DNA of 49,293 nt from Thermodesulfovibrionia bacterium (GTDB lineage Bacteria > Nitrospirota > Thermodesulfovibrionia > UBA6902). Location: positions 1 to 49,293 of the forward strand of contig CAMYND010000046.1 of assembly GCA_947259645.1 (NCBI GenBank), written 5' to 3'. Below are positions 1 to 49,293 of this stretch, one piece after another (position 1 is the stretch's first letter; every line of letters starts with the position of its first letter). The translations under genes were made by a program, and so were the position numbers. The notes under the pieces are model-generated. The model was not told the origin of the DNA. It ran no database searches and saw only the letters and a list, made by a program, of their open reading frames with translations.

Positions 1-216
1 ATCACACCGCAGAACAATGAAGTTAAAGTCCTGAATGAAGTTGGTTCCCGGATATGGGAACTGCTGGACGGGAGCAGGGACATGAGAGCAGTCTCTTCTG
101 TTATTTCCAATGAGTTTGATGTTTCTGAGGACCAGGCGATGGAAGACACCAAGGAATTTATCAATGAATTGTCCAACAGACAGATGGTCCTTCTTCATAA
201 CAGTCAGAAGGAGTAG
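1..216 (+). CDS. PqqD-family peptide-binding protein (5' end cut off)
   Basis: The window opens inside a reading frame that gives 71 residues before a TAG at 214-216; the start lies outside the window. The visible part has the pattern of the PqqD/RRE family: a 'LNEVGSRIWELLDG' stretch at residues 12-25, then a helical 'V...I..EFDV' segment and a C-terminal helix with 'FINELSNRQMV' followed by a short tail. In this family the protein is a small winged-helix carrier that binds the leader of a ribosomal peptide and presents it to a radical SAM enzyme. The gene 42 bases downstream is exactly such an enzyme and a candidate precursor follows, which supports the role. Family assignment is firm; the exact partner is inferred from gene order. 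Confidence 0.8.
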   Translation: MTPQNNEVKVLNEVGSRIWELLDGSRDMRAVSSVISNEFDVSEDQAMEDTKEFINELSNRQMVLLHNSQKE

Positions 217-257
217 TTAAATACTGAAAGCTGACAGTTTATAGCTTATTTACAGAA

Positions 258-1268
258 ATGGACGACTATAACCGTATCGTTAAAAAAACCATGGAGAAGA
301 ACATTCCCTTCATGGTGCACTGGGAGCTTACGTACCGGTGCAATATGACCTGTGGCCACTGCTATTGCGCTCATGACAATACACGGCAGGAGCTGACCTT
401 TGAGGAAATTAAATCTGCCATTGATGCTTTAGCAGACATGCAGGCCCTGTATCTGACATTCAGCGGCGGAGAAATTCTCGCGCGTACAGATTTTTTCCCT
501 ATTGCACGATACGCGCGTGAGAGGGGCTTTGCACTGAGGCTTCTTACGAATGGAACCTATATCTCAGAAGAAATTGCCGACAGAATCAAAGAGCTCCATC
601 CCCTTTCTGTTGAGATGAGTCTCTATGCTGCTCAGGCAGAACTGCACGATATAATCACCGGCACAAACGGTTCTTTTGAAAAGACAGTCCGGTCCTTTGA
701 ACTTCTTCGAGAACGAGGAGTCGGAACTAAAGTCAAGAGCCTTCTTATGAAGCAGAATGCGGACCAGCTCGGCGAATTACAAAAACTCTCCGCTGAACTG
801 GAAGCGGATTTTGTCTATGACATGACGGTTTTTCCAAAGGATGATGGACAGACCCGGCCCCTGCAATACCGGCTTGACGAGCAGGGCATGGCTGACGTAT
901 TCAGGGGAGACCACAGCGCTGTTTCTTTCGAGCCCCTTGAGTCAGTGAATGAAGATACATTTATGTGCAGCGCAGGATTGAACAATCTCTTAATATCACC
1001 CTACGGGGATATCTCACCCTGCGTTGGTTTAAAGGAAAGTGCAGGCAATGTGCGGGAGAAGTCCTTTGATGAAATCTTCCAATCCCCTGTTTTCCAGAAA
1101 GTCAGGGAAACAGGCTTTTCTGAACTTAGAGCCTGCCGGAGTTGCGAATTAGCATCATATTGCCGGCGCTGTCCGGGACTGGCAGCAGCTGAAGATGGTA
1201 ATTTTCTGGGAGCTTCCAGTGCAGCATGCAAACTTGCAGGTGCACTAAAAAATGTCTCAACCATGTAG
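258..1268 (+). CDS. radical SAM/SPASM peptide maturase
   Basis: A 336-residue protein with the radical SAM cluster motif CxxxCxxC at C28, C32 and C35 (in 'CNMTCGHCYC'), a 'FSGGE' SAM-binding motif near residue 70, and a C-terminal SPASM region with many cysteines ('CSAG', 'SPCVG', 'CRSC', 'YCRRCPG') that should hold two auxiliary iron-sulfur clusters. This is the layout of PqqE/MftC-like enzymes that modify peptides after translation. It sits between a PqqD-like gene and a small Cys-containing peptide gene, so the likely substrate is that peptide. The chemistry (thioether, carbon-carbon link, or other) cannot be read from sequence. The ATG at 258 puts the Cys motif at the usual distance from the N terminus; the ribosome site before it is weak. 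Confidence 0.88.
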   Translation: MDDYNRIVKKTMEKNIPFMVHWELTYRCNMTCGHCYCAHDNTRQELTFEEIKSAIDALADMQALYLTFSGGEILARTDFFPIARYARERGFALRLLTNGTYISEEIADRIKELHPLSVEMSLYAAQAELHDIITGTNGSFEKTVRSFELLRERGVGTKVKSLLMKQNADQLGELQKLSAELEADFVYDMTVFPKDDGQTRPLQYRLDEQGMADVFRGDHSAVSFEPLESVNEDTFMCSAGLNNLLISPYGDISPCVGLKESAGNVREKSFDEIFQSPVFQKVRETGFSELRACRSCELASYCRRCPGLAAAEDGNFLGASSAACKLAGALKNVSTM

Positions 1269-1291
1269 GGACAAGGCGCTGCCTTGTCCTT
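1267..1291 (+). terminator. terminator-like hairpin between maturase and precursor
   Basis: Directly after the maturase stop codon lies a perfect 9-bp inverted repeat, GGACAAGGC at 1269-1277 and GCCTTGTCC at 1281-1289, with a 3-base loop and a possible extension by one wobble and one A-T pair. It is followed by TTAATAATAAA, not a run of T, so it may act as an attenuator or an RNA-stabilising hairpin. It could set different expression for the maturase and the precursor gene. It could equally be one copy of a dispersed short palindromic repeat; only this copy is seen here. Confidence 0.4.
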
Positions 1292-1320
1292 AATAATAAA
1301 TTAAATGCTGGAGCAATAAC

Positions 1321-1479
1321 ATGAAAAAGAACAACAGAGAGAAAAAAAAGAAGGCATACGAGAGACCGCGGATCGTGTACGAAAAGAAGATTGAGGTACT
1401 GTCAGTTGTCTGTAACTCTGCACGAAGCGGTTTCAGTAACTGTATGAAAGCAGTTCCCTGCTTGACACTTCTGGCTTAG
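1321..1479 (+). CDS. candidate RiPP precursor peptide, 52 residues
   Basis: A small gene starting at ATG 1321 with a clear ribosome site (GGAG at 1310-1313, 7 bases before the start) and ending with TAG at 1477-1479. The product has a very basic N terminus (Lys/Arg/Asn-rich, residues 2-11), then 'AYERPRIVYEKKIEVL' (residues 12-27), a Y-x-x-P-x-I-x-x-E-x-x-I-E pattern like the leader segment of many radical-SAM-modified peptides, and a small-residue core 'SVVCNSARSG' continuing to the end with Cys at 31, 41 and 47. It lies just after the PqqD and radical SAM/SPASM genes and before a peptidase fusion and an ABC exporter, which fits a precursor of a modified, exported peptide. No Gly-Gly cleavage site is seen. 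Precursor identity is inferred from position and composition; the mature product is unknown. Confidence 0.7.
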   Translation: MKKNNREKKKKAYERPRIVYEKKIEVLSVVCNSARSGFSNCMKAVPCLTLLA

Positions 1480-1491
1480 TTCATATTATTC

Positions 1492-3174
1492 ATGCAGAAA
1501 ATGAGGGACCAAAAAGAAAAGGCCGGTGATTTTTGCGTTGATTTTGTAAAGGGGAATATCCGCTCCGGAAATGAAATGTCTTTCCCCGTAGCAACCGACA
1601 GCATGCTGCCCCTTATCAAAGCTACAGATCGGGTTGTTGTTAACACCTGCGGCGCATCAGATGTAAAGCTGGGGGATATTGTTCTGTTTGAGAGAGATTC
1701 ATCTCTCATTGTCCACCGCGTATTGGAAAGGAAAATAGAAGATAAAAAAATTATTCTGGTACCGAAGGCAGACCGGGTATGTGAGAAAGAAAAACCTTTT
1801 TCTGAAGAGCAATTCCTGGGAAAGGTCGTCAAGATTCATAAGGAATCATTTACTCTCCATTTAGAGAGGTGGCATGGAATCGCAATCAACAGGAGTTTTT
1901 ATTTTTATTCGCTTCTTAAAATGAGGACCTTTGCACTCTTATCCGGATTTAAGGAAAGATCACAGCGTCAATTGAGAAAAGAAGATATTCTGATACGCCT
2001 TTGCTCGGTTACTACCATTAATGAGGCGGCACGCGAGGACATACGGAAAATTCTCAATCAGGATGTTGACTGGAATTATTTCATGAGGAGGGTTCAGGGC
2101 GAGGACACTGCTTCCTTAATATATAAGGTGTTTTCACGCATTAACAGTTCAGAATCGCTGGTACCACTTCATGTAATGAATCATTTGAAGGACTTCTATT
2201 ATGCTGTGATGGCGCAAAATATCTCTCTGACTCAATCTATCGAAAAGATCTTCGCTGCTTTTCAAAAAGAAAACATCACGGCTTTAGTCTTCAAAGGGTT
2301 CATGCTGGCCGGGTCAATATATAAAGATATAGGATTGCGTCCAATGGGTGATGTAGACATTCTGCTCAGGAGGGAGGAGGTTTCAAAGGCAGACGGACTC
2401 TTGCGCAGGAACGGCTTTTATCCTGAATTTGAATTGAAAGATATTGGAAATCTGTCATCCGGGCAGTATCGCAACAGTATTGTATACAGGACCGAAGATT
2501 CTGTTCCCGTTGCAGTACATATCCACTGGCATATTGTTAATTTTACCCCGTTCCATAACAATGTTTTACGGAATATAAATATGGATAACGTATGGAATGA
2601 GTCTGTTCCCTTTCAGATTGGACTGCTTGAGATGAGAACATTTTCTCTCCATCACCAGATCATTTATCTCTCCATGCATGCCCTGAATCACTCGTTCCAT
2701 CCCCTGATCAGGTTATCTGATATACATGAGCTCTTGTGTGCGGAGAAAGATCAAATAGACTGGGAGAGGCTGGTCAAAGAGGCAGATGCTTTTAACCTTT
2801 CCAAGTGCGTATATTATGTGTTTTATCTTCTGTCCCGTATATTTCATACGGACATTCCGGCATTTATTCTCCACAGATTAAAACCCCGAAAAATAGGTCT
2901 GATTGAGCGGACATTTCTTTCTTCTGTTCTGTCGGGGAACCCTATTCTGACAGGTGAATGGTTGATCTGTTATGGCATGAATGATTCTTTTAGGGACAAG
3001 GTTACGTTTTTATGGACATTGCTGTTTCCTCCCCAAAAGGAGCTTGCCATTATCCGGAAGAGAGACGATGGTCGTGCAGGCATGTCTGATTATATGAAGA
3101 GGCTGACTGCGGGGTTAGGCTGTGCTCTTAAGGTAATGTTCAATTTTACCAGGCAGGCGTCGTTTAAATTGTGA
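1492..3174 (+). CDS. S26-type signal peptidase domain fused to nucleotidyltransferase
   Basis: 560 residues in two parts. Residues about 20-120 look like an S24/S26 signal peptidase: 'TDSMLP' with the expected serine nucleophile, 'LGDIVLF', 'IVHRVLE' with a His where the ER/SipW type uses His rather than Lys, and 'VPKADR' in place of the usual K-G-D box. No membrane anchor is evident. Residues about 180-520 match the uncharacterised NTP_transf_5 family: 'ALVFKGFMLAGSIY' then 'GLRPMGDVDILLR' with the D-x-D metal motif near residue 285. Such nucleotidyltransferases and S26 peptidases are each known beside RiPP genes; here they are one chain. Likely roles are leader removal and nucleotidylation of a peptide or of another substrate, but neither is shown. 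The start is uncertain (ATG 1492 or 1501, both with weak ribosome sites). The stop overlaps the GTG of the ABC gene. Confidence 0.75.
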   Translation: MQKMRDQKEKAGDFCVDFVKGNIRSGNEMSFPVATDSMLPLIKATDRVVVNTCGASDVKLGDIVLFERDSSLIVHRVLERKIEDKKIILVPKADRVCEKEKPFSEEQFLGKVVKIHKESFTLHLERWHGIAINRSFYFYSLLKMRTFALLSGFKERSQRQLRKEDILIRLCSVTTINEAAREDIRKILNQDVDWNYFMRRVQGEDTASLIYKVFSRINSSESLVPLHVMNHLKDFYYAVMAQNISLTQSIEKIFAAFQKENITALVFKGFMLAGSIYKDIGLRPMGDVDILLRREEVSKADGLLRRNGFYPEFELKDIGNLSSGQYRNSIVYRTEDSVPVAVHIHWHIVNFTPFHNNVLRNINMDNVWNESVPFQIGLLEMRTFSLHHQIIYLSMHALNHSFHPLIRLSDIHELLCAEKDQIDWERLVKEADAFNLSKCVYYVFYLLSRIFHTDIPAFILHRLKPRKIGLIERTFLSSVLSGNPILTGEWLICYGMNDSFRDKVTFLWTLLFPPQKELAIIRKRDDGRAGMSDYMKRLTAGLGCALKVMFNFTRQASFKL

Positions 3175-3974
3175 ACATAGCCATTCAAACAACTAATCTT
3201 GGCAAAAACTTTTATCAGAAGGCTTTTTGGCGTAATAAAAAAGTCATTAAGGCAGTTGATGGCGTAGACCTTCAGGTCAGGAGAGGTGAACTGTTCGGGC
3301 TTGTAGGGCCGAACCAGGCAGGAAAAACAACGCTGATTAAAATGCTCTGTACTCTGATTCTTCCAAATGTAGGGAATGCTTTTGTGAATGGTTTCGACGT
3401 TGCTGCTGAACAGGACAAGGTTAAGCAATCGATAGGTCTGGTCTCCGGCGAGGACAGATCTTTCTATTGGAGGCTTACCGGAAGGCAGAACTTAGAATTT
3501 TTTGCAGCCCTTTACGGTCTCTCCCGTCATGAAGCGGGAGATAAAATCAGAGAGCTTCTCGTTTTATTGGAAATAGATAAAGAGGCTGATATCAGTTTTC
3601 AGAAATACTCCAGCGGTATAAAGCAGAGAATGAGTATTGCACGGAGCATGCTCAGTGACCCTCAGATTCTTTTCATGGATGAAGCAATGAAAAGCCTTGA
3701 TCCACACGCGGCATATAAGATGAGAAAGTTTCTCAGGGAAGAGATGGTAGAAAAGAGAAAAAAGACAGTTATCCTGACTACACACCAGATGGCTGAAGCA
3801 GAAGACATTTGTGACCGCATAGCGGTTATGCAGGATGGAAGAATAAAGGCGGTTGGAACGATGGAGGAATTGGGACAGCAGGCCGGCATATCAGGGGCAG
3901 GACTGGAGGAATTATTCCAGAGGATAACCGGCGGGGACAGCGCGGACAGAGAGGAGACAACTGTCTGTGCGTAG
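3171..3974 (+). CDS. ABC transporter ATP-binding protein, ABC-2 type
   Basis: A 267-residue ATPase of the DrrA/NatA type. It has Walker A 'GPNQAGKTT' (Gln where Gly is usual, but the G-x4-G-K-T pattern is intact), a signature 'YSSGIKQRMSIARSM' as often seen in this subfamily, Walker B 'ILFMDEAMKSLDP' (Ala in place of the common Pro after the catalytic Glu) and an H-loop 'LTTHQMAEAE'. It should drive export with the permease encoded next; the two genes overlap by 8 bases. It starts with GTG at 3171, overlapping the stop of the peptidase-nucleotidyltransferase gene, so the three are translationally coupled. The context suggests export of the modified peptide, or of a lipid/glycan from the neighbouring polysaccharide locus. 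Confidence 0.88.
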   Translation: MNIAIQTTNLGKNFYQKAFWRNKKVIKAVDGVDLQVRRGELFGLVGPNQAGKTTLIKMLCTLILPNVGNAFVNGFDVAAEQDKVKQSIGLVSGEDRSFYWRLTGRQNLEFFAALYGLSRHEAGDKIRELLVLLEIDKEADISFQKYSSGIKQRMSIARSMLSDPQILFMDEAMKSLDPHAAYKMRKFLREEMVEKRKKTVILTTHQMAEAEDICDRIAVMQDGRIKAVGTMEELGQQAGISGAGLEELFQRITGGDSADREETTVCA

Positions 3975-4770
3975 ACTGTTCGCGTTTGTGAAGCGTGATT
4001 TCCTGAGCGATGTCAGCTACCGTTTTGCCTTTTTCTTTAACCTTGCCAGTATTCTCTTTTCTGTGCTGACCTTTTTCTTTATCGCCAAACTTTTCAGTCA
4101 CAGCGTAAATCCCTATTTGAATGAATATGGAGGACGCTACTTTCCTTTTGTCTTAATCGGCATTGCCTTTTCCGGGTATCTGACTGCAGGATTGAGAGGC
4201 TTTTCCGATGCCCTGCGAAATGAGCAGCTGATAGGAACACTGGAGATGATTCTTCTCACACCCACGCGGCTTTCCACTATGCTTATCAGCCAGACTCTCT
4301 GGAAATTTCTTCAGGCAACTTTAAATATTTTTCTTTATTTAATAATTGGAGTTCTTTTTCTGCAGGTGAATATTGAAATGCGAGGCTTGTTCGCTGCTTT
4401 GATCATTCTTGTCCTTACTGTGACAAGTTCCGGCAGTTTAGGGATCATTGCTGCAGCATTTATCATGATTTTCAAGAAGGGGGACCCCATAACCTGGCTG
4501 TTTATTACAGCCTCCAGCCTTCTGGGGGGTGTCTTCTATCCAGTAGCTGTTTTGCCGGAATTTCTCCAGAAACTTGCTGTTCTGCTGCCGATTACGCATT
4601 CACTGAAAGGGCTGAGAGGGGCTTTGTTAGCTGGACGGTCTTTCGATGATTTATCATTACATATCGGGATGTTGGCCTTATTTTCCATAATTTTCATTCC
4701 TGTCGGCATAGTCACGTTTGCCTATGCTGTGAAAAGGGCAAAAAGAGAAGGTACGCTGGTTTACTACTAA
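3967..4770 (+). CDS. ABC-2 type transporter permease
   Basis: A 267-residue membrane protein with about six hydrophobic segments, typical of ABC-2 permeases (for example 'FAFFFNLASILFSVLTFFFIA', here near residues 20-40, and a late 'FLQKLAVLLPITHSLKGLRG' segment that is the conserved loop of the family). It starts at GTG 3967 inside the end of the ATPase gene, so the two form a coupled pair. It is the last gene of the peptide-modification group; a 113-base gap with promoter-like sequence separates it from the polysaccharide genes. The substrate is not determined. Confidence 0.85.
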   Translation: MRRLFAFVKRDFLSDVSYRFAFFFNLASILFSVLTFFFIAKLFSHSVNPYLNEYGGRYFPFVLIGIAFSGYLTAGLRGFSDALRNEQLIGTLEMILLTPTRLSTMLISQTLWKFLQATLNIFLYLIIGVLFLQVNIEMRGLFAALIILVLTVTSSGSLGIIAAAFIMIFKKGDPITWLFITASSLLGGVFYPVAVLPEFLQKLAVLLPITHSLKGLRGALLAGRSFDDLSLHIGMLALFSIIFIPVGIVTFAYAVKRAKREGTLVYY

Positions 4771-4817
4771 GTATTTTTTCAGAACCGAAATATCTTATCC
4801 TCTATTTAATTAAAGAT

Positions 4818-4860
4818 TTGACGCACCTGACCGATAAATATATCAAAAGAGTTAACTCTT
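4818..4860 (+). promoter_or_regulatory. possible promoter with operator-like palindrome before the export gene
   Basis: A TTGACG hexamer at 4818-4823 is followed by an AT-rich stretch with weak -10 candidates (TATATC at 4839-4844, TATCAA at 4841-4846). Overlapping their end is a perfect 14-bp palindrome AAGAGTTAACTCTT at 4847-4860, 23 bases before the start of the Wza-like gene. The arrangement fits a repressor site at the head of the polysaccharide operon. The -35 box is good and the -10 box is poor. Confidence 0.35.
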
Positions 4861-4883
4861 CATAATAAATATGAGATGAATGT

Positions 4884-5669
4884 ATGTTTATGAGTAAAAG
4901 TGAGGGGAACATTTATACCATCAGGAAGAACATAATATCCGGTCTACTGCTCGTGTTTTATATAGTTTTGACAGGATGCGCATCAATGGACAACCACGAT
5001 CATATCCCTCACTATACAGAATCGAATATTCCAGTCTCGGAGGGAATCAGCGAAAATCAGACAGACTCGCTCAAAGAGAAAGAGCAGGGATACAGGATCC
5101 AGGAAGGAGATATGCTTCTTATTTCTGTGTGGCGTGAGAGTGATCTCAGAGAGGAAGTGACCGTCCGCCCTGATGGAAGAGTATCGTTTCCACTTGCCGG
5201 CGATGTTCCGGCCAGAGGAAAATCCTTTCTTGAGCTAAATATGGAGATAACAAAAAGGCTGAGGGAATATCTTAAAGACCCCGTAGTCTCCATTTCCCTT
5301 ATGCAGGAGGCAGGCAGAAAAGTGATCGTTCTCGGAGAAGTCAGATATCCCGGAGTCTACTATGTGAAGGGAAAAAACACCATGAGGGAAGCAATAGCCC
5401 TCGCAAAAGGCTTTAGCGAACATGCTGTTCAGTCTAGTGTCCTCCATATAAGGGGAGATTATAATAATCCCCAGGCTACAAGGATGGATTTAACGTATGC
5501 AAGGAAGGAAACCGAAACTAAACAGAACCAGAATATTGTCTTACAGAGTGAGGACATAGTCTATGTCCCCAAAAAATATATTGCTGATGTGAATTATATT
5601 GCACGAATGATTGTTGAACCAATTGCACGAAGTGTCTGGACGGTTAGGGGGGTACAGCTCATTGAATAG
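4884..5669 (+). CDS. Wza-like polysaccharide export lipoprotein
   Basis: 261 residues. The N terminus has a basic start, a hydrophobic stretch and a lipobox 'LTGC' near residue 32, so it is a lipoprotein of the outer membrane. 'YRIQEGDMLLISVWRE' opens the Poly_export domain ('VTVRPDGRVSFPLAGDV', 'YLKDPVVSI'), and an SLBB domain follows ('VIVLGEVRYPGVYYVKG'). Members form the channel by which capsule or exopolysaccharide crosses the outer membrane. It is shorter than E. coli Wza and may need another protein for the outer-membrane segment. ATG 4884 is preferred because a GAG at 4873-4875 lies at good distance; a second in-frame ATG is at 4890. It heads the polysaccharide genes and precedes the Wzc-like gene. 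Confidence 0.9.
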   Translation: MFMSKSEGNIYTIRKNIISGLLLVFYIVLTGCASMDNHDHIPHYTESNIPVSEGISENQTDSLKEKEQGYRIQEGDMLLISVWRESDLREEVTVRPDGRVSFPLAGDVPARGKSFLELNMEITKRLREYLKDPVVSISLMQEAGRKVIVLGEVRYPGVYYVKGKNTMREAIALAKGFSEHAVQSSVLHIRGDYNNPQATRMDLTYARKETETKQNQNIVLQSEDIVYVPKKYIADVNYIARMIVEPIARSVWTVRGVQLIE

Positions 5670-5739
5670 CTGGACCTGATGAATCGAATGTATCAGATGT
5701 ATGAACAGTTAAGTTAAAGCGAGAGCGAAGGTTAATTTT

Positions 5740-7740
5740 ATGCCTCATTATGAATTTAACACAAGAGACTACGTAAGGATTTTATATAAGAGAAAGGGCC
5801 TGATCATTCTGGCTGTTCTGATTGGGGTAGTATGCGGCTATTTTTTCTACCCTGAACCTGCACCGGTTTTTCAGTCAGCTGCAACGGTCAAAATAGAAGA
5901 GCGTAAGACAATCGCCGGCCTTCTTTCAGAATGGATTGTCTTTAATCCGGGAGATTTAATGGCATCACAAACAAAGATCATTAAAGGATTTCCCATTATC
6001 AAAAAGGTGGCTCTTCGCCTGGGCATGATCGATGAAAATTCTCATGCTGTAGATATTCAGAAAGCTGTCAGCAGCTTGCAGGAACAGATAAACACCGAGA
6101 GGATTGGACAAACGAATATCATCAAGATTACCGGCTCTGCGAGCAATCCGGGGGATGCGAAGAACCTGGCTTACGCTGTCAGCAATACATATGTTGAAGA
6201 GAATTTGCTGGAAAAGACCAAGCAGTCACGACGTACACGGCAGTTTATCGAGGAACAGTTATCAATTCTTCAGGGCAGGTTAAAGGATGCGGAAGACAGA
6301 TTGAAAGTCTTTCAAGAAGAGACTGGTGAAGTAGCTGTTGTAAAAATTGATTTTGGGAATATCGAATCACTTCAGAATAGAATAACAGAGTTTCAACTGA
6401 AATTAATCGCCCTTGAACAGAGGTACACTAGCAAACATCCTAATTTAAGACGCCTTAAAGAGCAGATTGAAAACCTGGAATCCCAACTCGAAGACGAGAA
6501 GGAGATGACAGTTCCCCCGAAAGGGCACTCCTCTGGACAGAAGCTGGATCAGGCACGGTTGTCCCGGGAGGTTGAAATCAATAAAAAGCTTTATATGATG
6601 TTTAAGGAAAAGCTTGAAGAGGCGCGAATAAATGAGGCGCAGAAACTGGGAGATGCCTCAATTGTTGATCCGGCTGTTCTCCCCGATTCTCCTGTAAGCA
6701 CACAGGGCAACATTAATATTCTTCTCGGTGCAATTATAGGGTTGCTGCTCGGTATCGGACTTGCTTTCATAATTGAATCCGTGGATACATCAATCGGGAC
6801 CATAGAAGATATAGAAAGGGTATTGAAATTACCTGTCCTGGGGATTGTATCCTCTGCCAAGAAAGATCTTAATAAAAAGCAGTTGAAAGTAATTCGGAAA
6901 ACCTCAGGTGTCAAAAAAAGAGAGGCCCGGGAAATGTATGTACGATTGATTACCCACTATGAGCCCAAGTCTCTCATAGCGGAATCCTGTCGAAATATTC
7001 GGACCAACCTTAAACTTAACCCGTCAAAAAAAACCATTCTCGTTACCAGTTCCGGGACACAGGAAGGAAAGACGACTATACTGATAAATCTGGGCCTGGC
7101 CGTTGCCCAGACAGGAGCGAAAACACTCCTCGTTTCCTCTGACTTACGGAGGCCGGCTATTGCCAAAACATTCGGCGTGAACAGAGAACCGGGGTTGACG
7201 GACTTTATAGCCGGAACAGTTCCCTTGCGGGATGCGTTTAGAAATATATCAGATCTGATATTAAGTGATAGAAAACTCGAAGAAATCACAAAATCCCCCG
7301 GCCTGGAAAATCTCTGGATTCTTCCCTGCGGCAAACTGCCTCATAATCCTGCCGAAATCCTTCAATCCAGAGAGTGGGACTACCTGGTTAAGGGACTGAA
7401 ACAGGAATTTGATTTTATTTTCTTTGATACACCTCCTGTACTGGCGGTGACCGATGCCAGCATTATAGCCTCAGGAGTAGACAGTGTTGTCATGTGTTAT
7501 GAGATGGGCAGGATTTCCAGAGAGGCCCTTCTGCGGGCCAAGACCCAGATTGAGTCCGTTGGCACCCATATATCCGGAATCATATTAAATCAGATCAAAT
7601 CTCAGGCTCAGGCAATGGAGCCTTACCCCTATTACACAAGTTATCGATACAGGTACTATCGTGAAAGCGAAGCAGACGGGAATGGATTTAAAGCGAATTT
7701 GATCAAGAGGTTCAAAGACAAGGCAAATCTTGACGTGTGA
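5740..7740 (+). CDS. Wzc-like polysaccharide co-polymerase / BY-type tyrosine kinase
   Basis: 666 residues. A Wzz domain has its first membrane helix near residues 19-37, a long periplasmic coiled-coil region ('RQFIEEQLSILQGRLKDAE' onward) follows, and the second helix lies near residues 324-343. The cytoplasmic part is a bacterial tyrosine kinase: Walker A 'SSGTQEGKTT' near 437, Walker A' 'VSSDLRRP' near 465, Walker B 'FIFFDTPPVL' near 560. A Tyr-rich tail (residues about 628-640, with 'YPYYTSYRYRYY') is the usual autophosphorylation cluster. The protein controls chain length and export together with Wza and Wzy. No Wzb-like phosphatase is seen in the window. A GAAGG ribosome site precedes the ATG. 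Confidence 0.92.
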   Translation: MPHYEFNTRDYVRILYKRKGLIILAVLIGVVCGYFFYPEPAPVFQSAATVKIEERKTIAGLLSEWIVFNPGDLMASQTKIIKGFPIIKKVALRLGMIDENSHAVDIQKAVSSLQEQINTERIGQTNIIKITGSASNPGDAKNLAYAVSNTYVEENLLEKTKQSRRTRQFIEEQLSILQGRLKDAEDRLKVFQEETGEVAVVKIDFGNIESLQNRITEFQLKLIALEQRYTSKHPNLRRLKEQIENLESQLEDEKEMTVPPKGHSSGQKLDQARLSREVEINKKLYMMFKEKLEEARINEAQKLGDASIVDPAVLPDSPVSTQGNINILLGAIIGLLLGIGLAFIIESVDTSIGTIEDIERVLKLPVLGIVSSAKKDLNKKQLKVIRKTSGVKKREAREMYVRLITHYEPKSLIAESCRNIRTNLKLNPSKKTILVTSSGTQEGKTTILINLGLAVAQTGAKTLLVSSDLRRPAIAKTFGVNREPGLTDFIAGTVPLRDAFRNISDLILSDRKLEEITKSPGLENLWILPCGKLPHNPAEILQSREWDYLVKGLKQEFDFIFFDTPPVLAVTDASIIASGVDSVVMCYEMGRISREALLRAKTQIESVGTHISGIILNQIKSQAQAMEPYPYYTSYRYRYYRESEADGNGFKANLIKRFKDKANLDV

Positions 7741-7802
7741 AGCAGGTAAGGCTAATCAAGCTACGCCGATAATTTAACGTTACTCCACTGAAGGAACACA
7801 TT

Positions 7803-9212
7803 TTGTCCTATACTGAAGGAAATATATCTCCACGCAGCAGTAATCCAGGTTTTGCTACAATAATTTCATTAGTGCTGTTTATCGGCGTTGCCTTTCTATT
7901 GAAGTTTCAGTCGCCCCCGGCATTTCCTGTAATCATTCTGTTTGCACTTGTTGTATTGGTTATAGCCTTTATAAGCACCGAGACAGCTCTCATTATCCTG
8001 ATCTTTTCAATGTTGCTCTCTCCTGAATTGCCAATAGGAGGAGTTCCCGGCAGGGAAGTCGTAATAAGGCTGGATGATATATTTTTACTGGTAATATTTT
8101 TTGGATGGATGGCCAGAATGGCAATAAATAAAGAATTAGGATTACTGAGAGTAACGCCGATAAACAGGCCTATACTTATCTATGTATTTATCTGCATGCT
8201 GTCCTCCGGGATAGGCGCATTAGAAGGAACTACAAATCCGAAACACAGCATGTTCTATATCATTAAATATATCGAGTACTTTATCGTTTTTTTTATGGTG
8301 ACCAACAATATAAAGGACTACAGGCAGGTTAAAACCTTTGTATGGTTAATGTTTCTGACATGCATGATTGTAAGTGCATACGGTTTGTATTCCTCATTCT
8401 CATTGGGTCTTCGTGCTACCGCCCCTTTTGAAGGCCCGGCAGGTGAATCAAATACCCTTGCCGGATACTTAATTATAATGATGGGGATGATGATGGGAAT
8501 TATCCTGTATGCCCGCTCTCCAGGAGTGCGTTTTCTTTTAACAGGCTGCCTGATATTCATATTCCTCCCGTTTATATATACACTCTCCCGCAGCGGATGG
8601 TTGGGTTTTATCGGTATGTATGGTGCGTTCCTGCTCTTTTCAAAGCGGAGTAAAGGAATTTTACTGATTCTTCTCCTGCTCTCTATAGTAATGTTCCCTG
8701 CGTTGATGCCTCAAGTTGCACATGATCGCATTCAAAACACCTTTAGCGGCCATACAAGTATTCATGTTTTGGGGAAAGATATAGTTCTGGATGAATCAAC
8801 ACTTGCACGGTTCACGTCCTTCAAACGGTCTTTAGACCTCTGGGCTGAAAGACCGCTTCTGGGGCGTGGAGTACCCGGCGGCGGAGTCGTTTCTGACGTT
8901 CAGTATAGCCGGATATTAAGAGAAGTAGGCCTTGCAGGTTTTTTAGCATTCCTGTGGATCATCTGTGCTCTTTTTAAATCAGGGTTAAAAAGTTATACAT
9001 GTCCTGACATTGACGATTTTGAGCGTGGTTTGAGCCTTGGGTTTCTTTGCGCCCTGTCAGGTATTTTAGTAATGGGGTGCGCCGCGGAAGTTTTCATTAT
9101 TATCCGTATTATGGAACCATTCTGGTTTTTAGCGGCTATAGTGGTGGTATTGCCGGAGCTGAGAAAAAGAGACTACTTTACAGCAGAACCTGTCCCCTTG
9201 CACGGGATTTGA
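7803..9212 (+). CDS. O-antigen ligase / Wzy-like polymerase family membrane protein
   Basis: 469 residues with about 11-12 hydrophobic segments and the long periplasmic loop of the Wzy_C/O-antigen ligase family. The conserved 'PFIYTLSRSGWLGFIG' near residue 260 and 'LWAERPLLGRGVPGGG' near residue 350 are family hallmarks. Its place beside Wza, Wzc and Wzx suggests it is the polymerase that joins repeat units in the periplasm, rather than a lipid A ligase, but the two cannot be told apart by sequence. The start is TTG 7803, backed by AAGGA at 7791-7795, seven bases upstream; no better ATG is in frame. Confidence 0.85.
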   Translation: MSYTEGNISPRSSNPGFATIISLVLFIGVAFLLKFQSPPAFPVIILFALVVLVIAFISTETALIILIFSMLLSPELPIGGVPGREVVIRLDDIFLLVIFFGWMARMAINKELGLLRVTPINRPILIYVFICMLSSGIGALEGTTNPKHSMFYIIKYIEYFIVFFMVTNNIKDYRQVKTFVWLMFLTCMIVSAYGLYSSFSLGLRATAPFEGPAGESNTLAGYLIIMMGMMMGIILYARSPGVRFLLTGCLIFIFLPFIYTLSRSGWLGFIGMYGAFLLFSKRSKGILLILLLLSIVMFPALMPQVAHDRIQNTFSGHTSIHVLGKDIVLDESTLARFTSFKRSLDLWAERPLLGRGVPGGGVVSDVQYSRILREVGLAGFLAFLWIICALFKSGLKSYTCPDIDDFERGLSLGFLCALSGILVMGCAAEVFIIIRIMEPFWFLAAIVVVLPELRKRDYFTAEPVPLHGI

Positions 9213-9231
9213 AATCAGGGATGATACTGTT

Positions 9232-10413
9232 ATGCAGGGTGAGCACAGCACGATACATCGGACGATAAAGAAACTATGTATTTGCTGTGCAGCGGTAATC
9301 CTGACAGGTATCATTGAGATATACAGAAAAGTCAGGCCGGTTCCGGAGAGCGTATATTTTTGTTACAATCAATCCATTCACCACATTTATCATTCTCTAT
9401 ATATCGCTGTTGAATTATCAAATATACAAAATAAATACCCTGTTATTGTTTTCAGCACAAGCAAAGAAGCGTCTCATATCATTGAGGCAGAGTTATCATC
9501 AATCCCGAACAATGTTAAATTCGTAAAGATTTACCATCCAGGATACAGCAGGATCAATTTCAGCATAAACTGGTTTGTCTTTCTCTGTCGCATACGGATG
9601 CATAAACCAAAGGCGGTAATAGTCACAGATTATTATGATAATGTTTTCCGTCAGCTCTTACTAAAGTCTTTCTGGATCTTTGTTAACCACGGCCAGGAAA
9701 ATAGAGAGTATGCCCATCCTCACCTAAAGGACTATGATTTGATGTGTGTGCCTGGACAGAGACAGGTGGAGCGGTTAGAGTCGAGGATCGGACCGCTTCA
9801 TAACTATGTTGTAACCGGTTATCCCAAGTTTGACTACTTCAGATATCATGCTATTGAGGATCCCGGTTTATTTAAAGATTCCAAGCCGGTCATCATGTAC
9901 AACCCTCACTTTGATGTTGCTCAGAGTTCATTCTATGACAAAGGCCTGGAATTACTCAAGGCATTATCAGCATGTGGCAAGTACAATATAATTTTCATGC
10001 CCCACCCTGATTTGTCAAGAACTGCACCTCACCTGGTTAAGGAAGCACTGAATATGTACAATGTAGCTTCTGTAATACGGCAGAAGATCAATCTTGAATA
10101 TATGGCAGTAACTGATCTTTATATCGCGGATGTGAGCAGTTCGATATATGAATGGCTCTACTTTGACAGGCCCGCTGTTTTTTTTAATTCCAGGCAGGTG
10201 GATTGGAAGGCACAAAATCTGTACCCGGCATGGACTGTGGGTGCAGTAGTTGATGATATACCTGAAATGCTTGAAGTAATAGATCATTCGCTCTTGTTTC
10301 CCGGGGAGTTTCAGGATTTAAGAAGAGAGATGTTCATGAACTGTTTTTACTATCAGGAAGAACATGCTTCAAAAAATGCTGCAGATATCATACTGGATAA
10401 AACTGGTAAATGA
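9232..10413 (+). CDS. CDP-glycerol glycerophosphotransferase-like protein
   Basis: 393 residues. The C-terminal half carries signatures of the Glyphos_transf family (TagB/TagF-like): 'VIMYNPHFD', 'NIIFMPHPDLSR', and 'DLYIADVSSSIYEWLYFDRP', where the Asp-x-Ser-Ser region and His residues bind the CDP-polyol. 'FVNHGQ' near residue 158 matches the N-terminal catalytic area. The enzyme probably adds glycerol phosphate or a similar polyol phosphate to the repeat unit, or primes a chain; related proteins occur in Gram-negative capsule loci. An N-terminal hydrophobic stretch (residues about 12-25) may anchor it. A nucleotide-polyol synthase is not seen here. The first ATG is used; a later start is possible. 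Confidence 0.72.
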   Translation: MQGEHSTIHRTIKKLCICCAAVILTGIIEIYRKVRPVPESVYFCYNQSIHHIYHSLYIAVELSNIQNKYPVIVFSTSKEASHIIEAELSSIPNNVKFVKIYHPGYSRINFSINWFVFLCRIRMHKPKAVIVTDYYDNVFRQLLLKSFWIFVNHGQENREYAHPHLKDYDLMCVPGQRQVERLESRIGPLHNYVVTGYPKFDYFRYHAIEDPGLFKDSKPVIMYNPHFDVAQSSFYDKGLELLKALSACGKYNIIFMPHPDLSRTAPHLVKEALNMYNVASVIRQKINLEYMAVTDLYIADVSSSIYEWLYFDRPAVFFNSRQVDWKAQNLYPAWTVGAVVDDIPEMLEVIDHSLLFPGEFQDLRREMFMNCFYYQEEHASKNAADIILDKTGK

Positions 10414-10602
10414 CTATGAAACTGCATAGTCATATCTTAAACGCCTCGAGATATTGAGAATATATTTGCCGGTTACACTATTCGCGGCCAGGCATGCAAT
10501 GGGATCAGCATATTGTTGGATACTGCAGAAAACAGGACTCTATAATTTAGCGAGAACTGTATACCGAAAAATAATCAACCGTACTAATCCTCTTTACACC
10601 AG

Positions 10603-12099
10603 ATGATAAAAAAAGATAGCTTTGCGTTTAAAAAAGAGATGGCCCAGGGAGTAAAATGGCTTGGTCTAAGCCAGATGCTGGGTTACGTACTCCAATTTAT
10701 TGTATGGGTGATATTAGCGAGATTGCTTCCCCCTGAAAACTTCGGGGCTTTAAGTGTATCAATGGCTTTTTCTAATTTCGCTATTATGTTCAATGAGTTA
10801 GGGATGGGTACAGCTTTAATTCAGAAGACAGCATTAGAATACAGGCACAAAGTTACAACGTTCTGGACCTGTATTGCCATCGGAGCAATATTTTTGATCT
10901 TTGCATTGTCAACGTCTTCACTTATAGCATCCTTTTTCAAAAACCCCGCTATCGAGGTCCTTATCACTATCTTTGCGTTAAAGCTTTTAATAGATTCTTT
11001 TGGGACCCTGCAGGAGTCATTACTAAAGAGAGAATTGTCATTTAAGTCGTTGATGATAATTGAAAATATTTCCAGTCTGATATTCGGGTCTGTTGCAATA
11101 ACCATGGTCTATAAAGGGTTTGGCATCAGTTCAATGGCCTGGGGATATCTTGCAAAGAGTGTATTGAAGGTTATTTTGCTATGGATTAGTTGTGATTTCA
11201 GGCCTTCGCTTGAATTTGATAAGGAAAGTTTCAGAGAGCTGTTCGATTACGGGAAAAATATTATGGGGTTTAAAATTATCAGTTATATCTCTGGTAATAT
11301 TGATATCCTTTTAATAGGAAAGTTTTTAGGCGCTGCCTCTTTAGGATATTACACTCTGGCTCTGAATTTAGTAAATTTCCCGAGACAAAAACTGTCTTCA
11401 ATAGTGTCCCAGGTGGCATTTCCGGCTCTATCAAAGATACAGGATCATCTTGATGAGGTCCGAAATGCGTACACAAAAATCATTCGCTATGCCACGGTTG
11501 TAAATTTTCCCCTTCTCGTTGGGTTGATGTTTACCGCTCCCTATTTTGTAAGTGCAGTTTATTCAGATAAATGGATAGGGATGGTTGTCCCGCTTCAAAT
11601 ATTATGCGTCTATGGAATAGGTTACTCAATAACCACCTTTGTCGGGATTATATTTAATTCCACGGGCCATCCCGAATATTCGTTCCGATTTTCTCTGATT
11701 ACCCTGGCGGGAGTGGTTGCAGCCGTACTGGCCGGTTTGCCATATGGCCTGGAAGGAATTGCAGTATCATTATCGGTTTACTCAATTATTGTAAACATTT
11801 TGGGAAATGTCATAGTAGGACGCCTGATAAAAATGCCCTTTCTGTGTTATGTGAATGAGATGAAGCTTGCGGTTACAGGCACTTTATTTATGGCGGCCGG
11901 ATTATTTGCACTTACAAAGTTCAAGGATAGTTCCTTGTTGATAGCGGATATTTGGTTTCTCTCTTTGATGATTATGTGCGGCACTGCAATTTACGTAACA
12001 GCGCTATTCTTTGCAAACAGGGATACGTTTATTGAAATGAAGAGTATCGTGAAGAACATGTTTGGCAGAAGCAGGGAGTATGAAAAATGCAGGATCTGA
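10603..12099 (+). CDS. Wzx-like polysaccharide flippase (MOP superfamily)
   Basis: 498 residues with about 12-14 hydrophobic segments. 'KEMAQGVKWLGLSQML' at the N terminus and 'ARLLPPENFGALSVSMAFSN' near residue 42 are typical of the polysaccharide-transport (Wzx/RfbX, PST) branch of the MOP superfamily. It would flip undecaprenyl-linked repeat units across the inner membrane for the Wzy-like polymerase. A 189-base non-coding stretch before it holds no recognised gene; only 3 bases separate it from the next gene, so it starts a tightly packed run of modifying enzymes. Confidence 0.88.
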   Translation: MIKKDSFAFKKEMAQGVKWLGLSQMLGYVLQFIVWVILARLLPPENFGALSVSMAFSNFAIMFNELGMGTALIQKTALEYRHKVTTFWTCIAIGAIFLIFALSTSSLIASFFKNPAIEVLITIFALKLLIDSFGTLQESLLKRELSFKSLMIIENISSLIFGSVAITMVYKGFGISSMAWGYLAKSVLKVILLWISCDFRPSLEFDKESFRELFDYGKNIMGFKIISYISGNIDILLIGKFLGAASLGYYTLALNLVNFPRQKLSSIVSQVAFPALSKIQDHLDEVRNAYTKIIRYATVVNFPLLVGLMFTAPYFVSAVYSDKWIGMVVPLQILCVYGIGYSITTFVGIIFNSTGHPEYSFRFSLITLAGVVAAVLAGLPYGLEGIAVSLSVYSIIVNILGNVIVGRLIKMPFLCYVNEMKLAVTGTLFMAAGLFALTKFKDSSLLIADIWFLSLMIMCGTAIYVTALFFANRDTFIEMKSIVKNMFGRSREYEKCRI

Positions 12100-12102
12100 A
12101 AA

Positions 12103-12747
12103 ATGAATAAAATGATTGTCGCCGCATTTAAAGAAATGGACCGCATGACTAACTATAAGGCAGGCAGTGTTATCAGGAAATTAACGAATACGAACACAAA
12201 GAGATACTGGAACAGAAAACTGGCTTCCGAGGGGGATTCGTGGCGGGATTTTCCTTACGAATATTTAGTGCAATTTTTACCTCAGGGATCTGGATTTTCC
12301 CTTTTAGACATAGGGTGCGCTCTGGGAGACGGATGCCTGCTCATGAAAAAGCACTTCCCTCACAGTACAATCAGCGGTGCTGATTTTAGTGAGTCAGGAA
12401 TCAAAAAAGCCCGTCAGAGATCAGAGGAAATAAATTTTATTCTGATGGATGTTACCAGAGACGAGCCCCCTGATAAATATGACTACATAACTATCGTACA
12501 TACACTGGAGCACTTTAACGACCCCTATCCAATTGTTGATAAATGTTTAAACTTTGTGAACAAGGCCGTAATAATTCAGGTGCCCTATGTAGAGCATTTC
12601 AGCGACCCTCATCTTTACAGCAGAGGTCAGCACAGATACCTGTTCAACGAAAAAACATTCTCAGAATATAACAACTCTGTCCTCTCGGTTACAGACGACC
12701 TTAACCCTGCGGGTTACAGATATATCGTGTATCAATTGCTGCCGTAA
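12103..12747 (+). CDS. class I SAM-dependent methyltransferase
   Basis: 214 residues. SAM-binding motif I is 'LLDIGCALGDG' near residue 67, the acidic residue of motif II is in 'ISGADFSESG', and a motif IV-like 'YDYITIVHTLEHFNDP' follows, the common pattern of Methyltransf_11/23 proteins. The N-terminal half has a basic helix rather than a domain. Placed 3 bases after wzx and 2 before a glycosyltransferase, it likely methylates a sugar or the chain end of the polysaccharide. Acceptor position is unknown. Confidence 0.82.
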   Translation: MNKMIVAAFKEMDRMTNYKAGSVIRKLTNTNTKRYWNRKLASEGDSWRDFPYEYLVQFLPQGSGFSLLDIGCALGDGCLLMKKHFPHSTISGADFSESGIKKARQRSEEINFILMDVTRDEPPDKYDYITIVHTLEHFNDPYPIVDKCLNFVNKAVIIQVPYVEHFSDPHLYSRGQHRYLFNEKTFSEYNNSVLSVTDDLNPAGYRYIVYQLLP

Positions 12748-12749
12748 TT

Positions 12750-13910
12750 ATGAAAATTCTCAATATTTCGAATATGCCGATCTGGTTATGGGGCGAAGGA
12801 AAAGGTATCCCTTCGATATTTTTCCCTCAAAGGGAATTTGCTGCAAGAGGATATGAAGTACATTTTTTGTGCCCCTTAAAAGAGAAAGAGTCACGGTATT
12901 CATTGACTGAAGGCATTCATATTTATCGTTTTGATTTTCCTTTTAATTTCAGAAAAAGTATTTATTTTCAGACAGATTCCCTGTCCGGTAGAGTTAAGGC
13001 ATCGATACTCAGTAATCTTAACTGGTTTTTTTTACAGATATATCTGCTTATCCACGGGCTGAAAAAAGGGATCAAAATAAAGCCAGATATTATTTATGCT
13101 CACAGCCTCACCTCTGTTTTCCCGGCATTCCTCGTGAGTACCGTATTAAAGACAAAACTTATAATAAGGGTCTACGGGACACGGCAGCTATACTGGAAGT
13201 GGGATGATGTGCTGTATCGTATAAAGGAATGTCGTGATTATCTTACCTTCAAAGTCCCGGCTGATTATTTTATATTTACAAATGACGGTAACAACGGTAA
13301 TCTGCTTGCTGAAAAATTAGGTGTGCCTGAAAGGAAAATAAAAAACTGGAGGAATGGAGTAGACCGGGAATTTAATGAGGCAGTGCCTGAGGCAAAAAAG
13401 GAACTTTGTGATGCATTGAACATTAATCCAGCTTCAAAAATTATTGTGTCGAACAATAAACTGGAACAGATTGTCTCCGCACATGGCCTTTCATCTAAAA
13501 TTTATTTTATGGGCATCGTAGACCGCCACGTGATAAAGAACATTTTGCACGCCTCTGATCTATTTGTGTTACTCAGCCGCTATCATAATTGCACCAATAC
13601 AGTCTGGGAAGCAATGTCTTCCGGTTGCTGCATTGTTACGGTTGAAAATGATCAGATCAAGGAAGTATTGACTTCAGGTGAAAATACTGTTTTAGTTTCT
13701 CAGGAAAATATAGACCAACTACCTGAAATATTAGACACGCTTATGACCAATGATAGTCTTCGTCATGAGCTTGGCAAAAATGCCCGATTAAGAGCAGGGC
13801 AGGTTCTGGAGTCATGGCCAAAGAGGGTTGAAAAAGAAATTATGCTTCTCGAAAATATGGTTAATATACAGCCTCGAAATGCCGGACAGGAATTGAAGGT
13901 TAATAGTTAA
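12750..13910 (+). CDS. GT4-family glycosyltransferase with an internal gap
   Basis: 386 residues with a GT-B layout. The N-terminal acceptor half includes 'IIYAHSLTSVFPAFL' and ends in the hinge 'KNWRNGVDREF' near residue 200. The C-terminal half keeps 'IYFMGIVDRHVIKNILHASDLF' and 'TVWEAMSSGCCIV'. Between them, near residue 234, 'KIIVSNNKLEQIVSAHGL' runs straight from the first strand of the donor domain into the helix that normally comes about 37-40 residues later. The segment that usually holds the R-x-x-x-x-K-G pyrophosphate-binding residues and the 'IVGDGP' turn is missing. The first Glu of the E-x7-E motif is also replaced (Asn/Thr region). The frame stays open. Activity is doubtful unless the gap is an assembly error; the other GT4 gene in this locus is intact. 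Confidence 0.78.
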   Translation: MKILNISNMPIWLWGEGKGIPSIFFPQREFAARGYEVHFLCPLKEKESRYSLTEGIHIYRFDFPFNFRKSIYFQTDSLSGRVKASILSNLNWFFLQIYLLIHGLKKGIKIKPDIIYAHSLTSVFPAFLVSTVLKTKLIIRVYGTRQLYWKWDDVLYRIKECRDYLTFKVPADYFIFTNDGNNGNLLAEKLGVPERKIKNWRNGVDREFNEAVPEAKKELCDALNINPASKIIVSNNKLEQIVSAHGLSSKIYFMGIVDRHVIKNILHASDLFVLLSRYHNCTNTVWEAMSSGCCIVTVENDQIKEVLTSGENTVLVSQENIDQLPEILDTLMTNDSLRHELGKNARLRAGQVLESWPKRVEKEIMLLENMVNIQPRNAGQELKVNS

Positions 13911-13914
13911 CAGC

Positions 13915-15360
13915 GTGAGACACGAGAGAATATTATTAGTAAATCCGCCCTATCCCGGCAGAAGGGTCAAATCTGTTTTTTGCGCCGGATTAGGATACAT
14001 AGCCGAAATATTGGATCATTCGGGATTTGATTACGATGTGCTGGACATGAGCCTCGGTTACACATATCAGGACTTAAAAAGAAAAATAAATAAATTTTCC
14101 CCTCATTCTATTGGTGTGTCAGTAATGACGTATATGTATAAAAATACCTATGATTTAGTTAAAAGTATCAAAGAAGATTATCCTGACCTTGATATCATAG
14201 CAGGAGGACCGCATATTTCATTGTTTCGTGAGAAGGTGCTGCTGGACTGCCCCTCTATTGATTATGGGGTTGTGATGGAAGGTGAGCGAACCATAGTGAA
14301 TCTTTGCAGAGGAGATTCCACGGATACGATAAAAGGGTTGATCTTTCGAAGAGGGGGATCGGTTGTTTATAACGGAGATCCTCTGTTTATCAAGGCGCTA
14401 GACACAATACCCTTTCCTAGATACAAAAAATTTGAATTGAGCAGGTCGATTGATAAAGATATTAATGCGCTACCGGTTGTATCTTCGAGAGGTTGTCCGT
14501 TTGATTGTATTTACTGTCCGGTTAAATGCTCCATAGGAAAGTCTTTCAGGACAAGAAGCCCCGGGAATATCATTGAAGAATTAACATACTGGTATGAAAG
14601 AGGGTTCAAGCGGTTCAGTTTTGCTGATGATAATTTTACCTTGATAAAAGACCGGGTATACACATTGTGCGATTTAATACAAAAGTCAAACCTGAAAGAT
14701 CTGAAGTTAAGCTGTGACAATGGAATCAGGGCCGACAAGGTTAACAGAGATTTATTAAAGATCATGAAGGAAGCTGGGTTTTACAGAATAGCATTCGGGG
14801 TTGAAGCAGGAAATAACAAGGTTTTGAAGAGCTTAAAGAAAAAGGAAAGCATAGAGACCATCAAGAGCAGAATTCAGGAGTCATGCGATTTAGGCTATGA
14901 TGTCGATTTATTTTTTCTCGCAGGCTCCCCTCACGAAACATGGCAGGATCTGCAGGATTCATTCAAAATAGTCTCTGATTATCCGATTGGAACGGCATAC
15001 TTTTACAACATCATTCCGTTCCCCCATACTGAACTGTTTGACTGGGTAGAAAAAAACGGCAGGTTCCTGAAAAGTCCGGAGGAATATCTGAATGAATATC
15101 CGATCCTGGATGTTGATCCTCTGTTTGAAACTCCTGATATGCCTTATAAAGAAAGGAAAAAGGCGCTTAAGCATGCCTTTAAGGTAATGAGAAAAACAAT
15201 GCGCAGAAGCTGGGCAAAAAGACTGATGAGGTACGGTATTTTCGGTGAATTTCTTGCATACATTTATACCAGTAAATTTATTCAGGATACAGTGCTGCGC
15301 AATAAAGTCCTGAGAAAAGTTATTTATAAAACAGCAAACATCTGTTTTTCTCATTCATAA
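13915..15360 (+). CDS. B12-binding-domain radical SAM protein
   Basis: 481 residues. The N-terminal 140 residues look like the cobalamin-binding fold of BchE-like enzymes ('LLVNPPYPGR' start, 'IIAGGPHISLF', 'GVVMEGERT') but lack the D-x-H-x-x-G motif, as many in this class do. The radical SAM motif CxxxCxxC is in 'RGCPFDCIYC' near residues 193-200, followed by 'FSFADDNFTL' and 'AFGVEAGNNKVL', typical of the family. The C-terminal region is basic. Such enzymes perform methylations or rearrangements on unreactive carbons; several occur in polysaccharide loci without a known reaction. It starts at GTG 13915, 4 bases after the upstream stop, and lies 6 bases before the GT2 gene. Confidence 0.85.
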   Translation: MRHERILLVNPPYPGRRVKSVFCAGLGYIAEILDHSGFDYDVLDMSLGYTYQDLKRKINKFSPHSIGVSVMTYMYKNTYDLVKSIKEDYPDLDIIAGGPHISLFREKVLLDCPSIDYGVVMEGERTIVNLCRGDSTDTIKGLIFRRGGSVVYNGDPLFIKALDTIPFPRYKKFELSRSIDKDINALPVVSSRGCPFDCIYCPVKCSIGKSFRTRSPGNIIEELTYWYERGFKRFSFADDNFTLIKDRVYTLCDLIQKSNLKDLKLSCDNGIRADKVNRDLLKIMKEAGFYRIAFGVEAGNNKVLKSLKKKESIETIKSRIQESCDLGYDVDLFFLAGSPHETWQDLQDSFKIVSDYPIGTAYFYNIIPFPHTELFDWVEKNGRFLKSPEEYLNEYPILDVDPLFETPDMPYKERKKALKHAFKVMRKTMRRSWAKRLMRYGIFGEFLAYIYTSKFIQDTVLRNKVLRKVIYKTANICFSHS

Positions 15361-15366
15361 GAGAGA

Positions 15367-16191
15367 ATGTTGGTTTCAATAATTATTCCGTGTAAAAATG
15401 AAAGGTTTAATGTTCAGGGTCTGCTCGAAGACATATCCGGACAAACCGTGCCTTTTGATACCGAAGTCATAAGAATTAACAATGTCAGCCCTGTTGCAAA
15501 AGCCAGAAATAGAGGCGCAACTTCAGCAAAGGGTGATATCCTGATTTTTATTGATTGTGATATGCGCCTCGGAAATGAATCAGTGCTGCATAATTTAATT
15601 AAACCATTGCAGGAGGATAAAAGTATTGGCTCTGTCTGTCCTTCTATTCTTCTTCCTCCCAATGCCTCTACATTTCAGCATCGTTATGCAAGGGAAGTGC
15701 CGCATTGTGAAGTTCCTGAAGTTAACAATATTACAGATATTGCATTGGCAACTACCGCATGTTGGGCAATTGACAGGAAATTGTTTAACAGGCTTGGCGG
15801 GTTTAATGAACATATCATAAGGGGCGAAGACTCTGAACTTGCTGTCAGACTGATAAGCTCAGGACAGCGCATTGTCCTGGCTCCCAATACATGGTGTTAT
15901 CATCCCGTGCCGGATAGTATGAGACAGCTTATAAAGATTAATTTTCGTAATGGAGTTGGTGTTTGCTCTGTAGATACATTTTATCCTCATTTAAATATAG
16001 ACATACACCCCAAAGGAATAGTTGGTTATTCAGAAAGAAAAACTCTGTTTGAACGGGTGAGAAGATTTTTACTAAGCGCCTTTGAAGCTGTGATAAAAGG
16101 AAAAGTACTGCTATTACTGTCGAAAATATTTTATGCATCGGGATATTTTTTCGGAACTTTAAAATACAGGTTATCAAAGCATGCGCACTAA
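15367..16191 (+). CDS. GT2-family glycosyltransferase
   Basis: 274 residues. 'LVSIIIPCKNERFNVQGLL' opens the GT-A fold, 'FIDCDMRLG' near residue 62 is the D-x-D metal/nucleotide-sugar motif, and 'WAIDRKLFNRLGGFNEHIIRGEDSEL' (near residues 133-158) is the conserved acceptor/catalytic segment with the E-D pair. A hydrophobic stretch near the C terminus may attach it to the membrane. It should add one sugar to the lipid-linked repeat unit in the cytoplasm. Donor and acceptor are unknown. Its end overlaps the next gene by 11 bases if that gene starts at its first ATG. Confidence 0.88.
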   Translation: MLVSIIIPCKNERFNVQGLLEDISGQTVPFDTEVIRINNVSPVAKARNRGATSAKGDILIFIDCDMRLGNESVLHNLIKPLQEDKSIGSVCPSILLPPNASTFQHRYAREVPHCEVPEVNNITDIALATTACWAIDRKLFNRLGGFNEHIIRGEDSELAVRLISSGQRIVLAPNTWCYHPVPDSMRQLIKINFRNGVGVCSVDTFYPHLNIDIHPKGIVGYSERKTLFERVRRFLLSAFEAVIKGKVLLLLSKIFYASGYFFGTLKYRLSKHAH

Positions 16192-16945
16192 GAGGAAGTC
16201 TGAAGTGCATGAGATCAGGAAGTCGATGCTAGTACAGTACAACTCCAAATATAAGGACATTATGCACGGGCTAATTCTTGAAGACATGGAAAAAAACGAG
16301 TCTTGCTCAGTGCTGGACATCGGGTGCAGATGGGGTCATGACATACAAAAAATAGCCGGGGCGAATGAGCACGTTCACATTGCCGGTATTGATATTTCAC
16401 TTGATGCCTTGAAGGGCGCAAAAACTCTTTTACAAAAGAATCAGAATGTATCTTTATTTCAGGCAAGGTTTGAGGGCCTTCCCTTTAAAGACAATTCATT
16501 TGACATCATTATATCCTCTGAAGTGATAGAGCACATAGAAAATGCAGACGATGTTCTCCGTGACATTTATCATATTTTAAAGAAAGACGGTATATTTATT
16601 GTTACAACTCCTTCGAGATTCAACTATATAACCCTGATCGGGAAAGCAGTCCCCTTAAAGTTCAAGAAATTCCTGAGAAGGCTTGTATATTATCTCCCGC
16701 AGGGAAATGAAGACATAAATCCCCACGAGTATGAATACACCCCGGGTGAGTTAACAGGGCTGTTTGAAAAAAACGGATTCAGAGTCGAAAGAATCTCCGG
16801 AGGAGTTTTACGGGTACCTGTGTGGCCTTTATTTGAGCGATTATCTTTTTTGCTTTTTATCTGGAAATGCCTTGACAGATTTATTGAGATGGTCCCCTGG
16901 GGTATTAATCTGAAGCATAATTTTGTTCTTGCCGCGAGAAAATAA
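16181..16945 (+). CDS. class I SAM-dependent methyltransferase
   Basis: 254 residues from ATG 16181. Motif I 'VLDIGCRWGHD' near residue 45, acidic motif II 'AGIDISLDAL', 'FEGLPFKDNSFDIIISSEVIEHI' near residues 95-118 and 'IFIVTTPSRFN' are typical of Methyltransf_11 proteins in glycan loci. A GTG at 16205 with AGAGGAAG upstream (16191-16198) is a good alternative start and would remove the overlap with the GT2 gene. It is probably a sugar O-methyltransferase or capping enzyme for the polysaccharide. Confidence 0.82.
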   Translation: MRTKRKSEVHEIRKSMLVQYNSKYKDIMHGLILEDMEKNESCSVLDIGCRWGHDIQKIAGANEHVHIAGIDISLDALKGAKTLLQKNQNVSLFQARFEGLPFKDNSFDIIISSEVIEHIENADDVLRDIYHILKKDGIFIVTTPSRFNYITLIGKAVPLKFKKFLRRLVYYLPQGNEDINPHEYEYTPGELTGLFEKNGFRVERISGGVLRVPVWPLFERLSFLLFIWKCLDRFIEMVPWGINLKHNFVLAARK

Positions 16946-16954
16946 ATACGGTAA

Positions 16955-18031
16955 ATGAAGCATATATTAATCACCAATCTGGCAGGGATAGGCGATGTAC
17001 TTCTTTCTATCCCCGCCTTAAGAGCACTGCGCAACTTATATCCTCAGGCAGAGATTTCCATTCTCGTTCCTCCAAAAATAAAGGAAATTGTGGAACGGCT
17101 TTCATATATCGACAGGGTATTTACGTTTGAAATGGGCTATGGGGGAGGTGTCCCTATAAGAGGGCTTTATCATAATTTCGGAGTTTTGATGGCTCTGAGA
17201 AAAAAACATTATGATCTCTCCATTAATATGCGCACAATCGTATCAAAAAAAAGTGCGGGGAAGCTCAAATTCCTCCTGAATATTATTAATCCCGGCAAAA
17301 CAGTTGGAAGAGATACGGAAGGCCGCGGTTCTTTTTTTGATGTAAGGCTTCCCGAAACAGACATAGGCCAGAAGCATGAAATGGAGTATGACATAGATAC
17401 TGTTAAGTTACTGGGGGCAGAGGTTAATGATAAACGTATAGAAATTAATATTGATTCGAAAGATACCGGTACAGTTAACGGGATGTTAAAGAACCGGGGA
17501 ATAGTCAATGATGTTATTCTTGTCGGTATTCACCCCGGAGGAATGCCGTCCCGAAGATGGGGGTTAGAGAATTTCGCTCAGGTTGTGAATGAACTTTCTC
17601 AAAAGGAAAATTGCAGGTTTGTCATAACCGGCGGCAAAGATGAAGTGAGTCTGGCCAAGAAACTTCAAGATGCCTGCAGTGGGAATATAATTAATCTGGC
17701 AGGAGAATTAAATACTTATGAACTATGTGCGCTTATAAAAAGATGCAGTCTGTATATTTCAAATGATACAGGACCCATGCACATTGCTGCTTTAATAAAC
17801 ACGCCGCTGATTGCCATTTTCGGCCCCGGGGACATAACCCGATTTGATCCGCGAAGGATTAGCGACAGGGCAGTGGTTTTACGTAAAGAGACACACTGTG
17901 CTCCATGCAATAATGCGGAGTGTGACTTAATGAAGTGCTTGCAATCCATTACACCCGAAGACGTTTATGCAGTGGTTATCAGACTTCTTCATGAAAGAAC
18001 GGGACAGATGATGAGCGGGGTACACACATGA
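16955..18031 (+). CDS. GT9-family glycosyltransferase (heptosyltransferase-like)
   Basis: 358 residues. The N terminus 'ILITNLAGIGDVLLSIPAL' with the conserved G-D-x-x-x-x-x-P is the GT9 mark. The donor half has 'VGIHPGGMPSRRWGLENF' near residue 190, 'FVITGGKDEV' and 'YISNDTGPMHIAALINTPLIAIFGPGD', as in ADP-heptose:LPS heptosyltransferases. Near the C terminus there is a Cys group ('CAPCNNAECDLMKC') common in this family. It may act on LPS core or on the repeat unit itself; position inside the locus favours the latter or a linker. It overlaps the following gene by 4 bases. Confidence 0.87.
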   Translation: MKHILITNLAGIGDVLLSIPALRALRNLYPQAEISILVPPKIKEIVERLSYIDRVFTFEMGYGGGVPIRGLYHNFGVLMALRKKHYDLSINMRTIVSKKSAGKLKFLLNIINPGKTVGRDTEGRGSFFDVRLPETDIGQKHEMEYDIDTVKLLGAEVNDKRIEINIDSKDTGTVNGMLKNRGIVNDVILVGIHPGGMPSRRWGLENFAQVVNELSQKENCRFVITGGKDEVSLAKKLQDACSGNIINLAGELNTYELCALIKRCSLYISNDTGPMHIAALINTPLIAIFGPGDITRFDPRRISDRAVVLRKETHCAPCNNAECDLMKCLQSITPEDVYAVVIRLLHERTGQMMSGVHT

Positions 18032-18687
18032 TTGGGAAACTCTATTACTGGCTTCATCAAAGGATATCCAGACCGGATGAAAAAGGGGAATACTCTTCTG
18101 GTTACTGGCAGGATATGATCAGACAGAACGCGAAAGAGATGTGCAGGGAGCATAAGGGAAGACTGCTCGATGTCGGCTGCGGGGAAGGGCTCTTCCTTGC
18201 CCGGGCGGTTCAGGAGTTCCCTGACATGGAGTTTTGGGGAGTTGATGAATGGAGCGGTATTCTGGCGAGGGCTGAAAAGAGAGTAAAACCGTTAAAACCT
18301 GGCGTGACATTCATGGAGGCTGACGCATCCAGCCTGCCCTTTGATGATAATTATTTTGATACCGTGGTATGCGTGAACGTGTTTTTCAATATGGAGTCAA
18401 TCGACAAAGTGAGGCAGTCCCTGCGGGAGATTGCCCGGGTCTGTAAATCGGGCGGAAGCGTTATTTTTGACTTTCGGAATTCACTAAACCCGCTGCTCGT
18501 TATGAAGTACAAATTCGCCGCATATTATGATGAAACAGTGAAGGACCTCCCCCTGAACTCGTATAGTCCCGGCAGTATCCGGACTATCCTGAATACCCTG
18601 GGATTTCGGATTGTGCAGGAAAGACCTCTCTCGTTCCCTATAAAGTTGCTTGCTCCGATATTCATGATAGAGGCGGTGAAAAAGTGA
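18028..18687 (+). CDS. class I SAM-dependent methyltransferase
   Basis: 219 residues. 'RLLDVGCGEGLFLARAV' near residue 44 is SAM motif I, 'FWGVDEWSGILARA' carries the acidic motif II residue, and 'ADASSLPFDDNYFDTVVCVNVFFNME' is the usual post-motif region. This is the third methyltransferase of the locus, after those starting at 12103 and 16181, and they are not close copies of each other. Start overlaps the GT9 stop (ATGA), and the end overlaps the aminotransferase start, so translation is coupled. Acceptor unknown. Confidence 0.83.
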   Translation: MIGKLYYWLHQRISRPDEKGEYSSGYWQDMIRQNAKEMCREHKGRLLDVGCGEGLFLARAVQEFPDMEFWGVDEWSGILARAEKRVKPLKPGVTFMEADASSLPFDDNYFDTVVCVNVFFNMESIDKVRQSLREIARVCKSGGSVIFDFRNSLNPLLVMKYKFAAYYDETVKDLPLNSYSPGSIRTILNTLGFRIVQERPLSFPIKLLAPIFMIEAVKK

Positions 18688-19865
18688 TGAACAGGCGGTC
18701 CATTATCGGGCACGACATACATCTGTCTGACATCATTTCAGGCTCAAAGGGGTTTCTTGATGGAAGTGCGACAGAGAAGTTCCGGGAAATATTTTCTGCA
18801 TTTATCAATTCAAAGCATGTTCATTTTACCAACTCTGGAATAACCGCGTTTTACCTTGCACTCAAGGCGCTTAAAAAGAAGTCCTCAAAGAGGGAAGTTA
18901 TCCTTCCGGCTTATACCGCACCAAGTCTCGTTGTTGCAATTAAAAAAGCGGGCCTTGAACCCAGACTGTGCGACATATCATTGCGGGATTTTAATATGGA
19001 TGTTCACGCAGTGGAAGAAATGATCACAGCAAATACTCTATGCATTGTTTGTGCTCACATGTTTGGCATACCCCTCAGTGAAGTAAAAAAAATAAAAGAA
19101 ATGGCTCCTGAAGATGTATTTCTGATTGAAGATTGCGCACAGTCCATGGGATCAAGAATAGGCGGCAGCCTGACAGGGACTTTTGGCGACATTGGTATTT
19201 TCAGTTTTAACAGAGGAAAGAATTTACCAACCTATGGAGGAGGCGTGATTGTTACAGATGCCGATGGATTATCAGGTGATATTGAAAATTCTATTAATGG
19301 GCTGGGTGTGCCGGGCACGAGTGATCAGCTTTCTCTATTTATCAAGTTCATTGCACTATCGGCTGCTTTCAGGCCGTCTATTTATTCAATCCTCTGCCTC
19401 ATTACACAAAAGTTCAGGGAAGACTCAGTCCCGACTGATTTTGAAATGGCAAAATACACGCCGGTGCAGGCCCAGATAGGGGCAGAACTCCTTCAGAGAT
19501 TTGATGATTCAAGTGAAAGGAGATATAAAAATGGAATGACAATTCTGAAGGCACTGAATAATAAGGACGGAATCATCGTGCCCGGGATGGAGGTCAACGT
19601 AGAGCCTGCGTTTAATCGCTTTCCCGTAGTTGTTCAGGATATAAACCGCATGGAAAGAATTGAGGATGCATTAACCAGTGCTGGCATTGAAAATTCCAGA
19701 ATGTATTTAAAACCACTGCACCACATTTTTGATTTGGGATATAAAGAAACTGATTTCCCGAATGCATCGATTTTTGCCAATGGTCTCATTGCACTGCCGG
19801 TACATCCCCTGGTGAAGGATGATGAATTAAATATTATAGCGGAGGCTATAACAGAAACAAAATGA
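18684..19865 (+). CDS. DegT/DnrJ/EryC1/StrS-family aminotransferase
   Basis: 393 residues. The PLP-dependent sugar aminotransferase family is shown by 'HFTNSGITAFYLALKAL' near residue 50, 'VILPAYTAPSLVVAIKKAG', 'FLIEDCAQSMGS' with the Asp that contacts the PLP ring nitrogen, and 'FSFNRGKNLPTYGGG' with the PLP lysine near residue 181. Such enzymes make amino sugars from keto sugars. It fits with the PIG-L deacetylase and WbqC genes downstream in supplying or tailoring an amino sugar. No matching dehydratase is in the window. The first codon may be GTG 18684 or ATG 18687. Confidence 0.88.
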   Translation: MMNRRSIIGHDIHLSDIISGSKGFLDGSATEKFREIFSAFINSKHVHFTNSGITAFYLALKALKKKSSKREVILPAYTAPSLVVAIKKAGLEPRLCDISLRDFNMDVHAVEEMITANTLCIVCAHMFGIPLSEVKKIKEMAPEDVFLIEDCAQSMGSRIGGSLTGTFGDIGIFSFNRGKNLPTYGGGVIVTDADGLSGDIENSINGLGVPGTSDQLSLFIKFIALSAAFRPSIYSILCLITQKFREDSVPTDFEMAKYTPVQAQIGAELLQRFDDSSERRYKNGMTILKALNNKDGIIVPGMEVNVEPAFNRFPVVVQDINRMERIEDALTSAGIENSRMYLKPLHHIFDLGYKETDFPNASIFANGLIALPVHPLVKDDELNIIAEAITETK

Positions 19866-19907
19866 CAGGTTTCAGGTAGTTGTGAATAGATAGATGAGAG
19901 TTTTATC

Positions 19908-21059
19908 ATGTCGTGGAGAAATCTAAAAAGAATTCAAGGAAAGGTGCTCAGGCAGCCCCGTTACGCTGCATATGTTGCGTCAAAAAGGGCAGCAGCATAT
20001 TACTCCTATTATGCCCGGAGCGGCAAAGCAAGTTACCCTGAGGCATTAACACTTTTTCTGACACATCGCTGCAACCTGCGATGCAGGATGTGCGGGCAGT
20101 GGGGAGACAGCGGGGTAACGAAGGATAAAACCAGTCAGACCATACCACCGGATATGCCGATAGTAGAGCTGAAAAAGCTTATTGATGATGCTGCTTTTTT
20201 TAAACCAAACATCACCCTCTTTGGCGGCGAACCGTTGTTGCATCGTCACGCAATGGAGCTGATAGGTTATATAAAAAAGAGGGGCCTCCATTGTTTGATG
20301 ATAACAAACGGTTCCATGCTGAGCAAAAGAGCCGATGATCTCGTTGTTAAGGGGTTGGATGAGTTGAATGTTTCCATTGACGGCGGCAGGGAACTGCACG
20401 ACAGGATACGGGGCGTGCCCGGTCTGTTCGGGAAGATAATCAGCGGCCTTAAAGAGGTTAAAGAGGCAAAAAAAAGGAAAAGGGTAACAACGCCGTTGAT
20501 CAACCTGCAATGCACAATTAACACATATAATTACAATCATCTGGAGCAGATGCTTGAAGTAGCTGAAGAAGCCGGGGCAGACTCTCTTACGTTTCATAAC
20601 CTTATTTTTGTCAGTAAGGATATGCTGGATAAGCAGCAGGAATTTGACGAATTACTCAACTGTTCTTCCGAAAACTGGAAAGGGTTCAATTTCGAGCCCT
20701 CCATTGATCCAGATGTGTTACATGAGAAAATGCAGGAAATTATGACTGGGCCTCATAAATTTGCCATCGATTTCTATCCTCTATTTTCTCACTCGGAGTT
20801 GACTGATTATTATCTGAATTCATTTGCCCTGTCCGAAAAAAAGCACAAGCGCTGTATAAGTCCGTGGATGACAGCCTATGTATTTCCCGACGGAGAGCTT
20901 AGGCCCTGCCTGAATTATGACTATTCCTTTGGAAATGTGAAAACCAGCACCTTATCCCAACTGTGGAACAGTGAACAGGCTGTTCATTTCCGGAGAACCC
21001 TCAAGGAGAACAGAGCATTTCCCTTATGCGGGAGATGCACTGAATTGTATCGATATTAG
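19908..21059 (+). CDS. radical SAM/SPASM protein in the polysaccharide locus
   Basis: 383 residues. CxxxCxxC lies at C55, C59 and C62 ('CNLRCRMCGQWG'), 'TLFGGEPLLH' is the SAM motif, and a C-terminal SPASM region ends the protein ('CISPWMTAYVFPDGELRPC', then 'LCGRCTELY'), giving fewer cysteines than the maturase at 258-1268. A basic N-terminal 50 residues precede the domain. Radical SAM/SPASM proteins of this sort occur often in O-antigen and capsule loci and their substrate is generally unknown. It lies between the aminotransferase and a GT4 gene. No small peptide gene was found beside it, so a sugar or lipid substrate is as likely as a peptide. Confidence 0.84.
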   Translation: MSWRNLKRIQGKVLRQPRYAAYVASKRAAAYYSYYARSGKASYPEALTLFLTHRCNLRCRMCGQWGDSGVTKDKTSQTIPPDMPIVELKKLIDDAAFFKPNITLFGGEPLLHRHAMELIGYIKKRGLHCLMITNGSMLSKRADDLVVKGLDELNVSIDGGRELHDRIRGVPGLFGKIISGLKEVKEAKKRKRVTTPLINLQCTINTYNYNHLEQMLEVAEEAGADSLTFHNLIFVSKDMLDKQQEFDELLNCSSENWKGFNFEPSIDPDVLHEKMQEIMTGPHKFAIDFYPLFSHSELTDYYLNSFALSEKKHKRCISPWMTAYVFPDGELRPCLNYDYSFGNVKTSTLSQLWNSEQAVHFRRTLKENRAFPLCGRCTELYRY

Positions 21060-21081
21060 TCATGTAAGTCATAGGACCACT

Positions 21082-22299
21082 ATGAAGAAAATCAAAATAG
21101 CCCAAATCATTACCCGCTTAGACTGGGGAGGCCCCCCGGATATCATAAGGTCGATTTGCACATCCCTGGATCCGGACACTTTTGATGTCACGTTAATAAC
21201 CGGCAGGACAGACCATCCGTCCGAAAATACCATACGTTTTTTCAGGGAGTTTAAAGACAGGATCATTACTATTCCACAGCTTCAGAGGGACATTCATCCA
21301 CTGCATGACATAATTGCTTTCATCAGGCTCTGTTTGCTTTTGAGAAGAAAAAAATATGATATCGTGCATACTCACACAGCAAAAGCAGGTGCTCTTGGAA
21401 GACTGGCTGCATACCTGGCCGGAGCCAGGGTAATTCATACCTCTCATGGCCACAACTTCTACGGTTACTTCGGGCCGGCAAAGAGCAGGCTTGTTGTGAT
21501 GGTGGAAAGACTGCTTACGCATTTTACGGACAGAATAACCGCTTTAACAGAACTGGAAAAAGGCGATCTGAAGTCCTATGGTGTTGCCCATTCCGCCAAA
21601 GTCGTGGTCGTCAACAGCGGCATTGAACTGGAGGGATACAGACAGGCTGACGCAAATATAAATGAGAAAAGGAATGAACTGAATCTTAAAAATGATTCCA
21701 TGCTTGTGGGTATGATTGGAAGATTAGAAACGGTAAAGGGACCGGAATATTTCATCGAGGCAGTTCCTCAGGTTATGGAGAAATTCCCGGAGGCTGAATT
21801 TCTTATTGTCGGAGAGGGGTCCCTGAAACATTCTCTAGAGTCGCGCTGCAGGGAATTGAACATATCTGACAGGGTCACATTTACAGGATGGAGGGAAGAC
21901 ATCCCTGAACTTTTAAAAATTCTTGATGTCGTTGTCCTTCCGTCACTGAATGAGGCTGTCGGCAGGATATTGATAGAAGCGGGGGCCTCCGGTAAACCGG
22001 TGGTGGCTGCGAAAGTTGGCGGGATCCCTGAAGTAGTCAGGGATGGTGAAACCGGCCTGCTCTTTCCGCCAATGGATATTGACGCTCTGGCGAAAGCCTT
22101 GTCATCACTGCTGGAAAATGAGAAAAAGAAGCAGGAGATGGGAGAAGCTGCAAAAATGTGGGTAGATGACAAGTTCAGTGCCAACAGAATGGTATCGAAA
22201 TTTGGTTCACTCTATAAAGAAGTGGGCAGGCAGAGCAGCGGAGATTTTAATGCCTCACTAAAGGTCTCAGCTAATAATGTCGATAATACCTATAGTTAG
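21082..22299 (+). CDS. GT4-family glycosyltransferase
   Basis: 405 residues from ATG 21082, chosen because AGGA at 21073-21076 precedes it and the family N terminus ('KIAQIITRLDWGGPPDIIRS') begins there; the frame is open further upstream but overlaps the radical SAM gene. 'VHTHTAKAGALGRLAAYLAG' and 'VIHTSHGHNFYGYFG' are acceptor-domain motifs. The donor domain has 'MIGRLETVKGPEYFIEA', 'FLIVGEGSLK' and 'NEAVGRILIEAGASGKPVVAA', with the R and K that bind the nucleotide diphosphate. This intact donor domain contrasts with the shortened GT4 at 12750-13910. The enzyme likely adds a sugar to the lipid-linked unit. Confidence 0.88.
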   Translation: MKKIKIAQIITRLDWGGPPDIIRSICTSLDPDTFDVTLITGRTDHPSENTIRFFREFKDRIITIPQLQRDIHPLHDIIAFIRLCLLLRRKKYDIVHTHTAKAGALGRLAAYLAGARVIHTSHGHNFYGYFGPAKSRLVVMVERLLTHFTDRITALTELEKGDLKSYGVAHSAKVVVVNSGIELEGYRQADANINEKRNELNLKNDSMLVGMIGRLETVKGPEYFIEAVPQVMEKFPEAEFLIVGEGSLKHSLESRCRELNISDRVTFTGWREDIPELLKILDVVVLPSLNEAVGRILIEAGASGKPVVAAKVGGIPEVVRDGETGLLFPPMDIDALAKALSSLLENEKKKQEMGEAAKMWVDDKFSANRMVSKFGSLYKEVGRQSSGDFNASLKVSANNVDNTYS

Positions 22300-22319
22300 C
22301 TAATGAGGAGATAGTGTAA

Positions 22320-23012
22320 ATGATTCTGTCTGTACATCAGCCTCAGTATATTCCATGGATCGGTTTTTTCGACAAGATAGTGAGAAGCGACTGCTTTGTG
22401 ATCCTTGACAGGGTGCAGTATAAGGAGAGGGAGTATGTGAACAGAAACAGAATCAGAACAAATGATGGCTGGAAATGGCTGACGGTTCCGGTAATATCGA
22501 GGGGTCTGAGAAGACAAAAGATAGGCGATACAAGGATTGACAACAGCAATGGCTGGCGGAAAAAACATTGCAACAGTTTGAAATCATGGTACAGTAGAGC
22601 TCCTTTTTTCGATACCTATTTCTCTTTTTTTGAAAATGTGTATTTGCAGCAATGGGATAAACTCCAGGACCTGAATATATATATAATTCGATATATGCTG
22701 CAAGAGCTGCAAATAGAGACCCCGGTATATTTTGAATCAGACTTGGGAGTCAGTACAACTAAAACAGATCGGATTATCGATATATGCAGGAAGCTCAAAG
22801 CGGATATTTACCTGTCTGGAGCAGGGGGAAAAGATTATCTGGAGGAAGAGAAATTTCCAGAGGCAACCATAAGTCTGGAGTATCAGAAATTTACTCACCC
22901 TGAATATCAGCAGCAGCACATGAAAAAAGGAAGCGATTTCCTTCCGTATATGTCGAGTTTAGATCTACTGTTTAATGAAGGCGGCAAGAGTAAAAAGATC
23001 CTGAAAGGATAA
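22320..23012 (+). CDS. WbqC-family protein
   Basis: 230 residues, about the usual length. 'ILSVHQPQYIPWIGFFDKI' at the N terminus, 'DRVQYKEREYVNRNRI' and 'WLTVPV' are hallmarks of the WbqC family (PF08889), found in O-antigen and capsule loci and thought to act on amino-sugar N-acyl chemistry, though the exact reaction is not settled. A strong ribosome site GAGGAG at 22305-22310 precedes ATG 22320. It is followed 8 bases later by a PIG-L deacetylase, a pairing that fits removal and replacement of an N-acetyl group on a sugar. Confidence 0.85.
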   Translation: MILSVHQPQYIPWIGFFDKIVRSDCFVILDRVQYKEREYVNRNRIRTNDGWKWLTVPVISRGLRRQKIGDTRIDNSNGWRKKHCNSLKSWYSRAPFFDTYFSFFENVYLQQWDKLQDLNIYIIRYMLQELQIETPVYFESDLGVSTTKTDRIIDICRKLKADIYLSGAGGKDYLEEEKFPEATISLEYQKFTHPEYQQQHMKKGSDFLPYMSSLDLLFNEGGKSKKILKG

Positions 23013-23019
23013 AGAAACA

Positions 23020-23655
23020 ATGGTATATCAGAGAAATGGAAAGAATATCCTGGCTATAGGCGCACATCCGGATGATATTGAATTCGGCTGCGGCGGAACA
23101 TTGTTGAAATGCGCTAGACAGGGATATAAAATATTTCTCCTCGTACTTACTGAGGGTAGTGTGGGCGGTGAGCCCACTATCAGGCAAAGGGAACAGGAAA
23201 AATCAGGAAAGTTGATGGGAGCGGAGCAGGTTTTCTGGGGCAACTTCCCTGATACTGAAGTGCCGAACAGCAAATCGGTTATTACTGTTATTGAAAATGT
23301 TATAAATGAAATTAGGCCTAACACAGTCATGTTCAACTATTACGATGATACGCACCAGGACCACAGGATTGCGGCAGAAGCATGCATCTCTGCAACGAGG
23401 TATATACAGGAAGTGTTATTCTTTGAGGTGCCCTCAAGCAGGAATTTTGAGCCTGATGTATTTGTAGATATTAATGATGTATTGAACAATAAATTAAAAC
23501 TCCTGGAAGCTCACGCATCTCAAATTGACCGGACCAAGGTAGAGAATCTTACGATCCTGGAGAGCGCCACGTCGTGTGCTAATTTCCGGGGTTACCAGGG
23601 ACGGGTCAAGTATGCAGAAGGGTTTAAGGCCGTGCGTATATTAAAATCTATTTAA
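23020..23655 (+). CDS. PIG-L/LmbE-family deacetylase
   Basis: 211 residues. 'AIGAHPDDIEFGCGGTLL' near residue 12 is the PIG-L zinc motif with A-H-P-D-D (H16, D18, D19), and 'DDTHQDHRIAAEA' near residue 110 gives the other conserved His residues. The family removes acetyl groups from N-acetyl-hexosamines and related compounds, using zinc. It sits between WbqC and the WecA-like transferase, so the substrate is probably an amino sugar of the polysaccharide or its lipid-linked form. Confidence 0.9.
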   Translation: MVYQRNGKNILAIGAHPDDIEFGCGGTLLKCARQGYKIFLLVLTEGSVGGEPTIRQREQEKSGKLMGAEQVFWGNFPDTEVPNSKSVITVIENVINEIRPNTVMFNYYDDTHQDHRIAAEACISATRYIQEVLFFEVPSSRNFEPDVFVDINDVLNNKLKLLEAHASQIDRTKVENLTILESATSCANFRGYQGRVKYAEGFKAVRILKSI

Positions 23656-23670
23656 TATCTGATTATTTCA

Positions 23671-24699
23671 ATGTATATTGTTACTTCATTTATTATTGTT
23701 TTTCTCTCTGTCCCACTCATCAGGAAACTTGCAGTAGATCACCAGATACTTGACTTTCCTGACAGGAGAAAGCCTCATAAGAATGCTGTGCCGCTTTTGG
23801 GCGGAGTAGCAATTTATGCAGGAGTAGTGTCCGGTCTGATTCTCGATCCAGCATCGTTTCATCTATTTTCGGGTTTATTACTGGGCGGAACATTAATTTT
23901 AATAGTTGGCATCATTGATGATATTTACGGTTTGTCCTCCCGAATCAGGCTGATAGTACAACTCATTGCAGCGTTTGCAATAATCGGTTTCGGTTCCCGT
24001 ATAGATTTTTTACCAAACACACTCTTTGGTAATGCCGGAGAAGTTATATTAACACTCATATGGATTATCGGTATTACGAATGCTGTAAATTATCTGGATG
24101 GACTGGACGGTTTAGCAGTGGGAACAACAGCTATCAGTGCGACCTTTTTTGCGATTATCGGATATTTCACTGGTCAGCATGAGATCTGTACAGTAAGCTG
24201 GATACTAACCGTGGTCTGTGTGGCTTATATCCCGTATAACGTGAAGCGCAATAAAATATTTTTAGGTGATGCAGGAAGCACATTTATAGGTTTTACCCTG
24301 GCCAGCATAGCAGTGATAGGTAATTGGGCCAGTGATAATGTCATCAGATTAAGCGTGCCCATTCTGATTCTGGGGGTTCCCATATTTGATATGGTCTTTA
24401 CGACAATCATGAGAATAAAAGAAGGGAAAGTCCACTCCATTTCCGAGTGGATCAACTATACGGGGAAGGACCATTTTCATCACAGGTTAATTGATTTAGG
24501 CTTACGCACACGAGGCTCTGTACTATTCATCTATTTCATCACAGCGGCTTTAGGGATTAGCGCAGTACTAATAAGTCGCACGGAAGATACTATCATAGGA
24601 ATTATGGCAATTTTCCAGGGAATCATCATTTTTGGAGCGATAGGTGTGCTCATGATTGTTGGAGCAAAGCGTAGAAGTGGATGGGATCCTGCAGAATAA
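23671..24699 (+). CDS. WecA/MraY-family undecaprenyl-phosphate glycosyl-1-phosphate transferase
   Basis: 342 residues with about 10-11 hydrophobic segments. Family motifs are 'DFPDRRKPHKNAVPLLGG' near residue 28, the Asp pair in 'IVGIIDDIYGLSSRIR', 'NAVNYLDGLDGLAVG' near residue 138, 'KIFLGDAGSTFIGF' and the His-rich 'DHFHHRLIDLG' near residue 268. It should move a sugar 1-phosphate (often GlcNAc-1-P) from UDP-sugar to undecaprenyl phosphate and so start the repeat unit. It is the last gene of the locus; no PglC/WbaP-type initiating enzyme is present, so it is the likely initiator. Confidence 0.9.
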   Translation: MYIVTSFIIVFLSVPLIRKLAVDHQILDFPDRRKPHKNAVPLLGGVAIYAGVVSGLILDPASFHLFSGLLLGGTLILIVGIIDDIYGLSSRIRLIVQLIAAFAIIGFGSRIDFLPNTLFGNAGEVILTLIWIIGITNAVNYLDGLDGLAVGTTAISATFFAIIGYFTGQHEICTVSWILTVVCVAYIPYNVKRNKIFLGDAGSTFIGFTLASIAVIGNWASDNVIRLSVPILILGVPIFDMVFTTIMRIKEGKVHSISEWINYTGKDHFHHRLIDLGLRTRGSVLFIYFITAALGISAVLISRTEDTIIGIMAIFQGIIIFGAIGVLMIVGAKRRSGWDPAE

Positions 24700-24732
24700 A
24701 ATACAATCTGTTTTTTCTCCATAATGATAAAA

Positions 24733-24922
24733 AAAACATAGTTTCTTTCATGGTTCTTCTTCAGCGACCTCAACCGTACAGATGAGCCATTATTGAGCCA
24801 GAGCCGTGTCCGCTTGGCTGTTTTTGGGGAACTTTCAAGCCATCCTGTCTCCAACCCCTCTCACGTAATTCTATCTCCATATCTTCAGACAATTTGTCTA
24901 CTCTAGCTGCATCCCTCACCAT
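24733..24922 (-). pseudogene. decayed IS3-family transposase (OrfB) fragment
   Basis: On the minus strand two frames give pieces of one IS3-type OrfB integrase. The first, from ATG 24922, includes 'ERGWRQDGLKVPQKQP', close to the familiar E-R-x-W-R-x-E-G-L-K-V-P-Q-K-Q-P stretch. The second, in a neighbouring frame at about 24733-24823, continues with 'KRTRLWLNNGSSVRLR' and 'KNHERNYVFF', matching the following R-R-L-W-L-N-D-G-S-x-x-R-L-R and N-H-V-W-x-Y-D-F-V region. The DDE core is absent, the frame is broken between the pieces, and no terminal inverted repeats were found, so it is a dead remnant. Confidence 0.62.
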
Positions 24923-24958
24923 TTATTTCATCATACATTCCTGAAAAATAACTAAAAT

Positions 24959-24977
24959 CGTTTCACCCGGTGAAACG
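24959..24977. promoter_or_regulatory. perfect 19-base palindrome, operator-like
   Basis: CGTTTCACC and its exact reverse complement GGTGAAACG flank a single central C. A one-base spacer is too short for a stable hairpin loop, so a dimeric DNA-binding protein site is likelier than a terminator. It lies about 240 bases before the glgE promoter and next to the transposase remnant. The binding protein is unknown. Confidence 0.35.
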
Positions 24978-25218
24978 GAAGAGGGATTCTCTTTAAGGGC
25001 AAGGGCTGTTGTCTCGTTTTTCATGAACTGAAGATTCCTCTCTCAGCTCTATTGCTTTTCAGGAAATTGGATATTACCTGAATATTCCTCCCACACGGCT
25101 TATGCCTCCCACCCAACCAGTCAGTTAGTTGCACTGGGTCTCTTCCCATTAAAGCCCCACTTATGTTTATTAAGTTAATCGAGCAAAGGATGATATACTT
25201 TTATTAACAATAATTATC

Positions 25219-25247
25219 TTGCATTAATCAGAAATGTATACTATAAA
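25219..25247 (+). promoter_or_regulatory. sigma-70-like promoter for glgE
   Basis: TTGCAT at 25219-25224 and TATAAA at 25242-25247 are separated by exactly 17 bases, 32 bases before the glgE ATG. Both hexamers differ from consensus by two and one positions. It is the best promoter match seen in this gap. Confidence 0.5.
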
Positions 25248-25279
25248 TTGAGAAACTTCTGAAAAGAGATTTATCTGAC

Positions 25280-27262
25280 ATGAATGATAGTGGAAAGAAA
25301 AGAGTCGTCATTGAAAACGTGAGACCGCAGATAGAGGGCGGCCGGTTTCCTATAAAGCGGGCTGTTGGCGAGAAAGTAGTGGTTACTGCTGATCTGTTCT
25401 CAGACGGACATGACACTGTTTCCGCGAGGCTGCTTTTTAAGGGGCCTCATGATGCAGACTGGAAAGAATCACCTTTGACATATATTGAAAATGATCTTTG
25501 GTCAGCTGAATTCAGAGTAATGGATTTAGGGACATATCAATACACCGTTGAAGGCTGGGTTGATCATTTCAGGACATGGCAGAAGGATTTAAGAAAGAAA
25601 TTTGATGCTGGACAGAATGTAAAGGTGGAACTGCAGATTGGTCTGGGCTATATTGAAAAGGCGATTATAAAGGCGGGCAAGGATGACAAAAATAAACTGG
25701 GAACTATTATTGAAGAAATAAAGGGGAATGGTCCGGAGCTCGCGGTGCTCACAGCGGTTGATAAGGACCTTGGGGAATTAATTGAAAAATATAGAGATCC
25801 GTCATCTGCCAGTCGTTATCAAAAAGAACTGCTCGTTGTAGCTGACCAGAAGAAAGCGGTCTTCAGCTCCTGGTACGAACGGTTTCCACGCTCCTGTGCT
25901 TCGGAACCGGGGAAACACGGAACATTTAAAGACTGTGAAGCGCTTCTTCCGGAAATTGAGCGAATGGGTTTTGATGTGCTCTACCTCCCGCCGATCCATC
26001 CCATAGGGAGAACAAAGCGTAAGGGGAAAAACAACAATCCGCTCTGCGAAGAAGGCGATGTGGGAAGCCCCTGGGCTATTGGCGCCGAAGAAGGCGGGCA
26101 TAAAGCTGTGCTTCCTGCACTCGGTACTCTGGATGATTTCAGGGATCTGGTCGAGCGGGCCAGAGACTATGGAATAGACATCGCAATGGACATTGCCTTT
26201 CAGTGCTCTCCGGACCATCCTTATGTAAAAGAACATCCGGAATGGTTCACCTGGCGGCCTGACGGGACTGTACAGTTTGCTGAAAATCCACCAAAGAAGT
26301 ATGAAGATATAATTCCCATAAACTTTGAGAGCGACCAGTGGCAAGATCTCTGGGAAGAATTAAAGAGTGTGTTTCTCTTCTGGATTGAAAAGGGAGTGCG
26401 CATTTTCAGGATAGACAATCCGCACACAAAGTCCTTTGCTTTCTGGGAGTGGGTCATCAATGAAATAAAGCAGGACTATCCTGAAACGATCTTTCTCTCA
26501 GAGGCCTTTACCCGGCCAAAAGTTATGTACAGACTTGCAAAGCTGGGGTTTAGCCAGTCCTATACATATTTCACCTGGAGAAATACAAAGCAAGAGTTTA
26601 TGGAATATATGAAGGAACTTGTCAGGACTGATGTCCGGGAATTCCTGCGGCCCAACTTCTGGACGAACACTCCTGATATCCTCCCTGAACATCTCCAGTA
26701 TGGCGGGAGGCCGGCGTACATGATGCGTCTTGTCCTGGCAGCAACACTCTCTTCAAATTATGGTATATACGGCCCTGCCTTTGAGCTCTTTGTACAGGAC
26801 GCAATAGAGGGGAAAGAGGAATATCTCTATTCTGAAAAGTATGAGCTCAAACACTGGGACTGGGATAAAGAGGGGAACCTTAAGGATTTTATTGCGAGGA
26901 TCAATAACATACGAAAAGAAAACCCGGCACTTCAGGATACGTGGAATGTCCAGTTCTATGAAGTAGATAATGACTATCTTATGTGTTACGGAAAGACCAG
27001 TGATGACTTATCCAACATTATCATTGTCGCGGTGAATCTTGATCCCTATCATTCACAGGGAGGATGGGTGAATATTCCTATCGCAGAACTGGGAGTTGAT
27101 CCGCACCAGCCGTATCTGGTGCATGACCTGCTGAGTGATGACAAATTTATCTGGCACGGCGAAAAGAATTTTATCCAACTCGATCCCGCTGTTGTTCCGG
27201 CCCAGATATTCAGGGTCAGGAAGAGGTTAAAGAGAGAAATGGACTTTGACTATTTTCTGTAA
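25280..27262 (+). CDS. glgE: alpha-1,4-glucan:maltose-1-phosphate maltosyltransferase
   Basis: 660 residues, the usual GlgE length. The N-terminal domain begins 'VVIENVRPQIEGGRFPIKR' and has 'FSDGHDTVSARLLFK', typical of the GlgE N/S domain. The GH13 barrel has 'VLYLPPIHPIGRTKRKGKNN' near residue 234, the nucleophile Asp in 'GVRIFRIDNPHTKSF' near residue 378, the acid/base Glu in 'TIFLSEAFTRPK' near residue 409 and the third acid in 'TNTPDIL'. It extends alpha-glucan with maltose from maltose 1-phosphate. Partner genes treS-maltokinase and glgB lie 17 kb downstream past the Mrp and ndvB genes, although these genes are commonly adjacent in bacteria. The ATG follows a weak AAGAGA ribosome site and a good promoter. 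Confidence 0.93.
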   Translation: MNDSGKKRVVIENVRPQIEGGRFPIKRAVGEKVVVTADLFSDGHDTVSARLLFKGPHDADWKESPLTYIENDLWSAEFRVMDLGTYQYTVEGWVDHFRTWQKDLRKKFDAGQNVKVELQIGLGYIEKAIIKAGKDDKNKLGTIIEEIKGNGPELAVLTAVDKDLGELIEKYRDPSSASRYQKELLVVADQKKAVFSSWYERFPRSCASEPGKHGTFKDCEALLPEIERMGFDVLYLPPIHPIGRTKRKGKNNNPLCEEGDVGSPWAIGAEEGGHKAVLPALGTLDDFRDLVERARDYGIDIAMDIAFQCSPDHPYVKEHPEWFTWRPDGTVQFAENPPKKYEDIIPINFESDQWQDLWEELKSVFLFWIEKGVRIFRIDNPHTKSFAFWEWVINEIKQDYPETIFLSEAFTRPKVMYRLAKLGFSQSYTYFTWRNTKQEFMEYMKELVRTDVREFLRPNFWTNTPDILPEHLQYGGRPAYMMRLVLAATLSSNYGIYGPAFELFVQDAIEGKEEYLYSEKYELKHWDWDKEGNLKDFIARINNIRKENPALQDTWNVQFYEVDNDYLMCYGKTSDDLSNIIIVAVNLDPYHSQGGWVNIPIAELGVDPHQPYLVHDLLSDDKFIWHGEKNFIQLDPAVVPAQIFRVRKRLKREMDFDYFL

Positions 27263-27317
27263 TTCGCGGTTTGTCTTTCAACTATGGGTTTAGCATGAAC
27301 AGTAAGGTGCTTTACGG

Positions 27318-27821
27318 ATGACGCTCGTACGAAGTACAACCCGTTATGTGGCGGCACTCGCGTTTCTTTGGTGGGTGCTTGGCGGCACTGAGCCTGCGTC
27401 GTGGGCTGTCGGCCTGCCGGTCATGGTTTTGGCGACGGCGCTCAGCATGGCCATAGCTCCTTCCCGACCCTGGAAATGGCGTTTGCGCGTTATACCAGCA
27501 TTTGCGTGGTTCTTTCTGAAGGAGTCCCTTCGTGGCGGAATTGATGTTGCCCGCCGTGCCTATAGCGTGCATATGTCGCTGCAGCCGGCGATGCTTAACT
27601 ATCCTCTGCATCTGCCAGATGGTCCGGCTCGTGTGTTCTTGCTCAACGTCCTGAGTCTGCGTCCGGGTACGCTGAGCGCTGATATCCGCGAAAACACGAT
27701 CACCATCCACACAATCGATACCTCTTTGCCGGTTGAGCAGGAGTTGCGTGAACTGGAAAAATCCGTCGGCTCTTTATTCGCTGTTGACTTGAAGCCGGAG
27801 CAGGAGACTGGAAATGAATAA
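27318..27821 (+). CDS. mrpE: Mrp-type cation/proton antiporter subunit E
   Basis: 167 residues. Two or three hydrophobic segments open the protein; then 'FLKESLRGGIDVARRAY' and 'FLLNVLSLRPGTLSADI' match the conserved MnhE/MrpE region (N-x-x-S-L-x-P-G-T). It belongs to the membrane complex that exchanges Na+ or K+ for H+. It is the first gene of a run of eight that all overlap by a few bases; its end overlaps mrpF by 8 bases. No clear promoter was found in the 55 bases before it. Base composition turns GC-rich here. Confidence 0.88.
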   Translation: MTLVRSTTRYVAALAFLWWVLGGTEPASWAVGLPVMVLATALSMAIAPSRPWKWRLRVIPAFAWFFLKESLRGGIDVARRAYSVHMSLQPAMLNYPLHLPDGPARVFLLNVLSLRPGTLSADIRENTITIHTIDTSLPVEQELRELEKSVGSLFAVDLKPEQETGNE

Positions 27822-28092
27822 GCTCTACCTGTTTGCCGCGCTGTTCCTTCTGGTAAATATCATTGCAGGGCTGTTTCGAGTCCTGCGCGGGCCTACCTCG
27901 ATCGATCGGATGCTGGCAGCGCAGCTTTTTGGCACAACCGGAGTAGCTATTATCGTTCTGCTGGCCGAGGCATTAGCAATACCTGAACTGCACGACGTAG
28001 GGTTAGTATTCGCCCTTCTGTCCGCGATCAGCACTGTAGCTTTTGTAAAGATGAGCTATGCTCAAAAGGAGGGGAGTGATGTTTCTGATTGA
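27814..28092 (+). CDS. mrpF: Mrp-type antiporter subunit F
   Basis: 92 residues with three hydrophobic segments. 'FRVLRGPTSIDRMLAAQLF' near residue 23 is the MnhF/MrpF hallmark (R-G-P-x-x-x-D-R). A small membrane subunit of the cation/proton antiporter. It overlaps mrpE by 8 bases and mrpG by 14 bases, if mrpG starts at 28079. Confidence 0.88.
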   Translation: MNKLYLFAALFLLVNIIAGLFRVLRGPTSIDRMLAAQLFGTTGVAIIVLLAEALAIPELHDVGLVFALLSAISTVAFVKMSYAQKEGSDVSD

Positions 28093-28387
28093 GGCCCTGG
28101 GGGTGCTGCTGGTTCTGGCGGGCATGCCGTTCTTTCTTGCCGGGACCCTTGGACTGCTGCGTTTCCCGGATGTCTACACGCGGCTGCACGCTCTTACTAA
28201 AGCGGACAATCTCGGGCTTGGCCTGGTGGTACTGGGCCTGGCATTACAGGCATCCTCCTGGCAGGCTGCGGCAAAACTGCTGCTTATCTGGGTGCTCGTA
28301 CTGCTGGCAAGTGCGACTGCCTGTCACATCGTGGCTCGCTCTGCACTTCATCGGGGACTAAAGCCCTGGAACAGGAAAGAGCAATGA
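28079..28387 (+). CDS. mrpG: Mrp-type antiporter subunit G
   Basis: 102 residues from ATG 28079, chosen because AAGGAGG at 28066-28072 stands just before it; the frame is open for 7 more codons upstream. 'LAGTLGLLRFPDVYTRLHALTKADNLG' (residues about 15-41) is the conserved PhaG/MnhG/YufB core, with three hydrophobic segments. It completes the E-F-G module in the same order as in known Mrp operons, and its stop overlaps the next ATG. Confidence 0.88.
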   Translation: MFLIEALGVLLVLAGMPFFLAGTLGLLRFPDVYTRLHALTKADNLGLGLVVLGLALQASSWQAAAKLLLIWVLVLLASATACHIVARSALHRGLKPWNRKEQ

Positions 28388-29379
28388 TCGAATTCGCGAT
28401 GGATATTACTTTGGTAATTAGTCTGTTATGGCTTGCCTGGCTGTTGCTGGCGGCGCAGGACATGTTTAAAGCTATTATATTGTTTATCATATTTGGCCTG
28501 TTCATGGCGCTGGTTTGGGCCCGGCTGAATGCACCGGATGTGGCGCTGGCGGAAGCGGCAATCGGGTCTGGACTGAGCGGGGCATTGCTGCTGGCATCGC
28601 TGCGCCGATCCGGAGAGTCCGGCGCCGGCAATGAGCAGCGTGCAGGCGGGCTAGAACCGGGCAGCGGCATCACGCCCGGGAGTGCCACATTAAACATCAC
28701 TCACCGATTGCTGACGGTACTTATCATAGGACTGGCCGGGACATTGGTTTGGGCTGCATGGGTGATGCCACCACAGCATTCAGGGCTAACGGAACAGGTT
28801 ACGGCGCGTATGCAGCGCAGTGGCGTGAGTAACCCGGTGACCGCTGTGCTGCTTAACTTCCGTGGATATGATACGCTGCTCGAGATCGGTGTTCTGCTCC
28901 TGGCTTTGATTTGCGTCCGTTCCCTCGGTGCGCTGCCCCAGTTCCTGACGCTGCGCCCGCCGGGAATGGTGTTGATGGCGTTTACCCGCCTGCTTGTGCC
29001 ATTCATGGTGCTGGTTGCAGGCTATCTGTTGTGGGCGGGAGCCCATGCACCCGGCGGCGCCTTTCAGGGTGGAGCTGTGTTGGCTGCTGCCGGGGTGCTG
29101 TTGCTTCTTGCGGACATAGGGCTGCTGCAGTCCTGTCCCGAGAGGCTCTTGCGAGCACTGGCCGCTCTGGGATTTACAGTTTTTCTGCTCGTGGCAAGCA
29201 TGATGCTGCAGGCAAGCGGACAGATATTGAATTATACACCTGCGCGCGCCGGTGCGTGGATATTGCTTATCGAATCAGCAGCGCTGATCTCTATCGCTTT
29301 GATACTGGTGCTGCTTTTCTCCGGCGGCCGATTTGAAAAGGGACGTGTTCCTGCCCAGGAGAGGGACCCGGTTCAATGA
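28384..29379 (+). CDS. MbhD/MbhE-MrpB fusion subunit of the antiporter
   Basis: 331 residues, about nine hydrophobic segments. Residues 1-80 match the MbhD-like part normally found at the C-terminal end of MrpA ('NAPDVALAEAAIGSGLSGALLL'), residues about 150-185 the MbhE-like part ('NFRGYDTLLEIGVLLLALI'), and residues about 195-310 MnhB/MrpB ('LLVPFMVLVAGYLLWAGAHAPGGAFQGG'). A Gly/Ser/Glu-rich linker (residues about 78-100) joins the first two. In classical Mrp operons these pieces are split between MrpA and MrpB; here they form one chain, while no long MrpA exists. The start ATG overlaps the mrpG stop. Confidence 0.83.
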   Translation: MIEFAMDITLVISLLWLAWLLLAAQDMFKAIILFIIFGLFMALVWARLNAPDVALAEAAIGSGLSGALLLASLRRSGESGAGNEQRAGGLEPGSGITPGSATLNITHRLLTVLIIGLAGTLVWAAWVMPPQHSGLTEQVTARMQRSGVSNPVTAVLLNFRGYDTLLEIGVLLLALICVRSLGALPQFLTLRPPGMVLMAFTRLLVPFMVLVAGYLLWAGAHAPGGAFQGGAVLAAAGVLLLLADIGLLQSCPERLLRALAALGFTVFLLVASMMLQASGQILNYTPARAGAWILLIESAALISIALILVLLFSGGRFEKGRVPAQERDPVQ

Positions 29380-29669
29380 GCAATGCTCACCTCTATATGC
29401 TCGGAGGCGTATGCCTGTTCACGCTTGGAACCTATGCCCTGCTGACGAAAACGCAGCTGCTGCGTAAGATCCTTGCTGCCAATGTAATGGGCAGCGGGGT
29501 GTTCCTGGTGCTTATTGCCGGGGCCTACCGGTCTCCGTCTGGTCTGCCTGATCCTGTACCCCATGCGATGGTGCTTACCGGCATCGTTGTTGCTATTAGC
29601 ATGACTGCGTTGGCGTTAGTGCTGCTTGGGCGCATGGTGCCGGGCAGCCGAAAAGGCGATAAAGAGTGA
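29376..29669 (+). CDS. mrpC: Mrp-type antiporter subunit C (NuoK-like)
   Basis: 97 residues with three hydrophobic segments. 'LRKILAANVMGSGVFLVLIA' and 'DPVPHAMVLTGIVVAISMTALAL' are the conserved NuoK/MnhC signatures. In the complex it links the ND-type channels to the rest of the membrane arm. It overlaps both neighbours by 4 bases. Confidence 0.9.
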   Translation: MSNAHLYMLGGVCLFTLGTYALLTKTQLLRKILAANVMGSGVFLVLIAGAYRSPSGLPDPVPHAMVLTGIVVAISMTALALVLLGRMVPGSRKGDKE

Positions 29670-31171
29670 GTCTTATACTTACTGTTCCCTGGATGGCATG
29701 GTCAATATTGCTGCCATTGGGCGGTGCGGTGGCCACGTTCCTGTCGCGCCGGTATGCGTCCCGGCTTACCCTGTTGTTCGGGATGGCAACTGCGGTCTGT
29801 GTCGGGGCACTGGGCTGGCAGTTAGCGCTCAAAGGGCCCCAGCGTCACCATATCGGCGGCTGGCAAGTGCCGGTGGGGATCGATCTTTATGCTGACGGGC
29901 TGGCAGTCCTCATGCTGGCGGTAACTGCGCTGGTCGGCCTGCTGATCAGCTTTTACGCTACAGCATACTTTCCGAAGGCCGGTCAGGAAGAGACGGGTGA
30001 TCAGAACGTTGCTTCGAGTGTCTATTTCTGGCCGCTGTGGCTGTTTCTCTGGGGCGCGCTCAACGCACTGTTTCTCTCGGCTGACCTGTTCAACATATAT
30101 GTGACATTAGAGCTGCTGGGCCTCTCTGCCGTTGCTCTGTCAGGCCTCAGCGGTAAGGCTGAGGCATTATCGGCGGCAATGCGGTATCTATTCGTTAGTA
30201 TGATCGGTTCGTTGAGTTACCTGCTGGGAGTTGCCCTGCTCTACAACATGTACGGAGTGCTTGACCTGGGATTGCTGGCTTCTGAGGTCCGGCCGGGACC
30301 AACAAGTCAGGCGGCGCTGGCTCTGATAACCGTCGGACTCGCACTCAAGACAGCGCTGTTTCCGTTCCACTTCTGGTTGCCGCCGGCCCATGCCAATGCT
30401 CCGGCGCCGGTCAGTGCTTTGCTCTCAGCGCTGGTCGTCAAAGCATCATTCTACCTGCTGCTTCGGTTGTGGCTAGGCGTTTTTCCGACAGTGATCAATA
30501 CCACTGCGGTCGATCTGCTCGGGTTTCTGGGAGCACTCGCTATCATATGGGGTTCGATTCAGGCCTTTCGTCAGCGCAGGCTAAAGCTGCTGGTGGCCTA
30601 TTCCACAGTCGCACAACTGGGCTATCTTTTTCTTGTCTTTCCGCTCGTGCTGCGCGGCGGAGACTTCACCGCCTGGGGCGGCAGCGCCTATTTAGCCGTG
30701 TCACATGCCTTTGCCAAGGCTTCGATATTTCTCGCGTCAGGCATCATCATGCATGTCGCCGGTCACGATCGCATCGACGAACTTGCCGGTATCGGTCAGA
30801 GGCTGCCGGTTACTATGTTCGCGCTGGCCCTGGCCGGGGTGAGTCTGCTGGGGCTGCCGCCGAGCGGAGGGTTTATCGCCAAGTGGATGCTGCTGAATGC
30901 CGCTTTAATCACCGGGCAGTGGTGGCTTGTGGCGGTGATCATCCTCGGCGGTCTGCTTGCGGCAGGTTACGTGTTCCGTATGCTGGCCCACTCTTTCACG
31001 CCTGCGACCTGGATCAGCTTCGAACAACCCGTGGCACGAAGAATGGAATGGAGCGCCTTTGCCCTGGCTGCAGTAGCTATTGCTCTGGGCCTGGTGGCGG
31101 AGCCTCCGCTGACGCTGCTGCAAAGCAGCACGTCATTTGCGGGGCCGGGACTGCGGGAGATGATTCCATGA
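29666..31171 (+). CDS. mrpD: NuoL/M/N-type proton-conducting antiporter subunit, first copy
   Basis: 501 residues, about 14 hydrophobic segments. The GTG start at 29666 overlaps the mrpC stop. The conserved TM5 Glu is present in 'FNIYVTLELLGLSAVAL', the TM7 Lys in 'GLALKTALFPFHFWLPPAH' and the TM8 Lys in 'SALLSALVVKASFY'; a TM10-like 'HAFAKASIF' follows. All charged residues expected for ion movement are therefore kept. It is the first of three paralogous large subunits and most resembles MrpD. Confidence 0.88.
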   Translation: MSLILTVPWMAWSILLPLGGAVATFLSRRYASRLTLLFGMATAVCVGALGWQLALKGPQRHHIGGWQVPVGIDLYADGLAVLMLAVTALVGLLISFYATAYFPKAGQEETGDQNVASSVYFWPLWLFLWGALNALFLSADLFNIYVTLELLGLSAVALSGLSGKAEALSAAMRYLFVSMIGSLSYLLGVALLYNMYGVLDLGLLASEVRPGPTSQAALALITVGLALKTALFPFHFWLPPAHANAPAPVSALLSALVVKASFYLLLRLWLGVFPTVINTTAVDLLGFLGALAIIWGSIQAFRQRRLKLLVAYSTVAQLGYLFLVFPLVLRGGDFTAWGGSAYLAVSHAFAKASIFLASGIIMHVAGHDRIDELAGIGQRLPVTMFALALAGVSLLGLPPSGGFIAKWMLLNAALITGQWWLVAVIILGGLLAAGYVFRMLAHSFTPATWISFEQPVARRMEWSAFALAAVAIALGLVAEPPLTLLQSSTSFAGPGLREMIP

Positions 31172-32673
31172 ACGAGAACTCCTGGATGCCGCTGTTTATC
31201 CTGCTAAGCTCCCTTGTGCCGGGTCTGATCATTTTTACTCTCAGCGAAAAGCAGCGTGCGCTTCGCACCACGCTGAACATGGCCGGCGCCACGATCAAGC
31301 TTCTGTTGATCGGTGTATTAATCTGGGGTGTGTTGAATGGGAACGTGTACGAGACGCGTATTCCGCTGCTTCCGGATATGTATCTGGAGCTGCATGCTGA
31401 TGCCTTGTCAGTGCTTTTCGCAGGGCTCTCCACGGTGCTCTGGTTTCTGACCACTATCTATGCCATTGGCTACCTGGAGGGCTCCTCGAACCGCAGTCGT
31501 TTCTTCGGGTTTTTCAGCCTTTGCGTTACCGCCACTATCGGCATCTCAATGGCCGGCAACATGATTACGTTTCTGATGTTCTATGAGCTGCTCACACTTA
31601 CTACCTATCCGCTCGTGGTGCATCGCGGAACATCACAGGCTCTGCGAGCCGGTAATATCTATCTTGCATTTACCGTGTCCGGTGGGGCACTACTGCTGCT
31701 GGCAGTGGCCTGGCTGCGTACCATCGCCGGTCCGCTGCATTTTACCGAGACCGGGCTGTTGTCCGTCTACGGCCAGGATTACCGCATCGAGTTAATTACC
31801 ATCTTTGCCATGATGATCATCGGGCTCGGGGTTAAGGCGGCACTGGTGCCTTTGCACGCATGGCTGCCTAAAGCGATGGTAGCACCGGCGCCTGTGAGCG
31901 CTCTGCTGCATGCCGTGGCAGTTGTCAAGGCTGGTGCATTTGGCATTGTGCGTGTAGTTTACGATGTCTACGGGGTCAACTTCGCGCTTGAGCTCGGTGT
32001 GCTGTATCCATTGGCGCTGATGGCCGCTCTGACGATCATCTACGGTTCTCTGCAGGCTCTGGTTCAGAACGACCTCAAACGACTGCTGGCATACTCCACA
32101 GTCAGTCAGGTTTCATACATCGCGCTCGGCACCGCCATTGCCGGTCCAGTGGCCACCATAGGCGGGCTGGTACATCTGGTGCATCAGGGACTCATGAAAA
32201 TTACTCTGTTTTTCTGTGCCGGAAATTTTGCGGAGACACTTGGCATACACAAGGTCAGTGAGATGAATGGACTGGGCCGGCGCATGCCCTGGACCATGGC
32301 AGCGTTCAGTCTGGGGGCGCTCGGAATGATCGGGGTTCCTCCGTTGGCAGGGTTCATAAGTAAGTGGTATCTGGGCTCAGGGGCAATGGTCAACGGACAA
32401 CTATGGGTCGTTGTTGTGCTGGTGCTCAGCACAGTGCTCAACGCTGCTTATTTTCTGCCTGTTCTTTATCGTGCCTGGTTTTTACCACAGGAGGGCCCCT
32501 GGCCTGAAGAGCACAGTCAGCTTCACGGCAGTCGTCTTGAGACGCACTGGATGCTGCTCATTCCGCCTTTGGTAACTGCAGCACTAACTCTTGGTGTGGG
32601 ACTGTTTGCCAATTCCAGTATCAGTCCGCTCGGGTGGGTACGTCTGATCACCTTCCGGGAGTACGGGCTGTGA
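31168..32673 (+). CDS. NuoL/M/N-type proton-conducting antiporter subunit, second copy
   Basis: 501 residues from ATG 31168, which overlaps the stop of the first copy; the same frame stays open far upstream but only antisense-like shadow sequence lies there. Key residues are present: TM5 Glu in 'FLMFYELLTLTTYPL', TM7 Lys in 'GLGVKAALVPLHAWLPKAM' and TM8 Lys in 'SALLHAVAVVKAGAFG'. The protein probably replaces the N-terminal half of MrpA, whose C-terminal half is found in the fusion gene at 28384-29379. Confidence 0.87.
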   Translation: MNENSWMPLFILLSSLVPGLIIFTLSEKQRALRTTLNMAGATIKLLLIGVLIWGVLNGNVYETRIPLLPDMYLELHADALSVLFAGLSTVLWFLTTIYAIGYLEGSSNRSRFFGFFSLCVTATIGISMAGNMITFLMFYELLTLTTYPLVVHRGTSQALRAGNIYLAFTVSGGALLLLAVAWLRTIAGPLHFTETGLLSVYGQDYRIELITIFAMMIIGLGVKAALVPLHAWLPKAMVAPAPVSALLHAVAVVKAGAFGIVRVVYDVYGVNFALELGVLYPLALMAALTIIYGSLQALVQNDLKRLLAYSTVSQVSYIALGTAIAGPVATIGGLVHLVHQGLMKITLFFCAGNFAETLGIHKVSEMNGLGRRMPWTMAAFSLGALGMIGVPPLAGFISKWYLGSGAMVNGQLWVVVVLVLSTVLNAAYFLPVLYRAWFLPQEGPWPEEHSQLHGSRLETHWMLLIPPLVTAALTLGVGLFANSSISPLGWVRLITFREYGL

Positions 32674-34373
32674 CAGCATATGCGCCAGAATTTGTCCCGG
32701 CATTGCTGATCATACTGTCTGTATGCCTGCCGCTGCTGCTTGCCTCGGCTCTTCTGATGCCTGCCTGGCGCAGTGCAGTTATCCGCGTTAGTCCCTTGGC
32801 TTCGCTGCCGGGGCTGCTTTGCTCTCTGGCGGTGCCGAACGGGTCGATGATTGACGTGCCCTGGCTTTTGCTGAAGAGCCGCTTCGGTCTGGATGAGGCG
32901 GCCTCGGCACTGTTGTTTTCCACTGCACTGATCTGGTGGGTCGCCGGTGTCTCGGCACGGCAGACTGCTCGCAGGGACTCTCTGGATACCCAGTTTTTCG
33001 CTTTTTTTCTCCTGGCTATGTCCGGCAACTTCGGGCTGGTGCTGGCACAAGATGCCTTGAGTTTTTATCTGTTCTTTGCACTGATGAGTTTAGCTACCTA
33101 TGGATTGATAGTACATCGCCGCGACGAGGGTGCGCTGTGGGCAGGGCGGGTGTACATCTGCCTGGTGGTGTTCGGCGAGGTCGCCCTGTTCGCTGCCATG
33201 GTGATGCTTCCCGGGACCGTTGATTCGCCTGACCTCGTCCTTGACGGAAAGACCAGCGACCTGGCGATTGCCCTGGTCCTGGTTGCATTCGGGGTAAAAG
33301 CGGGCTTGCTGCCCGTACATGTTTCGCTGCCGCTGATCTATCGGGCAGGGCCGACTTCAGCGGGAATAGCCCTGGCCGGGGCGATGCTCAATGCCGGCCT
33401 GCTTGGCTGGCTCCGGTTTTTGCCGCTCGGCCAGGAACAGCTGATGGGTTGGGGCGAAATCTGTCTGTTGGCGGGCCTTTTCGCCGCATTTTACGGGGTG
33501 GCGGTGGGACTTACACAGCGAAATCCCAGGGTGCTGCTGGCGTATTCAAGTATCAGCCAGATGGGTCTGATGATAATCATTATCAGCGCGGGTTTTATAT
33601 CGCCGGATACCTGGCCTCTGGCGCAGGCTGCGGTCCTGGTCTATGCGGCCCATCATTCTCTGGCCAAGGGTGCGCTGTTCTACGGTATTGGCCTGAGCGA
33701 GCAGGGCACGACAGCAGGGCATCGTCTGTGGAAATTCGGATTGCTTCTGCCAGCGTTGTCTCTCGGCGGATTGCCGCTGACCAGCGGTGCCGTCGCAAAG
33801 ATGGCGCTAAAATCCACTGTTCATACCTTTCCTCCCGGGCTGCAAATCTGGCTTGAGTTTCTGCTTCCGCTTGCAGCAGTGGCTACTACTTTGCTCATGA
33901 TACGTTATCTGAGCCTGGTCTGGTCGCATGACCGGCAGCCCGAACAGAAGAGCAGCATACCCTGGTCATGGATAGTGATGTTGCTGACAATGACGCTCTT
34001 CATATGGTTCTGGCCGCTTGCCGACGGGTCTGCGAGCGCCTCGCTGGAACCGGGCATGCTTTGGAATGCCCTATGGCCGGTCGTTCTCGCCGCATCAATG
34101 TGGCGTGCCCTGCACGGCTTTGGCTGGAATAGAGTGATGGAGGTTCCTGCGGGCGACCTGCTGGTGCCGGTAGTACGTATCTGGCACCGGTTGCTTGACC
34201 TCGTGCCGAAATTTCGGGCACCGGATTACACTACAGCTCCACGCACGTTAAGGCGGGGTCTTCGCCGCCTGGATCCTCTTTGGGATAAGCTGGAACAGGG
34301 AATGGCGGACTGGATCTTTGTGGGAATCAGTTATCTGGCTCTTGTATTGGTCCTGTTCATACTGTTTATGTAA
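32670..34373 (+). CDS. NuoL/M/N-type subunit, third copy, with lost key residues
   Basis: 567 residues from GTG 32670, overlapping the previous stop. It is clearly of the same family ('LLAYSSISQMGLMIIII', 'HHSLAKGALFY') but the TM5 Glu is Ala137 ('YLFFALMSLATYGL'), and the TM8 Lys is Asn241 ('AGAMLNAGLLGWL'). The TM7 Lys stays (K210, 'AFGVKAGLLPVHVSLP'), though the usual W-L-P is changed to S-L-P. It is longer than its neighbours, with a basic C-terminal extension (residues about 490-545) that ends in one more membrane helix. It is likely a structural or regulatory subunit rather than an active proton channel. The gene ends 36 bases before the convergent ndvB gene. Confidence 0.85.
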   Translation: MTAYAPEFVPALLIILSVCLPLLLASALLMPAWRSAVIRVSPLASLPGLLCSLAVPNGSMIDVPWLLLKSRFGLDEAASALLFSTALIWWVAGVSARQTARRDSLDTQFFAFFLLAMSGNFGLVLAQDALSFYLFFALMSLATYGLIVHRRDEGALWAGRVYICLVVFGEVALFAAMVMLPGTVDSPDLVLDGKTSDLAIALVLVAFGVKAGLLPVHVSLPLIYRAGPTSAGIALAGAMLNAGLLGWLRFLPLGQEQLMGWGEICLLAGLFAAFYGVAVGLTQRNPRVLLAYSSISQMGLMIIIISAGFISPDTWPLAQAAVLVYAAHHSLAKGALFYGIGLSEQGTTAGHRLWKFGLLLPALSLGGLPLTSGAVAKMALKSTVHTFPPGLQIWLEFLLPLAAVATTLLMIRYLSLVWSHDRQPEQKSSIPWSWIVMLLTMTLFIWFWPLADGSASASLEPGMLWNALWPVVLAASMWRALHGFGWNRVMEVPAGDLLVPVVRIWHRLLDLVPKFRAPDYTTAPRTLRRGLRRLDPLWDKLEQGMADWIFVGISYLALVLVLFILFM

Positions 34374-34409
34374 ATGACTGTTCTGGCAATAGTCCTGTAT
34401 ATTTTCACA

Positions 34410-35285
34410 TTATCTCACTGCAATTCTCACCTCGGCTGAGTGTTCCTGACGGTCATCAACAAGAGGAATAACATTATCAGGCTGCTTAACGCCATCTACT
34501 GTCACACTCGTTTCTCCGGTTTCACCGCGGGATTGCAGTACGGTGATATGATAGACGGTTTCCCTATACCGGTAATGAACTTTGAAGGACTCCCAATCTT
34601 CATGCAAGCATGGATCGAAATGCAGTTTGTCAACTTCAAGCCTTAGTCCCAGGAGGGATTCAATGATAAGCCGGTACATCCAGCCGGCCGATCCTGTGTA
34701 CCACGTCCATCCACCGCGGCCGGTGTGCGGTGAGACCGCGTAGACGTCGGCTGCAACTACGTACGGTTCTACTTTGTAGATTTCGATTTCCTCTGGAGAT
34801 CCCCCATGGTTTAGCGGATTGATTATTGAAAGCAGTTCCCACGCGCGACGGCTGTCGCCTAATTTTGCAAACGCCATCACTGTCCAGATTGCAGCATGCG
34901 TGTACTGTCCGCCATTTTCCCGGACTCCGGGGACGTATCCCTTTATATACCCTGGATTTAAATCGGATTTATCAAACGGCGGGTCCAGGAGCTGGATCAG
35001 CCTGTGATCACGTCGAACAAGTCGTTTATCCAACTCCGCCATAGCCATAGCTGTTCGTATTTCATCTCCGGCGCCTGAGAGAACAGACCAGCTTTGCGCA
35101 ACAGCATCAATCTGACACTCAAGATTACCTGCCGAACCAAGCGGCGTGCCATCATCGAAGAAAGCACGGAGATACCATTTGCCGTCCCAGCCATGCTGAT
35201 AGTCGTGCGATCTCAGTGAAGCGCATGAGTACGTCATAAAGGAAGAACCCCAGCCAGACACTTTCGCCTTTGCCGTGCTCACCAA
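34410..35285 (-). CDS. cyclic beta-1,2-glucan synthase, C-terminal piece in a second frame
   Basis: The frame gives the C-terminal end of the large gene that follows upstream on the minus strand. Homology-like sequence begins near 35200 ('HGWDGKWYLRAFFDDGTPLG') and continues with 'NPGYIKGYVPGVRENGGQYTHAA', 'WTWYTGSAGWMYRLIIESLLGLR' split over residues about 215-240, and a beta-rich tail. These are the final parts of the GH94 glycan-phosphorylase-like domain of NdvB proteins, so it belongs to the gene at 35152-43044 and is not an independent gene. The join lies near 35190-35230, where about 25-30 conserved residues are also missing. The sequence between 35230 and 35285 in this frame is shadow. 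Confidence 0.8.
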   Translation of the reverse strand: MVSTAKAKVSGWGSSFMTYSCASLRSHDYQHGWDGKWYLRAFFDDGTPLGSAGNLECQIDAVAQSWSVLSGAGDEIRTAMAMAELDKRLVRRDHRLIQLLDPPFDKSDLNPGYIKGYVPGVRENGGQYTHAAIWTVMAFAKLGDSRRAWELLSIINPLNHGGSPEEIEIYKVEPYVVAADVYAVSPHTGRGGWTWYTGSAGWMYRLIIESLLGLRLEVDKLHFDPCLHEDWESFKVHYRYRETVYHITVLQSRGETGETSVTVDGVKQPDNVIPLVDDRQEHSAEVRIAVR

Positions 35286-38200
35286 CCAGATTCATGCCGT
35301 CGTTCCAATCACCCGAGCCGATGAGCGGCAGGCCATGCTCTCCCATACTCAGACCCTTCATGATAGCCTGCACACAATGATCGTACAAACATGCTGACTG
35401 CTCAGAATGGATGGGAAGATCATAATACGAATCCTCATCCATGTTCACCTCACGACCTTCGATAAAGCGGATCGTTTCATCCAATACTCCGGTGTCTCCG
35501 GTGTTGAGAACGTAGGTGGAGACGACGAACGGCAGCCAGAGGAGATCATCTGAACAGTGAGTTCGCACACCCCTGCCCGATGGAGGATGCCACCAATGCT
35601 GAACATCACCCTCCTTGAATTGACGGGCTGCGCCCAGCAGCAGATGCTCACGCACGAGGCCGGGTTCTGCGTGGATGAGCGCCATCACATCCTGCAATTG
35701 ATCACGGAAACCGAAGGCTCCTCCTGACTGGTAGTATCCGCTGCGCGCCCACATCCGGCATGCGAGAGTCTGGTATAAAAGCCATCCATTGGCCAGGAAA
35801 TTGACAGACTGGTCGGGTGTTTCCACCTGTACTGCGCCAAGCGTATGGTTCCAGTATTGCCACACAGCGTCGAGTGCGCTGTGAGCATCAACGGACCCAC
35901 GGAAACGCTGCGCTATGTTGCCGGCGTCATCGGCATTGCGTCCCGCACCGAGCCTGAAGACAATCTCGCGTTCTTCGCCCGCAGCCAGATCGAATGCGAT
36001 CTGGATAGCGGCGCAGGGATCAAGTGCAGCTCCCAGTCTGCCGGAGAGCTGCAAGCGGGACAAAGCAGCAGGATTCTGAAGTGTGCCGTTACGACCAAGG
36101 AACTCTGTCCTGTCTCCGGTGACCGAGCGATTAATATCGTCTGCATCAAAGAAGGCAACATGTTCGCTGAATTCAGTATTAAAAGAATTTCGTGCGAACA
36201 GGGCACCGCTTTTTGGGTCAAGTTCTGTAATCACGTGCATTGCTGTTTTTGGCCGTATATCACCCAGGACCCATTCCACGTAACCTGTAGCAGAGAGTCT
36301 ACGCGATCTGCCAGACTCGTTTCGTACCTTTATCACCGTAAATTTGACCGGTGCGTCTATAGCCACATAAACCCATACCTCTGAGCGGATACCGCGTTCC
36401 GTATGTTCAAAGACGCTGTAGCCAAATCCATGTCTGGTAATATAAGGGGTCGCTCCGCGAGCGGGAAGTGGTGTGGGAGACCAGAAATGCCCCCGCTCTT
36501 CATCACGAAGATAGAATGCTTCCCCGCTCACGTCACTTACCGGATCGTTATACCATGGGGTCAGGCGGAACTCATGGGCATTCTCCCTCCAGGTATAGCC
36601 AGTCCCGCTCTCTGAAATTACCGTCCCGAAGTAAGAATTTGCCAGCACATTTACCCACGGAGCCTGAGTTACTTGTCCGTGGGAGGTTGTAATGACGTAT
36701 TCGCGTCCGTCCGGAGTGAAGCCGCCCAGTCCGTTAAAGAAGGACAGATCGTGGCGCGGCTGCGCAGTGGCAGTAGTGGGCCCGGAGCTGCCACTGCGCG
36801 TCGGGACAAGGGGAGGTACTGATAGCTTCACCGTACTCCGGCGGTTGATCTGGTCTGCCAGCGTTCCGCTGCTGTCGGTGAGAATGATGCGGGCAACCGT
36901 TTGGAACAGAATGCGGTCCTCGCTGGATATCTGATCTACAGACCTGACGAAAATACCGCCGGGTCGATCAGTCAATTTGGCATCGGCGCCTGCGGCAATG
37001 AGCGCCATGATCTGGTCGTGCAGAAGCTGCCGGTACCCGGCGTGATCTTCATTCCAGATCACGAGGTCCACCGCCAGTCCTTTGAGACGCCAGTATGAAT
37101 GGGCCTGTACAAGCTGGCGCACCAGGTTGATATTGGCAATGTTTTCGATCTGCAGCAGTACAATCGGTAAATCGCCGGAAATGGCGTAACCCCAGAGGCC
37201 GGATTGTCCCTGACGGTTCTTGAAGAGGACACCCGGGTCGGCCCGCAGGGAGGAATTGGCATAGAGAATCGAGCCGGCAAGACGCCCGTAGAGCTGCGCG
37301 TCGGCCTCTGAGACATTGAACTGCCGCAGAAGCACCTGGCCATGTGTCCATGCCAGATCAAAAACGCGGTCTGCGAAATGACGGTCCTGGTATTTCTGAA
37401 CAAGGCTTAAGGCTGCATTTCTGGTTTCACCGATGCCTGATACAATATTTATCGTTATTGTTTCTTCCGGATCCAGTGTTATCCGGTGCCGGATGGCAAC
37501 GATCGGATCGAGCACGGAGCCCTCGTTGCCCGAAAGCGCCCCCGTATAAATACCGGATGTTCCGCTTATTGCCCGCGGATCAGCGACTGTATTTCCGCGG
37601 CCGATGAACTGCATGCGGTCTGTCTCATAGGAGACTTCCCCTGTCTCCCCCCCATGCACGACCATCAGGTGAAACATCCAGGGGCACTGATCGTCCCGGG
37701 AGCGGGGGCGTCGTGTACAGAGGATAGCCTGCTGGTGACTGATGATCTCGGTCTGAACAAAAAGATTACTGAATGTCGGATGCAGTTCGTCAGCGGCAGA
37801 CGGTGCAAGGACCACTTCCGCATAACTTGTAACATCAATCGCTCTGCGTGCCCGTCCCCGGTTAATAATGCGGACCCTGCGTACTTCAACATTATCTTCG
37901 GGTGAAACAGCGATCTCGCTATGTGTGTCATAGTTGTGTTCCCGGATGCGAAACTCAGCTTTAGCCTCTGAGAAAATAGCTTCGTAATTACTCGATTGTT
38001 TGAGTGTCGGCTGATAAGCGGTAGACCATATTTCCCCGCTCTCCACATCATGGAGATAACAGAACGTTCCCCAGTTGTCGCGACTGCTGTCTTCACGCCA
38101 GCGTGTCACCGCCAGGTCCTTCCAGCGGCTGTAACCGCCGCCCGCAGTCGTGACCATTACGTGATATCTGCCGTTGGACAACAACTGTACTTCAGGTACC

Positions 38201-41200
38201 GGTGTATCAGGGCTGCTGAAAACGCGCACCGGGGTCTCCAGGCCGCTCGATACCGCCTGTATGTCAGAGAGTTCGGAAGTGTGCGAATAGAACGCCGTGG
38301 CCTCAGGCACCCGTTCCTGCAGCAGCAGCGTGGTCGCCTGGAAAACCGGGTCTGCTTCAAAACGTTTCTGCATAGGACGGTCCAGGAGCAGATAAGCAAG
38401 AGCGAGGAGGCTCATGCCCTGGTGGTGCGCCATAAAGGAACGGACCACTGAACTCGACTGCCCGCGTGGTTGACGTGAAGGCGTGTAGTCGATCGCCTCA
38501 TAGAAACCGTACTTCCCCTCAAACCCTTCACCGGCGAGACGCTGCAGATTCATGCACGCTTCTTCGGGCGCAACCATCAGCGCCAGCACAGAGGCATAGG
38601 GCGCAATGACCAGGTCCTCGGCAAGTCCTCGTTTGAGACCCAGGCCCGGAACGCCGAATGCGCGGTACTGGTAGTTGTAATGAGCGTCGATCATATTGTA
38701 GCCCGATTCAGAAATTCCCCAGGGTACGCCGCGCTGCTTGCCATACTCGATCTGCCTTTTTACCGCTGCCCTGCAGGTCTGGTCGAGAAGAGTATGTTCA
38801 TATGTCGGCATTATCAAAAGCGGCATGAGATATTCGAACATTGATCCGCTCCACGAAAGGAGAACAGGCTCTCCGCCGGCAGCAGTCAGAAGGCGGCCCA
38901 GGGCAAACCAGCTTTCCTGCGGCAGTTGTCCCTGCGCAATCGCCACGAAACTGCTCAATCGAGCTTCCGAAGCCAGCAGATCGTAATAACTAGGGTCTCT
39001 CCTGAGCTCACCGACATTGTACCCGATAGACAGCAGATGACGTGTGCGATCATACAGGAAATCATATTCCATAAATGCAAGTTCACCGGTATGCACTGCA
39101 AGATCTTCAATAGCCGCGATTCTTGACAAGGCACGCTGGCGCGCTTCTGAGATGGAGGGTTTCTTACCCTGAGGCCCTGTATCAAGATGTGCCAGTTCCC
39201 GGAGTGTCGGAATGGCATCGATATCAGAAAAGTCCTTTAGACTGTCAGTCGCCGGCAGCTGAAATATCCATGGAGTGAGAGAAGCCAACTCATCGAGAGC
39301 AGCCCTGCATTGTCCGGCAAAGGCACGGGCCCACCAGTTCGTTGTGCTGTCAGCAGAGGTATTGATGCTGTTGATCAGCCTTTCGGCGGACATTGCCAGC
39401 TGATCAAGGGCCGTCATCGCTGCTCTAAGCGTAGCCGGTGGAGCATTATACACGGACTTCATGTCCTTCTGAAGCTGAACAAGCCCGGACGGAACAGTTT
39501 TCCCAGTCATGTCTACGAGAATTTGTAGTGTATCGTTCAGCCCGTAAAACAGCTCATCTCCAAAGACCTTCTGATCAGGAAGCGCCAGAAGACCCGTCCG
39601 CAATGTCATAAGGCTGGCTGCGAGGTTTCCGCTGTCCACCGATGAAATGTAGACGGGCTGAAGCGGTTTCAGAGACTGCGTGTCATACCAGTTGTAGAAG
39701 TGCCCCCTGTGCCGTTCCATGCCTTTCATCGTGCGAAGTGTATTGTCCGTGCGCTCGATGAGTTGTCCGGCAGAAATATAACCGAAGTCGTATGCAGACA
39801 AGTTCGCGAGAAGTGCCAGTCCTATGTTAGTCGGCGACGTTCGGTGAGCAACTGCGGCGCGATGATACTCCTGATAATTATCAGGTGGCAGCCAATGATC
39901 TTCCGGTCCGACGAAGGTCTCGAAAAATGCCCATGTCTTTCGGGAAATTTTTCTAAGAAAGATTTGCTGCTCCCCTGTCAGCCTTGCCCGTCTGCGGGTG
40001 AGCGGCCGGCTGAGCCAGTATGCAAGAACAGGGGAAGACAACCAGAGACAGAGCACAGGCGCAGCCGCATATAAAGCGGCAGGGTTCGAAATAATGAGGA
40101 AAGTCCCGGCAGCCAGGGCAACAAGAGGCGCAGCCCACATTGTCCGGCAGAAAGCTGCGAAATCCAGGGCATTGCTATTGTTGCGGTTCTGGCCGCTGTG
40201 AGGACTCCACTCCAAAAGACGTTTATGTGTGATCAACATTCTCCCTGTTGAACGCAGAATCGCATCCATTGAGAAGAATGCCTCGTAGGGCAGACATGCA
40301 AAAGTGAATGCCGCCTGTGCGAATTTTCTCCGTATAGAACGCGCAGCGGCAGTGAGGTGCTGACCCCAAAGAACATCATCTGGCTTCTGAAGCAGGTCCA
40401 TTATGGAAACAATCAAAGAAGGAATAAATATGATCCCGAGCGCCGACAAGGTCCAGAACCATGCAGGCTGCAGGACCGTCCAGCCCATAAGAATCAGAAG
40501 TGTTAATGCCGAAGGTTCGAGACTGCGACGCAGGTTGTCGAAGATCTTCCACCGGGACAGCAGAGAGAGAGGGTTTTTTTGATAGCGTGTCTCAAGGCCA
40601 GGCACACCCGGCAGCAGCCATCGAATAATCTGCCAGTCCCCGCGGATCCATCGGTGTCGCCGGTTTACGTCCTCGATGTAGGAGGATGGATATTCTTCAT
40701 ATAACTGTACATCGCTCAACAGGCCAGCCCGCGCATAGCACCCTTCGATAAGATCGTGGCTGAGCATAAGGTTCTCGGGGAGCCGTCCTTTCAGAGCCCG
40801 CTCAAATGCGGCAATGTCATAGATACCCTTACCGATAAAAGAGCCTTCCCGGAAGAGGTCCTGGTAAATATCAGAGACGACGCGCGTATAGGGATCAATC
40901 CCCGGTTCACTGCCGCACATCCTCGCATATCGCGACAGTTCCGTGCCGGGCAGACTTACTGCCAGGCGCGGCTGAAGAATGCTGTACCCGGCAACAACCT
41001 GCTGCCTTTCTTCGTTGTATTGCGGACGATTCAGCGGGTGTGCCATTGCTTCCACGAACTGCCGCGCTGAATCGCGCGGCAGTTGCGTATCGGTGTCAAG
41101 GGTGACCAGATACTTCACATCAGATAAAATCTCAGTTTCTCCGACTATCAGAGAAAATCGCTCTTTTGAACTACCTTGTGCACCGGCATGTAAAAAGGAA

Positions 41201-43044
41201 ATTAACTCCGCTATTTTTCCCCGCTTGCGCTCGTACCCCATCCAGACCCGCTCCCGGGGATTCCACAAGCGCGGACGATGGAAAAGGAAAAACGTATTGC
41301 CTTTTGCACACCTGTACTTTTTATTCAACTCTTCGGTCCTAGTCCGGGCAAGCTGCAGCAGCCCTTCGTCCTCCGGCAGTGTTTCTTCATCTCCATCCCG
41401 AAAATCAGTTAACAGGGCGAAGTGCAGGTTTTCGTCCCGGTTTGCGAGGAACCTGACTTCAAGCGCTCCGATCAGGTCCTCAATGTTCTGAGAGCTTGTG
41501 AGAAGGGTCGGGACCACGGCCAGAGTGCGCTGATCCGACGGGATACCTTTGGAGAAGTCCATTCGAGGCAGTGGACGGGGAGAAACAATCAACATAGTCA
41601 TCCAGTTCACCAGTGCCACGGCCAGGTGGCTTGTGCTCAGCAGAAAGAGGATACTAAATAGCGCGAGTTGCCAATCGTGCATTCCACCAGCATACGCCTT
41701 AGCCGTCAAGCTCCCGGTAAAAGTAAATGTAATCAGCATGATCGGGCCCAGATAGAGGAACAAAGGAAAACGTGAGATAAATGTTAGAAAGGCATTAAAG
41801 ACAGATAATCGCACTTCCACCGCCTGCTCAAGCTGCGGCAGTCCCTTGTCTGTCAGGTAAAAGCCCACATGTGTTGAGCGATTATCAAAACATACATTAT
41901 TGTCCTTAGAGGGTGCGTTTTCACGGGCAAGCCGGACAGCTTCGGCTGCCACTTCGCTTTCGGACATCCGGCTGTTCTTAGCGATCTTCTCTACAATGTG
42001 GCGGTAACGGTCACGCGTAGAAAAATCCATATTGACGTATACCCCGCCGGGGTCCTCACAAAGGATCCGTTCAACGGAGCTCATTTTTTCGACGAACTCT
42101 CGCCAGTCCGTTGCACCCAGAAAACGGAGACTTCCAATGCTGTTGCTTATGGAGACCTGGTCAGCGGCCTGCTGCTGGTTTTCCGTCTGCACCAGTTGCT
42201 CAACCGTTTGGCCGTATTCGGAGAGTCGCTGCTCGATCCAGGTAATCGGAAGTGCAAGAGCAGGACCCTGTCCCTTCAGCCTGCGCACAAGTTCCGCAAC
42301 AAAGGAACTTTCCATTGGCGGGCCTGACCGCGCCATGTCCGCGATTACCAAAATCAGGCTTTTCGGGTCCTTCTCAGCAGTCTCTGTCATCAGGTCTGCC
42401 CAAAAACCAGCGCTGTTCCGCTTGACAGAGTCATCGGCGATCCGGGCTGCAACGCGCCGGAGATTCTCAATCAGCGCAAGGCGCAGCATAATGGGAATCG
42501 CCCATAATTCGCCCAGATTCAGCACAGTGACTGTCTGGTAGGCCGCTACAAAGCTGTTGAGATTTTCCGGGTCCACCCGTCCGTCGCCGTGTGAAATCGT
42601 CTCCAATGCAATGTCATATACACGAGGAAGGCCGGCTGATGGACCATACAGAAGCCTGGGCAGTTCGCGGCTGTAACCTTTTGGCAAATGTCTTCTGGCC
42701 ATGCGAATCTGCTCTTCAATCAGATAGAAGTTGTCAAGCAGCCATTCCCCTGCCGGAGTAATCCTGCGGTCTGCCTTGACCGCCTCTGTGATTTGGTGGC
42801 GGGTATTAAGCAGGATGCTTTCGTTCTCAGCGAGCCGTGTCAGGAGCTGCTCCGGGGCATGGGCCGGGCTCAACTTATGTAAGCCCGCGAGGATCTTGCC
42901 ATGCTGCTCCATCCGATAGGCGCTGAATAACTCAGCTCGAAGCGGCGGCTCACCCCTGACGTACTCTATTGTTTTGCTGTTTCCGCTGAGGCTTTTCCGC
43001 ATACGGGATAGGATTTTAATACTACTTCTGCTGTTTAACTTCAA
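35152..43044 (-). CDS. ndvB: cyclic beta-1,2-glucan synthase (NdvB-like), main part, frameshifted at its 3' end
   Basis: About 2,630 residues in this frame. The start is TTG 43044 with AAGGAGG at 43053-43059 eight bases upstream; the frame is open to ATG 43092. Order: a soluble N-terminal part, membrane helices near residues 420-490, a GT84 glycosyltransferase domain with 'LVTLDTDTQLPRDSA' near 650, 'SFIGKGIYDI' near 735 and 'RRHRWIRGDWQ' near 800, more helices near 850-890 and 970-1010, a glycoamylase-like domain ('HFYNWYDTQSLKPL', 'YISSVDSGNLAASL') near 1120, and tandem carbohydrate-binding/GH94 regions ending with 'GSGDWNDGMNLVG' near 2580, which has the GH94 acid. Such proteins make, size and close cyclic glucans for export to the periplasm. 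After 'VLMRFTEIAR' the frame is lost near 35200; the rest is at 34410-35200. Convergent with the Mrp operon. Confidence 0.87.
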   Translation of the reverse strand: MKLNSRSSIKILSRMRKSLSGNSKTIEYVRGEPPLRAELFSAYRMEQHGKILAGLHKLSPAHAPEQLLTRLAENESILLNTRHQITEAVKADRRITPAGEWLLDNFYLIEEQIRMARRHLPKGYSRELPRLLYGPSAGLPRVYDIALETISHGDGRVDPENLNSFVAAYQTVTVLNLGELWAIPIMLRLALIENLRRVAARIADDSVKRNSAGFWADLMTETAEKDPKSLILVIADMARSGPPMESSFVAELVRRLKGQGPALALPITWIEQRLSEYGQTVEQLVQTENQQQAADQVSISNSIGSLRFLGATDWREFVEKMSSVERILCEDPGGVYVNMDFSTRDRYRHIVEKIAKNSRMSESEVAAEAVRLARENAPSKDNNVCFDNRSTHVGFYLTDKGLPQLEQAVEVRLSVFNAFLTFISRFPLFLYLGPIMLITFTFTGSLTAKAYAGGMHDWQLALFSILFLLSTSHLAVALVNWMTMLIVSPRPLPRMDFSKGIPSDQRTLAVVPTLLTSSQNIEDLIGALEVRFLANRDENLHFALLTDFRDGDEETLPEDEGLLQLARTRTEELNKKYRCAKGNTFFLFHRPRLWNPRERVWMGYERKRGKIAELISFLHAGAQGSSKERFSLIVGETEILSDVKYLVTLDTDTQLPRDSARQFVEAMAHPLNRPQYNEERQQVVAGYSILQPRLAVSLPGTELSRYARMCGSEPGIDPYTRVVSDIYQDLFREGSFIGKGIYDIAAFERALKGRLPENLMLSHDLIEGCYARAGLLSDVQLYEEYPSSYIEDVNRRHRWIRGDWQIIRWLLPGVPGLETRYQKNPLSLLSRWKIFDNLRRSLEPSALTLLILMGWTVLQPAWFWTLSALGIIFIPSLIVSIMDLLQKPDDVLWGQHLTAAARSIRRKFAQAAFTFACLPYEAFFSMDAILRSTGRMLITHKRLLEWSPHSGQNRNNSNALDFAAFCRTMWAAPLVALAAGTFLIISNPAALYAAAPVLCLWLSSPVLAYWLSRPLTRRRARLTGEQQIFLRKISRKTWAFFETFVGPEDHWLPPDNYQEYHRAAVAHRTSPTNIGLALLANLSAYDFGYISAGQLIERTDNTLRTMKGMERHRGHFYNWYDTQSLKPLQPVYISSVDSGNLAASLMTLRTGLLALPDQKVFGDELFYGLNDTLQILVDMTGKTVPSGLVQLQKDMKSVYNAPPATLRAAMTALDQLAMSAERLINSINTSADSTTNWWARAFAGQCRAALDELASLTPWIFQLPATDSLKDFSDIDAIPTLRELAHLDTGPQGKKPSISEARQRALSRIAAIEDLAVHTGELAFMEYDFLYDRTRHLLSIGYNVGELRRDPSYYDLLASEARLSSFVAIAQGQLPQESWFALGRLLTAAGGEPVLLSWSGSMFEYLMPLLIMPTYEHTLLDQTCRAAVKRQIEYGKQRGVPWGISESGYNMIDAHYNYQYRAFGVPGLGLKRGLAEDLVIAPYASVLALMVAPEEACMNLQRLAGEGFEGKYGFYEAIDYTPSRQPRGQSSSVVRSFMAHHQGMSLLALAYLLLDRPMQKRFEADPVFQATTLLLQERVPEATAFYSHTSELSDIQAVSSGLETPVRVFSSPDTPVPEVQLLSNGRYHVMVTTAGGGYSRWKDLAVTRWREDSSRDNWGTFCYLHDVESGEIWSTAYQPTLKQSSNYEAIFSEAKAEFRIREHNYDTHSEIAVSPEDNVEVRRVRIINRGRARRAIDVTSYAEVVLAPSAADELHPTFSNLFVQTEIISHQQAILCTRRPRSRDDQCPWMFHLMVVHGGETGEVSYETDRMQFIGRGNTVADPRAISGTSGIYTGALSGNEGSVLDPIVAIRHRITLDPEETITINIVSGIGETRNAALSLVQKYQDRHFADRVFDLAWTHGQVLLRQFNVSEADAQLYGRLAGSILYANSSLRADPGVLFKNRQGQSGLWGYAISGDLPIVLLQIENIANINLVRQLVQAHSYWRLKGLAVDLVIWNEDHAGYRQLLHDQIMALIAAGADAKLTDRPGGIFVRSVDQISSEDRILFQTVARIILTDSSGTLADQINRRSTVKLSVPPLVPTRSGSSGPTTATAQPRHDLSFFNGLGGFTPDGREYVITTSHGQVTQAPWVNVLANSYFGTVISESGTGYTWRENAHEFRLTPWYNDPVSDVSGEAFYLRDEERGHFWSPTPLPARGATPYITRHGFGYSVFEHTERGIRSEVWVYVAIDAPVKFTVIKVRNESGRSRRLSATGYVEWVLGDIRPKTAMHVITELDPKSGALFARNSFNTEFSEHVAFFDADDINRSVTGDRTEFLGRNGTLQNPAALSRLQLSGRLGAALDPCAAIQIAFDLAAGEEREIVFRLGAGRNADDAGNIAQRFRGSVDAHSALDAVWQYWNHTLGAVQVETPDQSVNFLANGWLLYQTLACRMWARSGYYQSGGAFGFRDQLQDVMALIHAEPGLVREHLLLGAARQFKEGDVQHWWHPPSGRGVRTHCSDDLLWLPFVVSTYVLNTGDTGVLDETIRFIEGREVNMDEDSYYDLPIHSEQSACLYDHCVQAIMKGLSMGEHGLPLIGSGDWNDGMNLVGEHGKGESVWLGFFLYDVLMRFTEIARLSAWLGRQMVSPCFLR

Positions 43045-43367
43045 GTTTAAGGCCTCCTTTTGAGATGCCACGCCTAAATAAATAATCAGCAATCATGGCG
43101 GTGTAAGCTTATCCCTCCATGGTAGGCGGCATTCATGCTGCAGTATATCATTATATCATGCATAGGAGTGACGGAGAGCTGCAATTAACAATCAAGGAAT
43201 GGTGAATTTCTTTATATTTCGTGAATCATCATTCGGCAATCGCTATTCGTTATTCATTTGTGAGAATGTTCTATGATATACTGTTTTCTGAAGAAGAGCG
43301 TTACTTAACACTTCATTATTTTCAATGGAGAACGCGGAACTGAAGGAATTCAAATTAAGGGGATATC
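43045..43367. other. divergent intergenic region between ndvB and a lipoprotein gene
   Basis: About 320 bases with no gene. It must hold the starts of both divergent genes. On the minus strand a TATAAT is read at 43155-43150, with no good -35 box at 17 bases. On the plus strand the sequence is AT-rich, with short tandem ATTCG/TTATTC-like runs at about 43225-43255. It also marks the right edge of the GC-rich block. Confidence 0.6.
43253..43282 (+). promoter_or_regulatory. possible promoter of the glycine-zipper lipoprotein gene
   Basis: TATACT at 43277-43282 is a good -10 box; TTCATT at 43253-43258 lies 18 bases upstream as a weak -35 box. It is 85 bases before the lipoprotein start. The match is moderate. 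Confidence 0.28.
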
Positions 43368-44090
43368 ATGAAAAAAAGAATAATCATACTCGCAGCCATA
43401 CTAGGTGTCCTTTTCGGTTGTACATCATATAAGAAACAATACGTGGGTTTCCGGCCTGCGGAAGACTATCTAAACAGGCAGATTGTGAACAATTTGACGA
43501 TTGGTGCGGAGGCATATGCTGACAAACAGTCAGCAAAAGAGGCCTTTGGCTTTAACATTAAGGGCACAGGGCTTCTGCCTGTTCAGGTAGTAATGAATAA
43601 TCAGGGCACCAGGACGTTTGAAATCAATGCCTCTCAGACGTTTCTAAGAGATCAGAACGATCATTTATGGGCGATTATTACCAATAAGGCCGCTGTTGAG
43701 CGCATTGACCAGGCTACTCAGACTGGCGCTATTGGCAAGGGAGCCGGCAAGGGAGCCATGTTGGGAGCGGCAGGTGGAGCTATTCTTGGTGCTGCAATCG
43801 GTGTAGTATCCGGCAATAATGTCCTGGAAGCAGCAGGTAAGGGCGCAGCAGTCGGCGGTGCCGGAGGAGCGGTATATGGCGGGGCCAAAGGCGGAACCGA
43901 CTCGGGAAAACGCTGGGCTATATCTGACGACATAAAGGAAAAGGGGCTTGAAGGAAAGATGATCCCACCTCAGGCGCTGGCAAATGGATTTCTCTTCTTC
44001 CCGGCTGAAGCCAAGACCGCCAAGGAATTGAGACTTCAGCTTCGAGAAAAAGAAACAGGCCAGATTCATACGCTGATATTGCCTTTTTGA
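43368..44090 (+). CDS. glycine-zipper lipoprotein of unknown role
   Basis: 240 residues. The N terminus 'KKRIIILAAILGVLFGC' is a lipoprotein signal with lipobox 'LFGC', Cys at residue 18. A central segment (residues about 124-170) is very rich in Gly and Ala with repeated 'GKGAGKGAMLGAAGGAILGAAIG' character, a glycine-zipper membrane motif seen in OmpA/SlyB/YMGG-like proteins. The region before it ('VVMNNQGTRTFEIN') and the C-terminal part suggest beta-rich domains. The ribosome site AAGGGGA precedes ATG 43368. It stands alone between ndvB and the treS gene and probably sits in the outer membrane. Function unknown. Confidence 0.75.
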   Translation: MKKRIIILAAILGVLFGCTSYKKQYVGFRPAEDYLNRQIVNNLTIGAEAYADKQSAKEAFGFNIKGTGLLPVQVVMNNQGTRTFEINASQTFLRDQNDHLWAIITNKAAVERIDQATQTGAIGKGAGKGAMLGAAGGAILGAAIGVVSGNNVLEAAGKGAAVGGAGGAVYGGAKGGTDSGKRWAISDDIKEKGLEGKMIPPQALANGFLFFPAEAKTAKELRLQLREKETGQIHTLILPF

Positions 44091-44388
44091 TATCATAACT
44101 ATCTCAAATATCGCTTCACCAGATTCAGGAGTTATTACAGAGCGTCATAACTAATCCTCTGCCCTGTTAGCATGCAGGATTTGCTGCGAATTATAACCTG
44201 AACTGAATGGAAACTCTCTTCGACCTGAGCAGCCCGGCTGAATCTTTTAAGTGATATAATTTTCATGTGAATAAATCCATTGCTTTCTGTTTATGAAATC
44301 GATAAAATCGAACAGAAGATATACCAGGAACTCAGATCTGATTAAAGTTCATGCGGTCTCATTACTATGGATCAGAAAGGTTAACTGA
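44091..44388 (+). promoter_or_regulatory. intergenic region with extended -10 promoter for the treS-glgB genes
   Basis: About 300 bases without a gene. The best site is TGATATAAT at 44252-44260, a perfect TATAAT with the TG of an extended -10; no clear -35 box is seen. A 130-base leader would follow. No terminator hairpin for the lipoprotein gene was recognised. Confidence 0.38.
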
Positions 44389-44613
44389 ATGCCGAAAAAA
44401 GAATCTTTTTTTGAAGACGACCCGTTGTGGTATAAAGACGCAATAATATACGAACTGCATGTCAAGACCTTCTTTGACAGCAGCGGAAGCGGCATTGGTG
44501 ATTTCAGGGGCCTTATACAATTGCAGACTATTATAATGTTAATCCCCGGTACGGGACCCTTCGGGACTTTAAGGACTTTCTGCGTGAGGCCCATAAACGG
44601 GGGATACGCGTAA
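44389..44613 (+). CDS. 5' piece of the trehalose synthase gene, broken
   Basis: Starts at ATG 44389. The first 43 residues match the N terminus of trehalose synthases ('DDPLWYKDAIIYELHVKTFF', then 'GSGIGDFRGLIQ'). After 'GLIQ' (codon ending 44520) the frame leaves the family: the true continuation, from '[20 protein letters not shown]', is in another frame starting at 44523. About 30 conserved residues that include the 'LWLLPFYPSP' and 'DDGYDI' regions are absent. Residues from 44 to the stop at 44613 are therefore nonsense. This piece and the next entry are one gene. Confidence 0.75.
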   Translation: MPKKESFFEDDPLWYKDAIIYELHVKTFFDSSGSGIGDFRGLIQLQTIIMLIPGTGPFGTLRTFCVRPINGGYA

Positions 44614-47600
44614 TAACCGAACTTGTCCTCAACCATACATCGGACCAGCATGTCTGGTTCCAGAAGTCACGCCGCGCAAAGCCGGGATCAGCATTACGCA
44701 ACTATTATGTATGGAACGATACTCCTGAAAAGTACGAGGATGCACGGATCATATTCAAGGACTTCGAGCCATCAAACTGGTCATGGGATCCTGTAGCAAA
44801 ACAGTACTTCTGGCACCGGTTTTTTTCTCATCAGCCTGATCTGAACTTTGATAGTCCCAGCCTTCAAAAAGCGATCATGAAGGTTCTTGACTTCTGGTTT
44901 GAACTCGGAATAGACGGCGTGCGTCTTGATGCAATACCTTATTTATATGAGAGAGAAGGGACAAACTGCGAGAACCTTCCCGAGACCTATGCGTTTTTGA
45001 AAAAGTTGAGAAAATATCTTGACAGCAGGTATAAGAACAAAATGTTCCTTGCGGAAGCGAACCAGTGGCCAGAGGATGCAGTTGCTTATCTGGGTAAGGG
45101 AGACATATGCCATATGGCCTTTCATTTTCCTATCATGCCGCGGATGTTTATGGCCCTGCAGATGGCGGACCGTTTTCCCATAGTTGATATTCTTGATCAG
45201 ACCCCTGCTATTCCGGAGGACTGTCAATGGGCAATGTTTCTGAGAAATCATGATGAACTGACCTTGGAGATGGTCACCGATGAAGAGCGGGACTATATGT
45301 ACAATATTTATGCGAAAGATGCTGTGGCGCGTATCAATCTTGGGATCCGGAGGCGCCTGGCTCCTCTTCTTGGGAATAACAGAAAGAAAATTGAGTTAAT
45401 GAATGTTCTACTTTTTTCCCTGCCCGGAAGCCCTGTCATTTACTACGGTGATGAGATCGGGATGGGGGACAACTACTACCTCGGAGACCGGAACGGTGTG
45501 AGAACGCCCATGCAGTGGAGTGCTGACCGCAACGCGGGATTCTCACGTGTAAACCCTCAAAAGCTCTATCTCCCCGTAATCATTGACCCGGGGTACCATT
45601 ATGAGGCTGTGAATGTTGAAAACCAGCAGACGAGTTCAGCGTCACTTCTGTGGTGGATGAAACAGGCAATTGCTATTCGCAAACGGTTTAAAGCATTCAG
45701 CAGGGGTAGTCTTGAATTTCTACATCCTGATAATCCCAAAATTCTGGCTTTTATCAGGCACTATGATGATGAGACGCTCCTTGTTGTGACAAACCTGTCC
45801 AAATATGTACAGACAGCGGAACTTGATCTCACAAAATACGCGGGGTACTTTCCGGAAGAGGTCTTGAGCCACAATAAGTTTTCTCATATAAAGGAAACCC
45901 CCTACACGCTTACTTTCGCTCCATATGGTTATTATGTTTTTGAACTGAAAGAAGAAACGTCTGTTCCTGATGACTCCGGCACGTTGCAGGAGCTTCATGT
46001 CAGTGGACGCTGGGACAGCATATTTCAGGGAAAGGCTTTGGAGAGGCTTGAGCAGAAAATATTGCCCTCGTATCTGAAAAAGCAAAGGTGGTTTGGAGGT
46101 AAGGCCCGGACGATACGGAGACTGATAATTGAGGACAGGATTCCTGATAAAGAAAAGGCAACTACATCATTCTTTCTCCTGATAAAGGTAAATTATAATG
46201 AAGGACTGCCAGATACGTATGTCCTCCCGCTATCCTTTGCCTCACATGGTGAAATAGGCAGGCCTGCAGAGGAATTTATGGCAGACGGGCCGGCTGTACA
46301 GCTTGATGAAGACTGGATGAAGATAAATATCAAGAAGATTCTTGGAGACCGATCACAGGCAGTTGTATCACGACTTTTTGTAGACGGCAATGAAGGATTC
46401 CTCTTTGAAAGCATCTATAATTCTGACTGGAGAGAGAGTCTTCTCGAGAGGATAAGCCGGAGGAAGAGAATGAAAGGGCGGGCAGGACAGATCATATCCT
46501 ATCCGGGAACAGTGTTCAGAAAAGCACTTGGCGAGAGGAGCCTGCCTATTGATTCAACTGTGATCAAAGCAGAACAGAGCAATACATCCATTCAGTATGA
46601 CAATTCATTTTATTTCAAACTTTACAGGCGTACTGCAGAAGGAATGAACCCTGATATGGAAATTATACGTTTTCTTACCGCAAAAACAAAATTTACCCAC
46701 ATTTCCTCCTTTGCGGGAGCCCTGGAATACCGGGCAAAAGGAACCGGTTCCTGCGTGCTCGGCATGTTGCAGGAATTTGTTCCGAATCAGGGCGACGCCT
46801 GGATGTACGCGCTGGATGCAGTGAAACGATACTTTGATCGGCTGCTTTCAAAGAGGCACAATATCAGTGCTGATACATTGGCGATCTCTCTCTTTGACAT
46901 TGAGTCATCAGAAATGGAGCCGCAGGTTGAGGAGCTGGTGGGAGGGGTGAATCTTGAATTTTCCCGGCTGCTCGGGCAGAGAACAGCTGAACTCCACCTG
47001 GCACTGGCGTCTGTGGACGATGATCCTGATTTTTCCCCTGAGCCATTTTCTCTTCTCTACCAGCGATCCCTCTACCAATCCTTCCGCAGTCTCACAAGAA
47101 AGGTGTTTCAACCATTTGGAGGAAGCCTGAAGAGACTCCCTGAGAACATAAGAGATGAAGCTAAGAGCATATACGGGGCAGAGACAATCATTCTGAAGCA
47201 TTTTGAAAAAATTCTGAAGAAAAAAATATCTGTTACAAAAACTCGAATTCACGGAGATTATCATCTCGGGCAGGTCCTCTACACAGGGAAAGATTTTATT
47301 ATCATTGATTTTGAGGGAGAGCCGGCCCGGTCTCTGACTGAGAGAAAGATAAAACGATCCCCCCTTGTGGATATTGCGGGTATGCTCAGATCATTTCATT
47401 ACGCTGTTCATTGTGAATATTTCAATCATGTTTTGTTGCGACCTGAGGACGCCGCTGTGCTGCAGCAATGGCTTGATCTCTGGTATACGTGCACCGGGAA
47501 AGCCTTTCTGTCAGCATACAGATTAACAGCAGGAACTTCACCATTTATTCCGAAAGACCCGGATGAATTTCAGACCCTGATTGAGGTATTTATGCTTGAG

Positions 47601-47729
47601 AAAGCGGTCTATGAGCTGGGATATGAAATGAACAATCGGCCGGACTGGTTAGTCATTCCTATCAAAGGCATACAGGGTATACTTGGAACGCCCGGGCAGG
47701 ATGGCGGAATGAAAGGACTATCAGAGTGA
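44523..47729 (+). CDS. treS: trehalose synthase-maltokinase fusion (TreS-Mak), lacking its N-terminal end in this frame
   Basis: Homologous sequence runs unbroken from 44523 to the TGA at 47727-47729; the first in-frame ATG is 44877, already inside the catalytic domain, so the gene is not intact as given. The TreS part has '[17 protein letters not shown]' with the nucleophile Asp, '[13 protein letters not shown]' with the acid/base Glu, '[13 protein letters not shown]' and '[12 protein letters not shown]'. The C-terminal 570 residues are a maltokinase: '[16 protein letters not shown]' is its N-terminal cap, and '[27 protein letters not shown]' is the kinase catalytic and metal site (residues split by positions about 47250-47330). 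The fusion would interconvert trehalose and maltose, then phosphorylate maltose for GlgE. The end overlaps glgB. Confidence 0.88.
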
Positions 47730-49293
47730 GTAAGTTCAGTGTCCTGCATTCAGTAAGTCGATTCACCGATTACGACATCTTTCTTTTTAAGGAAGGTGCC
47801 CATCATTCTCTTTATGAGAAAATGGGGTCACACATTATGGAAGTTGATGGTAGTGAGGGTACATACTTTGCTGTCTGGGCCCCCAATGCGGAGAGGGTGT
47901 CCGTAATTGGTGATTTTAATCAGTGGAATGCAGACACTCATTTCCTTAAAAAGAGGGAGGATGGTTCAGGCATCTTTGAGGGATTCATTCCGGGTATCGG
48001 CCACGGCTCATTATACAAATACCATATCAGATCAAGATTCAAGGGTTATAGAGCGGACAAAGGTGACCCCTTTGCCTTCTCCTGGCAAATGCCTCCTGAT
48101 ACAAGCTCTGTTGTGTGGGATTTATCGTATACGTGGAATGATTCCGAATGGGCAAAGACCCGTAACGTGAAAAATGCCCTTGATGCGCCGATGTCTGTGT
48201 ATGAGGTCCATCTCGGTTCCTGGCGGAGGGATCCGGATGATCCCAAGCGGCTTCTTTCCTATCGTGAAGTGGCCCCCCTCCTGGCTGATTACCTGATTGA
48301 TATGGGATTCACGCATGTTGAATTTATGCCGGTAACGGAACACCCATTTTACGGATCCTGGGGATATCAGTGCACAGGGTATTTTGCGCCGACAAGCCGC
48401 TACGGCACGCCGCAGGACTTTATGTACCTGATCGACTATCTTCACCAAAAAGGAAAAGGAGTGATACTTGACTGGGTGCCGTCACATTTTCCGGATGATG
48501 TGCACGGCCTTGTGTTTTTTGACGGCACGTATCTCTACGAACATGCGGACCGTAAAAAAGGGTACCATCCAGAATGGAAAAGCTACATATTCAATTGCGG
48601 ACGGAATGAGGTCCGCAATTTTTTATTAAACAGTGCCCTTTTCTGGCTCGGACAGTATCATGTTGACGGTCTCAGGGTCGATGCGGTAGCCTCCATGCTC
48701 TATCTTGACTATGGCCGGAAACACGGAGAATGGATTCCGAATGAGTACGGGGGAAAAGAGAATATTGAGGCAATCAGCTTCCTCAGAAAACTGAATGAAG
48801 TGATATATGAAAAGTACCCGGACGTGCAAACCATAGCAGAGGAGTCAACCTCATGGCCCATGGTTTCAAGACCCACGCACCTTGGCGGACTGGGTTTCGG
48901 CATGAAATGGAACATGGGATGGATGCATGACACGCTGGAGTATTTTTCAAAGGACCCTGTTTACCGTAAACATAATCATAACAAGATTACGTTCAGTCTG
49001 GTGTATGCCTTCCATGAAAACTTCATGCTCTCACTTTCACATGATGAAGTTGTCTATGGAAAGAAATCACTCATCGGGAAAATGCCCGGTGACGACTGGC
49101 AGAAATTTGCAAATCTCAGGCTCCTGTTCGGGTATATGTACTGTCATCCCGGAAAGAAACTGATCTTTATGGGGGGTGAAATCGGACAACCGAAGGAGTG
49201 GTCCCACGAGGAGGGCCTCCACTGGAAGCTTATGAAAGATCCCCGCCATTTCGAGCTGCGGCGCTGGGTGAGGGACTTGAACCTGTTTCTCTC
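47726..49293 (+). CDS. glgB: 1,4-alpha-glucan branching enzyme, 3' end cut off
   Basis: 522 codons are visible, open to the window end, from GTG 47726, which overlaps the TreS-Mak stop. Order: an N-terminal CBM48 ('[20 protein letters not shown]' near residues 51-70), then the GH13 barrel with '[18 protein letters not shown]', '[11 protein letters not shown]', nucleophile Asp in '[15 protein letters not shown]' near residue 316, acid/base Glu in '[11 protein letters not shown]' near residue 373 and the third acid in '[14 protein letters not shown]'. It has one CBM48 only, not the extra N-terminal domain of the long form. It makes alpha-1,6 branches in the glucan that GlgE extends. Translation is probably coupled to the fusion upstream. 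Confidence 0.93.

Follow-up and report, generated by a model that had tools for sequence, protein, structure and literature searches.

A probable radical SAM RiPP cassette with a fused SipW-type peptidase and nucleotidyltransferase in a Thermodesulfovibrionia contig, and its relatives in about 20 phyla

Gene content of the locus

The window analyzed here, a stretch of 49,293 nucleotides from a Thermodesulfovibrionia bacterium (contig CAMYND010000046.1), opens with six genes within positions 1-4770 (Table 1). An earlier reading made from the sequence only had described six genes running in one direction, and all of them were confirmed as real open reading frames on the forward strand at the coordinates first given. 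The window and the contig begin with the same base, which truncates the PqqD gene at its N-terminus and leaves it as the sole incomplete gene among the six. The operon that begins at 4884 encodes an export protein, a Wzc-like kinase, an O-antigen-ligase-like protein, a flippase, and glycosyltransferases. No Rfam RNA was found in the window, and promoter-like sites were no more numerous there than expected by chance (7 found, 9 expected); one of these sites, at 1462-1489, scores 11/12.

Table 1. Features at the start of the window
Feature	Position	Strand	Evidence or remark
PqqD-like RiPP recognition element (RRE)	1..216	+	Pfam PF05402, E=9e-14; alignment A8
Radical SAM/SPASM peptide maturase	258..1268	+	PF04055, 3e-25; PF13186, 2e-12
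Precursor peptide, 52 aa, MKKNNREKKKKAYERPRIVYEKKIEVLSVVCNSARSGFSNCMKAVPCLTLLA	1321..1479	+	Relatives in L261, L301, and L302; precursor HMM
Fusion protein, N-terminal half: S26/SipW-type leader peptidase	1492..1971	+	TIGR02228, 6e-10; PF00717, 2.5e-05
Fusion protein, C-terminal half: nucleotidyltransferase (NTase), PsmN/LppN-like decorating enzyme	1972..3174	+	PF14907, 6e-46
ABC transporter ATPase, DrrA/NodI type	3171..3974	+	TIGR01188, 1e-71; PF00005
ABC-2 permease, pairs with the ATPase at 3171..3974	3967..4770	+	PF01061, 4e-17
Start of exopolysaccharide (EPS) operon: export protein, Wzc-like kinase, O-antigen-ligase-like protein	4884..9212	+	Recurrent neighbor, not claimed as a cassette part

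A cassette family in about 20 phyla

A search with a profile of the radical SAM (rSAM) protein returned 128 distinct loci from about 20 phyla, of which 66 were well flanked (4.5 kb or more on each side). Among these 66, PqqD occurs in 92%, a SipW-type (S26) peptidase in 79%, an NTase in 45%, an ABC ATPase in 35%, EPS genes in 32%, and an ABC-2 permease in 18%, while an HprK-like kinase is present in every one (66/66, 100%). The families named by the sequence-only reading thus do co-occur over the 128 loci, the NTase and the ABC genes in only part of them, and its picture of a locus that makes, modifies, cuts, and exports a ribosomal peptide is supported and extends to loci with a recurring precursor family. 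The clade closest to the window cassette belongs to Omnitrophota and has the same gene set, and the order PqqD-rSAM-peptide is common to a clade of five members. Desulfosediminicola flagellatus (L266) is a cultured member, of the multi-rSAM type. The cassette is apparently undescribed.

The precursor peptide

The 52-aa peptide has no Pfam or NCBIfam match, and a GGAG lies about 9 bases 5' of its ATG. It contains a YxxP leader motif in the form YERP (Y13-E-R-P16), three cysteines (Cys31, Cys41, and Cys47), and a C-terminal Ala. An Omnitrophota peptide at the equivalent position in L261 is 54% identical to it over 46 aa, and the adjoining maturase is 42% identical to that of the window; the reading frame is therefore not a chance one. 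Identity to the L301 and L302 peptides is 52% and 48%, and all these Omnitrophota homologues (48-54%) lie within the same gene set. Used alone as a query over the phylum, the window peptide gave only chance-level matches (E > 0.03). Two weak matches of this kind, G166 and G217, later proved real by gene context.

A profile of the precursor gave 106 matches, every one beside a maturase; among 22,516 small ORFs, there was no match in any other place. Altogether, 98 peptides were found in 92 of the 128 loci and none away from a maturase, so that the association of peptide and maturase genes on which the sequence-only reading depended holds across the family. These precursors follow a strict grammar, which that reading had missed: a [YW]xxP leader motif, a first Cys 18-21 residues further on, usually three Cys (71/96), and mostly a C-terminal Ser or Thr. 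The distance from the Tyr to the first Cys is 20 in 65/96, 21 in 15/96, and 18 in 11/96, the last being the value of the window clade. Ser or Thr ends 88 of the 98 precursors, compared with 16% of 7,173 small ORFs; among the 98, Ala is the last residue of the window peptide alone. The cut site of this peptide is also unsure, because Val precedes Cys31 where most members have Gly or Ala.

The maturase and the peptidase-nucleotidyltransferase fusion

The maturase carries a CX3CX2C motif (C28/C32/C35) and seven SPASM cysteines (237, 255, 293, 296, 302, 305, and 324), all invariant in alignments A1 and A5, as is characteristic of radical SAM/SPASM enzymes. In profile comparison, the nearest solved structures are SkfB and PqqE. 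The best NCBIfam match is the mycofactocin maturase, which, together with the presence of the PqqD and rSAM pair known from PQQ, would fit a peptide that is converted into a small redox cofactor, as with PQQ or mycofactocin, and is not exported. We consider this very improbable, since the score of 151 bits is far under the cut-off of 265, and the precursor, with its three Cys, lacks a conserved Glu-Tyr or Val-Tyr core. To our knowledge, ABC export genes, HprK, and the NTase also lie outside the PQQ and mycofactocin pathways.

The fusion protein yields a confident structure model of two domains (pLDDT 88). Searched by sequence, the peptidase half gave no match in the PDB; by predicted fold, it matches LexA, SipA, and SpsB. 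Ser37, His75, and Asp94 are invariant in alignment A2 and are the predicted catalytic residues. The sequence-only reading had not recognized this half as a SipW-type leader peptidase. The predicted fold of the NTase half matches MenT1, ANT(2''), and LnuA and also resembles FKRP. Used as the sole query in a first scan of genome contigs, the fusion protein gave no match. Such fusions occur in seven loci of four phyla, once in reverse order; the arrangement, earlier called unusual, is uncommon, but it is not unique.

It had also been argued that the locus would not be one system if the peptidase-NTase and ABC genes occurred mainly without PqqD and rSAM genes. The peptidase, present in 36/40 Nitrospirota cassettes, almost always accompanies both: among the loci fetched, rSAM is missing from only two that have the peptidase, and one of these two contains PqqD and HprK. 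The lone NTase behaves otherwise, as only 4 of 35 Nitrospirota NTase loci contain the cassette rSAM; PqqD or an HprK-like kinase occurs in 21. The ABC pair is optional.

The HprK-like kinase

The kinase lies upstream of PqqD in L300-L302, L261, and L095, and its His, Lys, and Asp are invariant; the same residues are conserved in lasso kinases (PMC9266682). None is visible on the window contig because the contig ends inside PqqD. Judging by the relatives, the kinase is a predicted part of the cassette, and in the window type it would lie beyond the contig end. No other contig was found to overlap the cut end, which leaves the upstream region unreached. The HprK genes on C27 and C99 of the same genome were considered as the window kinase and rejected as parts of other cassettes. 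The sequence-only reading, to which this enzyme was invisible, had missed it.

Given the Ala end and the lack of a visible kinase, C-terminal phosphorylation cannot be claimed for the window peptide. In general, there is no support for a link between absence of the C-terminal Ser and loss of the kinase: HprK is present in 7/8 loci whose peptides lack C-terminal Ser/Thr, four of them in Chloroflexota.

The ABC pair and the exopolysaccharide neighborhood

The ABC-2 pair is a frequent yet optional part of the cassette. An alternative is that the cassette comprises only the PqqD, rSAM, peptide, and peptidase/NTase genes and that the transporter belongs to the EPS operon, which lies downstream in the same direction; the pair is indeed absent from most Nitrospirota cassettes (permease in 3/40). 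We regard this as rather unlikely. The ATPase gene and the fusion gene share an overlap of 4 bases, and homologous pairs occur in L095, in 12/19 Omnitrophota cassettes, where they and the EPS genes are often on opposite strands, and in a second cassette of the same genome (C99; peptide-PqqD-HprK-B2-NTase-ABC-permease), on whose 6.6 kb no EPS gene was found. The window ATPase is 41-50% identical to those of L300, L301, and C99, and the permease 42-46%.

The position of the cassette directly before an EPS operon, pointed out in the earlier reading, is not accidental: EPS genes adjoin 9/40 Nitrospirota cassettes, against about 1% expected. This adjacency raises the idea of a surface conjugate, in which the NTase would couple a phosphorylated peptide to the exopolysaccharide to give a peptide-glycan product. 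PsmN is required for the hexose on phospho-Ser (PMC9266682), LPP clusters also occur in capsule loci (PMC13381572), and the resemblance to FKRP points the same way. We nevertheless find the idea improbable: no EPS gene was seen within 8 kb of 31/40 Nitrospirota cassettes, the window peptide has no C-terminal Ser, and adjacency by itself is no proof of chemistry. Its fullest form is a long shot, namely that the NTase glycosylates a radical-SAM cross-linked peptide at its terminal phospho-Ser and in this way couples it to the exopolysaccharide that the next operon makes, giving an encoded cell-coat peptide-glycan widespread in uncultured phyla.

Comparison with described systems

The closest described systems are the linear polyphosphorylated peptides (LPPs) of the Paenibacillus alginolyticus lpp cluster (PMC13381572, Nat Commun 2026) and the paeninodin/pseudomycoidin lasso peptides; per the descriptions found, neither has a radical SAM maturase. 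The LPP system shares with the cassette a discrete RRE, a YxxP leader, a SipW-like peptidase with Ser-His-Asp, an NTP transferase, a location in polysaccharide loci, and, at the level of the cassette family, an HprK-like kinase. Its peptidase LppS depends on S29/H68/D93 and cleaves the YxxP leader only when its RRE is present (PMC13381572). No radical SAM/SPASM maturase is named in the LPP paper (PMC13381572), whereas the cassette has one, along with a three-Cys core and, in the window, a peptidase fused to the NTase. The LPP leader consensus YxxPxVLxHQxIxFETxxS is not matched after the YxxP by the window peptide, which has YERPRIVYEKKIEVLS. The LPP exporter is an MsbA-like single gene, in contrast to the DrrA-like ATPase and separate ABC-2 permease of the window, and phosphorylation falls on Ser3 in LPP and is predicted at the C-terminus in cassette relatives. 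The radical SAM gene argues against a linear phosphopeptide product of the LPP kind.

The paeninodin/pseudomycoidin systems (PadeK/ThcoK/PsmK, PsmN; PMC9266682) resemble the cassette in their PqqD-type B1, YxxP leader, and NTase, with PsmN required for hexose addition to phospho-Ser; the HprK-like kinase and the conserved C-terminal Ser of the precursors are shared by the relatives, and the window peptide itself ends in Ala. A radical SAM enzyme stands in the window in place of the lasso cyclase and B2. At 1-4770, there was no match to an asparagine-synthetase-like macrolactam cyclase, all genes there being otherwise assigned, and no Transglut_core3 match for a B2 cysteine leader peptidase, a gene that C99 does contain. 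Sactipeptide and ranthipeptide systems (SkfB, StsB) likewise use SPASM-type maturases on Cys-containing precursors, whereas the cassette has, in addition, a separate PqqD, HprK, SipW-type peptidase, and NTase.

SynChlorMet (SCM) cassettes (NCBIfam TIGR04248-TIGR04251) also combine PqqD, HprK-like, and rSAM/SPASM proteins, and ScmC, ScmD, and ScmE/ScmF are among the models nearest to the HprK-like, PqqD, and rSAM proteins. That the cassette is a member of SCM is nonetheless hardly credible: SCM has two rSAM models, and the equivalog cut-offs are far from reached (PqqD 32 against 100, rSAM 87.5 against 400), so that membership was rejected for the window and its relatives alike.

Proposed mechanism and significance

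We consider it probable that the window holds a RiPP cassette and that this cassette belongs to a branch of the LPP/paeninodin-like group that uses a radical SAM enzyme. The sequences themselves show the gene set, the domain identities, the catalytic residues and their conservation, the precursor family, the co-occurrence, and the EPS adjacency. By analogy with characterized relatives, the PqqD protein (RRE) is expected to bind the YERP leader of the precursor, the SipW-type half (Ser37/His75/Asp94) would cleave the leader near the first Cys, and the tethered NTase half would attach a sugar or a nucleotide; in relatives, its target is presumably a C-terminal Ser phosphorylated by the HprK-like kinase. 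The radical SAM/SPASM enzyme would modify the Cys-rich part, most likely by forming thioether cross-links from Cys31, Cys41, and Cys47, a guess prompted by Cys content and by enzyme kinship, that to SkfB being only a lead. More tentatively, the two-gene ABC transporter would export the product, which probably works on the surface of the cell alongside the exopolysaccharide that the next operon makes. All parts would act on one peptide.

Such a cassette brings together radical-SAM maturation of Cys peptides and the kinase/NTase/SipW-peptidase group (LPPs, paeninodins), two parts of the RiPP field so far described separately. It also carries the LPP/paeninodin-like group, until now mainly one of Bacillota, into about 20 phyla, most of them uncultured. 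The strict grammar of the precursor family makes the system testable, and the loci offer many natural test cases for the role of the HprK kinase and the PF14907 NTase in peptide clusters near capsule genes. The window, a member that keeps the NTase without a C-terminal Ser, is one of them.

Organization of the Cassette and the Fusion Enzyme

The window begins at the first base of a 49,293-base contig (3.41 Mb assembly, Nitrospirota), and its PqqD gene is cut off by the contig end. All six open reading frames that a sequence-only reading had assigned to a RiPP-like locus were found, and its domain assignments were upheld: PqqD (PF05402), radical SAM plus SPASM (rSAM), an S24/S26 peptidase joined to a PF14907 nucleotidyltransferase (NTase), and an ABC transporter composed of a DrrA/NodI-like ATPase and an ABC-2 permease. 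A family search with the 52-aa peptide returned no match. Since SkfB and PqqE are closest to the rSAM profile among solved structures, thioethers from Cys would be the likeliest chemistry of this enzyme.

Coordinates of the cassette, its surroundings and related cassettes
Feature	Location	Positions	Strand
PqqD	window	1-216	
rSAM	window	258-1268	
Precursor peptide	window	1321-1479	
S26-NTase fusion	window	1492-3174	
ABC ATPase	window	3171-3974	
Permease	window	3967-4770	
Exopolysaccharide (EPS) operon, next after cassette	window	starts 4884	
Two more radical SAM proteins within EPS operon (B12-binding domain in one, SPASM in the other)	window	13915-15360; 19908-21059	
GlgE maltosyltransferase	window	25280-27262	
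Cyclic beta-glucan synthase type, 2646 aa (two GH94 supersandwich, GH94 catalytic, glucoamylase domains)	window	35152-43092	minus
Alpha-amylase/maltokinase-cap fusion, with GlgE as in GlgE pathway	window	44877-47729	
Second cassette of the genome (L046)	C99	1626-6639	minus
Third cassette of the genome (L183)	C27	455-4416	
Two-rSAM cassette (Nitrospirota)	L035	4762-6012	
Two-rSAM cassette (Nitrospirota)	L048	11213-16151	

The predicted structure of the fusion (pLDDT 88) comprises two domains linked by a helix, the first resembling LexA, UmuD, SipA, and SpsB (signal-peptidase fold) and the second MenT1, ANT(2''), LnuA, and FKRP (nucleotidyltransferase fold). Ser37, His75, and Asp94 of the peptidase half are invariant in the alignment, in the layout of SipW/Sec11-type peptidases. 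Residues 2-24 are predicted to form an N-terminal helix whose sequence is polar, and the enzyme is therefore probably soluble. S26 and NTase are fused in seven loci (the window and the fetched loci L034, L200, L207, L215, L222, and L314) from Nitrospirota, Omnitrophota, Nitrospinota, and Kiritimatiellota, with reversed domain order in one; this repeated fusion supports their joint action.

Distribution and Gene Partners

The fusion protein was used to look for homologues in 246 Nitrospirota genomes, and then the rSAM in 396; further searches covered a named collection of 84,980 species and 285 Omnitrophota genomes. Loci were kept when their rSAM reached 240 bits or more with the cassette profile, leaving 128 distinct loci after removal of duplicates, a lower bound skewed towards the query because one rSAM pattern was used to reach them. 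Among the 66 loci flanked on each side by 4.5 kb or more, HprK-like kinase was present in 100%, PqqD in 92%, S26 peptidase in 79%, NTase in 45%, ABC ATPase in 35%, and EPS genes within 8 kb in 32%. None of these partners was found in a small control of five loci with weaker rSAM relatives (L173, L174, L176, L178, L179). Hosts by name include Chloroflexota, Kiritimatiellota, Thermodesulfobacteriota, Planctomycetota, Omnitrophota, Verrucomicrobiota, Cloacimonadota, Aminicenantes, Aerophobota, Acidobacteriota, Myxococcota, Nitrospinota, Gemmatimonadota, Elusimicrobiota, WOR-3, Chlorobiota, Armatimonadota, Bacillota, and one methanogen; as most are metagenome bins, individual assignments may be wrong.

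An EPS export or Wzc gene lies within 8 kb of 9/40 Nitrospirota cassettes; the same class holds about 81 Poly_export genes per ~150 Mb, from which only ~1% of cassettes would be expected to lie near one. Capsule loci also house clusters for linear polyphosphorylated peptides (LPP) and paeninodin (PMC13381572).

Precursor Peptides

All fetched loci together supplied 22,516 ORFs no longer than 150 aa, which were searched with a profile built from 17 precursors. This gave 106 matches at E<0.01; each lies 3.5 kb or less from an rSAM gene, with no match in any other part of this set, and they correspond to 98 precursors in 92 distinct loci. Common features are a Lys/Arg-rich start, [YW]xxP, and a first Cys mostly in CK; among 96, the Tyr/Trp-to-first-Cys spacing is 20 residues in 65, 21 in 15, and 18 in 11, and 71 have three Cys. 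The C-terminal residue is Ser in 81 and Thr in 7 of the 98, against just 16% for both together in 7,173 small ORFs of the same loci, an excess to which no probability is attached because the loci are related. Four Chloroflexota loci (L221, L223, L225, L227) have VKLxVK.xVLxxC leaders and no C-terminal Ser/Thr, yet carry an HprK gene.

Together with the peptides of L261, L300, L301, and L302, all from Omnitrophota, the window peptide forms a clade in which P, K, IE, VC, and two more Cys are conserved. Identity to three clade mates is 48-54% for the peptide and 42-46% for the rSAM. Because the window rSAM groups with those of all four (SH-aLRT 99), the cassette has likely either moved between phyla or been widespread from early on. 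L300-L302 hold the complete window gene set plus HprK, with EPS genes adjoining (HprK-PqqD-rSAM-peptide-S26, NTase, ABC, permease, EPS export and/or Wzc).

The last residues of the window peptide are CLTLLA; a terminal Ser or Thr is found in all four clade mates (LSS, RST, VLS, LLS). HprK directly precedes PqqD in the clade mates, and none is visible beside the window cassette, whose contig stops inside PqqD. Elsewhere, precursors that lack a C-terminal Ser/Thr are not generally associated with a missing HprK, since 7/8 such loci retain the kinase. The core Ser33 position (C-N-S) is S or T in all five clade peptides, and by analogy with Ser3 in LPP it is a possible alternative phosphorylation site.

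Relation to Known Systems

In LPP biosynthesis, the SipW-like LppS, whose activity requires S29, H68, and D93, cleaves a YxxP leader only when its RiPP recognition element is present, and LppK phosphorylates a Ser in the core (PMC13381572). In paeninodin-type lasso clusters, an HprK-like kinase phosphorylates the C-terminal Ser, which is conserved among precursors accompanied by this kinase, and PsmN, an annotated nucleotidyltransferase, is required to add hexose to the phosphorylated residue (PMC9266682). By analogy, PqqD would present the leader, the S26 peptidase would cleave it, HprK would phosphorylate the C-terminal Ser, and the NTase would then decorate it. The novel elements relative to both systems are the radical SAM/SPASM enzyme and the Cys-rich core.

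Membership fails for LPP on leader consensus and transporter type, for lasso peptides on the cyclase, and for the SynChlorMet (SCM) cassette on curated cut-offs, and the open-licence papers found do not describe a version with a radical SAM enzyme, though one may have been described elsewhere. The cassette is therefore best read as a variant of the LPP and paeninodin-type systems that includes a radical SAM enzyme.

Two further cassettes in the same genome have no rSAM. L046 encodes a 49-aa peptide (FIEPKL leader, one YEKP), PqqD, an HprK-like protein, a lasso-type B2 leader peptidase, NTase, and an ABC ATPase and permease that share 46-50% identity with the window pair. L183 encodes a 35-aa peptide with YESP and zero Cys, HprK, PqqD, an extra 380-aa gene, a second HprK, and an S26 peptidase. 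The two-rSAM cassettes L035 and L048 have several tandem precursors with YxxP leaders and many Cys with Gly close behind, possibly of the kind used by SCM-like systems. A three-rSAM variant (PqqD-rSAM-rSAM-peptide-HprK-rSAM-NTase-S26) was seen in the two loci examined, L168 and L169; with rSAM triplets in ~25 more genomes of the large Nitrospirota family f27, it is apparently conserved across that family.
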